The notes under the pieces: generated by a model
The model's input: the letters and a program-made list of their open reading frames with translations, nothing else
Database searches by the model: none
What the model was told of the DNA's origin: nothing
Made by a program: the position numbers and the translations under genes
NCBI RefSeq assembly: GCF_004795255.1
Contig: NZ_SSBQ01000002.1
Location: 3,491,501-3,555,500 of the forward strand
DNA length: 64,000 bases
Source: Streptomyces sp. RKND-216
Lineage (GTDB): Bacteria > Actinomycetota > Actinomycetes > Streptomycetales > Streptomycetaceae
Direction: 5' to 3'
In this document: piece after piece, positions 1 through 64,000 of the stretch
Layout: every line of letters begins with the position of its first letter
How positions within the stretch are numbered: the first letter of the stretch is position 1

Positions 1-280
1 GCCGGTACTTGGCCAGCACCTCGGCGGGCGTGTCGACGCCATACAGCTCGCGGTTCCTGGGGTGTGCGGTGTCGGCGGTCTGTCCGTAGACCTCGACGAC
101 GAAGAGCTGGCCGACCTTCTCCTCCAGCGACATGCGCCGGGTCAGTCCGTGCGCGTGCCGCAGCGCGGCGCGTTCGGCCTCGCTGCCGGTGGGCGCGGCG
201 GTGGCGGTCTGCGCGATGCCGAGGGCGGCCACGGCGCCGGCGGCGCCGGCCAGAGTCTGTCTACGGGAGGGCTGCTGCAT
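1..280 (-). CDS. Glycoside hydrolase family 3 protein (beta-N-acetylhexosaminidase-like), N-terminal part, cut by window edge
   Basis: Only the first 93 codons are inside the window; the gene runs off the left edge. It starts at ATG 280-278, with GAGG about 10 bases upstream. The N-terminus has a twin-arginine type signal (Arg6-Arg7, then a Leu/Ala/Gly-rich hydrophobic stretch ending near ATAAP), so the protein is probably exported by Tat. The mature part opens with MSLEEKVGQLFVVEVYG, which is the usual start of the GH3 catalytic barrel. GH3 enzymes of this type are retaining exo-glycosidases; in Streptomyces many are N-acetylglucosaminidases acting on chitin or peptidoglycan fragments. The DasR-like operator at 436-451 supports an aminosugar role (inference). 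The catalytic Asp/His region lies outside the window, so substrate and integrity cannot be judged. Confidence 0.8.
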   Translation of the reverse strand, partial: MQQPSRRQTLAGAAGAVAALGIAQTATAAPTGSEAERAALRHAHGLTRRMSLEEKVGQLFVVEVYGQTADTAHPRNRELYGVDTPAEVLAKYR

Positions 281-435
281 CGGAATCGGAACGCTCCTCA
301 CATGGGCGGCGGTTGGCCTGACGGCCGGGGACTCGGGGGGTTGGGGTGGTGCGTGTCGGGTGGCGAAAGGGACTGCGAGGACGGCACATCGTTGCAGCGC
401 AGGGCGGGCGGGTACCAGACGCCGCGCGGACCTTT

Positions 436-451
436 AGTGGTACAGACCAGT
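436..451. promoter_or_regulatory. DasR-like operator (dre) upstream of the GH3 gene
   Basis: The 16-mer AGTGGTACAGACCAGT is a near-palindrome. It differs from the DasR consensus A(G/C)TGGTCTAGACCA(C/G)T, as I remember it, only at the two central positions 7 and 8. It lies in the divergent intergenic region, about 155 bases upstream of the GH3 start. DasR is the GntR-family repressor of N-acetylglucosamine uptake and chitinolytic genes and is released by aminosugar phosphates. Confidence 0.6.
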
Positions 452-535
452 GGCACGGCGGATGGCGCATGCATCCCCGGGGCGGGGGTAAGGACTGCCA
501 GACAGCCCCGAAACCCGAGTGGGGGGTGACGGAAC

Positions 536-1438
536 GTGCGTGCGTTCCTGTCCCGCATCACGAACACGGAACAGAGCAAACCGAGCAGAGCCGGCGCCGC
601 GAAGGCCCGGGCCGGCGGTGCGAGCGTCAAGAAGGCCGCCAAGGGCGGGCGTGCGAAGGCGGGCGGCGGATCGCGCCCGGGCACCAGGACGAGGCCGGGC
701 CGGAAGTCGGGCGCCTCGACAGGTGCGAAGGCCGGCGCGAAGCGCCGTTCGACGTCCGGCGGCACGGCCGCGGGGGCGTCCGGAATGGCCGGCGGGTTCC
801 GCCGCTGGTGGACCGGCCGGGAACACGAGCCGGGAAAGACCGGCGGCGCCGCGCAGCGGACGTCGAGGTGGAGGGCGGAGCGGAAAACGGAGCGGGAGCA
901 GGACGCCGCGAAGGGCGCGCCCGTCCCGCGCTCCGCTGACGAACGCCGCGGCCCCTCCGGGTTCGTGCGAGTGCTGGCGATGCTGCTGGCGTTCGCCGGG
1001 ATGGTCGCCTTCGCGGGCGTGCTGTCGCGGCTGACGCTGGAGCCGTCGGCGGCGTCCGCGTCCATCGCGCACACCAACCTCGAACCGGGCTCCTCCATCC
1101 AGGCATACCTCTCGCAGCCGGCGTTCCAGGACACCGTCAAGCAGCTCGGCGGCAACATCGTGCTGGGCATACCCTTTGGCCTGCTGCTGCCGGTGCTGGT
1201 CCCGCGTGCCCGCGGTCTCCTGCGCGTCACCCTGGCCACGGCGGTGGTGATGCTGCTCGTCGAACTGGTGCAGGGCGCGCTCATCAACGGGCGGGCGTTC
1301 GACGTCGACGACGTGATCCTCAACTGCAGCGGTGCGCTCCTCGGCTACCTGCTGCTCGGCCGCCGGCTGGGCCGGGCCGTTCACCCGCCGCGCCGCCGCT
1401 GGTGGCAGCGGATGACGGGGCGTCCGGTCGCGGGTTGA
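536..1438 (+). CDS. VanZ-like family membrane protein
   Basis: The C-terminal half (about residues 140-290) is a VanZ-like domain with roughly four hydrophobic segments. It contains the family signatures GGNIVLGIPFGLLLPVL and a Glu/Gln-rich helix followed by RAFDVDDVILNCSGALLGYLL. VanZ proteins are small membrane proteins; VanZ itself gives low-level teicoplanin resistance, but the biochemical role of most homologues is unknown. The first 130 residues are a low-complexity basic tail rich in Lys, Arg, Gly and Ala, which is unusual in length. The start is therefore uncertain: GTG 536 gives 300 residues, and in-frame starts further in (for example ATG 785) would remove most of the tail. The gene is divergent from the GH3 gene. 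The next gene, a lipoprotein, follows in the same direction. Confidence 0.75.
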   Translation: MRAFLSRITNTEQSKPSRAGAAKARAGGASVKKAAKGGRAKAGGGSRPGTRTRPGRKSGASTGAKAGAKRRSTSGGTAAGASGMAGGFRRWWTGREHEPGKTGGAAQRTSRWRAERKTEREQDAAKGAPVPRSADERRGPSGFVRVLAMLLAFAGMVAFAGVLSRLTLEPSAASASIAHTNLEPGSSIQAYLSQPAFQDTVKQLGGNIVLGIPFGLLLPVLVPRARGLLRVTLATAVVMLLVELVQGALINGRAFDVDDVILNCSGALLGYLLLGRRLGRAVHPPRRRWWQRMTGRPVAG

Positions 1439-1606
1439 GTGACCGGGCGGGACACGGATCCCGTAGTGCCGTCGCCCGCCGTCTCCCGGCTGCTTCCCGG
1501 GCCCGCGCCCCCTGCCGCCCCACCCCGGGGTCGATGCGTGTACACCGGGGGGCGCTCCGGCCTACCATGGCGAATGCCGCGCTCGTACGCACCACCGGGA
1601 GCCGCC

Positions 1607-2197
1607 ATGAGCCCGATCGCAGGCCCCGCCGGACGCCCGCCCGCGCGCCCCCGCCCCCGTACGGTGCCCGCGGCCCTCGTGACGTTCGCTGTCCTCGTGC
1701 TGACCCTCGGGCTGGCTTCCTGCGGCACCGCCGACGGGTCCGCGGACGGCCTCTCGCGGGACGTCGGCGTGGCGGCGTGGACCGACGCCCGGACCGGTGT
1801 GCTGGCGGTGGCACGGCAGGCGGACGCCCAGCTCGGCGCTGCCGCCGAGGCCGCGCGTACCGGCGCCGCCGACGCTGCCGAACGGGCGGCTGCGGAGCAG
1901 GCGCGCCGGGCGGCGGTCGAGGCACAGGGAGGCGCAGGGCAGCCCGCTGCCCGCCCCGGAGGTTCGGCGGCCGACGAACCCGCGCAGTGCACCACCCGGC
2001 CCGAGGACCGGGCAGCGTGCACCACGCCGGAGGGCGCCGAGGTCACGCCCGGCGGCGGCGACGTCGACGGCGACGGCGTGTTCGAGCCGCACGAGCCGGT
2101 CGGACCCGGATACAAGGACCCGCGCGCCTACGACGGCGGGCCCACTTCCGGCGAGACGCAGTGCCAGTGGGCACGCGAGCAGGGCCACGGCTGCTGA
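1607..2197 (+). CDS. Putative lipoprotein of unknown function
   Basis: 196 residues. A reading frame opens further upstream, but ATG 1607 is preferred because it has GGGAG about 6 bases upstream and gives a clean N-terminus. That N-terminus is a proline/arginine-rich n-region, a hydrophobic helix and a lipobox ending LASC (Cys about residue 39), so the protein should be lipid-anchored outside the membrane. The mature part is Ala/Glu-rich and probably helical (a run of AAEAARTGAADAAERAAAEQ type), then Gly/Pro-rich. It ends in a four-cysteine tail with a DVDGDGVFEPHE segment that resembles a calcium-binding loop. I recognise no family. The four cysteines may form extracellular disulfides (inference). 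Confidence 0.6.
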   Translation: MSPIAGPAGRPPARPRPRTVPAALVTFAVLVLTLGLASCGTADGSADGLSRDVGVAAWTDARTGVLAVARQADAQLGAAAEAARTGAADAAERAAAEQARRAAVEAQGGAGQPAARPGGSAADEPAQCTTRPEDRAACTTPEGAEVTPGGGDVDGDGVFEPHEPVGPGYKDPRAYDGGPTSGETQCQWAREQGHGC

Positions 2198-2271
2198 CAC
2201 GGCGCGAGCACCGCCCGGGAACGCGCAGCGTTCCACGGCCGCCCGCCTGCGCGTACCGGACTCGTCGCTCG

Positions 2272-3669
2272 TCAGAGGGTGTGGCCCCGCACGGCGGAGA
2301 CCGCCTTGCGGGCCGCCACCAGCACCGGGTCCCACACGGGGGAGAACGGCGGCGCGTACCCCAGGTCCAGCGCGGTCAGCTGCTCCACCGTCATCCGCGC
2401 GGTGAGCGCCACCGCGGCGATGTCGACGCGCTTGCCCGCACCCTCCCGGCCGACGATCTGCACGCCCAGCAGGCGGCCCGTTCGGACCTCCGCGAGCATC
2501 TTCACGTGCATGGGCGCGGCTCCGGGGAAGTACCCGGCGCGGCTGGTCGCCTCGACCGTCGTGGAGACCCAGCGCAGGCCGAGCTCGTCCGCCTGCTGTT
2601 CCAGCAGGCCCGTACGGGCGATCTCCAGGTCGCACACCTTGCTCACCGCCGTGCCGACCACGCCCGGGAACGTGCCGTAGTCGCCGGCCACGTTGGCGCC
2701 GATGATCTGGCCGTGCTTGTTGGCGTGCGTGCCCAGCGCGATGTGCCGGGTGCGGCCGGAAACCAGGTCCAGCACCTCGACGCAGTCGCCGCCGGCCCAC
2801 ACGTCCGCCCTGCCGCGCACCCGCATCGTCGGGTCGGTCAGCAGCCCGCCGGAGTCGCCCAGCGGCAGGCCGGCCGCCCCGGCGAGCGAAGTCTCGGGCC
2901 GCACACCGAGACCCAGCACGACGACGTCCGCCGGATACTCGCCCTCGTCGGTGGCGACCGCGCGGGCGTGTCCCCGGCCGTCGGTGAGGATGCCCGTGAC
3001 GGCCTCGCCGGTGCGCACGTCCATGCCCATGCCGCACATGGCCTCGCGCACCAGTGCACCCATGTCGGGGTCGAGGGTCGTCATGGGCTGCTCTGCCCGG
3101 TCCAGCACGGTGACGCGGTAGCCGCGGCGCACCAGGGCCTCCGACATCTCGACGCCGATGTACCCGGCGCCGACGACCACGGCCCGGGGCTCCCGCCCGG
3201 CCGGTGCCCCGGACTCCTGCTGCTCCAGCGCGTCGAACAGCGCGGTGCCGTCCTCCAGCGACTGCACGCCGTGCACACCGGGGGCGTCGATCCCGTCCAG
3301 CGGGGGGCGCAGCGGGCGCGCGCCGGTCGCGAGGACCAGCTTGTCGAAGCCCGTCCACTGCCCGCGCCCGTCCCGGTCGCGGGTGCGGACCCGCTGCCCG
3401 TCCAGGTCGAGTTCGGTCACCTCGGTGTGCAGCCGCAGGTCGATGCCGCGCTCGCGGTGCTCCTGCGGAGTCCGGGCGATCAGGTCGTCCCGCTCGCCGA
3501 CGTCGCCGCCGATCCAGTACGGGATGCCGCACGCCGAGTAGGAGGTGAAGCGGCCGCGTTCGAAGGCGACGATCTCCAGTTCGTCCGGCTTCCGCAGACG
3601 CCGTGCGCGGGATGCGGCGGCCATTCCGGCCGCGTCGCCCCCGACGACGACGAGTCGCTCGGCCGCCAT
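2272..3669 (-). CDS. FAD-dependent pyridine nucleotide-disulfide oxidoreductase, CoA-disulfide reductase-like
   Basis: 465 residues, which matches single-cysteine class enzymes such as CoA-disulfide reductase and NADH oxidase. Domains in order: FAD-binding Rossmann fold (VVVGGDAAG, residues 8-15), the active-site loop SYSACGIPY with a single Cys at about 47, an NAD(P)-binding Rossmann fold (VVVGAGYIGVEM), the second FAD motif (ADVWAGGDCVE), and the C-terminal dimerisation domain. There is no CxxxxC redox pair, so it is not a lipoamide or glutathione reductase. It probably reduces CoA disulfide, persulfide or oxygen using NAD(P)H; which one cannot be read from the sequence. An alternative GTG start at 3693 would add eight residues; neither start has a good ribosome site. 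It is divergent from the HTH_42 gene at 4040. Confidence 0.8.
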   Translation of the reverse strand: MAAERLVVVGGDAAGMAAASRARRLRKPDELEIVAFERGRFTSYSACGIPYWIGGDVGERDDLIARTPQEHRERGIDLRLHTEVTELDLDGQRVRTRDRDGRGQWTGFDKLVLATGARPLRPPLDGIDAPGVHGVQSLEDGTALFDALEQQESGAPAGREPRAVVVGAGYIGVEMSEALVRRGYRVTVLDRAEQPMTTLDPDMGALVREAMCGMGMDVRTGEAVTGILTDGRGHARAVATDEGEYPADVVVLGLGVRPETSLAGAAGLPLGDSGGLLTDPTMRVRGRADVWAGGDCVEVLDLVSGRTRHIALGTHANKHGQIIGANVAGDYGTFPGVVGTAVSKVCDLEIARTGLLEQQADELGLRWVSTTVEATSRAGYFPGAAPMHVKMLAEVRTGRLLGVQIVGREGAGKRVDIAAVALTARMTVEQLTALDLGYAPPFSPVWDPVLVAARKAVSAVRGHTL

Positions 3670-3841
3670 CAGCAGCGGCCCGCAGGCGGGCACGGCCGCG
3701 TGGACTCGGGCACGAAGCTCATCACCACTCCCGTGCTGGGGATCGTTGCCGACGTGGTCAGCGTACCCAGACCTTCAGCGGCAACGGCTCGCGTACGGGT
3801 GGGCCGGTCGCTCGTGCCGACCGCCGGTCGTCGTGGCACGG

Positions 3842-3877
3842 GAGGACCCGGCACCCCCGTGGTGGTGCCGGGTCCTC
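3842..3877. terminator. Strong hairpin (14-bp perfect stem) between divergent genes
   Basis: GAGGACCCGGCACC (3842-3855) pairs exactly with GGTGCCGGGTCCTC (3864-3877) across an 8-base loop, with no T-run after it. It looks like a Streptomyces-type terminator. It lies in the 370-bp space between two divergent genes and so ends neither of them. I see no gene in the rest of this space apart from the -10 element at 4028. Confidence 0.5.
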
Positions 3878-4027
3878 GGCTGCGCCCGCGGTGCGGGCGT
3901 CAGTGCCGGGAACCGGAGAGGTCATCCCCGGCTATTTCCGTTGAGTGCTGTGACTTGCTGCGCGGCTGCGGCGCTCCCCGCGGTCCTTGATGGGTCATTG
4001 AGGACCGGAACCGTCCGCAGAGCTTCC

Positions 4028-4033
4028 TAGGCT
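4028..4033 (+). promoter_or_regulatory. -10 element placing the transcript start at the start codon (leaderless candidate)
   Basis: TAGGCT fits TANNNT and is followed by exactly six bases before ATG 4040, the spacing seen for leaderless actinobacterial transcripts. There is no purine-rich ribosome site in front of this ATG. No convincing -35 is visible. Confidence 0.5.
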
Positions 4034-4039
4034 GGCCGC

Positions 4040-5248
4040 ATGCTGCGACCCACCCTCGCCCAGCGCCGCGCGATCCTGGCGCGCCGCCACCTGCTGGCCC
4101 CCTCCGCCCGCGCCGCGACGACCGAGCAGGTCACCCGCGCCCTGCTCGCCCTGCACGCCACCGACGCCGCCACGGTGACCCTCAGCGCCTACACCCGTCT
4201 CGCGGCGCCGGACCTCGCCGACATGGAGCGAGCGCTCTACCAGGACCGCACGCTGCTGCGGATGCACTGCATGCGCCGCACCCTGTTCGTCGTCCCGGTC
4301 GAGGACGTGCCGCTCTACCACTTCTCCACCACCCTCGACGTCGCCCGCCGGGAGCGGGCGTCGCTGCTGCGCCTGCTCCGCGGCGCGGACACGCCGTGGG
4401 ACGCCGCCCGGCTCGCCGCGGCCGAAGAGGAGGCCGTGGCGGCGCTGCGGCGCCTCGGCGAGGCCGGCGCGACCGAGATCTCGGCGGAGGCGCCCCTGCT
4501 CGGCGAGATGATCACGCTCTCGCCCGGCAAGCGGTACGAGGCGCGGCAGCGCGTCGGAGGCTGGGTGCTGCGGCTGCTGGCGATGGACGGCCGCGTCCGC
4601 CGCGGGCGTCCCCTGGGTGGCTGGACCTCCGGCCGGTTCCGTTACGGGCTCGCCCCGGAGATGGCCCCGATGGACCCCGCCGAGGCCAAGGCAGAGGTGG
4701 TGCGTCGCTGGCTCGCCTCCTTCGGGCCGGGCACCACCGACGACGTGAAGTGGTGGACGGGCTGGACGGTCACCGCCGTACGCCGGGCCCTGGCCGACGT
4801 CGGCGCCGTCGAGGTCGCGCTCCCGGAGGGGCAGGGCTGGCTGCTGCCCGAGGATGTCGAGACTCTTGCGGGTGCGGGTGCGGGTGCGGGTGCGGGTGCG
4901 GGTGCGGGTGCGGAGGAGGTGGAGCCGTGGGCGGCACTGCTGCCCGGCCTCGACCCGACCACCATGGGCTGGAAGTACCGCGACTGGTATCTCGACCCCG
5001 GGCACCGGTCGCTGCATTTCGACACCAACGGCAACGCCGGGCCGACGGTCTGGTGGAACGGCGAGATCGTCGGCGGCTGGGCCTGCCGGCCCGACGGCGA
5101 GGTGGTCTGGCGGCTCCTGGCCGACCGGGGTGCAGAGGCCGCCGCCGCGGTCGAGGCCGAGTCCGCCCGACTGCAGGGGTGGCTCGGCGAGGCGCGTTTC
5201 GTGCCCGCCTTCCCCACCCCGCTGGCCCGCGAGCTGACCCACGGCTGA
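4040..5248 (+). CDS. Winged-helix DNA-binding domain protein, HTH_42 (AlkZ-related) family
   Basis: 402 residues. The layout follows the HTH_42 superfamily that includes the DNA glycosylases AlkZ and YcaQ: an N-terminal QRRAILARRHLL segment, a central winged-helix region (LRMHCMRRTLFVVPVEDV), and a C-terminal part with PWAALLPGLDPTTMGWKYRDWYL. The usual catalytic Q-x-Q position after LLAL reads H-A-T here (residues 39-41), so glycosylase activity cannot be assumed. A hexanucleotide run at 4867-4913 inserts an Ala-Gly repeat just before the C-terminal domain. The start has a -10 element six bases upstream and no ribosome site, so it is probably leaderless. It converges on the GNAT gene. Role in DNA repair or nucleic-acid binding is inferred from family only. 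Confidence 0.7.
   Translation: MLRPTLAQRRAILARRHLLAPSARAATTEQVTRALLALHATDAATVTLSAYTRLAAPDLADMERALYQDRTLLRMHCMRRTLFVVPVEDVPLYHFSTTLDVARRERASLLRLLRGADTPWDAARLAAAEEEAVAALRRLGEAGATEISAEAPLLGEMITLSPGKRYEARQRVGGWVLRLLAMDGRVRRGRPLGGWTSGRFRYGLAPEMAPMDPAEAKAEVVRRWLASFGPGTTDDVKWWTGWTVTAVRRALADVGAVEVALPEGQGWLLPEDVETLAGAGAGAGAGAGAGAEEVEPWAALLPGLDPTTMGWKYRDWYLDPGHRSLHFDTNGNAGPTVWWNGEIVGGWACRPDGEVVWRLLADRGAEAAAAVEAESARLQGWLGEARFVPAFPTPLARELTHG
4867..4913 (+). repeat. Hexanucleotide tandem repeat TGCGGG, about 7.8 copies, inside the HTH_42 gene
   Basis: Seven exact copies and one partial copy of TGCGGG lie in frame and encode an alternating Gly-Ala run at about residues 277-291. A six-base unit changes length without breaking the frame, so copy number could vary between strains. 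Confidence 0.9.
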
Positions 5249-5308
5249 GCGGCCCGCCGGGCGCGCTGACCGGGACGGTGACCGGGGCGGTGACCGGCGC
5301 GTCGGGGA

Positions 5309-5854
5309 CTACAGCACCTTCTCGAAGCGCTCCACGTCGTGATAGCGGCCGAACTTGCGGCCGGCCTCCCGGTAGAGCCCGCACCGTTCGAAGCCGAATC
5401 TCCGGTGCAGCCGGACGGACGCCTCGTTGGGCACCGTGATCCCCGCGTACGCCCGGTGCAGGTCCTCGCCCTCCAGCACCTCGAAGAGGTGCCGGTACAG
5501 CAGGGTGCCGAGCCCCCGCCCGCCCGCGTCCGGGGCGACGTAGACCGAGCACTCGATCGAGGTGGCATAGGCAGCCTTGGGCTTGAAGGGGCTGCTGTGG
5601 GCGTACCCGAGCAGCCGTCCGGGCGCCGCCGCCGGCCTGTCCGGTGCATGACCACCGCGCTGCCGGGCAACCAGGAGACGGTGTGGGCCGTCCTTACGGT
5701 GGGACAGCAGCCACGACCGACGTTGTTCGGGGCTGAAGGGCGCGGTGTCGAAGGTGATCGCGGTCTCGCGGACGTAGCGGTTGTAGAGGTCCGTGAGCGC
5801 TTCGAGGTCGCTCTCGTCCGCCGCCCTGACCAGGATGTCGGAGCCGTGTGTCAC
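5309..5854 (-). CDS. GNAT N-acetyltransferase, phosphinothricin acetyltransferase (Pat/Bar)-like
   Basis: 181 residues, full length for the family. It contains the acetyl-CoA loop (VAPDAGGRGLGTLL, near residues 108-121), the TAITFDTAPFS region, and the C-terminal signature PNEASVRLHRRFGFERCG followed by GRKFGRYHDVERFEK, all typical of the Pat/Bar group. These acetylate the amino group of phosphinothricin or, in most genomic copies, of methionine sulfoximine-like amino acids. The start is GTG 5854, with GAAGGGA six bases upstream. Whether it detoxifies phosphinothricin is not known from the sequence. It is convergent with the HTH_42 gene and divergent from hrdD. Confidence 0.85.
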   Translation of the reverse strand: MTHGSDILVRAADESDLEALTDLYNRYVRETAITFDTAPFSPEQRRSWLLSHRKDGPHRLLVARQRGGHAPDRPAAAPGRLLGYAHSSPFKPKAAYATSIECSVYVAPDAGGRGLGTLLYRHLFEVLEGEDLHRAYAGITVPNEASVRLHRRFGFERCGLYREAGRKFGRYHDVERFEKVL

Positions 5855-5916
5855 CGGGTTTCCCTTCTGTGTGGCGAGGCAGGGTACTGCATGATCGGAA
5901 AAATGATGCGCGTTGT

Positions 5917-5943
5917 GGGAATTCTGTCCTGATTCCCGTCGTT
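5917..5943 (+). promoter_or_regulatory. Sigma-R type promoter of hrdD
   Basis: GGGAAT (5917-5922), then exactly 18 bases, then GTT (5941-5943). This matches the sigma-R consensus GGAAT-N18-GTT. Transcription should begin near 5950, giving a leader of about 70 bases to ATG 6021. hrdD of S. coelicolor is known to be transcribed from a sigma-R promoter under thiol-oxidative stress. Confidence 0.75.
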
Positions 5944-6020
5944 GTTTCCCTTGGATGCGGGAACTCGGCCAGGACCCGGTCCGCCCACTGATTCGCAGTC
6001 GAACACGCTAGGGAGCACGC

Positions 6021-7037
6021 ATGGCAACCCGTGCCGTCGCCCGTCGTTCCGCCGCCACCACCGACGCCACCGACACGACCGCCAGGGTCCGCGCCGGAGG
6101 CGGCGAGGTGGCGGACCGCGACCTGGTCGGCATGTACCTCGACGAGATCGCCCGCACCCCGCTGCTGGACGCGGAGAAGGAAGTCCAGCTCTCCCTCGAC
6201 ATCGAGGCGGGCGTCTACGCCGGCCGCATACTCGACGGGTTCGAGGAGCCTGTGTCCCAGGACGCGCCGAGCGCGACCGCGGACCGGGCCGAGCTGGAGG
6301 CGCTCGTCGCTCAGGGCGAGCGCGCCAAGGACGTCTTCATCCGTTCCAACCTGCGTCTGGTGGTGGCCGTCGCCCGGCGGTACCCGCGCAGCGGCCTGCC
6401 CCTGCTCGACCTGATCCAGGAGGGCAACGCCGGCCTGGTGCGCGCCGTCGAGAAGTTCGACTACCAGAAGGGCTTCAAGTTCTCCACGTACGCGACGTGG
6501 TGGATCCGACAGGCCATCACCCGGTCCATCGCCGACCAGTCCCGCACCATCCGGCTGCCCGTGCACCTGGTGGAGGAGCTGGGGCGCATCCGGCGCGTGC
6601 AGCGCGAGTTCAACAAGGAGCACGGCCGTGAGGCGGAGCCCGCGGAGGTGGCCGGCGAACTCGGCTCCACCCCGGAGCGGGTCGCCGACGTGCTGGACTG
6701 GGCCCGCGACCCGGTCAGCCTCAACATGTCCGTGGACGACGACGGCGAGACCCAGTTCGGCGACCTGCTGGAGGACACCTCCGCGCACTCGCCGGAGGAC
6801 TCGGTCCTCACCCTGCTGCGCCGCGAGGAGCTGGACGGCCTCATCGGTCGGCTCGACCACCGCACCGCCTCCATCATCAAGGCCCGGTACGGGATGGTCG
6901 ACGGACGCGAGCGCACCCTGACCGAGGTCGGCAAGCAGCACGGACTGACCCGGGAGCGCATCCGGCAGATCGAGAAGCACGCCCTGCTGGAGCTGAAGAA
7001 GCTCGCGCACGACACGGGCTTCGACGCGGCCGCGTAA
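6021..7037 (+). CDS. hrdD: RNA polymerase sigma factor HrdD (group 2 sigma-70)
   Basis: 338 residues, close to the 332 of S. coelicolor HrdD as I remember it. Region 1.2 is at about residues 33-67 (DLVGMYLDEIARTPLL). Region 2 contains NLRLVVAVARRY, LDLIQEGNAGL and FKFSTYATWWIRQAI, the -10 recognition helix. Region 3 follows, and region 4 ends with LTRERIRQIEKHALLEL, the -35 recognition helix. The short N-terminus without a long acidic region 1.1 separates it from the essential HrdB. ATG 6021 has AGGGAG seven bases upstream. The sigma-R type promoter upstream couples it to oxidative stress. HrdD is dispensable in S. coelicolor and has been linked to secondary metabolism. It converges on the P1 peptidase gene with a terminator between them. 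Confidence 0.92.
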   Translation: MATRAVARRSAATTDATDTTARVRAGGGEVADRDLVGMYLDEIARTPLLDAEKEVQLSLDIEAGVYAGRILDGFEEPVSQDAPSATADRAELEALVAQGERAKDVFIRSNLRLVVAVARRYPRSGLPLLDLIQEGNAGLVRAVEKFDYQKGFKFSTYATWWIRQAITRSIADQSRTIRLPVHLVEELGRIRRVQREFNKEHGREAEPAEVAGELGSTPERVADVLDWARDPVSLNMSVDDDGETQFGDLLEDTSAHSPEDSVLTLLRREELDGLIGRLDHRTASIIKARYGMVDGRERTLTEVGKQHGLTRERIRQIEKHALLELKKLAHDTGFDAAA

Positions 7038-7054
7038 CGACGCCGCCGCGGAGG

Positions 7055-7078
7055 CCGGGCGCCCGCCGGGGCGCCCGG
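7055..7078. terminator. Bidirectional terminator hairpin between hrdD and the P1 peptidase gene
   Basis: CCGGGCGCCC (7055-7064) and GGGCGCCCGG (7069-7078) form a perfect 10-bp stem with a 4-base loop between two converging genes. Confidence 0.6.
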
Positions 7079-7150
7079 AGCACGCGAGGGCGGCGCCCGC
7101 GGCGTGCAGCCGGCAATGCCGGCGGTCCGCCGGGCAACGGAGCCCGAAAT

Positions 7151-8215
7151 TCAGCCCTGGCCGTACAGGTCCGTGTAGGAGGGGAACAACCCGCCCGGGC
7201 CGTCCACAGTCTCGGCTGCCAGCGCAGCCCGCACCACTGCCCGCGTCACCACGTCCGCCCCCGCGGACAGCACCTCGTTCAACCGGGCCTCCTCCACCTC
7301 GTGTTCGCCGGTCGCCAGGGTGAACACGGTGTCCCCGTCGTGCAGCAGGTGCACCGGACGGATCGCCCGCGCCAGGCCGTCGTGCGCCGTCCCGGCCAGC
7401 TTCTGCGACTGAGCCCGGGTCAGGCGGGCGTCCGTACCCACGACCGCGAGGGTGGTGTTCAGCGGCGGCCGCACCGAGCCGGCCCAACGCCGCTCGGACC
7501 CCTCGCGCGCCGTCTCCATACGCCTCAGCGCCTGCGCATGCAGCTCCGGCGACGGAACGGTGGCGGATCCCGTCCACAGCTCGCCGTAGAGCACCCCGGA
7601 CGAAGCGTCCGTCAGGGAGCCGACGGCGTTCACCACGACCAGCGCCCCGACGGTCACACCCGACGGGAGCAGCATGCTCGCCGTGCCAGTGCCGCCCTTC
7701 ATCCCACCGGCGACCGCGCCCGTCCCCGCGCCGACGTTCCCCTGCTCCGGGGCCTCCGGCCCGGCGGATCCGCCTCCGTCCGTCCGCCCCGTCCGGCTCG
7801 CGGCCGCCGCCTCGACCGCCTCCCGCCCCAGCTCCGCGTCCGGCCGGGCCCGCCAGTCGCCGCCGCGGCCCAGGTCGAAGAGACAGGCCGCCGGCACCAC
7901 CGGAACCACCTGGCCCGGCTCGGGACCGATCCGGAATCCGCGGTCGTGCTTCTCCAGCCAGGACATCACCCCGGACGCGGCGTCCAGCCCGAAGGCGCTG
8001 CCACCGGTCAGCACGACCGCTTCGACACGCTGCACCAGGTTCCGCGGGTCCAGGGCGTCCGTCTCGCGGGTGCCCGGGCCGCCGCCCCGCACATCCACCG
8101 CCGCGACCGCTCCGCCCTCGGGCGCCAGCACCACGGTCGTACCGGTCAGCCGGCCACCTCCGGTCCGCCGGGCGTGGCCCACGCGCAGGCCGTTCACATC
8201 CGTCAGGGAGTCCAT
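7151..8215 (-). CDS. P1-family (DmpA-like) self-processing peptidase
   Basis: 354 residues from ATG 8215; the frame is open further upstream, but that part is shadow sequence. It begins MDSLTDVNGLRVGH, the usual opening of P1/S58 family members. It has VVLTGGSAFGLDAASGV, the glycine-rich GNVGAGTGAVAGGMKGGTGTAS, and VNAVGS, where Ser200 aligns with the nucleophile that DmpA-type enzymes expose by cleaving before it. Family members are Ntn-like aminopeptidases, some acting on beta-amino or D-amino peptides. Here the substrate is unknown. The protein has no signal peptide and is probably cytoplasmic. It is divergent from the small gene at 8311. Confidence 0.85.
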   Translation of the reverse strand: MDSLTDVNGLRVGHARRTGGGRLTGTTVVLAPEGGAVAAVDVRGGGPGTRETDALDPRNLVQRVEAVVLTGGSAFGLDAASGVMSWLEKHDRGFRIGPEPGQVVPVVPAACLFDLGRGGDWRARPDAELGREAVEAAAASRTGRTDGGGSAGPEAPEQGNVGAGTGAVAGGMKGGTGTASMLLPSGVTVGALVVVNAVGSLTDASSGVLYGELWTGSATVPSPELHAQALRRMETAREGSERRWAGSVRPPLNTTLAVVGTDARLTRAQSQKLAGTAHDGLARAIRPVHLLHDGDTVFTLATGEHEVEEARLNEVLSAGADVVTRAVVRAALAAETVDGPGGLFPSYTDLYGQG

Positions 8216-8298
8216 GACCGACCTGGATACCAGCACCGGGGCCCGGCGGCCGTGCCCCGGTGCGCGCCCGGAGTGGCGGGAGCCTCCGGAACGCCCCG

Positions 8299-8304
8299 TA
8301 CCCT
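8299..8304 (+). promoter_or_regulatory. -10 element for a leaderless transcript
   Basis: TACCCT followed by exactly six bases before ATG 8311, with no ribosome-binding sequence in between. Confidence 0.5.
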
Positions 8305-8310
8305 GGTGGC

Positions 8311-8502
8311 ATGACGGACAGCGCAGCACGGCCGGACGGGCCGGACGCCCACCAGCCCCCGACGGCGCTGGTCTTCGACGACCCACTGGGCCGGACCTCC
8401 CAGGACGACGGCGACGTGGGCTGGGGCGACCGCCCCGCCTCCGGCGGCGGAGCCGCGGACCTGGCTCGATTCCTGGACGAGAAGCCGCCCCACCACCTCT
8501 GA
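8311..8502 (+). CDS. Small conserved protein of unknown function (63 aa)
   Basis: 63 residues from ATG 8311. The sequence is acidic and mostly disordered, with the conserved-looking core ALVFDDPLGRTSQDDGDVGWG and the tail ADLARFLDEKPPHHL. I recall similar small proteins in many Streptomyces genomes, with no assigned function. An upstream in-frame extension to 8260 is unlikely because the -10 element lies directly before ATG 8311. It converges on mscL. Confidence 0.7.
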   Translation: MTDSAARPDGPDAHQPPTALVFDDPLGRTSQDDGDVGWGDRPASGGGAADLARFLDEKPPHHL

Positions 8503-8584
8503 CCGGGCCCGCAGACCACCGACGGGGGAGCAGCAGCCCCGTCTCCCGGGCCGGCCCGCGCGCCGTCTCCTCCCGGGCCGGCCG

Positions 8585-9111
8585 CTACTTCTTGTCGGTC
8601 GCCACCCCGTCGCCAGAGGCGTCGGCGTTGCGCTGAGCGGCGACCTTGCCCGCCGCGTCGTCGGCCGAACCGTCCCGCTGCGCCACCAGCAGGTCCCGGA
8701 TCTCCTTCAGCACGTCCACCTCGGTCGGGGCTGCCGGAGCCGGGGCGGGAGCCTGGGCGGCCTGACGTTCCTTGTACCGGTTCATCGGCAGGACCATCAG
8801 GAAGTACACGACCGCGGCCGTGATCAGGAAGGTCAGCGCGGCACTGACCACCCCGCCCCAGCTGATCGGGATCCCGGAGATCACGTCCCCGGTCGCCGGG
8901 TCCACCTGGCAGTCGCCTGGAGGCAGATCCGGTACTCGCTCAGGTCCTTGGAGCCGAGCGCGCCCACGACCGGGTTGATGAAGCCCTTCACCACCGAGTC
9001 GACGACCTTGGTGAAGGCCGCGCCGATGACGACGGCGACGGCCAGCTCGACCACGTTGCCCCGCATCAGGAAGGTCTTGAACCCGCCGACGACGCTTTGC
9101 TTCTCGCTCAA
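8585..9111 (-). pseudogene. mscL: Large-conductance mechanosensitive channel MscL, interrupted by a frameshift
   Basis: The first frame (9111 down to about 8925) starts at TTG 9111 behind GAGGAGAGG and reads [19 protein letters not shown], then the first transmembrane helix [18 protein letters not shown], to SEYRICLQ. The rest is in another frame from about 8935 to 8585: [20 protein letters not shown], the second transmembrane helix (ALTFLITAAVVYFLMVLPMN), and the C-terminal helix VLKEIRDLLVAQR. Together they make one normal MscL of about 175 residues. Going from the first frame to the second requires one missing base around 8920-8935, in the periplasmic loop. MscL is the homopentameric emergency release valve for osmotic downshock. 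Either the gene is recently broken or the assembly lacks one base. Confidence 0.85.
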
Positions 9112-9204
9112 CTGACTGCCTCTCCTCGCCCACGCTCACCGACAGGGAACGCCCGACACGGTGCCTGAGCGGCGGTGGCGCTGTCCAGCTGCGGTCACCC
9201 CTGG

Positions 9205-9876
9205 TCAGCACAATGTCACCGCCAGGGGTGACACGGCGGCGGCCCCGGCGAGGTCGGTCGCCGTGTCCCGGGGGACCTCCAGCACGATCAGGCCGCCGCG
9301 CTCCGGCGGGCCGCCGACGGACGGGTCTGTCGCCGGACGGCGAGGCACCGCCTTGACCAGCGCGCGCCCGGCCACGATCCGGGCGCCGGACACCTCGCCC
9401 GCCCCGTCCGCGAGACCTCCGGCGCGTACGGCCCGGGTCGCGATCACGTCGACCCGGTCACCGGGCCGCAGCAGCTCCACGGCGGCCGCGTCAGCGATGC
9501 GTACGGGCGCCGCGACCGTACGGCCGCCCGGCCCGGGCTGCGGCGCCGGGCCGCCCGGGGCGTCGCGCCGCTCCACGGCCGCGCCCGCCGGGACGTCCCC
9601 GGCACCCGCCCCGGGCGGGGACGGCTCGGTACGCGCCGCCGTCAGAGAGGCGCAGGCGGCCGCCACTGCCAGCCCGGCTGCCAGGAGGCGGCGTGGAGGG
9701 CGCAGCGCACGCCGCAGCGCCGGGCCACGTCGTCTGCGCCCCCGGCCGGCGAGGACCGGCGGGAAGTCCGCGACGCCGCCGCGTGGCGGCACCGCGGAGT
9801 CGGAGCAGCCCGGTGGCGCAATCGACGGGTACGGCCCGGCGGAGTGGGCGGGAAGCGAGGCACAGGACGAGGACAT
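9205..9876 (-). CDS. SAF-domain / RcpC-CpaB-like membrane-anchored protein
   Basis: 223 residues from ATG 9876, with AGGTGG nine bases upstream; the frame is open beyond it, but without a good start. A basic region (RRRRGPALRRALRPPRRLL) precedes one hydrophobic segment (AAGLAVAAACASL). Then come a Pro/Gly-rich linker and a SAF-like domain with VELLRPGDRVDVIA, GARIVAGRALV and GLIVLEVPRDTATDLAGAA. The last two resemble the RcpC/CpaB family that assembles Flp/Tad pili. No other pilus genes are in the window, so a pilus role is not supported here. It lies in a co-directional row with mscL and MTA phosphorylase, separated from the latter by a strong hairpin. Confidence 0.6.
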   Translation of the reverse strand: MSSSCASLPAHSAGPYPSIAPPGCSDSAVPPRGGVADFPPVLAGRGRRRRGPALRRALRPPRRLLAAGLAVAAACASLTAARTEPSPPGAGAGDVPAGAAVERRDAPGGPAPQPGPGGRTVAAPVRIADAAAVELLRPGDRVDVIATRAVRAGGLADGAGEVSGARIVAGRALVKAVPRRPATDPSVGGPPERGGLIVLEVPRDTATDLAGAAAVSPLAVTLC

Positions 9877-9927
9877 GCGACACCACCTGACGTGGTCGGC
9901 CGTGAAAGGCGGGAGAGGCGTGAAAGC

Positions 9928-9970
9928 CGTGAGAGCCGTACGAAGCCCGGTGCTTCGTACGGCTCTCACG
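9928..9970. terminator. Very strong hairpin (19-bp perfect stem) downstream of MTA phosphorylase
   Basis: CGTGAGAGCCGTACGAAGC (9928-9946) is the exact reverse complement of 9952-9970, with a 5-base loop CCGGT. It lies about 150 bases after the stop of the MTA phosphorylase gene and before the CpaB-like gene. Imperfect direct repeats of the type GTGAAAGGC / GTGAAAGCC / GTGAGAGCC precede it (9902-9938). Confidence 0.7.
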
Positions 9971-10116
9971 TTGCACGATCACGGCGCGTCCCGCCGGCGG
10001 CTGTGGACGACGCGGAACCTGTGGACGACTCCGTCCCCCACAGGAGCGATGCGGCGCCTCACCCGCCGCACGACCCCCGCTGCACACCGTCCGGAGGCGG
10101 AGTCGCCTCGGTCGCC

Positions 10117-10947
10117 TCAGGGCAGCTTGATCCCCGGGTCCACCCCGTCCAGTGAGCGCCCGCACACGCAGTCCTGCTCGGCCGGCAGCAGCCCGACGGC
10201 GTCGAACAGCACCTCGCGCAGCCGCCCCACGTTCTCGCCGAAGACGCGCAGCACCTCCTCGTGGGAGACGCCCTCGCCGGTCTCGGCACCCGCGTCCAGG
10301 TCCGTGACCAGGGTCATCGAGGCGTAGCAGAGCCCGAGTTCACGGGCCAGGACGGCTTCCGGGTGACCCGTCATGCCGACCACCGACCAGCCCTGGGAGG
10401 CGTGCCAACGGGACTCGGCGCGGGTGGAGAAGCGCGGCCCTTCGACGACGCAGAGCGTGCCCCCGTCTACGGGCTCCCAGCCGCGTCCTCGCGCGGCGGA
10501 CAGCGCGGCCTGACGGCCGTGCTCGCAGTAGGGGTCGGCGAATCCGCAGTGCACCACGTTCGGCTGAGAGCCGTCGGGCAGCGGTTCGCCGTCGAAGAAC
10601 GACTGCACGCGGTTCTTCGTGCGGTCGACGAGCTGATCCGGGACCAGCAGCGTTCCGGGCCCGTACTCCGGGCGGAGGCCGCCCACCGCGCACGGGGCCA
10701 GTACCTGGCGCACACCCGCGGACCGCAGCGCCCAGAGGTTCGCGCGGTAGTTGATGCGGTGCGGCGGCAGGTGGTGCTTGCGGCCGTGCCGGGGCAGGAA
10801 GGCGACGCTGCGGCCGCTGATCTCCCCGAGGAACAACGAGTCGCTCGGCGGGCCGTAGGGCGTGTCGACGGTGACCTCGGTCACGTCGTCGAGGAAGGAG
10901 TAGAACCCGGACCCGCCGATGACGCCGATCTCTGCTTGTGCGGTCAT
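10117..10947 (-). CDS. mtnP: S-methyl-5'-thioadenosine phosphorylase
   Basis: 276 residues, matching the family. It splits methylthioadenosine with phosphate into adenine and methylthioribose-1-phosphate, in polyamine and methionine salvage. Family motifs visible: IGVIGGSGFYSF at the N-terminus, the phosphate-binding FLPRHGRKHHLPPHRINYRAN, VVEGPRFSTRAES, and GWSVVGMTGHPEAVLARELGLCYASMTLVTDLDAG. ATG 10947 is preferred to the upstream GTG at 10956 because AGGGTGAG lies just in front of it. A purine nucleoside phosphorylase with another substrate is possible, but the RHG and GMTGHPEA segments favour MTA phosphorylase. It is co-directional with the FmdB-type gene. Confidence 0.85.
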   Translation of the reverse strand: MTAQAEIGVIGGSGFYSFLDDVTEVTVDTPYGPPSDSLFLGEISGRSVAFLPRHGRKHHLPPHRINYRANLWALRSAGVRQVLAPCAVGGLRPEYGPGTLLVPDQLVDRTKNRVQSFFDGEPLPDGSQPNVVHCGFADPYCEHGRQAALSAARGRGWEPVDGGTLCVVEGPRFSTRAESRWHASQGWSVVGMTGHPEAVLARELGLCYASMTLVTDLDAGAETGEGVSHEEVLRVFGENVGRLREVLFDAVGLLPAEQDCVCGRSLDGVDPGIKLP

Positions 10948-10980
10948 GCGGCTCACCCTACGGTTCCGCCGCGCTCCCGG

Positions 10981-11325
10981 TCAGGCCGCGGAGGAAGGAG
11001 CAGGGGACTTCGCAGTGCTCTTGCCGGAGCCCTTGTCCTTCGAGCCGTTCTTGGCGGAGGAGTCCGCGGAACCGGACGACGTGTCCGAGGAGCCGTTCGA
11101 GGACGACGACGAGGCGGAGGACGACGAGGCCGTGCTGCCCGACGAGGAGCCGCGGCTGTCGTTCCGGTAGAAGCCCGAGCCCTTGAACACGATGCCGACC
11201 GCAGAGAACACCTTCTTCAGGCGTCCCTTGCAGCCCGGGCACTCGGTCAGCGAGTCATCGGTGAACTTCTGCACCACCTCGAGGCCATCGCCGCACTCGG
11301 TGCACTGGTACTGATACGTCGGCAC
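10981..11325 (-). CDS. FmdB-family zinc ribbon protein
   Basis: 114 residues from GTG 11325, with AGGAGGA six bases upstream. The first 55 residues form the FmdB/CxxC zinc ribbon: MPTYQYQCTECG, then ECPGCKGRLKKVFSAVGIVFKGSGFYRND. Two CxxC pairs can bind one zinc. The second half is an extremely Ser-rich low-complexity tail with little else. The family is found throughout bacteria and has been called a putative regulatory protein, without proof. It lies 33 bases upstream of MTA phosphorylase in the same direction, so the two are probably co-transcribed. Confidence 0.85.
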   Translation of the reverse strand: MPTYQYQCTECGDGLEVVQKFTDDSLTECPGCKGRLKKVFSAVGIVFKGSGFYRNDSRGSSSGSTASSSSASSSSSNGSSDTSSGSADSSAKNGSKDKGSGKSTAKSPAPSSAA

Positions 11326-11508
11326 GTCTTTCCTCCTGGCACTCTTCCCTGTGGAGTGCTAACGACGCTCCATCGTGCAGTATTTCCGTCCCGTAGTCCA
11401 CCGCGCGCGCACCGGACATGGATCACAGAACGGCCGCGCACGGACGCCGCAGGGGCATCGGGCCACGGGCCGCGGTTCCCCGGAGGATCCCGACCCTGCG
11501 CCCGCCCG

Positions 11509-13020
11509 TCAGCGGTCCCCGGCCGCCGTGCTGCCGCCCGTGCCGAGCCAGCCCGCCAGCTTGCCGCCCCGGTTCACCGCGAGCAGCCGCCGCTCCGCCG
11601 CGTCCCGCACCGCGTCCGTGGTGACGACCAGCAGCTCGTCGCCGTGCCGCAGCACCGTGGACGGCAGCGGCACGAAGCTCGTGCCGCCCCGCACCACCAG
11701 GGTCACCGCCGCGCCGGGAGGCAGCCGCAGCTCCGTGACCTCCACGCCGTGCATCCGCGACGTCTCGCCCACGCTCATCGACAGCATGTGGCCGCGCAGC
11801 CGCTCCAGCGGCGCCGACTCGAGATCGACGTCCGCGGGCCCGCGAGCCTCCTCCAACCGGAGTTTCCGTGCGACCCAGGGCAGCGTCGGGCCCTGGACCA
11901 AGGTGAAGATCACGACCAGCACGAAGACGATGTTGAAGATCCGCTCGCTGCTGGGCACCCCGGCCACCATCGGGATGGTGGCCAGCACGATGGGCACCGC
12001 GCCGCGCAGCCCGGCCCAGGAGAGCAGCGCCTGGTCCTTCCAGGACCACCGGAACGGCAACAGGCCGACCACCACCGACAGCGGTCGCGCGACGAGGGTC
12101 AGCGCCAGTCCGACGGCGATCGCCGGCAGTACGTCGTCGCCCAGGTCGTGCGGCGTGACAAGCAGCCCGAGCAGCACGAACAGGCTGATCTGCGCCAGCC
12201 ACGCGACGCCGTCGGCGAAGCCGCGCACGGCCGGGCGGTGCGGGAGGCTGGCGTTCCCCAGCACAAGCGCGGTGATGTAGACGGAGAGGAAGCCGCTGCC
12301 GTGCAGCGTGGCGCCGCCCGCGTAGGAGAGAACGCAGAGGGCCATGACCGCGATCGGGTAGAGGCCGGACGCCGGCAGCGCCACGCGACGCAGCCCGAAC
12401 GCGCCGAGGCGGCCCACCAGCATGCCGGTGGCCGCGCCGATCGCCAGCTGCATGACGATCATCGCGATCAGCACGTACCAGCTCTGCGGCTCGTGTTCGA
12501 GAGCGGAGAGGGCGACGACGAGGATGACCACCGGTGCGTCGTTGAAGCCCGACTCGGCCTCCAGCGTGCCGGTGATCCGCTGCGGCAGCGGTACCCGGCG
12601 CAGCACGGAGAAGACGGCCGCGGCGTCGGTGGAGGACACCACGGCGCCGATGATGAGGGCGAGCCGCCACTCCAGCCCGATGAGGTAGTGCGCGGAGACG
12701 GCGACCACCCCGACGCTGACCGCGACGCCGACCGTGGCCAGCGTGGCGGCCGCGGGGACCGAGCGCCGGATGTCGCGCCACTTGGTGCCCAGTCCCCCCT
12801 CGGCAAGGATCACGACGAGAGCGGCGTAGCCGAGGGTCCGGGTGAGTTCGGCGTCCTCGAATTCGAGGCCGAGCACGTCCTGGCCCAGGAGGATGCCGAT
12901 CCCGAGGTAGACCAGCAGGCTGGGCAGGCCCGTGCGTGCCGACAGCCGCACTGCGGCCATGGCGAGGAGCAGGACGGCGGCGCTGATCAGCATGATCTGG
13001 TTGAGCTGCTCGACAGTCAG
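11509..13020 (-). CDS. CPA1-type K+(Na+)/H+ antiporter with C-terminal TrkA-C-like domain; CTG start
   Basis: 503 residues from the chosen start. About 12 transmembrane helices (residues 10-395) carry the cation/proton antiporter core, with GFNDAPVVILV, SSTDAAAVFSVLRR and LSWAGLRGAVPIVLATIPM. The cytoplasmic end (about 410-490) has a TrkA-C/RCK-C-like domain (GVEVTELRLPPGAAVTLVVRGG), as in potassium/proton antiporters of the NhaP2/CvrA type. The start is odd. GGAGGAG is placed six bases before CTG 13020, which opens a conserved-looking LTVEQLNQIML; the next in-frame start, ATG 12993, is too far from that ribosome site. The frame is open much further upstream only because it reads through the 7-bp repeat. 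Confidence 0.8.
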   Translation of the reverse strand: MTVEQLNQIMLISAAVLLLAMAAVRLSARTGLPSLLVYLGIGILLGQDVLGLEFEDAELTRTLGYAALVVILAEGGLGTKWRDIRRSVPAAATLATVGVAVSVGVVAVSAHYLIGLEWRLALIIGAVVSSTDAAAVFSVLRRVPLPQRITGTLEAESGFNDAPVVILVVALSALEHEPQSWYVLIAMIVMQLAIGAATGMLVGRLGAFGLRRVALPASGLYPIAVMALCVLSYAGGATLHGSGFLSVYITALVLGNASLPHRPAVRGFADGVAWLAQISLFVLLGLLVTPHDLGDDVLPAIAVGLALTLVARPLSVVVGLLPFRWSWKDQALLSWAGLRGAVPIVLATIPMVAGVPSSERIFNIVFVLVVIFTLVQGPTLPWVARKLRLEEARGPADVDLESAPLERLRGHMLSMSVGETSRMHGVEVTELRLPPGAAVTLVVRGGTSFVPLPSTVLRHGDELLVVTTDAVRDAAERRLLAVNRGGKLAGWLGTGGSTAAGDR

Positions 13021-13203
13021 GGGCCGCTCCTCCCACCCGTTCGTTTGAGTAGCTAACAATTTACCATCGCTTGACCGTCGGCCGGCTGCCCGGGGCCGGT
13101 GCCCGGACCGCCTCCCGCCGGTCGGCCCCGAACCGCACGGCACCCACTTCCGGTGTCCGCGCGCACCGCGGACACCGTGCGCCCGGGGGCACCGGCACCG
13201 TTG

Positions 13204-13335
13204 GTGCGACGTGCGACGTGCGACGTGCGACGTGCGACGTGCGACGTGCGACGTGCGACGTGCGACGTGCGACGTGCGACGTGCGACGTGCGACGTGCGA
13301 CGTGCGACGTGCGACGTGCGACGTGCGACGTGCGA
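13204..13335. repeat. Heptanucleotide tandem repeat GTGCGAC, about 18.9 perfect copies
   Basis: The unit GTGCGAC is repeated without a mismatch over 132 bases. It lies in the 486-bp space between the divergent antiporter and penicillin-acylase genes, about 180 bases from either start. Each unit contains an ACGT core across the junction. Because seven is not a multiple of three, any change of copy number shifts the frame of readings through it. I see no gene in the rest of this space; an AT-rich patch at 13043-13066 could hold the antiporter promoter. Confidence 0.97.
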
Positions 13336-13506
13336 ACGTCCGGCGCCCGGGGGCTCGGAGTCGGGGTCCTCTCCCATTCTCGGCTCCAGCGCCCCCACAC
13401 GCGCCCGGACTTGCCCTCTGCGCTGACTCCCTTTCGGAGCCGTCACCGGCTCGGCCTATGGTTGCTCCAGCAGTCGAAGGATCACCCCTGCCCTCGAAGG
13501 ACAGCG

Positions 13507-16302
13507 ATGCCCGCCAAGAAGCCCCCACGACGCGCCCGCCTGATCGTGATCGCAGTCGTGCTGCTGCTCGTGGCAGGCATCGGTTACGGCACCTACTGGA
13601 GCGTCGGCACCGTCCGCAACTCCTTCCCGCAGACGACGGGTTCGTTGAAGATCGACGGCCTCTCCGAAAGGGTCACCGTCAAGCGCGGCGAACACGGCGT
13701 TCCGCAGGTCTACGCCGACAGCGCGCACGACCTGTTCATGGCGCAGGGCTTCGTGCACGCCCAGGACCGATTCTGGGAGATGGACGTCCGCCGCCACACC
13801 ACCTCCGGCCGGCTGTCGGAGCTGTTCGGCGAGAGCCAGGTGCGTACCGACGCCTTCCTGCGCACGCTGGGCTGGCGCGAGGTCGCCGAGCGCGAGTTCG
13901 AGAAGCTGGACCCCGACACCCGGGCCTACCTCAAGGCCTACGCCGACGGGGTCAACGCCTACCTCGCGGACAACAAGGGCTCCGAACTCTCCGTCGAGCA
14001 CGCCGCGCTGAACCTGGACAACGGCTACGAGCCCGAGCCGTGGGACCCGGTCGACTCGGTCGCCTGGCTCAAGGCCATGGCGTGGGACCTCCGGGCCAAC
14101 ATGGAGGACGAGATCGACCGGGCGCTGATGACCGCCCGGCTGTCCCGCGAGGAGATCGAGGACCTCTACCCGACCTACCCGTACGACCGCAACCGCCCCA
14201 TCGTCGAGGGCGGCACGGTCGGGGAGGCCACCGGCGAGTTCCTGCCCGAAGGTGCCCCTGCCCCGGGTACCGACCCCGGCACCGCCGCGAACCCCGGCAT
14301 CGCCGCGAACCCCGGCATCGCCGCGAACCCCGGCACCGACGCGGGCGCTGCCGCGAATCCGGGTGCCGCGGGCACGCAGCAGGCCGTCCAGGGCGGTCGC
14401 GGCGCGCTCGCCTCCGTGGCCGAGGCACTGGAGAAGGCCCCCTCGCTGCTCGGCCCGAGCGGCAGCGGTATCGGCTCCAACTCCTGGGTCGTATCCGGCG
14501 AGCACACCACCACCGGCAAGCCCCTGCTCGCCAACGACCCCCACCTCGCCCCGCAGCTGCCCTCCGTCTGGACCCAGATGGGCCTGCACTGCCGCAGCGT
14601 CACGAAGAAGTGCCCGTTCGACGTCTCCGGCTTCACCTTCTCCGGCATGCCGGGCGTCGTCATCGGCCACAACCAGTCCATCGCCTGGGGCCTGACCAAC
14701 CTCGGCGCCGACGTCACCGACCTCTACCTCCAGAAGATCGAGGACGGGAAGTACCTGTACGACGGGAAGCAGGTCCCCTTCACCACTCGGCGCGAGGTCA
14801 TCAAGGTGGCGGGCGGCGAGGCGCGAGAGATCACCGTCCGCGAGACGAACAACGGCCCGATCGTCTCCGACTTCAACACCGAGGCCACCGCCGTCGGCGA
14901 GGAGACCCCCGTCGAGGCGTCCGCCCCGGACCGCGGCGACGGCTACGCCGTGTCCCTGCGCTGGACGGCGCTCAAGCCCTCGCGCAGCATGGACGCCGTC
15001 TTCGCGCTGAACAAGGCGACGAACTTCGAGGAGTTCCGGGCCGCCGCCCGGCTGCTGACCGTCCCCGCCCAGAACCTGATCTACGCCGACACCGAGGGCA
15101 ACATCGGCTACCAGGCCCCCGGCCGCATCCCGATACGTGCCGACGGCCACTCCGGCCGCTACCCCGCCCCCGGCTGGGACCCCGACTACCGCTGGACCGA
15201 CTACGTGCCGCAGTCCGCGCTGCCGTGGGAGTACAACCCGGACCGCGGCTACATCGTCACCGCCAACCAGGCCGTGGTGGACCAGCGCGACTACCCGTAC
15301 ACGCTGACCCAGGACTGGTCGTACGGCGTGCGCAGCCAGCGCATCGACGACCTGATCCGCTCCAAGATCGAGGACGGCGGCAAGGTCTCCATGCAGGACA
15401 TGCAGGAGATGCAGACGGACAACAGCAGCGAGATCGCCAAGCTCCTCGTCCCCTACCTGCTGAAGATCGACGTCGAGGACGCGTACGTGCGCGAGGCGCA
15501 GGAACTGCTGCGCGGCTGGGACTACACGCAGGACTCCGACTCGGCCGCGGCGGCGTACTTCAACGCCGTCTGGCGCAACGTCCTGATGCTCGCCTTCGGC
15601 GACAAGCTGCCCAAGGAGGTGCGTGTCGAGGGCGACTGCCTGTGGGTACCGCCGGCCGACGAGTCCGCGCCGCTGGAGGACCTGGACGGCAACAGCGCAC
15701 TCGTCCGCGAGTGCGGAAAGCGCGACGCCGACTCGGCGCAGCCGGACGGCGGTGGCCGCTGGACCGAGGTCGTGCGCGGCCTGCTGGACCAGCCGGACAG
15801 CGCGTGGTGGAAGACCCGCGGCACCGACCGCAACCCGGGTGCCACCGGCCGGGACGAACTCCTCGCCGAGGCCCTCGAGGACGCCCGCTGGGAGCTCACC
15901 TCCGAGCTCGGCAAGGACATCGACACCTGGAGCTGGGGCCGCCTGCACCGGCTGATGCTCAATAACCAGACGATCGGCACCGAGGGCCCGGGCTACCTCC
16001 AGTGGCTGCTCAACCGGGGCCCGTGGGACCTCGGCGGCGGCGAGGCGACCGTCAACGCCACGGGCTGGAACGCGGCCGGAGGCTACGACGTGAGCTGGGT
16101 CCCGTCCATGCGCATGGTCGTCAACCTGGACGACTTCGACGAGTCGAGCTGGATCAATCTCACCGGCGCCTCCGGCCACACCTACCACCCGCACTACGTC
16201 GACCAGACCGATCTGTGGGCGGAGGGCGAGCAGCTTCCCTGGGCGTACGGCGACCAGGCGGTGGAGAAGGGCACCGAGGACAAGATGGTCCTCATGCCCT
16301 GA
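13507..16302 (+). CDS. Penicillin acylase family protein (Ntn hydrolase, secreted or membrane-anchored)
   Basis: 931 residues from ATG 13507, with GAAGGA five bases upstream; open frames extending left through the 7-bp repeat are not real. A basic N-terminus and one hydrophobic segment (LIVIAVVLLLVAGIGYGTYWS) give a signal or anchor. The alpha-chain region has VKRGEHGVPQVYADSAHDLFMAQGFVHAQDRFWEMDVRRH. The beta chain should begin at Ser324 of GSGIGSNSWVVSG, the Ntn nucleophile freed by self-cleavage; NDPHL and the later NQ/W motifs follow. The family cleaves amide bonds of penicillins, acyl-homoserine lactones or lipopeptides. The substrate here is unknown. The spacer before Ser324 holds an 18-bp tandem repeat. 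Confidence 0.88.
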   Translation: MPAKKPPRRARLIVIAVVLLLVAGIGYGTYWSVGTVRNSFPQTTGSLKIDGLSERVTVKRGEHGVPQVYADSAHDLFMAQGFVHAQDRFWEMDVRRHTTSGRLSELFGESQVRTDAFLRTLGWREVAEREFEKLDPDTRAYLKAYADGVNAYLADNKGSELSVEHAALNLDNGYEPEPWDPVDSVAWLKAMAWDLRANMEDEIDRALMTARLSREEIEDLYPTYPYDRNRPIVEGGTVGEATGEFLPEGAPAPGTDPGTAANPGIAANPGIAANPGTDAGAAANPGAAGTQQAVQGGRGALASVAEALEKAPSLLGPSGSGIGSNSWVVSGEHTTTGKPLLANDPHLAPQLPSVWTQMGLHCRSVTKKCPFDVSGFTFSGMPGVVIGHNQSIAWGLTNLGADVTDLYLQKIEDGKYLYDGKQVPFTTRREVIKVAGGEAREITVRETNNGPIVSDFNTEATAVGEETPVEASAPDRGDGYAVSLRWTALKPSRSMDAVFALNKATNFEEFRAAARLLTVPAQNLIYADTEGNIGYQAPGRIPIRADGHSGRYPAPGWDPDYRWTDYVPQSALPWEYNPDRGYIVTANQAVVDQRDYPYTLTQDWSYGVRSQRIDDLIRSKIEDGGKVSMQDMQEMQTDNSSEIAKLLVPYLLKIDVEDAYVREAQELLRGWDYTQDSDSAAAAYFNAVWRNVLMLAFGDKLPKEVRVEGDCLWVPPADESAPLEDLDGNSALVRECGKRDADSAQPDGGGRWTEVVRGLLDQPDSAWWKTRGTDRNPGATGRDELLAEALEDARWELTSELGKDIDTWSWGRLHRLMLNNQTIGTEGPGYLQWLLNRGPWDLGGGEATVNATGWNAAGGYDVSWVPSMRMVVNLDDFDESSWINLTGASGHTYHPHYVDQTDLWAEGEQLPWAYGDQAVEKGTEDKMVLMP
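14284..14337 (+). repeat. 18-bp tandem repeat (3 copies) in the acylase spacer peptide
   Basis: Three copies of an 18-base unit encode Ala-Ala-Asn-Pro-Gly-Ile/Thr. A degenerate fourth copy follows near 14350. It sits in the linker that the maturing acylase is expected to remove. Confidence 0.85.
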
Positions 16303-16358
16303 CCCCGGCCGGGACGCTGGACACGCCCCCGCGGTGTGCTCCGCGCTCCGGCGGGCCC

Positions 16359-16976
16359 TCAGCCCCTCGGGGCCCCTCCGGCGCCTCCGAACCGGTGCAC
16401 CGCGGTCGGCGTCACCGCCGCCAGCACCGGCCGGTCGTGCGGCTCCGCCGGTACCCGGTCGCGCACCTCCCCGTCGTACAGCAGCACCACCAGCGGGGGC
16501 CGTGCGCCCGCTGCGGCCAGCCGGGCCAGTACCCGGTCGTAGCTGCCGCCCCCGCGTCCCAGCCGCATGCCCGCGGCGTCCACGGCGAGCCCCGGCAGCA
16601 GCACCGCGTCCGCCTCGGTCACCGCCTCGCGTCCCAGGCGGGGACCGGCGGGTTCCAGCAGTCCGCGACCGGCGCGCGCCAGACCGTCCGCGCCTTCGTA
16701 CGCCGCCCAGTCCAGGTCGTCGTCCGGCAGCAGCACCGGCAGCAGCACCCGCACCCCGCGCACGCGCAGTGCGTCCAGCAGCGGACGGGTGCCGGGCTCC
16801 CGCCCGACCGACACGTACGCCGCGACCGTACGGGCGTCCGCCAGCTCCGGGAGTTCCAGCGCATGCCGTGCCAGCGCGTGCGGCGCCTCCCGCACATCGT
16901 CCGCCGCCAGCGCGGCCCGCGCGTCCAGCACGGCACGCCGCACCGCCCGTTTGCCCTCCGCGACACCGCTCACCAC
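16359..16976 (-). CDS. 5-formyltetrahydrofolate cyclo-ligase
   Basis: 205 residues, normal for the family. The enzyme converts 5-formyl-THF to 5,10-methenyl-THF with ATP. The N-terminal basic helix EGKRAVRRAVLDAR resembles the substrate/ATP contact region. The diagnostic motif PGLAVDAAGMRLGRGGGSYDRVLA (residues about 129-152) holds the ATP-binding GxGxGxYDR signature. Two overlapping GTG codons at 16976 and 16973 can start the protein; GAGG lies five bases upstream of the first. The gene is divergent from galU, with only 44 bases between the start codons. It converges on the acylase gene. Confidence 0.9.
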   Translation of the reverse strand: MVSGVAEGKRAVRRAVLDARAALAADDVREAPHALARHALELPELADARTVAAYVSVGREPGTRPLLDALRVRGVRVLLPVLLPDDDLDWAAYEGADGLARAGRGLLEPAGPRLGREAVTEADAVLLPGLAVDAAGMRLGRGGGSYDRVLARLAAAGARPPLVVLLYDGEVRDRVPAEPHDRPVLAAVTPTAVHRFGGAGGAPRG

Positions 16977-17008
16977 GCGAACCTCGTCTTCCCGTCATCG
17001 TCACCCGT

Positions 17009-17014
17009 TATCGT
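17009..17014 (+). promoter_or_regulatory. -10 element of galU for a leaderless transcript
   Basis: TATCGT, then six bases, then ATG 17021. No ribosome site is present. Confidence 0.5.
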
Positions 17015-17020
17015 GCTGCC

Positions 17021-17929
17021 ATGAGTAGCTCACGACCCAGGATCAGCAAGGCTGTCATCCCCGCCGCCGGCCTCGGCACCCGGTTCCTGCCCGCCACCAA
17101 GGCGACGCCGAAGGAGATGCTCCCGGTCGTCGACAAGCCCGCGATCCAGTACGTGGTCGAGGAGGCCGTCACCGCCGGCCTCTCCGACGTGCTCATGGTC
17201 ACCGGCCGCAACAAGCGGCCCCTCGAGGACCACTTCGACCGCAACTACGAGCTGGAGGAGGTCCTGCGCGACAAGGGCGACGCCACCAAGCTCACCCGCG
17301 TGCAGGAGTCCAGCGACCTGGCCACGATGCACTACGTGCGCCAGGGCGACCCCAAGGGCCTGGGCCACGCCATTCTCTGCGCCGCCCCGCACGTCGGCGA
17401 CCAGCCGTTCGCCGTGCTGCTCGGCGACGACCTGATCGACCCGCGCGACCCGCTGCTCGCCCGGATGATGGCCGTGCAAGAGCAGCACGGCGGCAGCGTG
17501 GTGGCGCTGATGGAGGTCGAGCCGGAGAGCATCCACCTCTACGGCTGCGCCGCCGCCGCCGCCACCGACGAGGACGACGTCGTCCGCGTCTCCGGCCTGG
17601 TCGAGAAACCATCCGCCGCGGACGCGCCCAGCAACCTCGCCATCATCGGACGCTACGTGCTGGACCCGGCCGTCTTCGAGGTGCTGCGCAAGACCGAGCC
17701 GGGGCGCGGCGGCGAGATCCAGATCACCGACGCCCTGCAGACCCTCGCCAACGAGCCGGCCATCGGCGGCCCGGTGCACGGCGTCGTCTTCCGCGGCCGC
17801 CGCTACGACACCGGCGACCGAGCCGACTACCTGCGGGCCATCGTCCGCCTCGCCTGCGAGCGCGAGGACCTGGGGCCGGACTTCCGCGCCTGGCTGCGCG
17901 GTTACGTCGCCGAGGAGATGGGCGGCTGA
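17021..17929 (+). CDS. galU: UTP-glucose-1-phosphate uridylyltransferase
   Basis: 302 residues, typical of bacterial GalU. It makes UDP-glucose from UTP and glucose-1-phosphate for envelope polymers and trehalose. Motifs: the nucleotide-binding KAVIPAAGLGTRFLPATKATPKEMLPVVDKP at the N-terminus, GLGHAILCA, VLLGDDLID for metal binding, and GEIQITDAL near the end. ATG 17021 is chosen because the upstream in-frame extension has no ribosome site, while a -10 element lies six bases before it. It opens the galU-glp-moaCB-GNAT-sepX block conserved across actinobacteria. Confidence 0.93.
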   Translation: MSSSRPRISKAVIPAAGLGTRFLPATKATPKEMLPVVDKPAIQYVVEEAVTAGLSDVLMVTGRNKRPLEDHFDRNYELEEVLRDKGDATKLTRVQESSDLATMHYVRQGDPKGLGHAILCAAPHVGDQPFAVLLGDDLIDPRDPLLARMMAVQEQHGGSVVALMEVEPESIHLYGCAAAAATDEDDVVRVSGLVEKPSAADAPSNLAIIGRYVLDPAVFEVLRKTEPGRGGEIQITDALQTLANEPAIGGPVHGVVFRGRRYDTGDRADYLRAIVRLACEREDLGPDFRAWLRGYVAEEMGG

Positions 17930-18051
17930 ACGGCGGCCCCGCCGCCCGCCGGACCGGGAGCGGTGGGACGGCGGGACTGCGGGAACCAGGGCGGGCGCAT
18001 GAGCCGGCACGAGGACGCACGAGGAGTCGCGGTGAGGCACGGTGAGACGCG

Positions 18052-19356
18052 GTGAGTGAGATCTGGTCCGTCGACGAGCACCTGGCGGACGTGCTGAGCG
18101 GCATCCGTCCACTGGAGCCGATCGAGCTGAACCTCCTGGACGCGCAGGGCTGCGTGCTGCTCGACGACGTGGTCGTCCCCGCGTCCCTCCCGCCCTTCGA
18201 CAACAGCTCGATGGACGGGTATGCGGTGCGTCCCGTGGACGTCGAGGGCTGCACCGAGCAGTACCCGGCCGTGCTCACCGTGCTCGGCGACATCGCCGCC
18301 GGCAGCGACGAGCCGCTCACCGTCGGGCCCGGCCAGGCCGCGCGCATCATGACCGGCGCCGCACTCCCCCCGGGCGCCGAGGCCGTCGTCCCGGTCGAGT
18401 GGACCGACGGCGGCACCGGCGGCGGTCCCGCCGACAGCATGACCGCCCACAGCGCCGACCCGGCCGCGGCGAGCGGCGAGGTGCGGGTGCACCGCTCCGT
18501 CACGCCCGGGCAGTACGTGCGGCCGCGCGGCAGCGACGTGCAGGCCGGGACCGTCGCGCTGAAGGCGGGGACCGTGCTCGGCCCGCCACAGATCGGGCTG
18601 CTCGCCGCCATCGGCCGGGCGTCGGTGACCGTACGGCCGCGGCCGCGGGTCGTGGTGCTGTCCACCGGCAGCGAACTCGTGCCGCCCGGCCGGGAGCTGG
18701 GGCCCGGCCAGATCCACGACTCCAACAGCTACGTGCTGGCCGCGGCCGCCCGCGCGGCCGGTGCCGAGGCGTACCGGGTCGGCGCGGTGACCGACGACGC
18801 CGACGTCCTGCGGTCCACCGTCGAGGATCAGTTGATCCGTGCCGACGTGCTGGTCACCAGCGGCGGTGTCAGCGTCGGCGCGTACGACGTGGTGAAGGAG
18901 GCGCTCGACGGCATCGAAGGGCCGGACGGCAGCGTCTCGTTCCGCCGTCTGGCCATGCAGCCGGGCAAGCCGCAGGGCTTCGGCCTGATCGGCGCCGACC
19001 GCACACCCCTGCTCGCCCTGCCCGGCAACCCGGTCAGCTCGTACGTCTCCTTCGAGTTGTTCGTCCGTCCGGTGGTGCGCACGCTGATGGGGCTGGAGCC
19101 CGCCTCGCGCACGCCCGTCCGCGCGCGTCTGGCCGGTGAGGAGCCGCTGCGTTCCCCGGCCGGCAAGCGGCAGTTCCTGCGCGGTGCGTACGAGCCGCCG
19201 GCGACCGGGGACGGCGTCGGCACCGTGCGGGCGGTCGGCGGCGCCGGCTCGCACCTGATCGCGGCGCTCGCGCAGGCGGACGCGCTGCTCGTCGTGCCCG
19301 AGGATGCCGAACAGGTCGCCCCCGGCGACTCCGTCGACGTGCTGCTCCTCGACTGA
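18052..19356 (+). CDS. glp: Gephyrin-like molybdotransferase Glp (MoeA family)
   Basis: 434 residues. MoeA-type domains in order: DNSSMDGYAV (Mo/molybdopterin site, about residues 48-57), RIMTGAALPPGAEAVVPVE, LLAAIGRASVTV, the central MoCF-binding fold with VVLSTGSELV, DSNSYVLAAAAR and LVTSGGVSVGAYDVVKEAL, then ALPGNPVSSYVSFELFVRP, and a C-terminal beta domain. MoeA inserts molybdate into molybdopterin. This copy sits between galU and sepX, as Glp does in other actinobacteria, where it binds FtsZ and the membrane protein GlpR/SepX. A division role is therefore likely (inference from context), with or without retained enzymatic activity. It starts at GTG 18052. Confidence 0.88.
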   Translation: MSEIWSVDEHLADVLSGIRPLEPIELNLLDAQGCVLLDDVVVPASLPPFDNSSMDGYAVRPVDVEGCTEQYPAVLTVLGDIAAGSDEPLTVGPGQAARIMTGAALPPGAEAVVPVEWTDGGTGGGPADSMTAHSADPAAASGEVRVHRSVTPGQYVRPRGSDVQAGTVALKAGTVLGPPQIGLLAAIGRASVTVRPRPRVVVLSTGSELVPPGRELGPGQIHDSNSYVLAAAARAAGAEAYRVGAVTDDADVLRSTVEDQLIRADVLVTSGGVSVGAYDVVKEALDGIEGPDGSVSFRRLAMQPGKPQGFGLIGADRTPLLALPGNPVSSYVSFELFVRPVVRTLMGLEPASRTPVRARLAGEEPLRSPAGKRQFLRGAYEPPATGDGVGTVRAVGGAGSHLIAALAQADALLVVPEDAEQVAPGDSVDVLLLD

Positions 19357-19462
19357 GCGGGGTACCCGGCCCACAGCCCGAGGGCGGGCTCCGGTCTCCG
19401 GGCGGCGCGGGCAGGAGTACCGTGTCAGCCGCACACGACCGGACGGGACCGGACGGAGAACG

Positions 19463-20539
19463 ATGACCAGCCCGGAGCAGCACCGCCTCACCCACGTCGA
19501 CGACGCGGGTGCCGCACGCATGGTCGACGTCTCCGGCAAGGACGTCACCGCCCGTACGGCACGCGCCTGTGGACGGGTGCTGGTCTCGCCGCGGGTTGTG
19601 GAACTCCTGCGTGGCGAGGGTGTCCCCAAGGGCGACGCGCTGGCCACCGCACGCATCGCCGGCATCGCCGGCGCCAAACGCACCCCCGACCTGATCCCGC
19701 TCTGCCACCCACTGGCCGTCTCCGGCGTCAAGGTCGACCTGAACGTGGCGGACGACGCGGTGGAGATCACCGCGACGGTGAAGACGACCGACCGCACGGG
19801 TGTGGAGATGGAGGCGCTGACGGCCGTGTCGGTCGCCGCGCTGACCGTGGTCGACATGGTGAAGGCCGTCGACAAGGGCGCGGTCGTCACCGACGTGCGG
19901 GTGGAGGAGAAGACAGGGGGCAAGTCCGGCGACTGGCACCGCGAAGCGCCCGCAGCCGCCGGCGAGCAGGTCGCCGCAGAGGGGCGGGCGGGCGCGGGAC
20001 CCACGGGCGTGGAGGCGACCGGCGCGGGCGAAGGCGACCAGGGCCCGCGGTACCGGGCCCTGGCGGTCACCGCGTCCAACCGTGCCGCCGCCGGGGTCTA
20101 CGCCGACAAGGGCGGCCCGCTGCTGGCCGAGGGCCTGCGGGCGATGGGCTTCGCCGTCGACGGCCCGCGCGTCGTCCCCGACGGCGAGCCCGTCGCGGAA
20201 GCGCTCCGCGAGGCGGTCGCCGCGGGCTACGACGTGGTGCTGACGACCGGCGGCACCGGCGTCTCGCCGACCGACCGCACACCCGAGGTCACCCGCGCCC
20301 TCCTCGACCACGAGGTCCCCGGCATCACCGAGGCCATCCGCGACGCGGGCCGCGCCAAGGTTCCGACCGCCGCCCTGTCGCGTGGCGTGGCGGGCGTCGC
20401 GGGGAGCACACTGATCGTGAACCTGCCCGGATCCTCGGGCGGCGTACGCGACGGTCTCGCCGTACTGGAACGGCTGCTGGTGCACGCCGTCGACCAGATC
20501 CACGGCGGCGACCACCCGAGAGGGGACGACCCCCGCTGA
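19463..20539 (+). CDS. moaCB: Fused molybdopterin enzyme: MoaC (cPMP synthase) + MogA/MoaB
   Basis: 358 residues in one uninterrupted frame from ATG 19463 (GGAGA upstream). Residues 1-160 are MoaC, with RMVDVSGKDVTARTARA, KRTPDLIPLCHPLAVSGVKVD and GVEMEALTAVSVAALTVVDMVKAVDKG. MoaC converts the GTP-derived MoaA product to cyclic pyranopterin monophosphate. A Gly/Ala-rich linker follows (about 161-193). Residues 194-345 are MogA/MoaB-like, with ALAVTASNRAAAGVYADKGGPLL and VLTTGGTGVSPTDRTPEV, which in MogA adenylylates molybdopterin. I recall the two being separate in some Streptomyces and fused in others. It ends overlapping the next gene by four bases. Confidence 0.88.
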   Translation: MTSPEQHRLTHVDDAGAARMVDVSGKDVTARTARACGRVLVSPRVVELLRGEGVPKGDALATARIAGIAGAKRTPDLIPLCHPLAVSGVKVDLNVADDAVEITATVKTTDRTGVEMEALTAVSVAALTVVDMVKAVDKGAVVTDVRVEEKTGGKSGDWHREAPAAAGEQVAAEGRAGAGPTGVEATGAGEGDQGPRYRALAVTASNRAAAGVYADKGGPLLAEGLRAMGFAVDGPRVVPDGEPVAEALREAVAAGYDVVLTTGGTGVSPTDRTPEVTRALLDHEVPGITEAIRDAGRAKVPTAALSRGVAGVAGSTLIVNLPGSSGGVRDGLAVLERLLVHAVDQIHGGDHPRGDDPR

Positions 20540-21162
20540 ACGCGCCCTGGCCGGTAGAACTGGCGGACGGACCGACCGTCCTCCGCCCCATAAGGCTGCG
20601 CGACCAGCGGGCGTGGCGGGAGATCAACCAGCGCAACCGCGACTGGCTCCGACCCTGGGAGGCCACCATCCCGCCGGCTCCGCCCGGTCATGAGCCGCCG
20701 CGCCGTCCGACCTACCGGCAGATGGTCCGGCACCTGCGTGCCGAGGCGCAGGCCGGGCGGATGCTGCCGTTCGTCGTCGAGTACGGGGGCCGACTCGCCG
20801 GGCAGCTCACCGTCGCCGGCATCACCTGGGGGTCGATGTGCTCCGGCCACATCGGCTACTGGGTGGACAAGGCGGTCGCTGGGCGCGGTGTCACGCCCAC
20901 CGCGGTCGCCCTCGCGACGGATCACTGTTTCCGCACCGTCGGGCTGCATCGCATGGAAGTGTGCATCCGGCCGGAGAACGCGCCCAGCCGCCGTGTGGTG
21001 GAGAAACTGGGTTTCCGTGAGGAAGGCATGCGCCCCCGCTATCTGCACATCGACGGTGCATGGCGGGACCATCTGGTGTATGCGCTCACAGTGGAGGAAG
21101 TACCGGAAGGCCTGCTCACGCGCTGGCACGGCCGCCGCGTCCCTCCCACGCCGCGTAAATAG
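20536..21162 (+). CDS. GNAT N-acetyltransferase, RimJ/RimL type; apparent CTG start overlapping moaCB stop
   Basis: 208 residues. The fold begins with LADGPTVLRPIRLRDQRAW and continues with PFVVEYGGRLAGQLTVAGI, GHIGYWVDKAVAGRGVTPTAVAL (acetyl-CoA loop) and RMEVCIRPENAPSRRVVEKLGF, the RimJ/RimL signature. The first ATG in frame is 20722, but that would cut off the first strand and helix of the domain. Between the upstream and that ATG there is no ATG, GTG or TTG in frame. CTG 20536 overlaps the moaCB stop as CTGA and has AGAGGGGA about nine bases upstream, so it is the best start. The gene sits between moaCB and sepX, as rimJ-like genes do in the glp-glpR locus of other actinobacteria. Confidence 0.82.
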   Translation: MNAPWPVELADGPTVLRPIRLRDQRAWREINQRNRDWLRPWEATIPPAPPGHEPPRRPTYRQMVRHLRAEAQAGRMLPFVVEYGGRLAGQLTVAGITWGSMCSGHIGYWVDKAVAGRGVTPTAVALATDHCFRTVGLHRMEVCIRPENAPSRRVVEKLGFREEGMRPRYLHIDGAWRDHLVYALTVEEVPEGLLTRWHGRRVPPTPRK

Positions 21163-21325
21163 AATACGTTTTCGAATTACGGGCGGCGCGAGAGTGGCGC
21201 GAATTCTCCATCGGTCCGGCACATGGGCCGGTCGGGGTGGGTGAAATCACGTAAAAGGATCGTGAGATCAGCAAGATCGTGCGACACACCGCGCGATTCT
21301 GCAGATGCCCGCGCGCGATCCCCTC

Positions 21326-21331
21326 TACCGT
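21326..21331 (+). promoter_or_regulatory. -10 element of sepX for a leaderless transcript
   Basis: TACCGT, then six bases, then GTG 21338. The 175-bp space before it is unusually AT-rich near 21155-21180 and may hold further control sites. Confidence 0.5.
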
Positions 21332-21337
21332 GTGAGG

Positions 21338-22579
21338 GTGAGCAGCAGTGGCCTCATCTACGCAGTCATCGTCGGGGCCTGGGCCGCCTACCTGGTGCCC
21401 ATGTGGCTCCGCCGGCAGGACGAGTTGAACGAGGCGCGTCCGACGGAACGCTTCAGCACCGCCATCCGGTTGCTGTCCGGAAAGGCGGCGATGGAACGCC
21501 GTTACGCGAAGGAGGCGGAGCGGCGCGAGGCGGACGTCGCCGAGGTGGCCTCCGACGATGACGACGCGGACGGGAACGACCCGGAGGACGCGACCGGCGA
21601 AGCGGTCGACTTCCGGGCCTTCGCCGCACCCAGGACCGTGGTCCACGAAGTCCCCGACGCCGCGGACCGCCGCTTCCCGGGGCGCACTCCGGCCGACCGG
21701 AAGGCCGCCCGTCGCGAGGCTCGCCGTGCCCCCGCGCCCGAGCGCCGTCCTGCCGAGGGACGCAAGCCCGCCGCCGGCCGGACCCCGGCCGGCCGCAAGG
21801 CCGCCGAGCGCAGCAAGCGCGCCCAGGTCCTCGCCCGCCGTCGGCGCACCACCATGCTCCTCTTCCTCTGCTTCTCCGTCGGGGCGGTCGTCGCCGCGGT
21901 CGGCGGTGTCGCGTTCCTCTGGGCGCCCGCCGCCCCCGCCGCGCTCCTCAGCGCCTACATCGCCCACCTGCGCACCACGGAACGGCGCCGCTTCCACGTC
22001 ACCATGGACCGACGCCGCGCCGAGCAGGCCGCCGCGCACTTGCGCGAGCGGCGCGGGCGCACCGGCGCCCACGAGGCACCGCCCGCGGAGCCCGAGCCCA
22101 CCCGCGTGCACACGGAGCCCGCCCACCCGGTCCACCCGGTCCACCCCGCTCCGGTGTCCGAGGCTCACCGGTCGTCCCCCCCGGCGTCCGCCCCGGAACG
22201 TTCGTCGGCGGCGGACCGGCGCGCTCTGGTGGAGCAGACCGACCATGCCGAGTGGGTCGACCAGGAGCGGGGCCGCGTGCGCGAGCAGCCCGAGGGCGAG
22301 GGCTGGGAGCCGGTCCCGGTGCCCCTGCCCACCTACGTCAACGCCCCCGTCGCCCCCCGCACCGCCCGCGGCGTGGACCTTGACACCCCGGACGCCTGGA
22401 GTTCCGCCCGCTCGACCACGGCCTCGTCCGCCGGCTCGGGTTCGGGTGCCAGCTCGGGCGCGGCAGCGGACGCCGACCAGGCCGCCGCACGGCCGCCGTC
22501 GTCCCGCGCCCGCCGGGACCGGACACCGCTGTTCGACCAGATGGCCGACAAGGACCGTCCCCGCGCGGCCAACGAGTGA
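21338..22579 (+). CDS. sepX: Divisome membrane protein SepX/GlpR
   Basis: 413 residues from GTG 21338. The N-terminus SSSGLIYAVIVGAWAAYLVPMWLRRQDELNEARPTERFSTAIRLL is characteristic of actinobacterial SepX/GlpR: one transmembrane helix, then the conserved WLRRQDE and RFSTAIR segments. A long charged, Ala/Arg/Pro-rich region follows. A second hydrophobic hairpin (about residues 172-210, MLLFLCFSVGAVVAAVGGVAFLW and AALLSAYIAHL) and a disordered C-terminus of 200 residues complete it. In Streptomyces SepX is a membrane component of the cell-division machinery; in Corynebacterium GlpR anchors Glp, which binds FtsZ. glp lies two genes upstream, which supports the pairing. Confidence 0.88.
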   Translation: MSSSGLIYAVIVGAWAAYLVPMWLRRQDELNEARPTERFSTAIRLLSGKAAMERRYAKEAERREADVAEVASDDDDADGNDPEDATGEAVDFRAFAAPRTVVHEVPDAADRRFPGRTPADRKAARREARRAPAPERRPAEGRKPAAGRTPAGRKAAERSKRAQVLARRRRTTMLLFLCFSVGAVVAAVGGVAFLWAPAAPAALLSAYIAHLRTTERRRFHVTMDRRRAEQAAAHLRERRGRTGAHEAPPAEPEPTRVHTEPAHPVHPVHPAPVSEAHRSSPPASAPERSSAADRRALVEQTDHAEWVDQERGRVREQPEGEGWEPVPVPLPTYVNAPVAPRTARGVDLDTPDAWSSARSTTASSAGSGSGASSGAAADADQAAARPPSSRARRDRTPLFDQMADKDRPRAANE

Positions 22580-22653
22580 CCCGCCCGTGGCCTCGCCCCA
22601 CCCCCGCCCCACCGGCTCCGGCCTCGGATTTCCACCCGGCCCGGCGGTGATGC

Positions 22654-22659
22654 TAAGGT
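22654..22659 (+). promoter_or_regulatory. -10 element of the tRNA-Ala gene
   Basis: TGCTAAGGT contains TAAGGT (TANNNT) preceded by an extended TGC, about 15 bases before the tRNA 5' end. No clear -35 is visible. Confidence 0.4.
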
Positions 22660-22673
22660 TTCACCCGTCGCAA

Positions 22674-22747
22674 GGGCCTGTAGCGCAGTCCGGTAGCGCA
22701 TCTCGTTCGCAACGAGGGGGTCAGGGGTTCAAATCCCCTCAGGTCCA
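22674..22747 (+). tRNA. tRNA-Ala (anticodon CGC)
   Basis: 74 bases. The acceptor stem pairs GGGCCTG with CAGGTCC (one G-U). The D arm has GCGC/GCGC, the anticodon stem TCTCG/CGAGG has the loop TTCGCAA, and the T arm AGGGG/CCCCT has the loop TTCAAAT. Anticodon CGC (22708-22710) reads GCG alanine codons. The 3' CCA is not encoded. No integrase or repeated att half-site is near it. Confidence 0.95.
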
Positions 22748-22767
22748 CCCAGCACCACGACACGACG

Positions 22768-22800
22768 ATCCCGTCCGATCAGCAGATCGGGCGGGATTTC
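22768..22800 (+). terminator. Rho-independent terminator of tRNA-Ala
   Basis: ATCCCGTCCGATC (22768-22780) and GATCGGGCGGGAT (22785-22797) form a 13-bp stem with one T-G pair and a 4-base loop, followed by TTTC. Confidence 0.75.
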
Positions 22801-22929
22801 GTATGGGCGGGGCGCTCCTCGTGTCCCCGGGAGGGTGAGGCGACAGGGGTCCCGCCGGAACGTCGCGGCTTCGACGTCACGCGTGGCCTCGGCGGGACGC
22901 CGTGGGCGGATCGCGTCCCGGGCAACGTC

Positions 22930-23895
22930 CTACGGGCCGGGCGTCAGCGCGGGGAGGACCTGCCGCAGGGCGTCGTCGACGCTCGCGTCCTCGTCGTTGC
23001 ACAGGATCACGAGGGTGACGTCGAGCTCGGGCAGCCACGCCAGGAGTGAGTGGTATCCGGGATTGTCGCCGGGATGGAAGCGTGCCGGACGGCCGGCCAG
23101 GGTGCCGAGGCAGTAGCCGTACCCGTAGCGGTCGATGACCACGGGACCGTCGGCGCCCGCGTCGCCCGCGGTCGGAACGCCGGCGGCGGTCATCGCCGCG
23201 CGGGAGGAGGGCGAGACGACGCCGTCGGCGTTGAACGCGGACGTGTACCGTGCCAGATCGCCCACGGTCGACCATATGTCCCCGGCCCCGGGCATGGCCG
23301 CGAACGCTTCCACGTCGACCCGCCGGCCGCGTTGGTAGCCGTGTGCGACACCTCGCGGCGGGGGCGGGCCGGCGCACGTGGCCTCCATGCCGAGCGGGAG
23401 CAGGATGCGCTCGTCGAGGAAGTCCGCATAACGGCGGCCGCTGACCTCCTCGATGAGCTGCGCCACCAGGAGGTACCCCGGCGAGCTGTAGTGCCACGTG
23501 GTACCGGGCGGGGTGCGCAGCGGTACCTCCGCGAACAGGCGGAGGAACTCCTCGGCGGTCCCGGGCCTGGTGACGTCGAAGCCGGTCAGCTCCCACCAGT
23601 GCCCCAAGCCCGAGGTGTGGGTCAGGAGCTGGTGCAGGGTCAGTTCCCGCCAGCGTCGCGGGCAGTCGGGCAGCCACTCGGCGATCGGCGCCCTCAGCGC
23701 CAAGGCCCCCTCTTCGACGAGGAGCATGGCCGCGGCCGCCGTGAACTGCTTGCTCACCGAGGCGATCTGGAACCGCGTGTCCGGCGTGCAGACCGTACCC
23801 GCCTCCGTGTCGGCGGCGCCGTTCGACACCTGCAGGACCGTGGCCGAGCCGCGCTTCACCAGGAGGGACCCGTTCAGGCCGTCGATGTCCTGCAC
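22930..23895 (-). CDS. Serine hydrolase, class C beta-lactamase / D-aminopeptidase-like
   Basis: 321 residues from GTG 23895. The frame is open to 23931, but this GTG has a -10 element six bases upstream, so it is probably leaderless. The catalytic SxxK motif is SVSK, inside RFQIASVSKQFTAAAAMLLVEEG. The YxN position is in HYSSPGY (Tyr-Ser-Ser), and FHPGDNPGYHS sits where the third motif of the fold normally lies. Family members are penicillin-binding-like peptidases, esterases or beta-lactamases. There is no signal peptide, so it is probably a cytoplasmic esterase or peptidase rather than a true beta-lactamase (inference). It is co-directional with ptsI. Confidence 0.8.
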   Translation of the reverse strand: MQDIDGLNGSLLVKRGSATVLQVSNGAADTEAGTVCTPDTRFQIASVSKQFTAAAAMLLVEEGALALRAPIAEWLPDCPRRWRELTLHQLLTHTSGLGHWWELTGFDVTRPGTAEEFLRLFAEVPLRTPPGTTWHYSSPGYLLVAQLIEEVSGRRYADFLDERILLPLGMEATCAGPPPPRGVAHGYQRGRRVDVEAFAAMPGAGDIWSTVGDLARYTSAFNADGVVSPSSRAAMTAAGVPTAGDAGADGPVVIDRYGYGYCLGTLAGRPARFHPGDNPGYHSLLAWLPELDVTLVILCNDEDASVDDALRQVLPALTPGP

Positions 23896-23901
23896 CCGGC
23901 A

Positions 23902-23907
23902 ACGGTA
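23902..23907 (-). promoter_or_regulatory. -10 element of the serine hydrolase gene for a leaderless transcript
   Basis: On the minus strand TACCGT is followed by six bases and GTG 23895. Confidence 0.5.
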
Positions 23908-24006
23908 GCCGCCCCTCGCGCCATTCCACACCCCCGGGACGGCCAGTCCCAGGGAGCACCCCTTGTCACGGAGAGGACTTCGCAGTGGTCCAGCGTGATG
24001 CGGGCG

Positions 24007-25668
24007 TCAGTCGGCCAGGGCGGTCAGGACCGTCGTGCGGGCTGAGGAGGCGTCGGGGGCGGTGCGGGCCAGGTGGGCGAGGTGACGGCAGCGGTCCAGC
24101 GAGTGGGCGGCGAGGGCGGCGCGCACGGCTGGGAGGCAGCCGGGCGCGGCGGAGAGGCTGGTGACGCCGAGGCCCACCAGGACCAGGGCCAGTGCCGGGT
24201 CGGCCGCGGCCTCGCCGCAGACGCCGACCGGGAGGTTCCGTGCGGCGCCCGCCTCCGCAGTCATGGCGACCAGGTCGAGCACGGCCGGCTGCCACGGGTC
24301 GAGGAGTTCGGCGAGGCTGCCGAGGGTGCGGTCGGCGGCGAGGGCGTACTGGGCCAGGTCGTTGGTGCCGATGCTGAGGAAGTCGCACGGTTCGGCCAGG
24401 GCCCGGGCGCGCAGCGCGGCGGCGGGGACCTCCACCATGGCGCCGGCCACGGGCAGTCCGTGGGCGCGGACGCGGGCGGTGAAGTCGGCGGCTTCGCGCG
24501 GCAGGGACACCATGGGTGCCATCACCCACACCCGTGCGCCGGAGTCCTTTGCGGCCGCCGAGATCGCGGCGAGTTGCGTCTCCAGCAACTGCGGGTCGCG
24601 GTCGGCCGTACGGAGGCCGCGCACGCCGAGGGCCGGGTTGGGCTCGTCCGCAGCGGTGGCGAACGGCAGGGGCTTGTCGGCGCCCGCGTCGAGGGTGCGG
24701 ACGACGACGCGGCGCCTGGTGAAGGCTGCGAACACCTCGCGGTAGGCGGCCGTTTGCTCCTCCAGACCGGGCGCGCGATCGCGGTCCAGGTAGAGGAACT
24801 CGGTGCGGAAGAGTCCGACGCCCTCGCTGTCGGCGGCCGCCGCCGCGGGGAGTTCGGCGAGGCCGCCGAGGTTGACCAGCAGCGCGACCGGGTGTCCGTC
24901 CGCGGTACGGCCGGGGCCGGCGACCGACTCCGCCGCGCGGCGTGCGCGGTCGTCCCGGTCGGCGGCCGCGGCGACGGCCTCCGGGGACGGGTCGGTCTGT
25001 ACGGTGCCGGCGGTGCCGTCCACCAGCACCATGCGGCCGTCGGTCAGTTCGGCCGCCCCGGGGCAGCCGACGACGGCGGGGATGCCGAGGATGCGGGCCA
25101 GGATGGTGGTGTGGCTGGTGGGGCCGCCGCGCACGGTGAGCAGGGCCAGGACCGTCGAGGGGTCGAGCAGAGCCGTGTCCGCCGGGGCGAGGTCGTCGGC
25201 CACCAGCACGTACGGGTGACCCGGCGCGGGCAGACCGGGCATCGGAAGGCCGAGGAAGCACGCGACGGCCCGGTCCCGCAGGTCGTCCAGGTCCGCGACG
25301 CGTTCGGCGAAGACGCCGCCCGCCGCCTCCAGCGCGGCACGGAAGGCGTCGAACGCGGCGGTCAGGGCGTGCGGCCCGTCCGAGCCGTCGCTGACGAGGT
25401 CTGCCGCCCGGTCGGCCAGTGACGGGTCGCCGGCCATCATGGCCTGTGCGGCGAGCACTTCGGCGGCTTCACCGGAAGTCGCGGAGGCACGCCGTTCCAG
25501 GTCGGCGGTCACCTGTGCGAGCGCCTGTCGTACGGCGTCCACCTCGGCCGCGATCTCGCCCGCCGGGACGGTGCGTGGCGCGGGGACCCCGGGGGGAGCG
25601 GCCATCCTGGCCACCGGGCCCGCGACCGTGCCGCCGCCCACGCCGATTCCCCTCGACACGGCGTCCAC
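24007..25668 (-). CDS. ptsI: Phosphotransferase system enzyme I (PEP-protein phosphotransferase)
   Basis: 553 residues, normal length. It takes phosphate from PEP and passes it to HPr, the first step of PTS sugar uptake. The N-terminal phosphohistidine domain carries the active site GGPTSHTTILAR (His186). The PEP-binding TIM barrel has EGVGLFRTEFLYLDRDR, VVVRTLDAGADKPLPF, ANPALGVRG-type PNPALGVRGLR, VMAPMV, DFLSIGTNDLAQYALAADR and the catalytic Cys in VGVCGEAA. GTG 25668 starts two bases after the ptsH stop, with AAGGAG five bases upstream, so ptsH and ptsI form an operon. Streptomyces ptsH/ptsI are known DasR targets, but I found no matching operator here. Confidence 0.93.
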   Translation of the reverse strand: MDAVSRGIGVGGGTVAGPVARMAAPPGVPAPRTVPAGEIAAEVDAVRQALAQVTADLERRASATSGEAAEVLAAQAMMAGDPSLADRAADLVSDGSDGPHALTAAFDAFRAALEAAGGVFAERVADLDDLRDRAVACFLGLPMPGLPAPGHPYVLVADDLAPADTALLDPSTVLALLTVRGGPTSHTTILARILGIPAVVGCPGAAELTDGRMVLVDGTAGTVQTDPSPEAVAAAADRDDRARRAAESVAGPGRTADGHPVALLVNLGGLAELPAAAAADSEGVGLFRTEFLYLDRDRAPGLEEQTAAYREVFAAFTRRRVVVRTLDAGADKPLPFATAADEPNPALGVRGLRTADRDPQLLETQLAAISAAAKDSGARVWVMAPMVSLPREAADFTARVRAHGLPVAGAMVEVPAAALRARALAEPCDFLSIGTNDLAQYALAADRTLGSLAELLDPWQPAVLDLVAMTAEAGAARNLPVGVCGEAAADPALALVLVGLGVTSLSAAPGCLPAVRAALAAHSLDRCRHLAHLARTAPDASSARTTVLTALAD

Positions 25669-25670
25669 GA

Positions 25671-25943
25671 CTACTCCTTGGCGTCGAGGTCGGACGCGAC
25701 CAGCCGCGCCAGCTCGTCGACGGCCGCCTCCGCGCCCTCACCCTCGGCCGAGAGGACCACCGAGTCCCCGTGCCCGGCTCCCAGCGAGAGGACGGACAGC
25801 AGGCTGCGGGCGCTGACCGGCGGCCGGCCGTCCCGGGCGACGTTCACCTGTACGGGCAGGCGGGTGGCGGCCTGGACGAACAGCGCGGCGGGACGGGCGT
25901 GCAGCCCACTCCGGGCACCCACGACGACGGTGCGCTCGAGCAA
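25671..25943 (-). CDS. ptsH: PTS phosphocarrier protein HPr
   Basis: 90 residues from TTG 25943. His15 in GLHARPA receives phosphate from enzyme I; the PVSARSLLSVLSLGAGHGD segment corresponds to the regulatory-serine helix. The start is decided by the ribosome site: AAGGAG lies eight bases before TTG 25943, whereas the upstream GTG at 25952 overlaps the AAGGAG itself. With the TTG start the active histidine falls at the standard position 15. The first gene of the ptsH-ptsI operon. Confidence 0.93.
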   Translation of the reverse strand: MLERTVVVGARSGLHARPAALFVQAATRLPVQVNVARDGRPPVSARSLLSVLSLGAGHGDSVVLSAEGEGAEAAVDELARLVASDLDAKE

Positions 25944-26251
25944 GAGGATCACTCCTTGTGCGAAGGGTTGAGGGCGATTAACGCCTGCCGGATTTCCGCC
26001 GACGAAGGCGCGTACGGGACCTGGGGTGGCCGCCCGGAAGCCGTCACGCAGGCGCGCCCGCGTGCAGCTCTTCGGGGACGGAACGCCGTGAGCGGCCGGA
26101 GGGCTCGTCGTCCGGGCGCCAGGTTACGCCCCCGGGTAACGGGCGGCACGAGCACATGCGGCGTCGTGGCGGTCCGGTACAGGAAGTCTTCAGGGAGAGG
26201 CCCTGGACTGATCGGTTCCGGTGTCGGGGCTGTCCCCCCGGTGCCAGAATG

Positions 26252-26287
26252 CGATGTTTCGATGTTCCGTTCGCGGTCGAACCGCGA
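26252..26287. promoter_or_regulatory. Candidate operators between ptsH and the aldehyde dehydrogenase gene
   Basis: A direct repeat CGATGTTT-CGATGTTC (26252-26267, 8-base period) is followed by an inverted repeat TCGCGGT-CGA-ACCGCGA (26271-26287). They end 17 bases before the dehydrogenase ATG, where a repressor would block transcription. The regulator is unknown. The rest of the 361-bp divergent space shows no gene; GTTAC...GTAAC near 26122-26140 is a weaker inverted repeat. Confidence 0.4.
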
Positions 26288-26304
26288 CGACCGAAAGGAC
26301 CCGC

Positions 26305-27834
26305 ATGAGACCTACCACTCCGCCCGCCGACCCGGGGACTCCCTGGACGTCGGTCAACCCGGCTGATCTGGCCGATGTCGTCGCCGAACGGCGGCTGGCC
26401 GGCGCGGGGGAGTTCGTCGGCGCCGTGCGTGCCGCGCACGAGGCGCAGGCAGGGTGGGCGCGCCGGCCGGCACCGCAGCGGGGCAGGGTCCTGGCCAACG
26501 TGGGCCGGCTTGTCGAGGCGAACAAGCAGGCGCTGGCCCGGGTCGTCACCCGCGAGGTGGGCAAGCCGTACGCGGAGGCGCTCGGCGAGGTGCAGGAGGT
26601 CATCGACACCTGCGACTTCTTCCTCGGCGAAGGACGCCGGCTGTACGGGCAGACCGTGCCCAGCGAGATGCCGGACAAGCATCTGTTCACCTACCGGAAG
26701 CCGCTGGGCACGGCGGTGGTGGTGACCGCGGCGAACTTCCCGGCCGCTGTTCCCGCGTGGTACCTCGTCCCGGCACTGCTGTGCGGCAACACGGTGGTCT
26801 GGAAGCCGTCCGAGTCGGCGATGGCGGTCGCGGACGCCCTCGCCTCCCTCTTCCGGGCCGGTGGCGTGCCCGAGAACGTGCTGCGGGTGGTGCACACCGA
26901 CGGGGCCACGGCTTACGCCGGTCTGGGGGAGGCGCTCGACGAGGGTCTCGTGCAGAAGATCGGCTTCACCGGGTCGACGGCCGTGGGGCGGCGTGTCGCC
27001 GAACTCGCCGGACGGCACCTCCAGGCTCCGTGCCTCGAGCTCGGCGGCAAGAACCCGCTGGTCGTCGCGGAGGACGCGGATCTGGAACTCGCCGTGCAGG
27101 GGGCGCTGTTCAGTGCCTTCGCAACCGCCGGTCAGCGTTGTACCTCGATGGGTACGGCCTTCGTCCACCGCGCGGTCCATGCTCGCTTCATGGAGTCGTT
27201 CGTCCGGGCCGCAGAGAACCTCGTGGTGGGTGACCCGACCCAAGACGTCTTCTACGGGCCGCTGATCGGTGAGCGCTACCTCGAGGATTTCCTGAAGAGC
27301 CTCGACCTCGTGCAGGGCCACCACACGCCGGCGGGTTCGACGGCCACCGGGCGCATCACCTCACAGCAGCCGCGCAAGGGATTCGTCGGCGACCCTGACA
27401 TCGGTCTGTACGTCCACCCGACCGTGGTGGACGGAGTCCGGCCGGACGATGCCCTGTACCGGCAGGAGACGTTCGGCCCGCTGGTGGGTGTGGCGGTCTT
27501 CGATCACCTCGATGAGGCCGTCGAGTTGGCGAACGGCCACGGGTACGGGCTCTCTGCGGCGCTGTACACCCGCTCCCCCGCTACCGCGTTCAGTTTCCGC
27601 GAGCGCTGTTCGGCAGGCATGCTGAGCATCAACAACTCGACGGTCGGTGCGGAGGCCCACCTGCCGTTCGGCGGCAACGGGATGTCCGGCAACGGGAGTC
27701 GGCAGTCGGGTATCTGGGTGCTCGACCAGTTCACCTCCTGGCAGTCCGTCAACTGGGATCATGCGGGGTCGCTGCAGAAGGCCCAGATGGATGTCGACGA
27801 GGTCCCGGCGGACATGGACTTCCGGCTGAAGTGA
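26305..27834 (+). CDS. NAD(P)-dependent aldehyde dehydrogenase
   Basis: 509 residues from ATG 26305, with AAGGAC six bases upstream. All core motifs are present: the substrate/cofactor loop TAANFPAAVPAWYLVPALLCGNTVVWKPSE, GFTGSTAVGRRV, the general base Glu245 in CLELGGKNPLVV, the nucleophile Cys279 in ATAGQRCTSMGTAF, and ETFGPLVGVAVF. The GQRCTS context resembles ALDH7-type enzymes that oxidise alpha-aminoadipate or piperideine-6-carboxylate aldehydes, but the rest does not settle the substrate. Candidate operators lie just upstream. It is divergent from ptsH. If the substrate is aminoadipate semialdehyde it could act on the product of the lysine aminotransferase at 57907, but that is speculation across 30 kb. 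Confidence 0.85.
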   Translation: MRPTTPPADPGTPWTSVNPADLADVVAERRLAGAGEFVGAVRAAHEAQAGWARRPAPQRGRVLANVGRLVEANKQALARVVTREVGKPYAEALGEVQEVIDTCDFFLGEGRRLYGQTVPSEMPDKHLFTYRKPLGTAVVVTAANFPAAVPAWYLVPALLCGNTVVWKPSESAMAVADALASLFRAGGVPENVLRVVHTDGATAYAGLGEALDEGLVQKIGFTGSTAVGRRVAELAGRHLQAPCLELGGKNPLVVAEDADLELAVQGALFSAFATAGQRCTSMGTAFVHRAVHARFMESFVRAAENLVVGDPTQDVFYGPLIGERYLEDFLKSLDLVQGHHTPAGSTATGRITSQQPRKGFVGDPDIGLYVHPTVVDGVRPDDALYRQETFGPLVGVAVFDHLDEAVELANGHGYGLSAALYTRSPATAFSFRERCSAGMLSINNSTVGAEAHLPFGGNGMSGNGSRQSGIWVLDQFTSWQSVNWDHAGSLQKAQMDVDEVPADMDFRLK

Positions 27835-27841
27835 TGGGGGG

Positions 27842-27872
27842 CGGCGGGGCCACGCATTCACGGGCCCCGCCG
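27842..27872. terminator. Bidirectional terminator between converging genes
   Basis: CGGCGGGGCC (27842-27851) pairs with GGCCCCGCCG (27863-27872) between the dehydrogenase and DUF4097 genes. Confidence 0.65.
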
Positions 27873-27896
27873 TCGGCATGCCGGCCTGTCCGGGCT

Positions 27897-28721
27897 TCAG
27901 TCTGTCCGCACGGTGACGTCGCCGATGGACGTGGTCGCCTCGACCTTCGAGGAGGCGGAGGAGTCGCGTTGCGCCGTCACCTTCTCGTCGCCGAGTTCGG
28001 AGGCGGCGGTCACGGCGTACGGCCCGGACTTCTCCGGCAGGGAAACGGTCACGTCGCCGGTCTTGCTGGTGGCGCTGAGGGCGTCGAAGTCGTCGACGAC
28101 GTCGAGCCGGACGTCGCCCAGCTTCGATCCGGCCTCGGCGGTGCGGAACCGCACACCATCGAGGACGACGCCGCCGGTCTTGCCGTGGGCGACGATCTCG
28201 TCGCCGCGCACGTCGGTCAATTCGACGGAGCCGGCGTCTGTGCGGGCCTCGACGGAGGCGGCCAGGCCGGTGACCCGCACGTCGCCGAGCCTGGTCCGCA
28301 CGTTGACGGGGGTGTCGGCGGGGACCCGGAGGTCGTAGTCGGAGGCGCATTCGCCCCAGCCGTCCTCGCAGCCGGTGGTGATGCGCAGGGTGCCGCCCTC
28401 GCGCTCGACAAACTCCTCCGGCGAGCGGAACGACTTCAGCATGCTGCGTTCCAGTGAGACCTCCGTGCCCGCCTCCGCCCTGGTGACGGTCAGATCGCCG
28501 CTGTCGACGACCAGTTCGACCCGGTCGACGTGCCCGTCGAAGGTCGCTGCGGAGTGGTCCGTGCGAGTAAGCATCTTGCTCAGAAGGAAGGCGCCGACGC
28601 CGACGACCAGGCCGAGAGCCACGAGGGCGCCTAGCCACCGCAGGGCGCGTCCGCGCCTGTTCCGGCCGTGCGGGGCGCCGGTCGGTGTGGTGCGGCCTTC
28701 CGGGGCCAGGGTCTTGTCCAT
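27897..28721 (-). CDS. DUF4097-type membrane protein (beta-helix adhesin-like)
   Basis: 274 residues. A short cytoplasmic basic tail precedes one transmembrane helix (about residues 28-48, [21 protein letters not shown]). The outer domain consists of repeated short beta strands of the form xVxLxTxxGDVxVx ([54 protein letters not shown]), typical of the DUF4097 right-handed beta helix. The function of the family is not established; members often accompany envelope-stress regulators. It is the last gene of a minus-strand operon with a histidine kinase and response regulator, 15 bases after the regulator stop, so it may be a sensor partner or a target. Confidence 0.7.
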
Positions 28722-28736
28722 GTCACGCTCCTAGCG

Positions 28737-29396
28737 TCAGCGGGCGGCGGCCGCGTCGAGGTACTGGAGTACGGCGCGGACGCGCCGGTGTTCCTCCTCG
28801 CCGGGCAGCAGGTCGAGCTTGGTGAAGATGGACCGGATGTGCTTCTCCACGGCTCGTTCGGTGATGAACAGGCGCTTCGCGAGTCCGCTGTTGCTCAGCC
28901 CTTCTGCCATCAGCCCCAGCACTTCCGTCTCCCGGGGGGTCAGCGCGGCGAGGCTGTCGGGCGTGCGGTTGCCGGCGAAGATCTGACTGATCACGTCCGG
29001 GTCCAGGGCCGTCCCGCCGTCGGCCACCCGGCGCAGTGTGGCGACGAATTCATCGACGTCGGCGACCCGGTCCTTCAGCAAGTAGCCGAGTCCTTCGCTG
29101 CCGTGGGCTAGGAGTCTGCCCGCCCACTTCGCCTCCACGTACTGGGAGAGGACGACGATCGGCCGCCGCGGCTCGGTGGCACGCAGGGTCAGTGCTGCGC
29201 GCAACCCCTCGTCGGTGTGGGTGGGCGGCATCCGCACGTCCACCAGGCACAGGTCGGGGTCGAGGTCGGCTACCAGGGTGAGGAGTTCGTCGCCGTCGCC
29301 CGCCTGGCCGACCACGTCGATGTCCTCGTCGGCCAGCAGTTTCGCGAGCCCGGTGCGCAGTAGCACCGAATCCTCGGCGATGACGACGGAGAGCAT
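28737..29396 (-). CDS. LuxR/NarL-family response regulator
   Basis: 219 residues. The receiver domain has the acidic pair Glu8-Asp9, the phospho-acceptor Asp53 in LCLVDVRMPP, the switch residue Ser in VVLSQYVE, and Lys in GYLLKDRV. The C-terminal helix-turn-helix is the LuxR type: LTPRETEVLGLMAEGLSNSGLAKRLFITERAVEKHIRSIFTKL. It starts at ATG 29396, six bases after the kinase stop codon, and must be its partner. Targets are unknown; the DUF4097 gene downstream is in the same operon, and the MMPL exporter gene divergent from the kinase is a reasonable candidate (inference). Confidence 0.9.
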   Translation of the reverse strand: MLSVVIAEDSVLLRTGLAKLLADEDIDVVGQAGDGDELLTLVADLDPDLCLVDVRMPPTHTDEGLRAALTLRATEPRRPIVVLSQYVEAKWAGRLLAHGSEGLGYLLKDRVADVDEFVATLRRVADGGTALDPDVISQIFAGNRTPDSLAALTPRETEVLGLMAEGLSNSGLAKRLFITERAVEKHIRSIFTKLDLLPGEEEHRRVRAVLQYLDAAAAR

Positions 29397-29402
29397 GGGT
29401 GC

Positions 29403-30680
29403 TCAGGCCTCCCACGGGATGGTCGCGTCGACGACGGTCGGTCCGCCGAAGGGGCTGGTGCAGGTCAGGTGGCCGTCGACGGCGTGCACCCGGTCGCTCA
29501 GCCCCCGCAGCCCGGTGCCCCGCGCGGGGTCGGCACCGCCGATCCCGTCGTCCGCGACGGCGATGCGCAGCAGGTCGCCCTGACGCAGCACCTTCACGGT
29601 GACGGCGTCGGCGGCGGCGTGCTTGGCGACGTTGGTGAGCGCTTCGGAGATCACGTAGTAGGCCACCGCCTCCGCCCGAGGGGAGCAACGTGCGGTCAGC
29701 TGCACGCGGAGGTCGACGGGGACCGGACTGCGGGCGACGACCGACAGCAGTGCGTCCTCCAGCCCCTGCTCCTGGAGGATGGCCGGGTGCAGACCGCGCG
29801 TCACGTCGCGTAGCTCCTGCATGGCGGCCTTGGCGTCCTCGTGCGCGGTGGTGAGGAGAAGCAGGGCCTTTTCGGGGTCGCGGGCGAAGCGGGACTTGGC
29901 GCGGCCCAGCGTCATCGCCACCGACAGCAGCCGCTGCTGGGCTCCGTCGTGCAGGTTGCGCTCGATGCGGCGCCGCTCCTCCTCGGCGGCGTCGACCATG
30001 CGCGACCGGCTGTCCTCCAGGTCGAGCACACGCCGTACCAGGTGGTCCACGGTTCCCGAGCCCAGCAGCCGGGACACCAGGAGCACCTCGGCGTGCATCA
30101 GGTGGCGGGGCAGTCTCCATCCGGCGGAGAGCATGGCCAGACCGGGCAGGCAGGCGGCGAAGGCGACGGCGGGGGACGTGGCGTCCAGCCCCAGCAACGT
30201 CGCACCGGCAGGGAGCAGCGGGAAGAGGAGCGGCAGTAGCGCCAGTAGCGCGCCCGCGGCCAGCAGGGTGACCACCACTGCCCCCGCTCCGAGTCCCCAC
30301 AGGGAGAGGGCGGCGCTGAAACCCAGGCGCTTCCAGGAGCGGCGGCCGAACAGCCTCGCTGTACGGTCCCGCCAGCCGGGTGCCACGGCCGTTCCTTCGG
30401 GGACGCGGTCCGACGTGGCCGGCTGCAGACCGTGGCGGGCCTGCTCGGCACGCGCCACCAGACCCGCCAGCACCATCGCGACAGGCAGCAGGGGCACGCC
30501 GATGAGGAACACCGGCGTCAGCGCCACTCCGCTCACGAAGAGCACGGCCGGGAGTACGTAGAGGGGCGAGAGCGCGAGGGTGCCGAGTACATGCACCACA
30601 TCGTCGCGGCTCTCCCGGCCGAGAAGGCCTTGTGCCACGCGCAGGGGGCCGCCCCGTAGCCGCGGAGGTCTCACTATCAC
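29403..30680 (-). CDS. Sensor histidine kinase (NarL-type, HisKA_3)
   Basis: About 425 residues from GTG 30680; a second GTG six bases on (30674) is better spaced from GGAGG, and either may be used. The N-terminal half has four to six hydrophobic segments forming a membrane sensor (a domain of the type found in many Streptomyces two-component kinases). The dimerisation/phospho-acceptor helix is AAEEERRRIERNLHDGAQQRL, with the histidine in NLHDG. The ATPase part has EALTNVAKHA (N box) and VADDGIGGAD and GTGLRGLSDRV (G boxes). It phosphorylates the regulator encoded six bases downstream. It is divergent from the MMPL transporter gene. Confidence 0.88.
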   Translation of the reverse strand: MIVRPPRLRGGPLRVAQGLLGRESRDDVVHVLGTLALSPLYVLPAVLFVSGVALTPVFLIGVPLLPVAMVLAGLVARAEQARHGLQPATSDRVPEGTAVAPGWRDRTARLFGRRSWKRLGFSAALSLWGLGAGAVVVTLLAAGALLALLPLLFPLLPAGATLLGLDATSPAVAFAACLPGLAMLSAGWRLPRHLMHAEVLLVSRLLGSGTVDHLVRRVLDLEDSRSRMVDAAEEERRRIERNLHDGAQQRLLSVAMTLGRAKSRFARDPEKALLLLTTAHEDAKAAMQELRDVTRGLHPAILQEQGLEDALLSVVARSPVPVDLRVQLTARCSPRAEAVAYYVISEALTNVAKHAAADAVTVKVLRQGDLLRIAVADDGIGGADPARGTGLRGLSDRVHAVDGHLTCTSPFGGPTVVDATIPWEA

Positions 30681-30853
30681 GGCGCCTCCGTAACGTCGTC
30701 GGATCCGGCCTTCCCCTTCGCCCGGCACATCCGTGGCGTCGGGTCGGCCCGTCTGCTGAAGGAGCATAAGGCGGCCCTCCCGCCCTCTCCGAGCGTGCAG
30801 ACGCGCCTTCCTGAGGTGGTGCCAGCACTACCGGGAGGTGGGTGCCGGCACGC

Positions 30854-30882
30854 CCGACAGGCGGTGAGCAGCTGCGTAGCGT
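30854..30882 (+). promoter_or_regulatory. Candidate promoter of the MMPL transporter gene
   Basis: CCGACA (30854-30859), 17 bases, TAGCGT (30877-30882); transcript start near 30889 gives a leader of about 26 bases. A near-palindrome GGTgGTGCCAGCACtACC lies upstream at about 30822-30839. Confidence 0.4.
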
Positions 30883-30914
30883 CACAGGATGTTCACCGGA
30901 GAAGGAGTGCTGAG

Positions 30915-33149
30915 ATGGCCCTGACCAGTAGAACGGGCGCCTCGGAGACGGCGCCCGATGCGACGCCTCCGAATCCCCGTCCGGCCCGCGGTCTCGTGGA
31001 ACGGACTGCGGCGTGGAGCATGGCGCACCGCAAGCTCACCCTGATCGGGTGGGTCGCTCTCGTCGTGCTGGGGTACGGGGCCAGCCTCCTGACCGGGGTG
31101 CAGTCCCAGGAGGACGCGGACGGTCTGACTGGACAGTCCGCGGTTGCGGAACGGCTGCTGGACAACGCCGATTTCGCCGACGAGGGGGTGGAGAACGTCC
31201 TCATCCAGGCCCGGAAGGGCGACCTCGCGGACGCGCAGGCCGACGTGGTCGTCGGCGCCCTTCGCGACCGTTACGCCCAGGTGGACACGGTGCGGTCGGT
31301 CGGGGAGCCGGTGCCCGCAGAGGACGGCCGGAGCGTCCTGCTGCCCGTCCGGATGGACCTGGAGAAGAAGGGGTCGGAAGAGGACCTGAGCCCCAAGGTC
31401 GCAGTGGAGCCGATGCTGAAGGCCACCGAAGCGGTAGCGGAGGACCACCCTGCCTTGCGGGTCGAGCAGCTGGGCAAGGGCTCCCTGACACGTGAACTGA
31501 GCACGCACCTGCAGGCCGACTTCCAGCGGGCGGAGTACATCAGTGTGCCGCTGACGCTGCTCATCCTGCTGGTCGCCTTCGGTGCGCTGCTCGCGGCCGG
31601 CATCCCGGTCCTGCTCGGCGTGACGGCCGTCGTGTTCGCATTGGGGCTGTCCGGCGTGACCTCGCTGCTGCTGCCGGTCGACGAGAACCAGGCGAGCCTC
31701 ATCTTGCTCATGGGCCTCGCGGTCGGGGTCGACTACTCGTTGTTCTACCTGCGTCGGCAGCGCGAGGAACGCGCGGCGGGGCGAGAACCCGAGGTCGCCC
31801 TGAGTGTCGCCGCCGCAACCTCCGGCAGGGCGGTGCTGGTCTCCGGCGTCACGGTGATGGTGGCCATGGCCGGGATGTTCCTGTCCGGCAGCATGCTCTT
31901 CTCCTCCCTGGCGCTGGGCACCATCCTCGTCGTGGCGGTGGCCGTGCTCGGCTCGCTGACCGCGCTGCCCGCAACGCTGGCGGCCCTCGGCGACCGGATC
32001 GATCGTCCCCGTATCCCGCTCCTGTGGCGCCGGACGAAGGTGAACCGGGAGAGCCGGTTCTGGTCGGCGGTGCTGCGCCCGGTACTGAAGGTGCCGGCGG
32101 CCGCCCTCCTCGCCGGTGTGCTGGCGATGCTCGCGCTGGCCTACCCGGCGCTCGAGATGAAGCTGAAGATGCCCGGTGACGAGGACCTGCCGCGCAGCTA
32201 CGCGATCATGCAGACCTACGACCGGGTGGTCGAGGCGTTCCCCAGCGAAGGCACCGCTCACGCCGTCGTGGTGGAGGCCGCCGAGTCCCGGGCTCCCGAG
32301 GTGGAGAGGTTGCTGGCGGGGCTGCACCAGGACGCCGTGGACACCGGACGGTTCGTGGGAGGGGGCGCGCCGGACCTGGCGCTCTCTGAGGACGGCACGG
32401 TCACCCGTCTGGAGCTGCACGTCGAAGGCGAGGCCGGTGGTACCGAGGCGCGCGAGACGCTGGACCTGCTCCGTGACGACTTGGCGCCGTCGGCGCTGCA
32501 GGGGCAGGACCTCGGCAAGTGGGCCGTGGGCGGTGCGACCGCCTTCACCGTCGACTTCTCGGCCACTCTGGAGGACCGGCTGCCGCTGGTGATCGGCTTC
32601 GTCATGCTGCTCTGCCTCGCGATCATGCTGCTGGCGTTCCGTTCTCCGATCCTCGCGTTGGTCACGGGCGTACTGAACGTGCTGTCCGTGGTGAGCGCCT
32701 ATGGCGTGCTGGTACTGGTGTTCCAGCACGAGTGGGCGGAGGGGCTCCTCGGGTTCGAGTCGAACGGCGCGGTCGTCTCGTGGCTGCCCCTGATTCTGTT
32801 CGTGGTCCTTTTCGGCCTGTCGATGGACTACCACGTTTTCGTGCTCAGCCGGGTGCGTGAGGGTGTGCGCCGGGAGGGATCGCCACGCGAGGCCATCCGG
32901 CACGGCATTCTCACCTCGGCCGGGGTGGTCACCACCGCTGCCGTCATCATGGTCGCGGTGTTCGCGGTCTTCGCCACCCTCTCCACGCTGGAGATGAAGC
33001 AGTTGGGGGTGGGGCTGGCCGTGGCCATCCTGCTCGACGCGACCCTCATCCGCGGTGTGCTGCTGCCGGCCACTCTCGCTCTGCTGGGCGACTGGGCGTG
33101 GCACGAACCCCGCTGGCTCGCGAAGGCACCCTCCGTCGCGCACGACTGA
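30915..33149 (+). CDS. MMPL/RND-family membrane transporter
   Basis: 744 residues from ATG 30915, with GAAGGAG upstream. Twelve transmembrane helices are arranged as two repeats: one helix, a large outer domain (about residues 55-195), five helices, then the same again from about residue 405. Typical MMPL segments are LLMGLAVGVDYSLFYLRRQREE (repeat 1) and FVVLFGLSMDYHVFVLSRVREG (repeat 2), with the Asp-Tyr pairs that carry the proton relay. The family exports lipids, lipopeptides or antibiotics. It lies at the edge of the peptide cluster, next to the PPTase, and opposite a two-component system. Export or self-resistance for the cluster product is plausible but unproven, since a dedicated exporter exists at 55879. 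Confidence 0.88.
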   Translation: MALTSRTGASETAPDATPPNPRPARGLVERTAAWSMAHRKLTLIGWVALVVLGYGASLLTGVQSQEDADGLTGQSAVAERLLDNADFADEGVENVLIQARKGDLADAQADVVVGALRDRYAQVDTVRSVGEPVPAEDGRSVLLPVRMDLEKKGSEEDLSPKVAVEPMLKATEAVAEDHPALRVEQLGKGSLTRELSTHLQADFQRAEYISVPLTLLILLVAFGALLAAGIPVLLGVTAVVFALGLSGVTSLLLPVDENQASLILLMGLAVGVDYSLFYLRRQREERAAGREPEVALSVAAATSGRAVLVSGVTVMVAMAGMFLSGSMLFSSLALGTILVVAVAVLGSLTALPATLAALGDRIDRPRIPLLWRRTKVNRESRFWSAVLRPVLKVPAAALLAGVLAMLALAYPALEMKLKMPGDEDLPRSYAIMQTYDRVVEAFPSEGTAHAVVVEAAESRAPEVERLLAGLHQDAVDTGRFVGGGAPDLALSEDGTVTRLELHVEGEAGGTEARETLDLLRDDLAPSALQGQDLGKWAVGGATAFTVDFSATLEDRLPLVIGFVMLLCLAIMLLAFRSPILALVTGVLNVLSVVSAYGVLVLVFQHEWAEGLLGFESNGAVVSWLPLILFVVLFGLSMDYHVFVLSRVREGVRREGSPREAIRHGILTSAGVVTTAAVIMVAVFAVFATLSTLEMKQLGVGLAVAILLDATLIRGVLLPATLALLGDWAWHEPRWLAKAPSVAHD

Positions 33150-33154
33150 GTCGG

Positions 33155-33192
33155 GGCGGGGCGGCTTCGTCGTACGGCGATACCGCCCCGCC
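33155..33192. terminator. Terminator hairpin after the MMPL gene
   Basis: GGCGGGGCGG (33155-33164) pairs with CCGCCCCGCC (33183-33192) around an 18-base loop. Confidence 0.5.
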
Positions 33193-33264
33193 TCCGAACC
33201 GGCGCGGCTTCCCCGCGCGGGAGTGTCTTCGTGAATTCCGGGGCCGCAGAGGAGATCGGTACCG

Positions 33265-33897
33265 ATGAGTGGCTGGAGCGCACCGCCTCGCGGCATCTCA
33301 CCCGTCTGCGGTGAACTGCACATTTTCCGGGTCGCGTTGACCGCCGCGTCACACGCCGACGCAAGCTGGAAGCTCCGGCGTGTGCTGAGCCACGTGCTGG
33401 GTGCGTGGACGACCGGCACGGAACCGGAGCGGCTGCTGGCCGGACGGGCACGCCCGGCAGGGCCCGGGCTCTGGTGCGGCGCCGTGCGCAGCAGAGACAC
33501 CCTGCTGGTCGTGTTCTCCCGCCACGCGGACGTCGGTGTCGACCTGCAGTCGGGCTCCGTTCTCTACGACGAGAGTCTGCATCTGGCGTTGACCCGGTGG
33601 GAGCAGGGCATCCTGCGCCGCCTCTCCCTCTCGTCCCGGCACGCGTTCTTCCTCGCGCTCTGGGCCCGTAAGGAGGCGGTGTTGCGCGCTGCCGGGCACG
33701 GCCTTCGTATCCGTCAGTCCGAGGTAGAGGTGCTGATCGAGGGGGGTGCGGGTACGGTGCCGGTGCCACTGCCATTCGACGGCGGCATCATGGAGGTGCA
33801 CCTTCGCGATCTCCCGTTCGAGGGGGGTACGGTCGCCGCCGTCGCCTCCACGACTCCGGTCACGGCGCTGTACACCTGGGACTTCGACCGCTCATAG
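33265..33897 (+). CDS. 4'-phosphopantetheinyl transferase, Sfp type
   Basis: 210 residues, shorter than Sfp. It should attach the phosphopantetheine arm of CoA to the Ser of the PCP domains in the neighbouring NRPSs. Motifs: HADVGVDLQSG (Asp93) and FFLALWARKEAVLRAAGHGL (Lys136-Glu137), the two Sfp signatures. Where Sfp has a second magnesium ligand two residues after the Asp (GIDIE), this protein has Gln95. The N-terminal half is short and diverged. It starts at ATG 33265, after a terminator that follows the MMPL gene, so it may have its own promoter. It faces the XRE regulator gene, with about 75 bases between their stop codons. Confidence 0.82.
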   Translation: MSGWSAPPRGISPVCGELHIFRVALTAASHADASWKLRRVLSHVLGAWTTGTEPERLLAGRARPAGPGLWCGAVRSRDTLLVVFSRHADVGVDLQSGSVLYDESLHLALTRWEQGILRRLSLSSRHAFFLALWARKEAVLRAAGHGLRIRQSEVEVLIEGGAGTVPVPLPFDGGIMEVHLRDLPFEGGTVAAVASTTPVTALYTWDFDRS

Positions 33898-33972
33898 CCG
33901 GGCTCGCGAAGACCGGTCAGGTGTGGGGGCCATGCTCTCATCTAGGACGCACCACTCCTCCTCGCCCAGGGG

Positions 33973-35250
33973 TCAGGCGCCGTCCGGCCGGTCGGCGGCG
34001 AGCATGTCGCTCAACTCGCGCCACGCCTGCGCCGACCTGCGATAGGCGCCCATGTCGTCCAGGGTCCGAGCGGCTTCGCGGTAGCGCTCCTGGGCTCGGG
34101 GAGGGTCGCCGGCCATGCGGTGGGCGCGGGCGGCGAGCAGCAGGCACACACCTTCGTCTGCGGACGGCTCCGGCGCCGTCTCTGCGACGAGGGGTTCCAG
34201 CAATCCGAGCGCGCTGTCCGGCTCCCGTCGGCACAGCGCGAGTTGGGCCTCGCCGACGGCGAGGTCACGGAGGTCGCGCGGGCTGCCGATCAGTTCCAGC
34301 GCCTGACGTGCGCGGGCAAGCAGTGCCGCCGCGGCGTCCGGTGCCGCGGGCGACGGGTCATGATCCATCCGCCGGACTGCCGAGGCCAGGCAGACGCGGG
34401 CCCACGCCGACAGGTCCGCTTCCGGCCGCAGGCAGGTGAGGGAACGTTCGTGCCAGCGCACCCCGTCCGGCACCCTGCCGAGGAGGAAACAGGTGCTGCT
34501 CAGCCCCGACTGGACGAGACCGCGCAGTTGCCGCGACGGCACGTCCTCGACGATCTTCTCGAGCGAGGCGGCGAGCCGCTCGGCGTTGTCCAGTTCGCCA
34601 CTCTCCCCGTAACCGAGGAGCAGTTCGAGGTGCGCGGCGACCCGTTCGTGCTCCGCCTGGGGAAGTCCCGCAGCCGCGGTCACGGCACGCTCCCCCGCTC
34701 GTACGGCCTCCCCGGGGCGACCCCGTCGACGCCGGTTGCGGGACAGTGCGGTGGACACGCGAACGGAGAGCCGAGCGGACTCCTGTGTCAACGGCACGTC
34801 CGCCAGCCGGTCCAGGACGATGTGCTGTTCGGCGAGGCGACCCAGGGTCTCCTGGACCTCGCTCAGCTCCCATGCGGCTTCCCAGGCGACATCCTCCTCC
34901 GCAGGGCCGACGGGCTCGTGGGCGAGGAGGCGCAGCCGTTCCACCGCCGTGTCCAGATCGCCGTCCCGGCGCAACGCCCGAGCCGTCAGCAGCCGCCCGG
35001 TCAGATCGAGTCGTCGGCTGCGGTGCTGCTCCGGGCCCTCTGCGGCGGTGAGTGCCTCCAGCGAGACCTCGAGCCGCTTGGCGAAGAGCGCGGCCATCGC
35101 CTCGTTGCAGGGCCGTCGACCGCATTCCACCAGCGAGATGTAGCTCGCGGACACTTCGTCCCGTGCCAGCTCCGCCTGTGACATGCCGCGTTGTAGGCGG
35201 AGTTGACGGAGTCTGCGGCCGAAGGCGGGTTGATGGGTGGTGTGGTTCAT
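33973..35250 (-). CDS. XRE-family transcriptional regulator with TPR-like C-terminus
   Basis: 425 residues. The N-terminal helix-turn-helix (residues 10-68) reads FGRRLRQLRLQRGMSQAELARDEVSASYISLVECGRRPCNEAMAALFAKRLEV, an XRE/Cro fold. The remaining 350 residues are helical TPR-like repeats (for example LGRLAEQHIVLDRLADVPLT and GDPPRAQERYREAARTLDDMGAYRRSAQAWRELS). Such regulators in actinobacteria often control nearby biosynthetic genes and may sense a small peptide or protein through the TPR part. It is divergent from NRPS1. The shared 320-bp region holds repeated TGTCATG-like elements that are candidate binding sites. Activator or repressor cannot be told. Confidence 0.85.
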   Translation of the reverse strand: MNHTTHQPAFGRRLRQLRLQRGMSQAELARDEVSASYISLVECGRRPCNEAMAALFAKRLEVSLEALTAAEGPEQHRSRRLDLTGRLLTARALRRDGDLDTAVERLRLLAHEPVGPAEEDVAWEAAWELSEVQETLGRLAEQHIVLDRLADVPLTQESARLSVRVSTALSRNRRRRGRPGEAVRAGERAVTAAAGLPQAEHERVAAHLELLLGYGESGELDNAERLAASLEKIVEDVPSRQLRGLVQSGLSSTCFLLGRVPDGVRWHERSLTCLRPEADLSAWARVCLASAVRRMDHDPSPAAPDAAAALLARARQALELIGSPRDLRDLAVGEAQLALCRREPDSALGLLEPLVAETAPEPSADEGVCLLLAARAHRMAGDPPRAQERYREAARTLDDMGAYRRSAQAWRELSDMLAADRPDGA

Positions 35251-35332
35251 CCGGCTGGCCGCCGCCTTCTTCCCGGTGTCGTGGCACTCCTGCCCCCCGT
35301 CCCGGTCAGCCTAGTCGCAAGCGGTGGGTGAC

Positions 35333-35488
35333 TGTCATGGACGGCGCCTCGACGTGACTCTCTTTGTCAACATCTTGTCAGGAGGGAGTAGTGCGTCATG
35401 AGGGTCGAACTCGCCTGCGGGGGAACGGAATTGAGCCTTCCTAGTGGAACTGCTCATGACATGTTTCGTGACACTTTTCTGCTTGACA
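35333..35488. promoter_or_regulatory. Regulatory region between the XRE gene and NRPS1: repeated GTCATG elements and a TTGACA box
   Basis: TGTCATG occurs at 35333-35339. GTCATGAG at 35395-35402 is the exact inverse of CTCATGAC at 35453-35460. The last overlaps CATGACA (35455-35461). A consensus -35, TTGACA, lies at 35483-35488; no good -10 follows it at the right distance, CACAGT (35507-35512) being the nearest. The region has lower GC than the genes around it. The XRE regulator is the obvious candidate to bind here (inference). Confidence 0.4.
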
Positions 35489-35570
35489 CGTGACGGACCG
35501 TAAGCCCACAGTGGCCTGTCCGTTGTGGCGAAAGATGGTCACTGCTGTGCATGTTTCGGGGGGTTCCGCG

Positions 35571-38500
35571 ATGACGGCTGCTTACCAGGGTGAGAGACGT
35601 GACGCGACGGGAGGGCGTCCGCAGGTCTCCACGGACGCGGTCGACGGCGCCCGCTGTGACGTTCCGCTCTCCGTCGGGCAGGCGTCGCTGTACTTCCTTC
35701 AGGAACTCGCACCCGCGTCACCGGCCTACCATCTGGCTGCGACGGCCCGCGTGCGGGAGCGCCTGGATGCGGCCCGGCTGCGCAGCGGCTGGAAAGCGGT
35801 CTGCCGACGCCACCCGGTGCTCACCGGAGTCGTCGCCGAGGGGCAGGACGGATATGTGCAGCGCTGGGGCGCTGCCGTACCCACCTTCGCGATACGTGAG
35901 GTTCCCGGCGTCGAACGGGAGGAGTTGCTGCGGCTCGCGGCCGAGGACTACGAGGTTCCGTTCGTCCTGCGCGAAGAGGCGCCGGCCCGGTTCTTCGTCT
36001 ACCAGGAGGCCGACGCCACGACGCTGCACCTCGTGCTGCACCACGTCGCCGGCGACCTCACCTCCTGCTTCCTGCTCCTGGAGCAACTCCTCGCCCACTA
36101 CCGTGGCACGGCGGCCGACGTCCCCTCGCCCGCAGAGCCCGACACCTCGTTCGCCACGCATGTCGCGGCGGAGCGCAGGTTCCTCGACAGCCGTCGGTCC
36201 CACCCGATGCGCCGCTACTGGGCCGAGCGCCTGGCCGGCTGCACCTTCTCCCTCGAGGGGGTTCCCGCCACAGCCCCTCGCCCGTCCGGCGACGCGGGTG
36301 CCCCTGCATACGCCAGGGTCAGCATCTCCGCTGCCGTCGCCGCCCGCGTGCGGAACACCGCCGAGCGGACCGGCACCTCCACCGCCACCGTCCTCCTCGC
36401 CGCCTTCAACGTCCTCCTGCACAAGCTGACCGGAAGCGACGACGTTCTGGTCGGCTTCCCCACCGAGGGACGCAAGAAGGCCTTTCGGGAAACGGTGGGC
36501 TACTTCACCAACTCCCTGCTGCTGCGCACCTCCGTCACCTCCGGTGCGACCTTCGAGGCCGTTCTGTCCGCCACGCACTCCGCCCTGGTGGGGGCCGTAC
36601 GCCACCAGGCGTTGCCCACCCCGACCGTCCTCGGCCGGCTCTCGCCGGGGTCCGCGCTGTCCGGGCAGTCGCTCTACCAGGTCAGCTTCCAGTTCGAGCC
36701 GGAACGGCTGGCCTACGGAACGAAGGCGCTATTCGGCGGGCTCGGCCTCGTGCAGGTCGCCGGCTTCGACGTCGAGCCCCTCCCCGTGCGGCAGCAGGTC
36801 GCACAGTTCCCGCTGCGCATGCAGATCGGCGAGGTGGACGGGTTGCTGGAAGGTGCCCTGCACTTCGACCCGGAGCGGTTCGATGCCGAGACGGTGAGCG
36901 CCTACGCCCAGCTCTTCGAAAACCTCGTCGGAGAGGCGACCGCCGTCCCCGCAACCGTTGTCGGCGAGCTGGGCGGCACGCACCGACAGGCCGTCTCCGA
37001 ATGGTCCGGGGCACGAACACCTGCTGCCGGCGACGGCACCCCGGTGCATCTGCGGGTGGTGGAGCGGGCGAGGCGTGATCCGGAGGGGGTGGCGCTGGTG
37101 GACGAGGCGGGGAGCTGGTCGTACGCGGAGCTGGAGCGTGCGTCCGCGGTGCTGGCCGTGCGGCTGCGTGCGCTGGGTGTGGGTCCGGAGTCCGTCGTCG
37201 GCGTCTGCCTGCTGCGGTCCGCCCGCGCCGTCGTCGCCATGCTGGCGGTGCTGCGCGCCGGCGGCGCCTGGTTCGTGCTCGACCCGGCCTATCCCGGTGA
37301 GCGCCTGCGCACCATGCTGGCCGATGCGGGCTGTGCGGTGCTGCTGACCGCCGGGGATCTTCCGGACGTCCTGCGGGGCGGCGAGGATGGAGCAAACGAT
37401 CTCTTCCCCGCTCCCGCGGTGGTCGATCTGGATTCGGTCGGGCTGCGGGGCGGTGAGGCGTCCGGGCCGGACCGGGCGGGACTGGATCTGGCGGAGGCGG
37501 GCGATCTCGCGTACCTGGTCTACACGTCCGGTTCGACCGGTCGCCCCAAGCCCGTCGCCGTGCCGCACGCGCAGCTCGCCGCCTCCACCGCGGCCCGTGC
37601 CGCGTTCTACGGAGCGACGGCTCCCCGCTTCCTGCTCCTCTCCTCGCTCTCCTTCGACAGCGCCTATGCGGGCGTGTTCTGGGCCCTGACCTTGGGCGGG
37701 ACGCTGGCGCTTCCCGACGAGGGGCAGGGCAAGGACGCCGACGAACTGGCCGCGCTCGTCGCAGCGCACGAGGTCACGCACACCCTGACCGTGCCGTCCC
37801 TCCATCGCGCCCTGCTGCGCCGCCCCGGCGGCCCCGGCGCCTCGCTGCGCATGGTGGTGGTCGCGGGGGAGGCATGCACTCCGGACCTGGTGCGCGAGCA
37901 CCGTCGCGTACTGCCCCGATGCGCACTCGCCAACGAGTACGGACCGAGTGAGACCACTGTCTGGGCCACCGCGCATCTGCTGGAGGACGCCGAGCCGTCC
38001 GCGACCGTGCCCATCGGCCGGCCGGTCGCCGGTGCCACCGTGTTCGTTCTGGATGGTGGGTTGCGGCCGGTGGGTGCGGGTGTGGTGGGTGAGTTGTTCG
38101 TTGGTGGTGTGGGTGTGGGGCGTGGTTATGCGGGTCGGGGTGGGTTGACGGCGGAGCGGTTTGTTCCGGATGCGTGGTCGGGTGTGGTGGGTGGTCGTCT
38201 GTACCGGACGGGGGATTTGGTGCGGTTCGGTGGGGGTGGGGTGCTGGAGTTCTGCGGGCGGGTGGATGAGCAGGTGAAGGTGCGGGGTTTCCGGGTGGAG
38301 TTGGGTGAGGTGGAGGGGGTGGTGCGTTCGGTTGCGGGGGTGGCGGATGCGGTGGTGTCGGCGGTGGCGGGTGTGGGTGGGGAGTTGCGGTTGGTGGCGT
38401 ATGTGGTGGCCCGTGAGGGTGTGGTGGTGGAGGGGGAGTCGGTGCGGTCGTGGGTGGGTGAGCGGTTGCCTGCGTACATGGTGCCGGCGGTGGTGGTGGA

Positions 38501-41500
38501 GTTGGCGGTGTTGCCGTTGTCGCCGAACGGGAAGGTGGACCGGCGGGCTTTGCCGGTGCCGTCGTTCGAGGGTTCGGTGGAGGGGTTCGTCGCTCCGCGT
38601 GGTGAGGTGGAGCGGCGGTTGGCCGAGGTGTGGGCGGAGGTTCTGGGGCTGGAGCGTGTGGGGGTGGAGGACGACTATCTGGAGCTGGGCGGGGATTCGA
38701 TCCAGTCGATCCAGGTGGTGGCGTTGGCGCGGAGGGCGGGGATCCGTATCTCGCCGCGGCAGTTGTTCGAACATCCCACGATCTCCCGCCTCGCCCCCCA
38801 CGCCGAACTCCTCAGCTTCGCCGGGCCGGGAACGACCGGCAACACCCCGCCGACCGCCGCAGAGACTCCCGGAAGCCTCGTCGCCGACCTCCCGGCGGAG
38901 CTGCTCGACCACTGGGAACGGCGCCACGGTCCCCTGCACGCCGTATGGCCGATGTCCGGGCTCCAGCAGGGCATGCTGTACCACGCCCTCGCCGAACCCG
39001 GCACGCACACCTACATCGAGCAGCTCGTCTGCGAACTGCGCGGCGACGCCGAGCCGAAACAGCTGCTGCACGCCTGGCGCTCCGCCATCTCCCGGCACCC
39101 GGCACTTCGGGCCCACTGTGCGTGGGAGGAAGGGGACCGGCCGGTCCTGGTCGTCCCCCGACACATCGACGTCCCCGCCGTCCATCAGGACTGGACGAGC
39201 GAGGACCAAGCAGGCCCGGCCGGGCTCGGCGAACAGGCGACGGCGGACCGGCTCGCACGCTTCCTCAACGACGACCGCGAGGCCGGGTTCGACCTCGCCG
39301 CCGGTCCCTTGGTGCGCTTGGCGCTGCTCCGCACGGCACCGGACCGGTGGGTCCTGGTCTGGACGCACCATCACCTGCTGATCGACGGCTGGTCGCTGCC
39401 GGTGGTGGCCGGCGAGGCGTTCGAGCTCTACCGAGAGGCCGTAGCCGGGCGCGAAGCCGTTCTGCCGCCCGCCCCGGACTACGGTGCCTTCGTCCGCTGG
39501 AACTCAGAGCGGGAGGGGTCCGCTGACGAAGCCTTCTGGCGGGACCGGCTGCACGACTACACCCAACCCAGCCTGCTGCGCCCCGCGATGCTCGCCGCCC
39601 ACGGCGGCGGTGGCCGCGACCGGCATGAGCCGGGAACGCTGCTCACTCCGGAACGAGACGCCGCCGTGCGCCGTGCCGCCCGCAACCAGGGCGTCACCGT
39701 CGCCGCCCTCGTGCACGCCGCGTGGACGCTGGTGGTCGCCGGGCGGACCGGTGCCACGGACGTCGCCGTGGGCAGCGTGGTCGCCGGCCGGCCGGCAGAG
39801 GTGACGGACGTGGAGCGCACGGTCGGTCTCTTCGTGAACACGCTGCCGCTCCGAGTCTCCACCCGCGCATCCCGCACCACCGGCGCGTGGGCCCGGTTCG
39901 TACACGCCACGCTCCAGGACCTGGCGGACCACCAGCACAGCGCCCTGGCCGACGTCTCCGAGTGGGCGGGAGCGCCCGCGGGCGCCTCGCTCTTCGACTC
40001 CATCGTGGTGGTGGAGAACTACCCCTTCGCGCGGATCGACACGGGTGGCCTGGTACTGGAGCGGGGTCGACTGCTGGAACGCACCAATTACCCGGTCACC
40101 GTCCAGGTACTGCCCGGTGACCGCCTGGAACTGAGGGTCTGCGCCGACGCCGATGCCTACGAGGCGCGGGAGGCGGAGCACTTGCTGGACGACCTCCACT
40201 CCGTGTTGACGGCCCTCGCAGCCGATCCGGACCGCCCGCTTGCGGAGGTTCTGGACGAACTGTCGGCAGTACCCACCGAGTGGACCGGCGCGCACGTCGC
40301 GACGCACCAGCCGGCTCCTCCGGTGCATCTGCGGGTGGTGGAGCGGGCGAGGCGTGATCCGGAGGGGGTGGCGCTGGTGGACGAGGCGGGGAACTGGTCG
40401 TACGCGGAGCTGGAGCGTGCGTCCGCGGTGCTGGCCGTGCGGCTGCGGGCGCTGGGCGTGGGTCCCGAGTCCGTCGTCGGCCTGTGCCTGCCCCGGGGCT
40501 CGCTGATGGGTGTCGCCATGCTGGCGGTGCTGCGCGCGGGCGGCGCCTGGCTGGTGCTCGATCCGGCGTACCCGGGGGAGCGGTTGCGCACGATGGCGGC
40601 CGGCTCGAGCTGTCGTGCCGTGCTGCACGGAGACGGCACTCGCGAGATGATCGCCGGAGTGACGCCGGCGGGAGTCACCACCCTCGATCTGGATTCGGTC
40701 GGGCTGCGGGGCGGTGAGGCGTCCGGGCCGGACCGGGCGGGACTGGATCTGGCGGAGGCGGGCGATCTCGCGTACCTGGTCTACACGTCCGGTTCGACCG
40801 GTCGTCCCAAGCCCGTCGCCGTTACGCACGGGCAGCTCGCTTTCCACCTGCGCCAGATCGAGGACGTCTTCGGGCTCCGCGCCGACGACCGGGTGCTGGT
40901 CTTCGGTTCCTTCTCCTTCGACGTGAGTACCGAGCAGCTCTTCGCGCCCCTCGTTCTGGGCGGGGCCGCGGTCGTGCGGCCGGCCGACCTCCTGGACGGC
41001 GAGGAACTGCTCGCCTTCCTGACGCGGCACCGCGTCACCGTGTTCAATCCGCCGACCGGCCTGTGGCGCCGTCTGTGCGTGCTGCTCGCCGACGGGCTGC
41101 GCGTCCCTGAGGGCCTGCTCGTCCGGCTGACCGTGGTGGGTGGGGACGCCATGCCGTCCGACGAGGTCGCCGTGTGGGCGGCGGCCGTCGGAGGCCGGGT
41201 GCTCAACGCCTACGGACCCACCGAGACCGTCATCACCGCCACCGTGCACGACGCCTCCGACGAGGTGCTCGCGGGCACGCTGCGCTCCGACGGCGGAGTG
41301 GTGCCGCTGGGGCGTCCACTGCCCGGTGCCACCGTGTTCGTTCTGGATGGTGGGTTGCGGCCGGTGGGTGCGGGTGTGGTGGGTGAGTTGTTCGTTGGTG
41401 GTGTGGGTGTGGGGCGTGGTTATGCGGGTCGGGGTGGGTTGACGGCGGAGCGGTTTGTTCCGGATGCGTGGTCGGGTGTGGTGGGTGGTCGTCTGTACCG

Positions 41501-44500
41501 GACGGGGGATTTGGTGCGGTTCGGTGGGGGTGGGGTGCTGGAGTTCTGCGGGCGGGTGGATGAGCAGGTGAAGGTGCGGGGTTTCCGGGTGGAGTTGGGT
41601 GAGGTGGAGGGGGTGGTGCGTTCGGTTGCGGGGGTGGCGGATGCGGTGGTGTCGGCGGTGGCGGGTGTGGGTGGGGAGTTGCGGTTGGTGGCGTATGTGG
41701 TGGCCCGTGAGGGTGTGGTGGTGGAGGGGGAGTCGGTGCGGTCGTGGGTGGGTGAGCGGTTGCCTGCGTACATGGTGCCGGCGGTGGTGGTGGAGTTGGC
41801 GGTGTTGCCGTTGTCGCCGAACGGGAAGGTGGACCGGCGGGCTTTGCCGGTGCCGTCGTTCGAGGGTTCGGTGGAGGGGTTCGTCGCTCCGCGTGGTGAG
41901 GTGGAGCGGCGGTTGGCCGAGGTGTGGGCGGAGGTTCTGGGGCTGGAGCGTGTGGGGGTGGAGGACGACTATCTGGAGCTGGGCGGGGATTCGATCCAGT
42001 CGATCCAGGTGGTGGCGTTGGCGCGGAGGGCGGGGATCCGTATCTCGCCGCGGCAGTTGTTCGAACATCCCACGATCTCCCGCCTCGCCCCCCACGCCGT
42101 CACCGGCGACATCGCCTCTGCGGGCGCTCCCGGAGACTCGACGGACGTGCTCAGCCCGATCCAGGCGTGGTTCCACGAACTGGCGGTGCCCGACCCCGCC
42201 CACTGGAACATGGGCACCCTTCTCACCGTGCGCAGACCCGTCGAAGAGGAGCACCTGCGGGTCGCGTTGCGTGCCGTCGCGCAGACGCACGAGGCGCTGC
42301 GCACCCGGTTCGTCCCCGACGACGCGGGCACGGTCCGGGCCCTCGTGGGCGACTCCCCGGAGGTGCCGCTGACCTGGGCGGACCTCGCCACGGTCGCCCC
42401 GGCGGAGCGGGAGGCCGCCCTGCGGGACGCGGCCGACACCGCACACCGTCGCCTCGACCTTCGCCACGGACCGGTGTTCCGGGCCGTGCTGGCCGACCAC
42501 GGACCGGCCCGGCGGCAGCAACTCGTGCTCGTCGCCCATCATCTCGTGGTCGACGCCGTCTCGTGGCGCATCGTTCTCGAGGATCTCGACCTCGCGTTGT
42601 CCGCTGTGGCGGAGGGGCGCGATCCGGTACTCGAGCCGGAAGGCCTCACGCATCGCCAGTGGACGGCCGAACTGCGGCGGCGGGCGATCGACCCGCAGGT
42701 CACCGACCGGGTGGCGGCCGAGCGGTCACAACTGTCTGCACCGGGCGGCCCTGCCGGCCCGTTCGCCGGGGAGCGGCACGCGGGTACGGAGGGTGAGGCG
42801 TGCCGAGCGGTGCGCGCACTCACCGTCGAGCAGACCGAAGCCCTCCAGGAGGCGCTGGTCACCCGGCTCGGCGGCACGTGGGAGGAAGGGCTGCTCACCG
42901 CAGCGGCCCGTGCCCAGGCCCGTCGCACGGGACGGGATCGCATTGTGATCGAACTGGAGAGCCACGGTCGCGAGCACGTGCGAGAGGATCTCGACCTCTC
43001 CCGCACGGTCGGCTGGTTCACCACGCTCGCCCCGCTGCCGGTCGACACCACGGGCGAGAGCCCGCTGGCCACCCTGTGGGACGTCCGCAGTCGGCTCCAG
43101 GGCCTGGTGCATCGTGGCCTCGACCATGGCGTCGTCCGCCACCTCTCCGCCGACCCCGCGCACGAGGACCCGTCGGCGCCGCCTCCGGCGCCCGACCTCA
43201 ACGTCAACCACCTGGGCCGGATCGGGTCCGCCGCCGCCCCCGGGGCCCTGCTGGAGCTGGAGGCGCCCTCGTTCGGCCAGGTGCGCGACCCGCGTGCGCC
43301 ACGCCCCGCGGCCGTCCTCATGGAAAGCATGGTGTCCGACGGACGGCTCCGGGTGGAGATGGAGCACACCGACCAGGCGGCGGCGGACTCGCTCGCCGAC
43401 ACCGTCATGGCGGAGCTCCGGACGCTGGCCGGCGAGCAGAACGCGCCCGTCCTGACGTCCGGGCTGCGCCAGGGGACGGCCGTACCGGCAACCGTGGGGC
43501 ACTGGGCGGCACGCTGGGGCAGGCTGGCCGCGGTGTGGCCGCTGACGCCGATGCAGGAGGGCATGCTCTTCCGCTCGCTCGCCGCAGACGGGCCGGTTCC
43601 GCGCGACTGCGACGGGTCCGGAGTGTATGTCGAGCAGCTGACCTGCGTCCTCGAAGGCGACCTGGACCCGGAACGGTTCGCCGCCGCGTGGCAGTCGGCC
43701 GTGGACCGTCACCCCGTGCTGCGAGGCGTGTGCGTGTGGGAGGACGTGACCTCCCCCGTGCTGGTGGTACCCGCTGCCCTCGACCTGCCCGTCACGCTCC
43801 TGGACCTGCGCCTCCCCGCGGAGAGTGAGGCGGCGGGCCCAGCACGGGACGACCCGGACGCGGCCGAACGACGCCTCGAAGCGTACGTCGAGCGCGACCG
43901 GGGCACCGGCTTCGACCTCCGCTGCGGCCCGCTGATCCGGCTCGCGTTGGCCCGGCTGGCAGCCGACCGCTGGGCGTTCGTGTGGACCCACCACCACGTC
44001 CTGCTCGACGGCTGGTCCTTGCCCCTGCTGCTCGGGGACGTGCTGGCGGATTACGGCGCGCGTCTCGAGGGGCGTACCCACCATCTGCCGCCCGCCCCGG
44101 ACTTCGGTGCGTTCGCCCGGCACCTGGCCGACACCGACCGGTCGGACGCGAAGGAGTTCTGGACCGAACGGCTGGCCGGGGTGCGCCCCGCACTGCTGGT
44201 GCCTCGGCAGCAGGCCGCCACCCCGCGGCACCGGGACCACGTGGAGACCTGGCAGGAGGAGGACACCGAAGGACTGCGGGAGAGCGCGGGCCGGCTCGGC
44301 GTGACCCTGGCGGTCCTGGTGCACGCCGCCTGGGCACTCGTGCTGGCCGTCGAGACGGAACAGGATGACGTCGTCTTCGGCAGCGTCGGTTCCGGCCGAC
44401 CCGCGGACCTGGACGGCGCGGACCGAGCGGTGGGGATGTTCATCAACACCGTGCCACTCCGCCTCCGGACGGGAGCGGGCCTGCCCGTCCGCGACTGGCT

Positions 44501-44951
44501 CGGGGAGGTGCGGCGCCAGCTGGACGACTGCGGCAGGCACATCCACACGCCGCTCGCCCGGATCGCGCAGTGGAGTGGCAGATCCTCCGCCGCCGACCTC
44601 TTCGATTCCGCCGTGATCGTCGCCAACTTCCCCTTCGCCGGCCTCGGCGACGCCCTGCCCGGCATGCGTCTGCTCCGCGCGGAGGCACGCGAGCAGACCG
44701 AGATGCCGCTCACCCTGAGCACCGCCGTCGAGGACGGGCGGCTGACCCTCGCCGTCAACCACGACACCAACCGGGTCGGCGGCGAACGGGCCGCGTCCCT
44801 GACGCGCCGGCTGTCCACGGCACTGCTTGCCCTGTGCGAGGGCGAGGCGAACGTCGGCGAGATCGCCGCACGACTCCGTGTCCAGGCGCGGCAGGACCGT
44901 GCTGTCAGCCGCAGGAACCGCGCCTCGCGGCTGGCAGCACGCCGCCGCTGA
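35571..44951 (+). CDS. NRPS1: C-A-PCP-C-A-PCP-E-C
   Basis: 3126 residues from ATG 35571 (GGGGGG about 8 bases upstream); the frame is open to GTG 35490, so the start is uncertain. Domains: C1 about 31-470 (HHVAGDL, His157-158; the usual Gly after Asp is Leu); A1 494-1000 (pocket residues read by eye as D-S-A-L-V-A-E-V-W-K, nearest to histidine-type codes I remember); PCP1 with Ser1043 (LGGDSIQSI); C2 with HHLLIDG at 1267; A2 about 1580-2080 (D-V-E-N-V-G-A-I-T-K, suggesting a basic residue such as an ornithine type); PCP2 Ser2141; an epimerase at 2170-2620 ([11 protein letters not shown], His2323-2324; NVNHLGRIG); and a final C at 2650-3090 (HHVLLDG at 2808) with no A domain behind it. That last C must serve NRPS2. 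As the first module also carries a C domain, the peptide may be N-acylated or preceded by another unit. Confidence 0.92.
38029..38805 (+). repeat. 777-bp direct repeat, copy 1 (A1 C-terminal part + PCP1 of NRPS1)
   Basis: Appears identical to 41323-42099 at an offset of 3294 bases. It covers the A-domain C-terminal half after the pocket region, the A10 lysine and the whole PCP. Codons are strongly G- and T-ending (GGT, GTG, TTG, GAT), unlike the C-ending codons on both sides. Confidence 0.9.
41323..42099 (+). repeat. 777-bp direct repeat, copy 2 (A2 C-terminal part + PCP2 of NRPS1)
   Basis: Second copy of the block at 38029-38805. The sequences diverge one base before CCGGTGCCACCG and directly after CACGCCG, so both edges are sharp. 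Confidence 0.9.
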
Positions 44952-44997
44952 CCCTCGTCCCTTTCTTCCACTCACAGACAACGGGGAGCCACCACTG

Positions 44998-46068
44998 ATG
45001 TCCCTTCGCACGTCCTCCAGACCGTTGCGGGCGGGCAGACGCCGCTCGCTCACGGACGCCGACGCCGTCGCCTTCCGCGCTGTGGAGCCTCCGGCACTGC
45101 CCGTCCTCGCCACTCCGACGACAGCGGGTGTGCCGCTGTCCGTCTGGGCGGAGGCACACGCGTCTGTGGTGAGCGAACACCTGCACCGCACCGGCGCGGT
45201 GCTCTTCCGCGGGTTCGACGAGGGCGCTGCGGCGCTCCGCACCGTGGTCGAGCGGGTCGCGGGGGACGGCGCATTGGACTACGAGGACGGTGCGACACCC
45301 CGCAGCGCCCTGGACCAGGGCGTCTACTCGTCCACCGAGTACCCGGCGGACCAGACCATCGAGATGCACAACGAGGGCTGCTACAGCTGGAAGTGGCCCC
45401 GGGTACTCGGCTTCGCGTGTGCGGTGGCGCCGACCACTGGAGGGCAGACCCCGCTGGCCGACTCCCGCGCCGTGCTCCGGCGCGTGCCCGGCGACCTGGC
45501 TGGCCGCCTGGAGAGGGAGGGCGTGCGGTACGTGCGCAACTACACGCCGGGCGTGGGCATCGCCTGGCAGGACGCGCTCGGCTGCGGTGAGCAGGGGCTG
45601 GCGGACTACGCCGAACGTACCCACACGGAGGTGACCCGGGTCGGGGACGACCACCTGCGCACGGTCGCTCTCCGGCCGGCGGTCGCTCGCCACCCGGAAA
45701 GCGGCGCCTGGGTGTGGTTCAACCAAGCCACGAGTTTCCACGTCAGCACCGTCGGCGAGGACCTCGCCGAGGAGATGGTCCGGCAACTCGGGCACGACCG
45801 GCTGCCCAAGACCACCGAGGCCGGCGACGGGACCCGCTTCACGACGGACGAACTCACCTCGATCCGGGCGGCGTTCGCGGCGGAGACCACGACCTTCGAC
45901 TGGCAGCGCGGTGACGTTCTCCTCGTCGACAACATGCTCGTCGCACACGGTCGTGCTCCTTTCACCGGAGACCGCGAGATCCGCGTCGCCATGGCGGGCG
46001 GCTGGGACTGGTCGGGCCCGCGTACCCGCCGTACCCGTACCGAGAACGACGGGGAGGCGGTCCGATGA
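44998..46068 (+). CDS. SyrP-like Fe(II)/2-oxoglutarate-dependent hydroxylase (TauD/TfdA family)
   Basis: 356 residues from ATG 44998, with GGGGAG upstream. The iron-binding facial triad is visible as His124-x-Glu126 in TIEMHNEGCYSWKWP and His317 in LLVDNMLVAHGRAPF; Arg in REIRVAMAGG would hold 2-oxoglutarate. The HNExxYxxxWP form and GGQTPLADSRAVLRRV are typical of the SyrP group, which beta-hydroxylates amino acids bound to NRPS carrier proteins (SyrP acts on aspartate). The stop codon overlaps the NRPS2 start (ATGA), so the two are translationally coupled and the hydroxylase may act on the residue held by the NRPS2 PCP (inference). The histidine-like residue of NRPS1 is another possible target. 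Confidence 0.88.
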   Translation: MSLRTSSRPLRAGRRRSLTDADAVAFRAVEPPALPVLATPTTAGVPLSVWAEAHASVVSEHLHRTGAVLFRGFDEGAAALRTVVERVAGDGALDYEDGATPRSALDQGVYSSTEYPADQTIEMHNEGCYSWKWPRVLGFACAVAPTTGGQTPLADSRAVLRRVPGDLAGRLEREGVRYVRNYTPGVGIAWQDALGCGEQGLADYAERTHTEVTRVGDDHLRTVALRPAVARHPESGAWVWFNQATSFHVSTVGEDLAEEMVRQLGHDRLPKTTEAGDGTRFTTDELTSIRAAFAAETTTFDWQRGDVLLVDNMLVAHGRAPFTGDREIRVAMAGGWDWSGPRTRRTRTENDGEAVR

Positions 46069-49000
46069 CCCCCGAGAACATGACCCAGACCGCGACGAGC
46101 GGCGAGGAGACCCTGCGTACCGGGCCTCACCAGTGCGACGCCCTCGCCGACGGCACCGTTCTGACCACCGTCGTACGGCCCCGGGCCGCAGTCACCGCGG
46201 AACGGCTCGCCGAGGCCGTGGAAGCCCTGGCGGAGACCCACGAGGTGCTGCGCACCACGCTCATCGGCTCCGGTACCGACGGTCCGCCGCTCCAGCGGAT
46301 CACGCCTGCGGGGTCCGACCCGTGCGTCAGCGACGAATGGTCGGCACGGCTGCTGCCCGACGACGGGCGCATCGAGGTCACCGCTCGGGCGCGTTGCCTG
46401 GACCATGAGTCTCTGCTGCTGATCGCCGAAGCGCTCGCCGACCGCGCTTCCGGCCCTCCGGACGGCGGCATGCCGGGCTCCACGGACGGGACCGGCGCCG
46501 GTGCGCACGGCGAGTCGGCGCCACCCCAGTACGCAGACGTTGCCGAGTGGCTGCACGAGGTGCTGAGCGACCCGGAGGCGGCGACGGCCCGTTCCGGCCA
46601 ACTCGACGACGGCGCGGAGTTCGTTGAGGACGACGGCCTGCTGGACCGGCTGCGTGCCCTCGCACCACGGCGTACGCCCGGGACGCACGACGCGCCCGCC
46701 GGAGAGCCTGCCGCCCGGACGATTCTTGACGACCTGCCCGCAGACGGCACCGAATCCGCCGAGGACATCGGCGATCTCCTGTTGACAGCCTGGCTGGTTG
46801 TGCTGCGACGGTTCTGCGGGACGGACGCGGTGGCCGTGCGGGTCCGCAACTCTCTCCGGGCCGTCCCCGAACTGCGTTCCGTGCCCGGCCCGTTGTCCGC
46901 CTGGCCCGCCCTGCGGCAACAGCTCGACGGCGAAAGGGTGCTGGCTGACGCGCTGGACGGCGTGCGCGCTGCCCGTGCGGTACAGCGCGATACCGCCGAA
47001 CTGATCACGGATCTCTCGCGCGTCGCCGGGCCCCTGGCCTTCTCGCACGCCACCGTCACAGCCGGCTCGCCCGCCGAGGTCCTCACCGCCACCGCATCCC
47101 CGGCAGGGCTGCACCTGCACGCGGTGTCGTACCCGGACCGCACGGACATCACGCTCGGCGGCGTGCACGCCGCCCAACTCGGCACGGACGTCGCAGGACG
47201 ACTGTTGGCGGCCGTCGCAGCCGTCTCACGCGCGATCCGGCGGGATCCGAAGACGACCGTTGGCCGGGCGGATCTCGGCGAGCCCGCCGCCGCGGCCCGT
47301 ACCGCGGTGACTCCGACCGCGGTCGCCTGGCAGGACCGGACGCTGACAGACCTGGTGCTCGCCACGGCCCGGGACGTTCCGTCCGCCGTCGCGGTCCGCT
47401 GCGGGGAGCAGGAATGGTCCTACCGCGACCTGGTCTCCCGCGCAGAGGCGTGCGCCGCGCAACTCGTGGCCGCCTGCGGTCCGACGCGCTCCCAGGGCGT
47501 CTCCTCCGAGCGGGTCGTCGCCGTCCGGATCGCCGACCCCTTCCGGCGTCTGACCGCGCAGCTCGCGGTGCTGCTCGCCGGTAGGGCCTACCTGGTCGTC
47601 GACCCGGCGGACCCGGACGCCCGCGTACGCGATCTGCTCGCTGAAGTGGGCGCGCAGGCCTGCGTGGTCGCCGACGCGGAACCGGAACTCCACCATGTCG
47701 GCGACTGGGGCGAGGGGGTGCCGGTCGTGGCCGTCGACGCTCCCGCCACAGCGCAGGGCACCCCTGTGGACACCGGCCGGTGCTTGCCGGACGACCTCGC
47801 CTACCTGCTGTTCACCTCCGGATCGACCGGACGGCCCAAGCCGGTGGCCGTCACCCACCGGAACGTCGTCAACTACCTCGGCTGGCTGGCCGATACCGGC
47901 CTGGTCACGGCGAGCACCGTGCTCCCGGCCACTGCGGCGCCCGTCTTCGACGCCTCGCTCAAGCAACTCTGGGGCCCGCTCGCCCTCGGCGGCACGGTCC
48001 GGCTTCCGGCACCTGGACAGAACCCGGTGGAGGTCCTCGCCGCCGCCGTCACGGACCCGACGACCACCACCCTCAACACCGTCCCCCGCCTGTGGCACGA
48101 CACGCTCGCCGGTATCGGTACCGTCGCGGTGCAGCGCGAGACCCCTCTGACGCTGCTCCTCGGCGGCGAGGCGCTCACCCCCGACCTGATCACCCGCACC
48201 GGAGAACTGCTTCCCGGCACCCGCGTGTGGAATCTGTACGGGCCCTCCGAGACCACCGCGAACGCCTCCGCGGCTCCGCAGCCGACGGGCTCCGACCCCG
48301 TCGACCTCGGCGAGCCCGTCGGCGGCACGTCCCTGCACGTATTGGACGACGCGTTGCGGCCGGTGCCGGAGGGTGCCGTGGGGGAGTTGTACGTCGGGGG
48401 CGCCGGTGTCGCCCGCGGCTACGCGGGACGCGGGGCGCTGACCGCGGAGCGCTTCCTGCCCGACCCCTTCTCCCCGGTGCCCGGGGCTCGCCTGTACCGC
48501 ACCGGCGACCTCGTCCGCCTCGATGCCTCCGGTCGGCCCCACTATCTCGGGCGAGCGGACGACCAGGTGAAGGTACGCGGCCAGCGCGTCGAACCGGCCG
48601 AGATCGAAGGAGTGCTGGCCCGGCACCCGCAGGTGACGGCCTCCGTGGCAGCCGTCCGGGACGACCGGCTGGTCGCCTGGATCGTGCCCGGCGAACGGGG
48701 GGCGCCGGACGTCGACGGTCTCCGCGACCTGTGCGCGTCCACCCTCCCCGCCTTCATGGTGCCCTCGGTGTTCGTCCCCGTGGAACGGGTCCCGCTCACC
48801 GTGAACGGCAAAGTCGACCGCGCGGCCCTGCCCGACCCGCAGGCCGCCCACCTTCGCAGCAGAGGCGAGGCCATCCTGCCACCGCGCACCCCTCTGGAGG
48901 ACGTCGTCGCCGAGGTGTGGTGTTCCGTGCTCGGTCTCGAACGGGTCGGGGTGCACGACCAGTTCTTCACGCTCGGCGGCGACTCCATCCGCGCGATGCA

Positions 49001-49214
49001 CACCGTCGCGCGGATGCGTGAACTGATGGGAATCGAGATCCCGCTGCGCGAGTTCCTGTCCGCCACCACCGTCGAGAGCCAGGCGCAACTGCTGCTGCGG
49101 CACGACCACGACGGGTCCGTCAGCGCTTTCGCCGAGGCCTACGCCGCGCTGGGCGACGAGGACGAGAACACCGCCCCCACCGTCGACGACGCCGTCGAGG
49201 AGAGGCAGTCATGA
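46065..49214 (+). CDS. NRPS2: degenerate C (possible interface domain)-A-PCP
   Basis: 1049 residues. Residues 30-400 resemble a condensation domain at low level ([39 protein letters not shown]), but the catalytic HHxxxDG is gone: the corresponding stretch at 109-117 reads ARCLDHESL. The A domain is at about 425-930 ([11 protein letters not shown] at 583; pocket read as D-A-K-N-L-G-L-A-N-K, which I cannot assign; NGKVDRAAL at its end). The PCP has Ser974 in LGGDSIRAM. With no working C domain it depends on the C domain that ends NRPS1. Dead C-like domains next to stand-alone beta-hydroxylases are known as interface domains in some siderophore NRPSs. Both ends overlap their neighbours as ATGA. 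Confidence 0.88.
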
Positions 49215-52200
49215 GCGATCTCGGACGTCTGGAAAGGGCTCGCCGGGCGGTCGCCGCCCGTGGTGCCCAGCCGGCACACACCCGACCCGGACCGCGCCGC
49301 CGCCCCGATCCCGCCGACGTGGTGCTGTCCGAGAGCCAGACCCAATTGTGGTTCGCGCACGCCCTCGACGCGACCGGCACCGCGTACACCGTGCCCGCCG
49401 TACTCGACATCGACGGCCCCCTCGACGCCGCGGCGCTGACCCGCGCCTACGGGACGGCGCTGGGGCGGCACGAAGGACTGCGCCTGCGGGTGTCGGACGT
49501 CCGAGGACGGCCCTCCGCCGTCCTCGGCGACCGGCTCCCCGGCCTCCGTACGGCAGACCTGTCCGGGCTGCCGCCCGCGGAGGCGGAACGGCGCCGTGAC
49601 GTTCTCACCGACGAGCAGGTGCGGGAGCCCTTCGACCTCACGGGCGGAGGTAGTCTGGTACGGGCGCTTCTCGTGGCTCTGGCTCCCGAACGGCACCGCC
49701 TGGTGGTCGCCTTCCACCATCTGGTGGTCGACGGGTTGTCCATCAGCATCCTCGTTCGGGAACTCACCGAGGCCTACGGGGCGGCAACCCTCTCCACCAC
49801 GTTCCCCCGGCCGTCCGCCGGGACCCGCGGCTCCTATCTCGACTTCGCCTGGTGGGAGCACGTGCGGCAGGACGATCCGCCGACCCGGAACGACTCTCTG
49901 GAACACTGGCGGCAGACTCTGGAAGGAGCCCCACGAGGCCTGGATCTGCCTCTCGACCGCATTCGTCCGGACACCCGGGGCCACCGCGGCCGTCACCTCG
50001 TGCACGACACCGGGGCGGCGCTGCGCGGCCGGGCAGAGAAGTTCGCCGCGGGCTCCGGCGCCTCCGTCTTCTCGGTGCTCTACAGCGCCTGGCGCGCCGT
50101 GCTGCACCGGGCGAGCCGCGCCGACGACCTGATCGTCGGGGTGCCGGTGGCGAACCGGGCCCGCCCCGAACTGGTCGGGGTGGTCGGCCCGTTCCTCAAC
50201 ACCCTCCCGCTCCGGAGCACGTTGCGCGACGACGCGTCGCTGCGGGACCTCACCGGGGACTCCGCGCGCGCCGTCGTCGAGTCGCTCGACCACCAGCACG
50301 TGCCCCTCGGTAACGTCGCCGCGCAGCTCGCGGACGGCGAACCGGGCCCGCTGTTCGGCGCGATGTTCACCTTCCTCGGCGAGGACCGCACCGGTTTGCG
50401 CATGGGGCCGGCCCGCATGACCCCCGTCGCCGTGGAGACCGGCACCAGCAAGACCGACGTGACGCTCAGCGTGGCGAGTCGCGGCGACGCCTTCGAGCTG
50501 ATGCTGGAGTACGACTCCGACCTGCTGCACGAGACCACCGCACGGGGGCTGCTGGAGGCGTTCGTCCACCTGCTCTCCGCAGGCCTCGACGCCCCGGACC
50601 GGCCCGTGCGGATGCTGCCCATGTCCAGGAGGCGTGAGCTGCCCGGCCCCGCCGCCCGCCCCCGGGCAGAGACGGCGCTCGACACGATCATCGCCGAGAC
50701 CGTCGAGCGGCACCCCAGGAACACCGCGCTCCGCTGGCACGGAGAGCGGATCGACTACGGCACCCTGGCCGGCCGTGCCGACGACCTGGCGCGGTACCTC
50801 GTCGCCCGCGGCGTACGACCCGGCGACCGGGTACCGCTGCTGCTCGCCCGCGGCCCGGCGCAGGTCGTGGCTCTGCTCGCGGTGCTGCGCGCCGGCGCGG
50901 CGTACGTGCCGATCGATCCGGGGCATCCGGCCGAACGTGTCCGGCACGTCGTGCAGGACTCCGCCGCCACGCTGCTCGTGACGGACGGCACCGGCTCCGT
51001 GCCGCCGGACGGTCCTGCCCGCGTCACCGTGGACGAGACGGGCCGCCTCCGGACGGCCTCAGCCGAGCAGGCCGAGGAGACCGGGCGGCTGGCCGGGGAC
51101 GGCGGACCGCCCCCCTCTGCCGTGCCGACCCAGCTTCCGGCCCGCCACCCCGAGGACGCGGCCTACGTCATCTACACCTCCGGGTCCACCGGACGCCCCA
51201 AGGGTGTCGTCGTCCCCGACGCCCAGGTGGTCCGCCTGTTCGAGGCCGCCGGTGAGCACTTCACGTTCGGCCCCGACGACGTGTGGACCCTGTTCCACAG
51301 CTACGCCTTCGACTTCTCGGTCTGGGAGATCTGGGGCGCCCTGCTGCACGGCGGCACGCTCGTGCTCGTGCCCCCCGAGACGGCGACGTCGCCGCCCGAA
51401 CTCCTGGAACTCCTGGAACGCGAGGCGGTGACGGTCCTCAACCAGACCCCCTCCGCCTTCAGCGGCCTCGCCGAAGCCGACCGTGCGGACGGTGCCCGGC
51501 GCCGTCTCGCCCTCCGCTACGTCGTGTTCGGCGGGGAACGGCTGGAGCCGCGTGTGCTGCGGTCCTGGCTGAAGCACCGGGGGGACACGGTCCCAGAGCT
51601 GGTCAACATGTACGGCATCACCGAAACCACCGTGCACACCACGTACGGGCGGATCTTCGCGGAATCCGTGACCGACGGTCCGGGAAGCCCGGTCGGACGT
51701 CCGCTGGCGGACCTGGCCCTGTACGTGCTGGACGACGCGCTGCAGCCCTTGCCGCCCGGTCTGGTCGGGGAGCTGTACGTCGGGGGCGCCGGCCTCGCCC
51801 GGGGATACGGCGGCCGAGCCGCGCTCACCGCAGAGCGCTTCGTCCCGGACCCGTTCTCCGCCGTTCCCGGTGCCCGTCTATACCGCACCGGCGACCTCGG
51901 CCGCGTGGACGAACACGGGCGGTTCGAACACCGTGGCCGCGCCGACGACCAGGTCAAGATCCGTGGGTTCCGCATCGAGACCGGCGAGCTGGAGGCCGCA
52001 CTGGTCTCCCACCCCGGCGTCGAAGAGGCCATAGCGGACAAACGCGGTGACCGGCTCGTGGCCTGGCTCAAGCCGGCCGGCGACGAACTGCCCGGCGTCG
52101 CGGAACTCCGGGACCACGCGGCGACACTGCTGCCCCGCTACATGATCCCCGCAACGTTCGTGCCGGTGCCGCACATTCCGCTCACGGTCAACGGCAAGGC

Positions 52201-55200
52201 CGACCGTCGCGCCCTGCCCGACCCCGACGCGAGCCGACTCGACGCGACGGAACCCTATGTCGCGCCGCGCGACGAGGCGGAAGAGGCGGTCGTCGGCGTC
52301 TGGGAGGCCGTACTCGGTGCCCCGCGAGTCGGCGTCCACGACAACTTCTTCTCCCTCGGGGGCGACTCCATCCGCGCGGTAGAGATCACCGGCAGGCTGC
52401 GTGCCCTCGGCCACGAGACGCAGGTGCACGCCGTCTTCCGTCATCAGACCGTCGCCGAACTCGCCGCGGTACTGTCCCCCGCCGAAGCGACCCCGCTGGT
52501 GCGGGCCGAACCGTTCGAGATGATCGGCGCCCCGGACCGGGCCGCGCTCCCCGCGGATGCGGAGGACGCCTACCCGCTCACCGCCACGCAGTCCGGCATG
52601 CTCTACCACCTGCGGCTCAACCCCGAGGCCGGCCTCTACCACAACACGGTCAGCGTACGGCTGCGCGGCCGTGTCGACCCCGAGGCGCTGCGGCGGGCGC
52701 TGGGCGACACCATGGCGCGCCACGCCGTTCTGCGGACCTCCGTCCACATGGAGGGCTACTCGGAGCCGATGCAGGTCGTGCACCGCGAGGCTCGGCCACG
52801 GCTGACCGTCACCGACCTCTCCGGCCTGAGCGACGACGAACAGCAGGAGGAGATCGACGAGTTCGTTGCCGAGGAGCGGGAGGTCCACCTCGACCTCGCC
52901 ACCGCCCCGCTCTACCGCCTCGCCGTGCACCTCCTCGGCGAGGACGAGTTCCAGCTGACGGTCAGCGAGAACCACGTCATCCTGGACGGGTGGAGCTGGA
53001 CGTCCACGCTCGCGGAGATCCTCGCCCGGCAGGCCGCGCTGCTGGACGGCGCGGCGGACTACGCCGAACGCTGGCCCGCGATCCCGTCCCGGTACGCCGA
53101 CTTCGTGAAGCTGGAGCGGGGCGCTACGGGCCCCGACGTCGCCGCGACATGGAGGGAACGCCTCGCCGACGCAGAACCGCGGTCCATCGCCGACCTGCGT
53201 TCCGCCGGCATGCCGGAGGTGCGCCGGCTCCCCGTCGACATCGACACTGACACGTCGCGTCGGTTGAGCGAGACGGCGCGACGCGAGGGCATGCCCGTCA
53301 AGAGCCTGGCCGTCGCCGCCCACCTGAAGGTGCTGGCGGAGGCGCTGGCCGTCGACGACCCCATGACCGGGATGGTGCTCCACGGGCGTCCCGACCAGCC
53401 GGGGGCCAAGGACATGCGCGGCCTCTTCATCAACATGCTTCCGGTCTCCGTCTCCGTGCCCGGAGGCAGCGGGGTCGACCTCGCCCGACGGGTGTTCGCC
53501 CAGGAGCGTGCCACCCTCGAGGGCCGGCACACGCCGCTGGTGACCGTGCAGCGCACACTGGGGAACGAGACCCTGTTCGACGTCGGTGTGAACTTCGTCC
53601 GGTTCCACGCGCTCGGTGAGGTGCTGGACACCGGGGTCGTCGAACTCATCGACCACCACCCCGCGTCGGCGGAGGACACCAACTACGCGGTCATGGCCAC
53701 CTTCTCGGTGCACCCGCCAGACTACGAACTCGGCCTGATGCTTGCCTACGACGCCGACCGGGTGTCCGACGCGTGGGCGGCCAGGCTGCGCGACATGTAC
53801 GCGGAGGCGCTGCGGCGCCTCGCCCACGAGCCGGATGCCCCGCACGACGGGCGCAGCCTGCTGTACCAGGACGCACAAGCCGCCGCCGCACTCGCTGTCG
53901 GCCCTGACCTGGACGTGCCGACCGGTACCCTCCCGGGCACGGTCGCGGACGTCGCGGCCGAGCGGCCCGGAGCGGTGGCGGTGAGCGGTCCGGACGGCAC
54001 CCTCACCTACCGGGAGCTGGTCGCGCGCGCCCGGCACGGGGCTCGGCTGCTCGCCGCGGCGGGCGTGCGCCGCGGCGACCTGGTGGCCGTGGCGGCCCGG
54101 CGCGGCACGGGCCTCGTCGTCGCGGTGCTTGCTGCGATGGAGGCCGGCGCGGGCTATGTCCCTATCGACCCCGACCTGCCGCTGGACCGGATCGCGCACC
54201 TCGTCCGGGACTCCGCATGCCGCACCGCGCTCACCGCACACCTGACGGACGCCGACACCCCGGTGCTCGACGTCCTCACGGACGCGGGAGTGGCCGTCCG
54301 TTCCCTTACCGCACCGGACGACGCAGGCGCGGAGCCGGCCGACGGCGTGACGGGCACCGTGGAGGCGATCCCGGAAAGGCCGAAGCCGGAAGATCTGGCC
54401 TACGTCATCTACACCTCCGGCTCCACAGGGACCCCGAAGGGCGTCGCCGTCAGCCACCGGAACGTACTCGCCTATCTGAGCGCGTCCGCCACGGTGATCG
54501 CCCCGGAACCCTCGGACGTGGTGGCGGTGCGTTCCACCTTCACCTTCGACCTGTCGGTGTGGGAACTGTTCGCGGGTCTCGTCGCGGGTGCGCGCGTCCA
54601 CTTGGTGGACGCGGTGACCGCCGCCGATCCGTCCGCACTGAGGGAGGAGCTACGGACGACCGGTGTGACCATGCTCGCCACCACTCCCACCATCGCGCAG
54701 GAACTCACCGCCGTGGACCGGCAGTCCGGTACCGGCATCGGTCTTCGCGCGCTGCTCCTGGCCGGCGAGGAGGTGGTGCCGGCACGCTTCGGCGACTGGT
54801 TCGACAGCCCGTCGGCACCCGGCTGCACGGTGTTGAACTGGTACGGGCCGACAGAGGCGACCGTCCTGATGACCGTGGCCGAGCTGACCGCGCGGACCAC
54901 GCGCCGCGTTCGGGCTCCCATCGGAGGTCCTGTCCCCGGCTCCAGCGCCTGGGTGCTCGACGCGGGGTTGCGGCCGGTGCCTCCGGGCGCCAGCGGGGAG
55001 CTGTACATCGGCGGTCTCCAGGTCGCACAGGGGTACTGGCGTCGCCCCGGCCTCACCGCCGAGCGTTTCGTGCCCGACCCGTTCTCCGACGTCCCCGGCG
55101 CCCGGCTCTACCGGACCGGCGACCTGGCCCGGCACCGAGCCGACGGCCTTCTCGAGTTCCTCGGCCGTTCCGACAACCAGGTCAAGATCCGTGGCCACCG

Positions 55201-55882
55201 CATCGAGCTCGGCGAGATCGAGGCCCGGGCGGTCGAACACCCCGACGTGGCGGCATGTGCCGTCCTCGTGCACGGCGCCGGCGGCGAGCACCCCCGTCTG
55301 GTCGCCTGGATCGTCCCGGCGACGGACGCGTTCGACCGACGAGCCCTGCGCACCCGGCTTGCCGGGCAACTGCCCCGGCACGCCCTGCCCGCTGCCGTGT
55401 GCACGGTGAGCGCGATTCCGAAGACGCCGAACGGCAAGCTCGACCGGCGTGCCCTGCCGGTGCCCACCGTGAGCGACTTCCTCGGAAACGGCGAGGAGGC
55501 CGAGCCCGCCCGGGACGACACCGAACGCGGCCTGCTGGCCCTGTGGCAGGAACTCCTCGGTGTCGAGGGCTTCGGCGTCCGTGACCACTTCTACGAAGTG
55601 GGCGGCCATTCGCTGCTCGCCACGCGTCTCCTGCTCCGCGTCCAGCAGGAGTACGGCCTGCGTGTGCCCATGCGACAGGTGATGGCCGACTTCACCGTCG
55701 CCGGCCTCGCGGACATCGTCCGCACCGCCACCGCGGATGCCGCCGTCGACGTTCCGCCGACCGAGACCACACCGGAACCAGCGCCCACCGCGGTCGCCGG
55801 CCACGCCGACCCACTTCCCCACGACATCGGAACGGCGTCCGGAACCGCCGGCCGTCCCGCCCTGGAGGACGACCAGAGATGA
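49211..55882 (+). CDS. NRPS3: C-A(Thr)-PCP-C-A-PCP
   Basis: 2223 residues. C4 is at 37-470 ([10 protein letters not shown], His169-170). The A domain at 490-1000 has the pocket D-F-W-N-V-G-M-V-H-K, one residue from the standard threonine code DFWNIGMVHK, so threonine is a firm prediction. The PCP has Ser1053. C5 at 1115-1560 has [10 protein letters not shown]; the first His is Asn1254, but the catalytic second His (1255) is kept. The last A domain at 1580-2080 reads D-L-W-A-L-A-W-V-L-K, unassigned. The final PCP has Ser2134 in [11 protein letters not shown]. After it there are only about 60 disordered residues; no thioesterase, reductase or terminal C domain is present. Release therefore needs another protein. 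Starts and ends with ATGA overlaps. Confidence 0.93.
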
Positions 55883-57528
55883 GTCTTGTCTCCCTGCTCG
55901 CGAACCGGTCACGTGCCACCGTTATCGCCGCCATGATCGCGGGCCTGCTGTCCGGCGCCTCCACCGTGGCACTGATCGCGGTGCTCCAGGCAACGCTGCA
56001 GAACCTGCGCAACCCGGGAGTGCTGCTCGTGGTCGGCTTCGTCGCCGCCGCGCTCACCGTTCTCCTGGCAGGGGCGGTGTCGGCCGTCCTGCTGATCAGT
56101 CTCGCCCAGCGATCCATTCAGACCCTGCGCACCGAGCTGTGCTCCCGCATCCTGGACAGCGGTCTGCGGCGGATCGAGACCATAGGCACCTCGCGGCTCC
56201 AGTCGGCGCTCACCGACGACGTGCAGGTCATCACGAGTGCCGTGAGCAGCGTGCCGCTGCTGTCGATCAACGGCGCCATCGTGGTCGGTGCGTTCGTCTA
56301 CATCGGCATCCTCTCGCTGAAGGTGCTGCTGGGCATGGTGGCGATCCTGCTGGTAGGGCTCGTGCTCTACCAGCTCCCGGTACGGCGGGCCGGCGTCCAC
56401 CTGCGCCGTGCCCGTGTCCACCAGGACGTCATGCACGGCCACCTGGAGAGCGTGGTGCGCGGCGCCAAGGAGCTGAAGCTCGACCGTGCCCGCCGCGGCG
56501 ACGTCATCGACGGAGGCGTCGGCGCCACCGGCCGCCTTCTCGTCCGCGACACCACCCGCGGCGTCGCCTTGTACACCGTCGGCGGGTCATGGGGGCAGCT
56601 GCTGTTCCTCGCCAGCATCGGCATCATGCTCTTCTCGGGCCCGGCTCTCGGCATAGCCGAGGAAGACCTGACCGGGTTCACCCTGGCCGTGCTCTACATC
56701 AATACGCCGCTGGTGACCGTGCTGAACCTGGTCCCCGCGCTCGGCCGAGCCGGTACCGCACTGGACTCGCTGAACACCCTGGACCTCGGGGACGAGAAGG
56801 CCCTGCCCGCACCAGCGGCCACCGAGCAGCCGGCTCCGGGAGACGACCGGCCCGCCCCGGGAGCGCGGCTCACGCTCGAGGGCGTCGGTTTCCGCTACGC
56901 CACGACGGACGAGTCCGGCTTCCAGGTCGGGCCGATCGACATCGACTTCCCCCCCGGCACGCTCACCTGCCTGATTGGAGGCAACGGCAGCGGCAAGACC
57001 ACCCTCGGCAAGCTGATCTGCGGTCTCTACCGCCCCGACACCGGCCGCATCCTGCTGGACGGCAGTCCGGTGACCGACGAGCGCCTGCCGACGCTGAGGG
57101 AGAGCGTGGCCGGTGTCTTCTCCGACGTCCACCTCTTCCGCACGCTGCCCGCGCACCGGGGCGACGACGCGGAGGCGAACCGGCTGCTCCAAGAGCTGGG
57201 CATGGCGCAGAAGGTGCAGGTGCGGGAAGGAGAGTTCTCCACGATCGCCCTGTCGACCGGACAGCGCAAGCGCCTTGCGCTGGTGTCGGCCCTGCTCTCG
57301 GACCGCCCGATCCTGCTGTTCGACGAGTGGGCGGCCGACCAGGACCCGGAATTCCGCCACTTCTTCTACACGGTCGTGCTGCCGCAACTGCGGGAACAGG
57401 GCAAGACCGTGGTGGTCATCACTCACGACGACCGCTTCTTCAACATCGCCGACCGCATTCTGAAACTCGACCGCGGCACCGAGGACGTCCGGACCGAGCT
57501 GGCGCCACACGCCGCAACCGCCGTCTGA
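55879..57528 (+). CDS. Cyclic peptide export ABC transporter (SyrD/PvdE type)
   Basis: 549 residues, with a fused membrane and ATPase half-transporter. Six transmembrane helices occupy about residues 10-300. The nucleotide-binding domain has Walker [21 protein letters not shown], the signature [18 protein letters not shown] (T in place of the usual G of LSGGQ), Walker [13 protein letters not shown] and the switch histidine in [11 protein letters not shown]. The [23 protein letters not shown] stretch is characteristic of the family that exports cyclic lipopeptides and siderophore precursors (SyrD, PvdE). It starts inside the last codons of NRPS3 (ATGA), so the product is made and exported from one transcript. 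This suggests a cyclic or siderophore-like peptide (inference). Confidence 0.92.
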
Positions 57529-57584
57529 TCGCGGGCCCGGCGAGCCGTCGGGCCCGCTCCACCCGCCATACCGAGGAGACACCT

Positions 57585-57788
57585 GTGTCCGAAACAGCCC
57601 TTTACGACGTCGTGATCAACGACGAGGAGCAGTACTCGATCTGGGAGGCCGACCGCGAACTCCCAGCCGGCTGGCACCGCGAGGGCACACGCGGCACGCG
57701 GGAAGAGTGCCTGGAACACATCGACCGCGTGTGGACCGACATCCGCCCGCGCAGCGTCCGGATGCGCCAGGAGGCCGCCGGATCCTGA
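57585..57788 (+). CDS. MbtH-like protein
   Basis: 67 residues from GTG 57585, with GAGGAG six bases upstream. The MbtH signature is nearly complete: NDEEQYSIW, LPAGWHREGTRGTREECLEHIDRVWTDIRPRSVRM. The family binds A domains, often Thr-, Tyr- or Ser-activating ones, and is needed for their folding or activity. The conserved SxWP has Glu in place of Pro (SIWEAD). Its place between the exporter and the aminotransferase makes it a cluster component. It is too short to show as an independent long frame but is unmistakable. Confidence 0.95.
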   Translation: MSETALYDVVINDEEQYSIWEADRELPAGWHREGTRGTREECLEHIDRVWTDIRPRSVRMRQEAAGS

Positions 57789-57906
57789 GCCGCTCCGACG
57801 TCCCCGCCCGGCCCGCTGGCCCATCGACCCCGGCCCCCCGGACAGAACCGGAGCCCCCGTCCACGTCCGCCCCCATCGGCACTTGCACGACAACGGAGGA
57901 ACCCAC

Positions 57907-59295
57907 ATGAGCGACACCCCGCTCGACGTTCTGCGCGACCGCGTCACCGGCGACTTCAGCCGGATCGTCATGGACATTCGAGCCAGCAACGGCTGTTGGC
58001 TGGTCGACCGGCAGGACGGCTCCCGCTACCTCGACATGGCCATGTTCTTCGCCTCGGCGCCGCTCGGCCACAACCACCCCGGCCTGCTCGGCTCCCCGCA
58101 ACTCGACGAGGCGTTGCTGGCGGCAGCCCGGACGAAGCCGGCCAACCCGGACTTCGCGACCATCGAGCAGGCACACTTCGCCGCCACCTTCCTGCGCGTG
58201 TTCGGCTCGGACGAGATGCCCTACGTCTTCTTCGTCGACGGAGGCGCACTCGCCGTCGAGAACGCCCTGAAGGTCGCGTTCGACTGGAAGACACAGCACA
58301 ACGCCGCCCGCGGGGTCGCCGTCCGGGGCGCCCGTGTGCTGCATCTGGAACACGCCTTTCACGGGCGTAGCGGATACACCATGTCGCTGACCAACACCGA
58401 CCCCGCCAAGATTCGCGACTTTCCGGTGTTCGACTGGCCGCGCATGCCCAGCCCTGCCGTCAACGACATGAGCCGCTGGGACGAGCCCGGCCTCCTCGAC
58501 GAGGAGCGGACCGCACTCGACGCCGCCCGTGCCGCCTTCCGCCGCCACCCCGACGAGATCGCCTGCTTCGTCTTCGAACCCGTCCAGGGCGAGGGCGGCG
58601 ACCGTCACTTGCGGCCCCGCTTCCTCGCCGCGATGGCCGACCTCTGCCACGAGGAGGACGCGCTGTTCGTCGCCGACGAGGTGCAGACGGGCTTCGGCGC
58701 GACCGGACACCGCTGGGCCAGCGACACGCTCGGCCTGCGTCCCGACCTGATCGCTTTCGGAAAGAAGAGCCAAGTGTGCGGCGTCCTGGGCGGACGCCGT
58801 GTCCGGGAGGTCGACGGAAACGCCTTCCGCACCGCAGGCCGGCTCAGCTCCACCTGGGGCGGCAACCTCGTCGACATGGTCCGGTCCACCCGCATCATCG
58901 AGGTCATCGAGGAACAGCAACTCTTCACACAGGCGCGGGAGACCGGCGCATACCTGCTCGACGGCCTGCGGGACATCGCCGCCGCACACCCCGGCCTGGC
59001 GAGTGATCCCCGCGGACGCGGCCTGATGTGCGCCCTCACGCTCCGCGACGCCGCGACGCGGGACGACGTGGTGCGCCGCGCGCTCGACGGGCATGGAGTG
59101 ATCTTCCTCGGCTCCGGCGAACGCGAACTGCGCTGGCGCCCGCCGCTGTCCGTCACGGAGGCCGAACTCTCCCTCGCGCTCGACGCCCTGCGCGCGGTGC
59201 TCAAGGAGATCACCGCCGAGGAGCCCGCGGAAACGGTCGTCCATGCCCACGCCGCGCTCGCCGCCGCGTCGGCCCCTCAGGGAGCGGCCCGATGA
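57907..59295 (+). CDS. lat: L-lysine 6-aminotransferase (lysine epsilon-aminotransferase)
   Basis: 462 residues from ATG 57907, with GGAGG seven bases upstream. It is a class III PLP aminotransferase. The segment FFVDGGALAVENALKVAFDWK, the AFHGRSGYTMSLTNTD stretch, VFEPVQGEGGDRH, FVADEVQTGFGATG and the PLP-lysine region FGKKSQVCG (Lys286/287) match the Lat group that moves the epsilon-amino group of lysine to 2-oxoglutarate. The product, 2-aminoadipate 6-semialdehyde, closes to piperideine-6-carboxylate. In beta-lactam producers it leads to aminoadipate; in other clusters it leads to pipecolate. No reductase or dehydrogenase accompanies it here, so the final building block is open. It overlaps the thioesterase gene by ATGA. 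Confidence 0.88.
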   Translation: MSDTPLDVLRDRVTGDFSRIVMDIRASNGCWLVDRQDGSRYLDMAMFFASAPLGHNHPGLLGSPQLDEALLAAARTKPANPDFATIEQAHFAATFLRVFGSDEMPYVFFVDGGALAVENALKVAFDWKTQHNAARGVAVRGARVLHLEHAFHGRSGYTMSLTNTDPAKIRDFPVFDWPRMPSPAVNDMSRWDEPGLLDEERTALDAARAAFRRHPDEIACFVFEPVQGEGGDRHLRPRFLAAMADLCHEEDALFVADEVQTGFGATGHRWASDTLGLRPDLIAFGKKSQVCGVLGGRRVREVDGNAFRTAGRLSSTWGGNLVDMVRSTRIIEVIEEQQLFTQARETGAYLLDGLRDIAAAHPGLASDPRGRGLMCALTLRDAATRDDVVRRALDGHGVIFLGSGERELRWRPPLSVTEAELSLALDALRAVLKEITAEEPAETVVHAHAALAAASAPQGAAR

Positions 59296-60044
59296 GACGG
59301 CTCGTCACCCCTTTGCCCCGCCCCTGGGCGACCCACCGCCTGATCTGCCTTCCCTACGCCGGAGGAGGCACCGTCGGCTTCCGCGCCTGGGCACGGAAAC
59401 TCCCCAGCGACGTCGAACTCCGCGTGCTGTGCTACCCCGGCCGGGAGTTCCGCTACGGGGAGCAGATAGTCGGCGGTTGGCAAGGGCTGATCGCCGATTG
59501 CGCGGACGCCGTCGCCGCCGAAGTCCGCACTCCCTACCTGCTCTACGGCCACAGCATGGGTGCCCTGGCAGCCTACGACGTCGCGCTGCGCCTGGAAGGG
59601 GGCGCCGGCGCCGCCCCGGAAAGCCTGCTGCTCTCTGGGCACGTCGCTCCGCAGCACGTCACGGGAGTCCGCGCAGCCGCCCTCGCCGCGGCTTCCGACG
59701 CCGAACTGGCGGCCTGGCTGCGCCTCAGTGGCGGAGCCGCCCCGGACGTCCTCGACGATCCAGAACTGTGCGCCATGGCCGTCGAGATGCTGCGCATGGA
59801 TCTGACGGCCTACGTCACATACCGCCACGACCCGCGGCGACGCCTCCGGGCGGGCCTGCACGTGATGACGGGGCGGGACGAAGTCACTCCGCAGCACCAG
59901 GACTGGGATCAGGTCACGGACGGTACCGCCACCTTCGAAACGCTCCCCGGCGGGCACTTCTTCACCCCCCGTGTCTGGGCTTCGCTGCCCCGCCGCATGC
60001 CGTTCACCTCCGGGCCGCAGCTCGTCGGCAGCCCCGCCGGCTGA
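59292..60044 (+). CDS. Type II thioesterase (alpha/beta hydrolase)
   Basis: 250 residues. It has the TE-II pattern: RLICLPYAGGGTVGFRAWARKL near the N-terminus, LCYPGREFRYGE, the nucleophile Ser88 in LLYGHSMGALAAYDVALRL, the acid region VMTGRDEVTPQHQDW, and the histidine in LPGGHFFTPR. TE-II enzymes clear mis-primed or stalled PCPs; a few release the final product in trans. Because NRPS3 has no thioesterase of its own, this protein could be the releasing enzyme (inference). It is the last gene of the co-directional NRPS run, starting inside the lat stop codon. Confidence 0.92.
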   Translation: MRRLVTPLPRPWATHRLICLPYAGGGTVGFRAWARKLPSDVELRVLCYPGREFRYGEQIVGGWQGLIADCADAVAAEVRTPYLLYGHSMGALAAYDVALRLEGGAGAAPESLLLSGHVAPQHVTGVRAAALAAASDAELAAWLRLSGGAAPDVLDDPELCAMAVEMLRMDLTAYVTYRHDPRRRLRAGLHVMTGRDEVTPQHQDWDQVTDGTATFETLPGGHFFTPRVWASLPRRMPFTSGPQLVGSPAG

Positions 60045-60145
60045 CCTCCCCGGCCGGAGGGGCAGGCGGCACCGTGCGCGACGGCGGTCGCCACACGCCT
60101 AAGGTGTGCACCTCACCCACCCGCGACCGCCGTCGGAGCCGCCAC

Positions 60146-61117
60146 GTGACCCTCTCCTACGCCGACGTGACCGCCGCCCGGGCGCGGATCGCCGGCCACA
60201 CTCGGTCGGTGGCGCTGTCCGCGCCGGAGCCCGTCGGCTGCGCGGGCGAGGGCTCCGGGGGTGGGGAGGCGCGACTGACCCTCGCATACGAGTTCGCCCA
60301 GCACACCGGCTCGTTCAAGGCCCGCGGCGCCGCCAACTTCGCCGCCGCGCACGCCGAGGCGGGGGCGCTGCCGCCGTCCGGCCTGGTCATCGCGAGCGGC
60401 GGCAACGCCGGGCTCGCCTGCGCCTGGGCGGCACGCCGGCACGGCGTGCCCGCCACCGTCTTCCTCCCCGGGACCGCACCCGCGGTCAAGGTCGCCCGTC
60501 TGCACGCGCTCGGCGCCGACGTACGGCAGGTGGGCACCGAGTACGCCGACGCGCTGGAGGCCTCGCGGACGTTCGCCGCCGAGACCGGAGCCCTGCCCAG
60601 CCACGCCTACGACCTGCCGCACATCGCCGCAGGCGCCGGCACGCTGCTGGAGGAGATCCACGACGCACGCCCCGACGTGGACACCGTCGTGGTGGCGGTG
60701 GGCGGAGGCGGCCTCTTCGCCGGTGTCACGGCCGCCGCGCACGAGCACGGCATCCGCGTCGTGGCGGCCGAGCCGGAGCACTGCCGGGCGCTGAACGCCG
60801 CACTGGAGGCGGGGTCGCCCGTCGACGTCCCCGTACGGTCGGTCGCCGCCGACGCCCTCGGCGCGCGCCGGGCCACGCCCATGGCCGTCGACTGGGCGCA
60901 GCGGGCGGATGTGGTGTCGCTGCTCGTGCCGGACGAGATGATCGTCGCCGCGCGGCAGGCCCTGTGGGACGAACGGCGCCTCGCCGTGGAGCACGCCGCG
61001 GCCACCGCCTGGGCGGCCCTGCGCACCGGCGCCTACCGGCCTGCCCCCGGCGAACACGTCTGCCTCGTGCTCTGCGGCGCCAACACCGACCCCTCCGACC
61101 TCACCGGCCCGCGCTGA
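60146..61117 (+). CDS. PLP-dependent serine/threonine dehydratase family protein
   Basis: 323 residues from GTG 60146. Fold type II PLP enzyme: the PLP lysine is in HTGSFKARGAANF (Lys58), with ASGGNAGLACAWAA for substrate carboxylate binding and the phosphate loop VVAVGGGGLFAGV. The length and motifs match threonine/serine dehydratases without a regulatory ACT domain, which deaminate Ser or Thr to pyruvate or 2-oxobutyrate. A racemase of the same fold is possible. About 100 bases separate it from the thioesterase gene, and similar genes occur in Streptomyces outside such clusters, so it is probably not part of the peptide cluster. Confidence 0.8.
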   Translation: MTLSYADVTAARARIAGHTRSVALSAPEPVGCAGEGSGGGEARLTLAYEFAQHTGSFKARGAANFAAAHAEAGALPPSGLVIASGGNAGLACAWAARRHGVPATVFLPGTAPAVKVARLHALGADVRQVGTEYADALEASRTFAAETGALPSHAYDLPHIAAGAGTLLEEIHDARPDVDTVVVAVGGGGLFAGVTAAAHEHGIRVVAAEPEHCRALNAALEAGSPVDVPVRSVAADALGARRATPMAVDWAQRADVVSLLVPDEMIVAARQALWDERRLAVEHAAATAWAALRTGAYRPAPGEHVCLVLCGANTDPSDLTGPR

Positions 61118-61273
61118 GAGCACGTCGCAGCGCGGCAGCGGTCTCCGACGCCCCGAGGACCGGGGCCGCGCACCGTGCACGACCTGTTCGGGCGGAGTTC
61201 GCCGGGTGCGGTGAGCGGGGATAGCGTGCGGGGGCACGGATCGAGCGGGGCGGGAGAAGGAGAGCGCGGCACC

Positions 61274-62011
61274 ATGGCCGACTGGCTGTCACCGGAGTCG
61301 GTGAGTGAGGTGACCCGGGTGCTGGACCTGGCCGGCGTGTTCGCCAACGGGCTCCTCGGCGGGGTGCTGGCGCGCGGGAGGAAGCTCGACCTGCTCGGCT
61401 TCCTGCTGATCGGCGTCGTGTCCGGGCTCGGCGGTGGCGTGATCCGCGACGTGCTGCTCCAGAACGGCCCCCCGGTGGCCCTGACCGACTACGCCTACCT
61501 GCCGGTGGCCGTGGCCGGCAGCATGCTGGCGTTCGCCATCGACCTGCGCCGGCAGGTGTCCGGGCTCGTCTTCAACGTCCTGGACGCCGCGGTGCTCAGC
61601 TTCTGGGCGGTGGCGGGGGCGCAGATGACGCTCGCGGCGGGCCTGGGCTGGCTGCCGGCCGTGCTGCTCGGCATGACGACGGCCGTCGGCGGCGGTGCCG
61701 TACGCGACCTCCTGCTCGGCACCACCCCGGGCATCCTCCTCAACGGCAGCCCGCTGTACGCGACGGTCGCGCTGCTGGTAAGCGGCGTCATGGTGATCTG
61801 CACGGAGCTCGGCGCGGCGACCATCGGGATCGTCGCGGGGGTGGGTGCCGGCACGCTGGTGAGGCTGACCGCGCTGCACCGGGTGTGGGTGCTGCCCGGC
61901 GACCGCGACTGGCGGCCGCTGTCGGCGCTGGACCGCTTGCGGCGCCGGGAGGACGAGGTGCGGCGCGAGGACGAGGTCGGGCGCGAGGACGGCGGCGAGA
62001 CCGAAGCGTGA
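61274..62011 (+). CDS. TRIC/UPF0126-family membrane protein
   Basis: 245 residues from ATG 61274, with GAAGGAGAG upstream. Seven hydrophobic helices fill residues 18-205, in two similar halves. The glycine-rich hallmark appears in each: FLLIGVVSGLGGGVIRDVLL and LGMTTAVGGGAVRDLLLG, with GNGxPV-type QNGPPVAL and TPGILLNG following. This is the prokaryotic relative of trimeric intracellular cation channels; bacterial members have been shown to conduct potassium. The C-terminus is a charged tail with a repeated REDEV sequence. It follows the dehydratase in the same direction, about 155 bases away. Confidence 0.85.
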   Translation: MADWLSPESVSEVTRVLDLAGVFANGLLGGVLARGRKLDLLGFLLIGVVSGLGGGVIRDVLLQNGPPVALTDYAYLPVAVAGSMLAFAIDLRRQVSGLVFNVLDAAVLSFWAVAGAQMTLAAGLGWLPAVLLGMTTAVGGGAVRDLLLGTTPGILLNGSPLYATVALLVSGVMVICTELGAATIGIVAGVGAGTLVRLTALHRVWVLPGDRDWRPLSALDRLRRREDEVRREDEVGREDGGETEA

Positions 62012-62117
62012 CCGGGCGGCCGTACAACTCGGCCGGGTGTTCGGAGGTCATGCACCGCGGAGCCCGCGCGGTGGGCTCCCCTTGCACGTGAGAACACCGA
62101 ACTTCCGAGGAGTACGT

Positions 62118-63830
62118 GTGCGACGCGACGCGCGCCCCGGCCGGAGACGCAGCGCCCTTGTCGGCCTGACCGTCGCCGGACTGCTGGCCACGACCACCGC
62201 CGGTGTGGCCCAGGCCGAGGACACCGACGAACCGGGTGCCACGGTCCCCGTGTCCTTCACCGGCCCCGAGAGCTACGCCTTGTCCCTGCAGGCGCAGGAC
62301 CCGCCGCCGGGCGAGTCGTCGTTCGAGATCGGGCTGCGCGCCCCCGGCGATCCCGACCCCGACGGGGACGGGACCTCGCACCCCATCCACCGGGGCGACT
62401 GGACCGTCACCATCGACGCGACCGCGCTCGACGGCGTCGCAGACGTCCATCTGCCCTGCGACGCCGAGGGCCTCGTCGCCACCTGCTCCGGCTATGAGAT
62501 CTACGCGGGCGAGGTCCACAACCAGGACTGGGGCATCGGCCTCGGCGTGAGCGACGAGAGCGCGGCCGGGGACACCGGAGCCATCGTCGTCACCGGCCAG
62601 GGCGAGGGCCTGGAGTTCACCCGCCACACCCTCGACGTACTGGTGGGCGGACCGGAGTTCCGGATGCGCCGGCCCGTGGAGCCGGACGGGTTCGCCGCAG
62701 GTGACGTCTTCAAGGCGCGGATGGCGTTCCGCAACGTAGGCGGGGTCGCCGCCGACGGCGTGGTCCTCCGGTTCACGGGTTCCCGCGGTCTGACCTTCCC
62801 GCAGAAGTTCTCCAACTGCGCCTATGCGAAGGAGAACGAGGACAACCTCATCCGCATGCGGCACGTGGCGCTCTGCACCTTCGAGGGCACCTTCGAGGCG
62901 GGCGCCGCCTACCGCGTGGCGACGCCGGTGAAGGTGAAGGCCGCCGACTTCGCGCTGCGCGACACCTTCGCGTACCGCTTCACCGCCCTCGACCCCGCCG
63001 ACGCGGGCAATCTGCGGGGCGCGGGCACCTACCGGCAGGGGGGCGGCAAGAAGCTCACCCTGGAGCCGGTGCAGGGCGGCGGCACGTACGTCACCTACGC
63101 CGAGGTGGATCTGCCCTCCAGCAACACCTACGACCTCGACCTGGTCGGCGACCGGGTGAAGGGCGCCCAGGGCGACACGGTCCAGGCCACCGTCACCCTG
63201 CACAACCGCGGCCCGGCCTGGATCGGAGCCCTCCGCTCCGGCGGCGAGCCGGTCGACTTCACGGTGCAGGTCCCCGAGGGTGCCACCGTCGTGAACCCGC
63301 CCGCCGACTGCAGCCCGAAGGACCGGGAGAACGGCCGTGTCGTCAGCTTCTGGTGCGGCGGCGACACGCCGTTCCTGGAGAACACCACGCGCGAGTTCAC
63401 CTTCGGCCTGCGCATCGACGAGGTGGTCGAGGGCGCGCTCGGCGAGGCGTCCTTCCCCGGCTGGGAGGACCCCAACGAGGCGGAGCCCGGCAACGACACC
63501 GGGTGGATCGTGCTCAACGGCACCGGGGAGGAAGAGACGCCCGGTGACACCGCCGGTACGGGCGGCCCGGACGACGACGGCTCCGGGAACGGCGGCTCCG
63601 ACGGCTCCGACGACGCCACGACCGACGGCGGTGTCGCGGGCGGCGCCGACGATTCCGGTGCGGACTCCGGCACGGACACCGACGGCGGCAGCCTCGCCCT
63701 CACCGGCACCGGCGCGATGACGCTGGGCGGCTTCGCGCTCGCCCTGCTGGCCGCAGGCGGCACCCTGCTCGTGGTCCGCCGGCGCGGCGCCGTCCCGGCC
63801 ACGGTCCCAACGGACGACGCCGCGGCCTGA
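62118..63830 (+). CDS. Secreted surface protein with LALTG sortase signal
   Basis: 570 residues from GTG 62118, chosen because GAGGAG lies five bases upstream; GTG 62088 is the alternative. A basic n-region and hydrophobic core (SALVGLTVAGLLATTTAGVAQA) form a Sec signal cleaved near AQA-ED. The mature protein is beta-rich, with cysteine pairs (CDAEGLVATC, CAYAKENEDN, C-SPKDREN) and a DUF11-like domain (GDTVQATVTLHNRGPAWIG). A Gly/Ser/Asp linker of about 60 residues follows. The C-terminus has LALTG, a hydrophobic helix and RRR, the LAxTG sorting signal used by class E sortases in Streptomyces. It should end up covalently attached to the cell wall. Function unknown. Confidence 0.85.
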   Translation: MRRDARPGRRRSALVGLTVAGLLATTTAGVAQAEDTDEPGATVPVSFTGPESYALSLQAQDPPPGESSFEIGLRAPGDPDPDGDGTSHPIHRGDWTVTIDATALDGVADVHLPCDAEGLVATCSGYEIYAGEVHNQDWGIGLGVSDESAAGDTGAIVVTGQGEGLEFTRHTLDVLVGGPEFRMRRPVEPDGFAAGDVFKARMAFRNVGGVAADGVVLRFTGSRGLTFPQKFSNCAYAKENEDNLIRMRHVALCTFEGTFEAGAAYRVATPVKVKAADFALRDTFAYRFTALDPADAGNLRGAGTYRQGGGKKLTLEPVQGGGTYVTYAEVDLPSSNTYDLDLVGDRVKGAQGDTVQATVTLHNRGPAWIGALRSGGEPVDFTVQVPEGATVVNPPADCSPKDRENGRVVSFWCGGDTPFLENTTREFTFGLRIDEVVEGALGEASFPGWEDPNEAEPGNDTGWIVLNGTGEEETPGDTAGTGGPDDDGSGNGGSDGSDDATTDGGVAGGADDSGADSGTDTDGGSLALTGTGAMTLGGFALALLAAGGTLLVVRRRGAVPATVPTDDAAA

Positions 63831-63847
63831 CCTCGGGCGATCCGCGC

Positions 63848-63892
63848 ACGTGTCGAAGCTCCCACCCGGGCCGGGTGGGAGCTTCGACACGT
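63848..63892. terminator. 22-bp perfect inverted repeat, terminator of the surface protein gene
   Basis: 63848-63869 is the exact reverse complement of 63871-63892, with a single central base. It begins 18 bases after the stop codon and can end transcription in both directions. Confidence 0.8.
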
Positions 63893-63933
63893 TCCCGGGG
63901 CTCGTCTCCGCCGCCCGCTGGTACAAAGCTGCG

Positions 63934-64000
63934 ATGGCTGATCTCTTCGTCACCGGCCCCGAGGGGCCGATACGGCCGCGGGGCGCGGAGCCCGTGGAGC
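63934..64000 (+). CDS. Start of an unidentified gene, cut by the right window edge
   Basis: An open frame begins at ATG 63934 and reads MADLFVTGPEGPIRPRGAE to the edge (22 codons visible). TACAAA lies six bases before the ATG, a weak match to a leaderless -10 (last base A instead of T), and there is no ribosome site. The stretch is too short to identify. Confidence 0.45.
   Translation, partial: MADLFVTGPEGPIRPRGAEPVE

Follow-up and report, generated by a model that had tools for sequence, protein, structure and literature searches.

The NRPS cluster of Streptomyces sp. RKND-216 probably contains an interface-type hydroxylation station between its first two synthetases. We give a probability of roughly 0.7 to the reading, based on sequence comparisons, that a dead C-superfamily domain at the N terminus of NRPS2, here called X, is an interface-type domain which docks a TauD hydroxylase for beta-hydroxylation of a carrier-bound residue, with the orphan C domain of NRPS1 performing the condensation. 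Interface-type hydroxylation stations are known, and what appears to be new here is a pocket code that is neither Asp nor His. The analysed window was a stretch of 64,000 nt, and the coordinates of all features are counted from its start, on the forward (+) strand.

NRPS1 (35490..44951) is a 3154-residue open frame with four PF00668 and two AMP-binding stretches, arranged as C-A-T-C-A-T-E-C. Its A1 pocket code (DSALVAEVWK) is His-like and its A2 code (DVENVGAITK) Arg-like, based on an excerpt of PMC12283262. The final K of every pocket code was added by assumption; in NRPS2 the lysine is visible as K916. The E domain of module 2 (42147..43400) carries the E-domain motif and grouped with E domains (SH-aLRT 99). 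The sequence-only reading had NRPS1 ending in an intact C domain without an A domain, and this was confirmed: the last domain (residues 2684-3117; 43536..44837) has an intact HHVLLDG, read as HHVLLDGWS, no A domain follows it, and it falls in a clade labelled DCL (SH-aLRT 100). Since the C2 domain of NRPS1 is also found in this clade without a preceding E domain, the DCL label is no proof of a D-donor. The hydroxylase gene (44998..46068) was found, as had been described, between NRPS1 and NRPS2 and overlapping the latter by ATGA (46065..46068; junction sequence GTCCGATGACC). It encodes a TauD-type Fe(II)/2-oxoglutarate dioxygenase of 356 aa, consisting of one TauD domain (PF02668, 132.1 bits) with the motif H124-x-E126...H317, and 44998 (MSLRT in all four clusters) is a better choice of start than the long ORF's TTG.

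Domain matches and reading frame show that NRPS2 (46065..49214, 1049 aa) holds X, A and T domains only. X (46065..47324) is predicted to be interface-type from HMM classification, tree, model and fold match, and is followed by the A domain A3 (47337..48842) and a carrier domain with a GGDS motif (48903..49094; PF00550, residues 947-1010). NRPS3 (49211..55882, C-A-T-C-A-T) again overlaps the preceding gene by four bases (49211-49214). Its A4 code is DFWNVGMVHK, which we take to be Thr-like, and its A5 code DLWALAWVLK; no thioesterase match was seen in NRPS3. The second C domain of NRPS3 (52571..53872) is a relative of the dehydrating C domain of AmbE (226 bits for McyA 8jbr, 208.7 for AmbE 7r9x, next 118.6). 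The NRPS genes are followed by a cyclic-peptide-export ABC transporter (55879..57528; TIGR01194, 383.6 bits, cut-off 286.2) and an L-lysine 6-transaminase (LAT; 57883..59295; TIGR03251, 578.9 bits, cut-off 520.8), and are preceded by an aldehyde dehydrogenase (26221..27834; PF00171), a candidate piperideine-6-carboxylate dehydrogenase partner of LAT. An exporter of the same type is annotated in two siderophore-type clusters; no siderophore genes, including N-hydroxylase or uptake genes, were seen among the 20 ORFs scanned around the NRPSs. A PF00144 hydrolase (22930-23931) was rejected as release enzyme, having no match in the compared stretches of Streptomyces CCM_MD2014.

At the HHxxxDG position (46386..46406) NRPS2 reads R108-A-R-C-L-D113-H114, within the ARCLDHESL that had been noticed earlier in place of the motif. 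The structural Asp is kept and the catalytic (second) His is replaced by Ala. This His is absent in all six members of the X family (Ala in five, Thr in P0124), and in L010 and P0003 the residue just past the catalytic position is a His (SAHVLD). The X model has the C-domain fold (AlphaFold pTM 0.80), which interface domains share as members of the C superfamily. Their layout is present as well, with X directly before A-T and a C domain ending the upstream protein, in the window and in three other clusters. Three other genomes have the same gene order and likewise an open X-A-T frame, and simple dN/dS values for two cluster pairs (X about 0.32 and 0.38, an approximate A-domain stretch 0.25 and 0.32) indicate purifying selection on X; the dead motif is therefore no frame accident. 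Domains of this type are easily overlooked: the Pfam Condensation model gave X only 24 bits, below the cut-off of 30.6, and precomputed domain lists name X for the NRPS2 of the window, yet not for three orthologues. When X alone was compared with PDB sequences the best E was only 0.006, and phmmer with residues 1-420 of NRPS2 returned the protein itself and two relatives. A four-row X profile found two strong loci in 394 family genomes (the own genome and CCM_MD2014), with all other matches at or below 47.1 bits. In 20 stretches around X-profile matches 52 of 53 counted domains were ordinary C-superfamily types; the stretch with the sole interface domain (L087) had been fetched for a different match.

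To place X we used a comparison set of proxies, i.e. dead C-like domains near TauD genes, and not sequences named interface domain in print. A first tree was made with FastTree from 179 rows (182 before removal of three identical ones) with motif columns kept and without support values. Nine of 25 low-scoring C-like domains, taken from the clade of this tree that contained X, served as interface seed, and both the HMM and the final tree consequently depend on the first tree. L095, L099 and L126/L132 (the last two being the same domain) joined the set after the seed HMM preferred them. All 12 comparison domains come from other genomes and lie at most 2 kb from a TauD gene, a link that is partly built in, as most loci were chosen for holding such a gene. 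The names used for the subtypes (LCL, DCL, modAA, E, Cy, Cstart) were assigned by us from first-tree clades, motifs and context. Dead-looking DxxxxD domains (L087, L097, L098, L102) were rejected; they cluster together next to the E domains and resemble heterocyclization domains.

The final tree contained 74 rows, namely 50 comparison rows hand-picked from the first tree, 12 interface, six X and six window rows, and its motif columns were masked. The 18 interface and X rows were separated from the 56 other C, E and Cy rows with a split support of 100/99, at an identity of X to the comparison domains of only 15-29%, where long-branch attraction is possible. The clade includes domains of Azospirillum oryzae and Janthinobacterium lividum, where they belong to siderophore-type clusters. 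Grouping with ordinary LCL domains, named beforehand as the outcome that would count against an interface domain, was rejected (AU p 4.3e-5 for a clade of X and LCL). With seven C-superfamily subtype HMMs the six X domains, none of which was used in training, all scored best as interface (74-100 bits, compared to 26-46 bits for LCL and 5-13 bits for DCL), and in a hold-out test with close pairs kept together 12 of 12 interface members were still best as interface. In one scoring, short N-terminal pieces of X did equally or slightly better as C. The station suggested by the sequence-only reading is thus backed by subtype HMMs and tree, both measured against proxies. The placement it had proposed for residues 30-400 of NRPS2 was obtained with respect to TauD-linked dead C-like domains, while the glycopeptide X domain was compared through structures and PDB profiles, outside the tree.

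The same HMMs assigned none of 40 domains in the other NRPSs of the own genome (11 stretches) and none of 34 domains in the 30 loci with the best phylum matches to the interface profile to the interface type; these counts skip domains of up to 150 residues, and two own-genome matches lie across stretch ends. In stretches with TauD genes interface-type domains made up 4/62 from genomes and 8/62 from plasmids (one counted twice), and in the orthologous clusters 4/29. The interface profile by itself also matched ordinary C domains with up to 226.9 bits, more than X, and only the comparison of HMM against HMM separates them; a search of 396 phylum genomes with this profile was for that reason unusable as a co-occurrence count.

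H124, E126, H317 and R326 were present in all 15 aligned hydroxylase rows, including that of the window, giving a complete iron site. The four-base overlap between hydroxylase and NRPS2 genes was found in four of four clusters, with 3-54 bases between the TauD domain and X. Among the comparison loci 10 of 12 have an orphan C domain at the end of the upstream protein, L112 and L127 being without it. Four of the 10 are C-TauD fusions, among them those of Azospirillum and Janthinobacterium, where the hydroxylase follows the orphan C domain in one protein. The TauD gene comes after the I-A gene in L087 and L102. In the hydroxylase tree the enzyme of the X family falls outside the main group of interface partners.

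The recurring order and the C-TauD fusions fit a mechanism in which the C domain condenses and the hydroxylase acts in between. X would be a former C domain, deprived of its catalytic histidine but still folded like one, whose most likely role is to dock the TauD hydroxylase from the gene immediately preceding NRPS2. The residue on the NRPS2 carrier would then be beta-hydroxylated as a thioester, and the orphan DCL-type C domain of NRPS1 would join the D-configured donor of module 2 to the hydroxylated residue. In four relatives the hydroxylase is joined to the upstream C domain in a single protein and the interface domain opens a downstream one, so the hydroxylase/interface pair possibly replaces a docking-domain pair, with the tailoring enzyme bridging two synthetases.

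The statement that the NRPS2 pocket is not aspartate-like held: its code, DAKNLGLANK in all six family members, differs from the DLTK-type Asp/Asn codes of nine of the 12 comparison modules. The A domain paired with the hydroxylase lacks the Asp or His pocket that would be expected beside an IbetaH_Asp or IbetaH_His enzyme. The aminoadipate code is given as DPRHLALLAK in an excerpt of PMC12283262. Three ACV-synthetase-like genes read here have the code EPRNLVEFVK, and a basic residue at position 239 is common to both codes and that of NRPS2. DAKNLGLANK matches DPRHLALLAK at 4/10 positions and the printed Glu/Gln code DAQDLGVVDK at 5/10. It is alike at 7/10 positions to an ornithine code, DMENLGLINK, and differs from it at 239; ornithine was set behind for A3 since the residue at 239 is Lys and not acidic.

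CCM_MD2014 carries genes around its NRPSs that are 76% identical to those for LAT and the aldehyde dehydrogenase, the LAT gene lying on the same side. In 101 genomes drawn from the genus, the own genome included, LAT homologues (E<=1e-60) occur in nine and aldehyde dehydrogenase homologues (E<=1e-100) in five, and in four other genomes a 61% identical aldehyde dehydrogenase homologue adjoins a LAT homologue. The aldehyde dehydrogenase scored 325.6 with the piperideine-6-carboxylate dehydrogenase model (cut-off 730). With these two genes flanking the NRPSs, 2-aminoadipate or Glu leads as a weak guess for the residue. From the codes and neighbours, an acidic substrate that is longer than Asp has about even odds; 2-aminoadipate is a tentative candidate, and Glu would take most of what is left of that share. 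Rather doubtful is the complete scheme, in which LAT and the aldehyde dehydrogenase make 2-aminoadipate and the interface station turns it into 3-hydroxy-2-aminoadipate in a Streptomyces peptide. A literature search with four of the pocket codes of the cluster gave no match but carries little weight, as it also missed a known Glu code, and one with names of hydroxylated aminoadipate gave nothing related by title.

X could also be a mere structural remnant left by duplication of a C domain, serving NRPS2 folding or NRPS1-NRPS2 docking, with the hydroxylase using a free amino acid that A3 then activates. VioC and MppO, two related dioxygenases, take free amino acids as substrates. The hydroxylase gave a weak match to the model of the enduracididine beta-hydroxylase GntD (20.7 of 345 bits), and most of the TauD genes beside NRPSs are without an interface domain: in the loci studied, 38 of 55 TauD domains lay more than 5 kb from any. 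A leftover would, however, not be expected to group with dead C domains of the same TauD neighbourhood, and the four-base overlap with NRPS2 and the fusion of hydroxylase to orphan C domain in relatives also make this explanation unlikely. It is very improbable that X is a diverged condensation domain that has remained active, with the C domain of NRPS1 being redundant, as the orphan C domain is intact in all four clusters. D113 and the displaced His of L010 and P0003 would fit such activity, and the C5 domain of the cluster also lacks one His (NHVILDG); C5, however, retains the second, catalytic one, where X has Ala or Thr.

Just as improbable is that X is an AMDH (aminomutase/amide-dehydratase) domain of the CysH/AlbIV kind, which would itself act chemically on the residue held by the carrier. 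CysH too combines A, T and an unusual domain with an oxygenase partner, and Asn is hydroxylated there on the carrier, but AMDH is described as a 38-kDa insert with an ATP-site motif, whereas X is N-terminal, of about 400 aa and with a C-domain fold; the two are set apart here by description. Compatible with docking, though quite unlikely, is that the X-docked dioxygenase performs another reaction. The TauD-type family allows gamma-hydroxylation, desaturation and epoxidation, and the pocket is new. The interface-linked families in print make beta-hydroxy-Asp or -His, according to an excerpt of PMC12971057, which favours beta-hydroxylation.

If the interface-type reading of X is right, the interface idea, named in print for Asp and His modules, would also cover a pathway conserved in Streptomyces that uses a different residue. 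Since both the pockets (Asp-type, perhaps His-type, and that of NRPS2) and the hydroxylases vary among such pairs, it would become possible to test how partners are chosen. Should the hydroxylase/interface pair connect two synthetases as well, the tailoring enzyme would be a docking element useful for engineering.

In siderophore NRPSs an interface domain reportedly works with an IbetaH hydroxylase, as is said to have been described by Reitz and co-workers (PNAS, 2019). The likeness to our cluster lies in the dead C-superfamily domain before A-T, the orphan C domain on the previous protein and the TauD hydroxylase between them. Unlike there, the hydroxylase is here a separate protein and not fused, the NRPS2 pocket is neither Asp- nor His-like, and the Pro of the interface comparison motif is R, S or T in the X family. 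In glycopeptide NRPSs the X domain (4tx2/4tx3, entries titled as X-domain and as its complex with OxyB) is a dead C-superfamily domain that recruits tailoring oxygenases (P450s). NRPS2 X resembles it in being a dead C-superfamily domain with a proposed oxygenase-recruiting role, but the glycopeptide domain scored 160.1 bits with the interface profile, below several ordinary C domains. Interface domains are named in an excerpt of the antiSMASH 8.0 paper (PMC12230676). In cystobactamid CysH/CysJ (PMC7966384) an oxygenase acts on an amino acid that a stand-alone A-T protein carries, an arrangement shared with the one proposed here, but CysH has an AMDH domain and the product is passed by a shuttle protein, not an orphan C domain. 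The nearest system in the domain tree (98/85) was L095, from a genome of the same family (G066), with the order C / TauD / I-A-C-A. The hydroxylase tree joins the L095 enzyme with that of the X family (SH-aLRT 90, on a long branch), and the L095 pocket is also non-Asp. The code of L095, DSAILVEIWK, differs from that of NRPS2 and matches the printed His code DSALIAEVWK at 6/10 positions; L095 is perhaps a histidine station.

We found the junctions between NRPS1, the hydroxylase gene and NRPS2 to be as the sequence-only reading had described them. NRPS1 (35490-44951, C-A-T-C-A-T-E-C) ends in an intact C domain with the motif HHVLLDGWS, and NRPS2 (46065-49214) consists of a C-like domain (X), an A domain and a T domain. 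In X the place of HHxxxDG is occupied by RARCLDH, and residues 33-81 match the Pfam C family with 24 bits, under the cut-off of 30.6. The TauD gene (44998-46068), for which the start MSLRT was preferred because it is common to all four clusters compared, overlaps the NRPS2 start with its stop in ATGA. Its HxE...H site is intact, as in all 15 aligned rows, and by the usual rule on this site we take the enzyme to be a hydroxylase rather than a halogenase.

Two peptide patterns taken from the hydroxylase were used to scan a genome collection. Among the 21 matches were loci of Streptomycetaceae bacterium MP113-05 (L009), Streptomyces lasiicapitis (L010) and Streptomyces sp. CCM_MD2014 (L011), all three with the gene order NRPS1, hydroxylase, NRPS2, NRPS3. 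With two more NRPS2 orthologues (P0003 and P0124), the catalytic His of X is absent in 6/6 domains (Ala or Thr instead) and the Asp is kept in 6/6; in L010 and P0003 a His lies one place beyond the catalytic position. Identity among the four clusters was 44-70% for X versus 63-79% for the A domain, and simple dN/dS estimates for X were about 0.32 and 0.38, compared with 0.25 and 0.32 in the A domain. A close hydroxylase (E below 1e-190) was detected in two of 394 family genomes, the window's and CCM_MD2014 (next match 1.4e-104), and the pathway is therefore uncommon.

The placement of X, which had been proposed as the test of an interface-type hydroxylation station, supported that reading. Module 2 of NRPS1 would give a D-residue via its E domain, A3 would charge the NRPS2 carrier, X would hold the hydroxylase while it oxidises the carrier-bound residue, and the orphan C domain of NRPS1 would perform the condensation. 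This orphan C falls in the DCL clade, where expected downstream of E; the second C domain of NRPS1 (38946-40250) is also in that clade, though without a preceding E domain.

In 10 of 12 comparison loci with TauD-associated interface-type (I) domains, an orphan C domain either forms the end of the preceding protein or is joined to TauD. In Azospirillum oryzae and Janthinobacterium lividum, where N-hydroxylase or FhuF genes lie close by, TauD is fused behind the orphan C at the NRPS end, and two cyanobacteria (L117 and L125) have the hydroxylase within a two-domain C-TauD protein. The strongest case for orphan C, hydroxylase and interface domain acting next to one another comes from these fusions. 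Leptolyngbya has E-C / TauD / I-A-E, an order that agrees with the window's except for the final E. The I-A gene precedes the TauD gene in L087 and L102, and also in the Klebsiella pneumoniae and Vibrio coralliilyticus plasmids, which are without orphan C. The interface-A proteins of these plasmids have an Asp-type code and neighbouring phenylacetate-CoA-ligase-like and aminotransferase genes; the stretches read of these clusters carry no siderophore annotation. In plasmid C of Trichormus variabilis (L117, 10790-14041) the interface-A gene is broken within the A domain, whereas its Nostoc carneum counterpart (L125) is open. Across all loci examined, 38 of 55 TauD domains had no interface domain within 5 kb, so such enzymes are employed in several ways, of which this domain is one.

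The window hydroxylase, placed in a quick 64-row tree, joined that of L095 (SH-aLRT 90, L095 branch long), apart from most interface partners. The interface-domain grouping repeats this pairing, which fits, with moderate support, hydroxylase and interface domain having changed together as partners. The L095 domain (10746-11990), from a genome of the same family, is the nearest comparison row to X and has a partly His-like pocket.

Three ACV-synthetase-like genes and the code DLTKVGHVGK served as checks on how pocket codes were read. The former gave EPRNLVEFVK, DHESDIGITK and DFESLAAVYK, which by known codes stand for aminoadipate, Cys and Val; the latter is printed as an Asp/Asn code (PMC12283262). 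DLTK-type codes were found in 9/12 comparison modules (the others being DSAILVEIWK in L095 and DAHITTHVVK in L117/L125), whereas NRPS2 reads DAKNLGLANK in all six family members, bearing out the claim of a pocket that is not Asp-like. This code agrees at 7/10 positions with an ornithine code. With codes printed in PMC12283262 it shares 5/10 positions for Glu/Gln (DAQDLGVVDK) and 4/10 for aminoadipate (DPRHLALLAK). Position 239, which is Arg in aminoadipate codes, is Lys here, and this favours an acidic side chain. On the two sides of the NRPS genes lie an L-lysine 6-transaminase (LAT, 57883-59295, above the curated cut-off) and an aldehyde dehydrogenase (26221-27834), each 76% identical in CCM_MD2014. 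Their homologues adjoin in four other genomes, ACV-synthetase-like genes adjoin LAT homologues in three, and cephamycin producers make aminoadipate with LAT and piperideine-6-carboxylate dehydrogenase (PMC9854754). The pair is thus a probable aminoadipate supply, and on these grounds aminoadipate is our leading, weakly held guess for the NRPS2 residue; it could instead serve some other module. After LAT lies a serine/threonine-dehydratase-like PLP enzyme (60146-61117; PRK08246 model, 380.5 bits, cut-off 331), with no counterpart among the CCM_MD2014 stretches compared.

The A1 and A2 codes of NRPS1, DSALVAEVWK and DVENVGAITK, each agree at 9/10 positions with printed patterns, for His and Arg, so the peptide may start His-D-Arg. 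Its N-terminus is perhaps acylated, since the first C domain groups with those we labelled starter-like. NRPS3 (49211-55882) would add Thr and a fifth residue; no thioesterase was matched at its end among the window ORFs scanned. Its second C domain (52571-53872) reads NHVILDGWS and has McyA and the dehydrating AmbE C domain as closest solved structures, and the preceding Thr may therefore become dehydrobutyrine.

Interface domains as such are already described in print and in antiSMASH 8.0. What is new is a conserved Streptomyces family with a different pocket, its predicted interface class being assigned against proxy domains.
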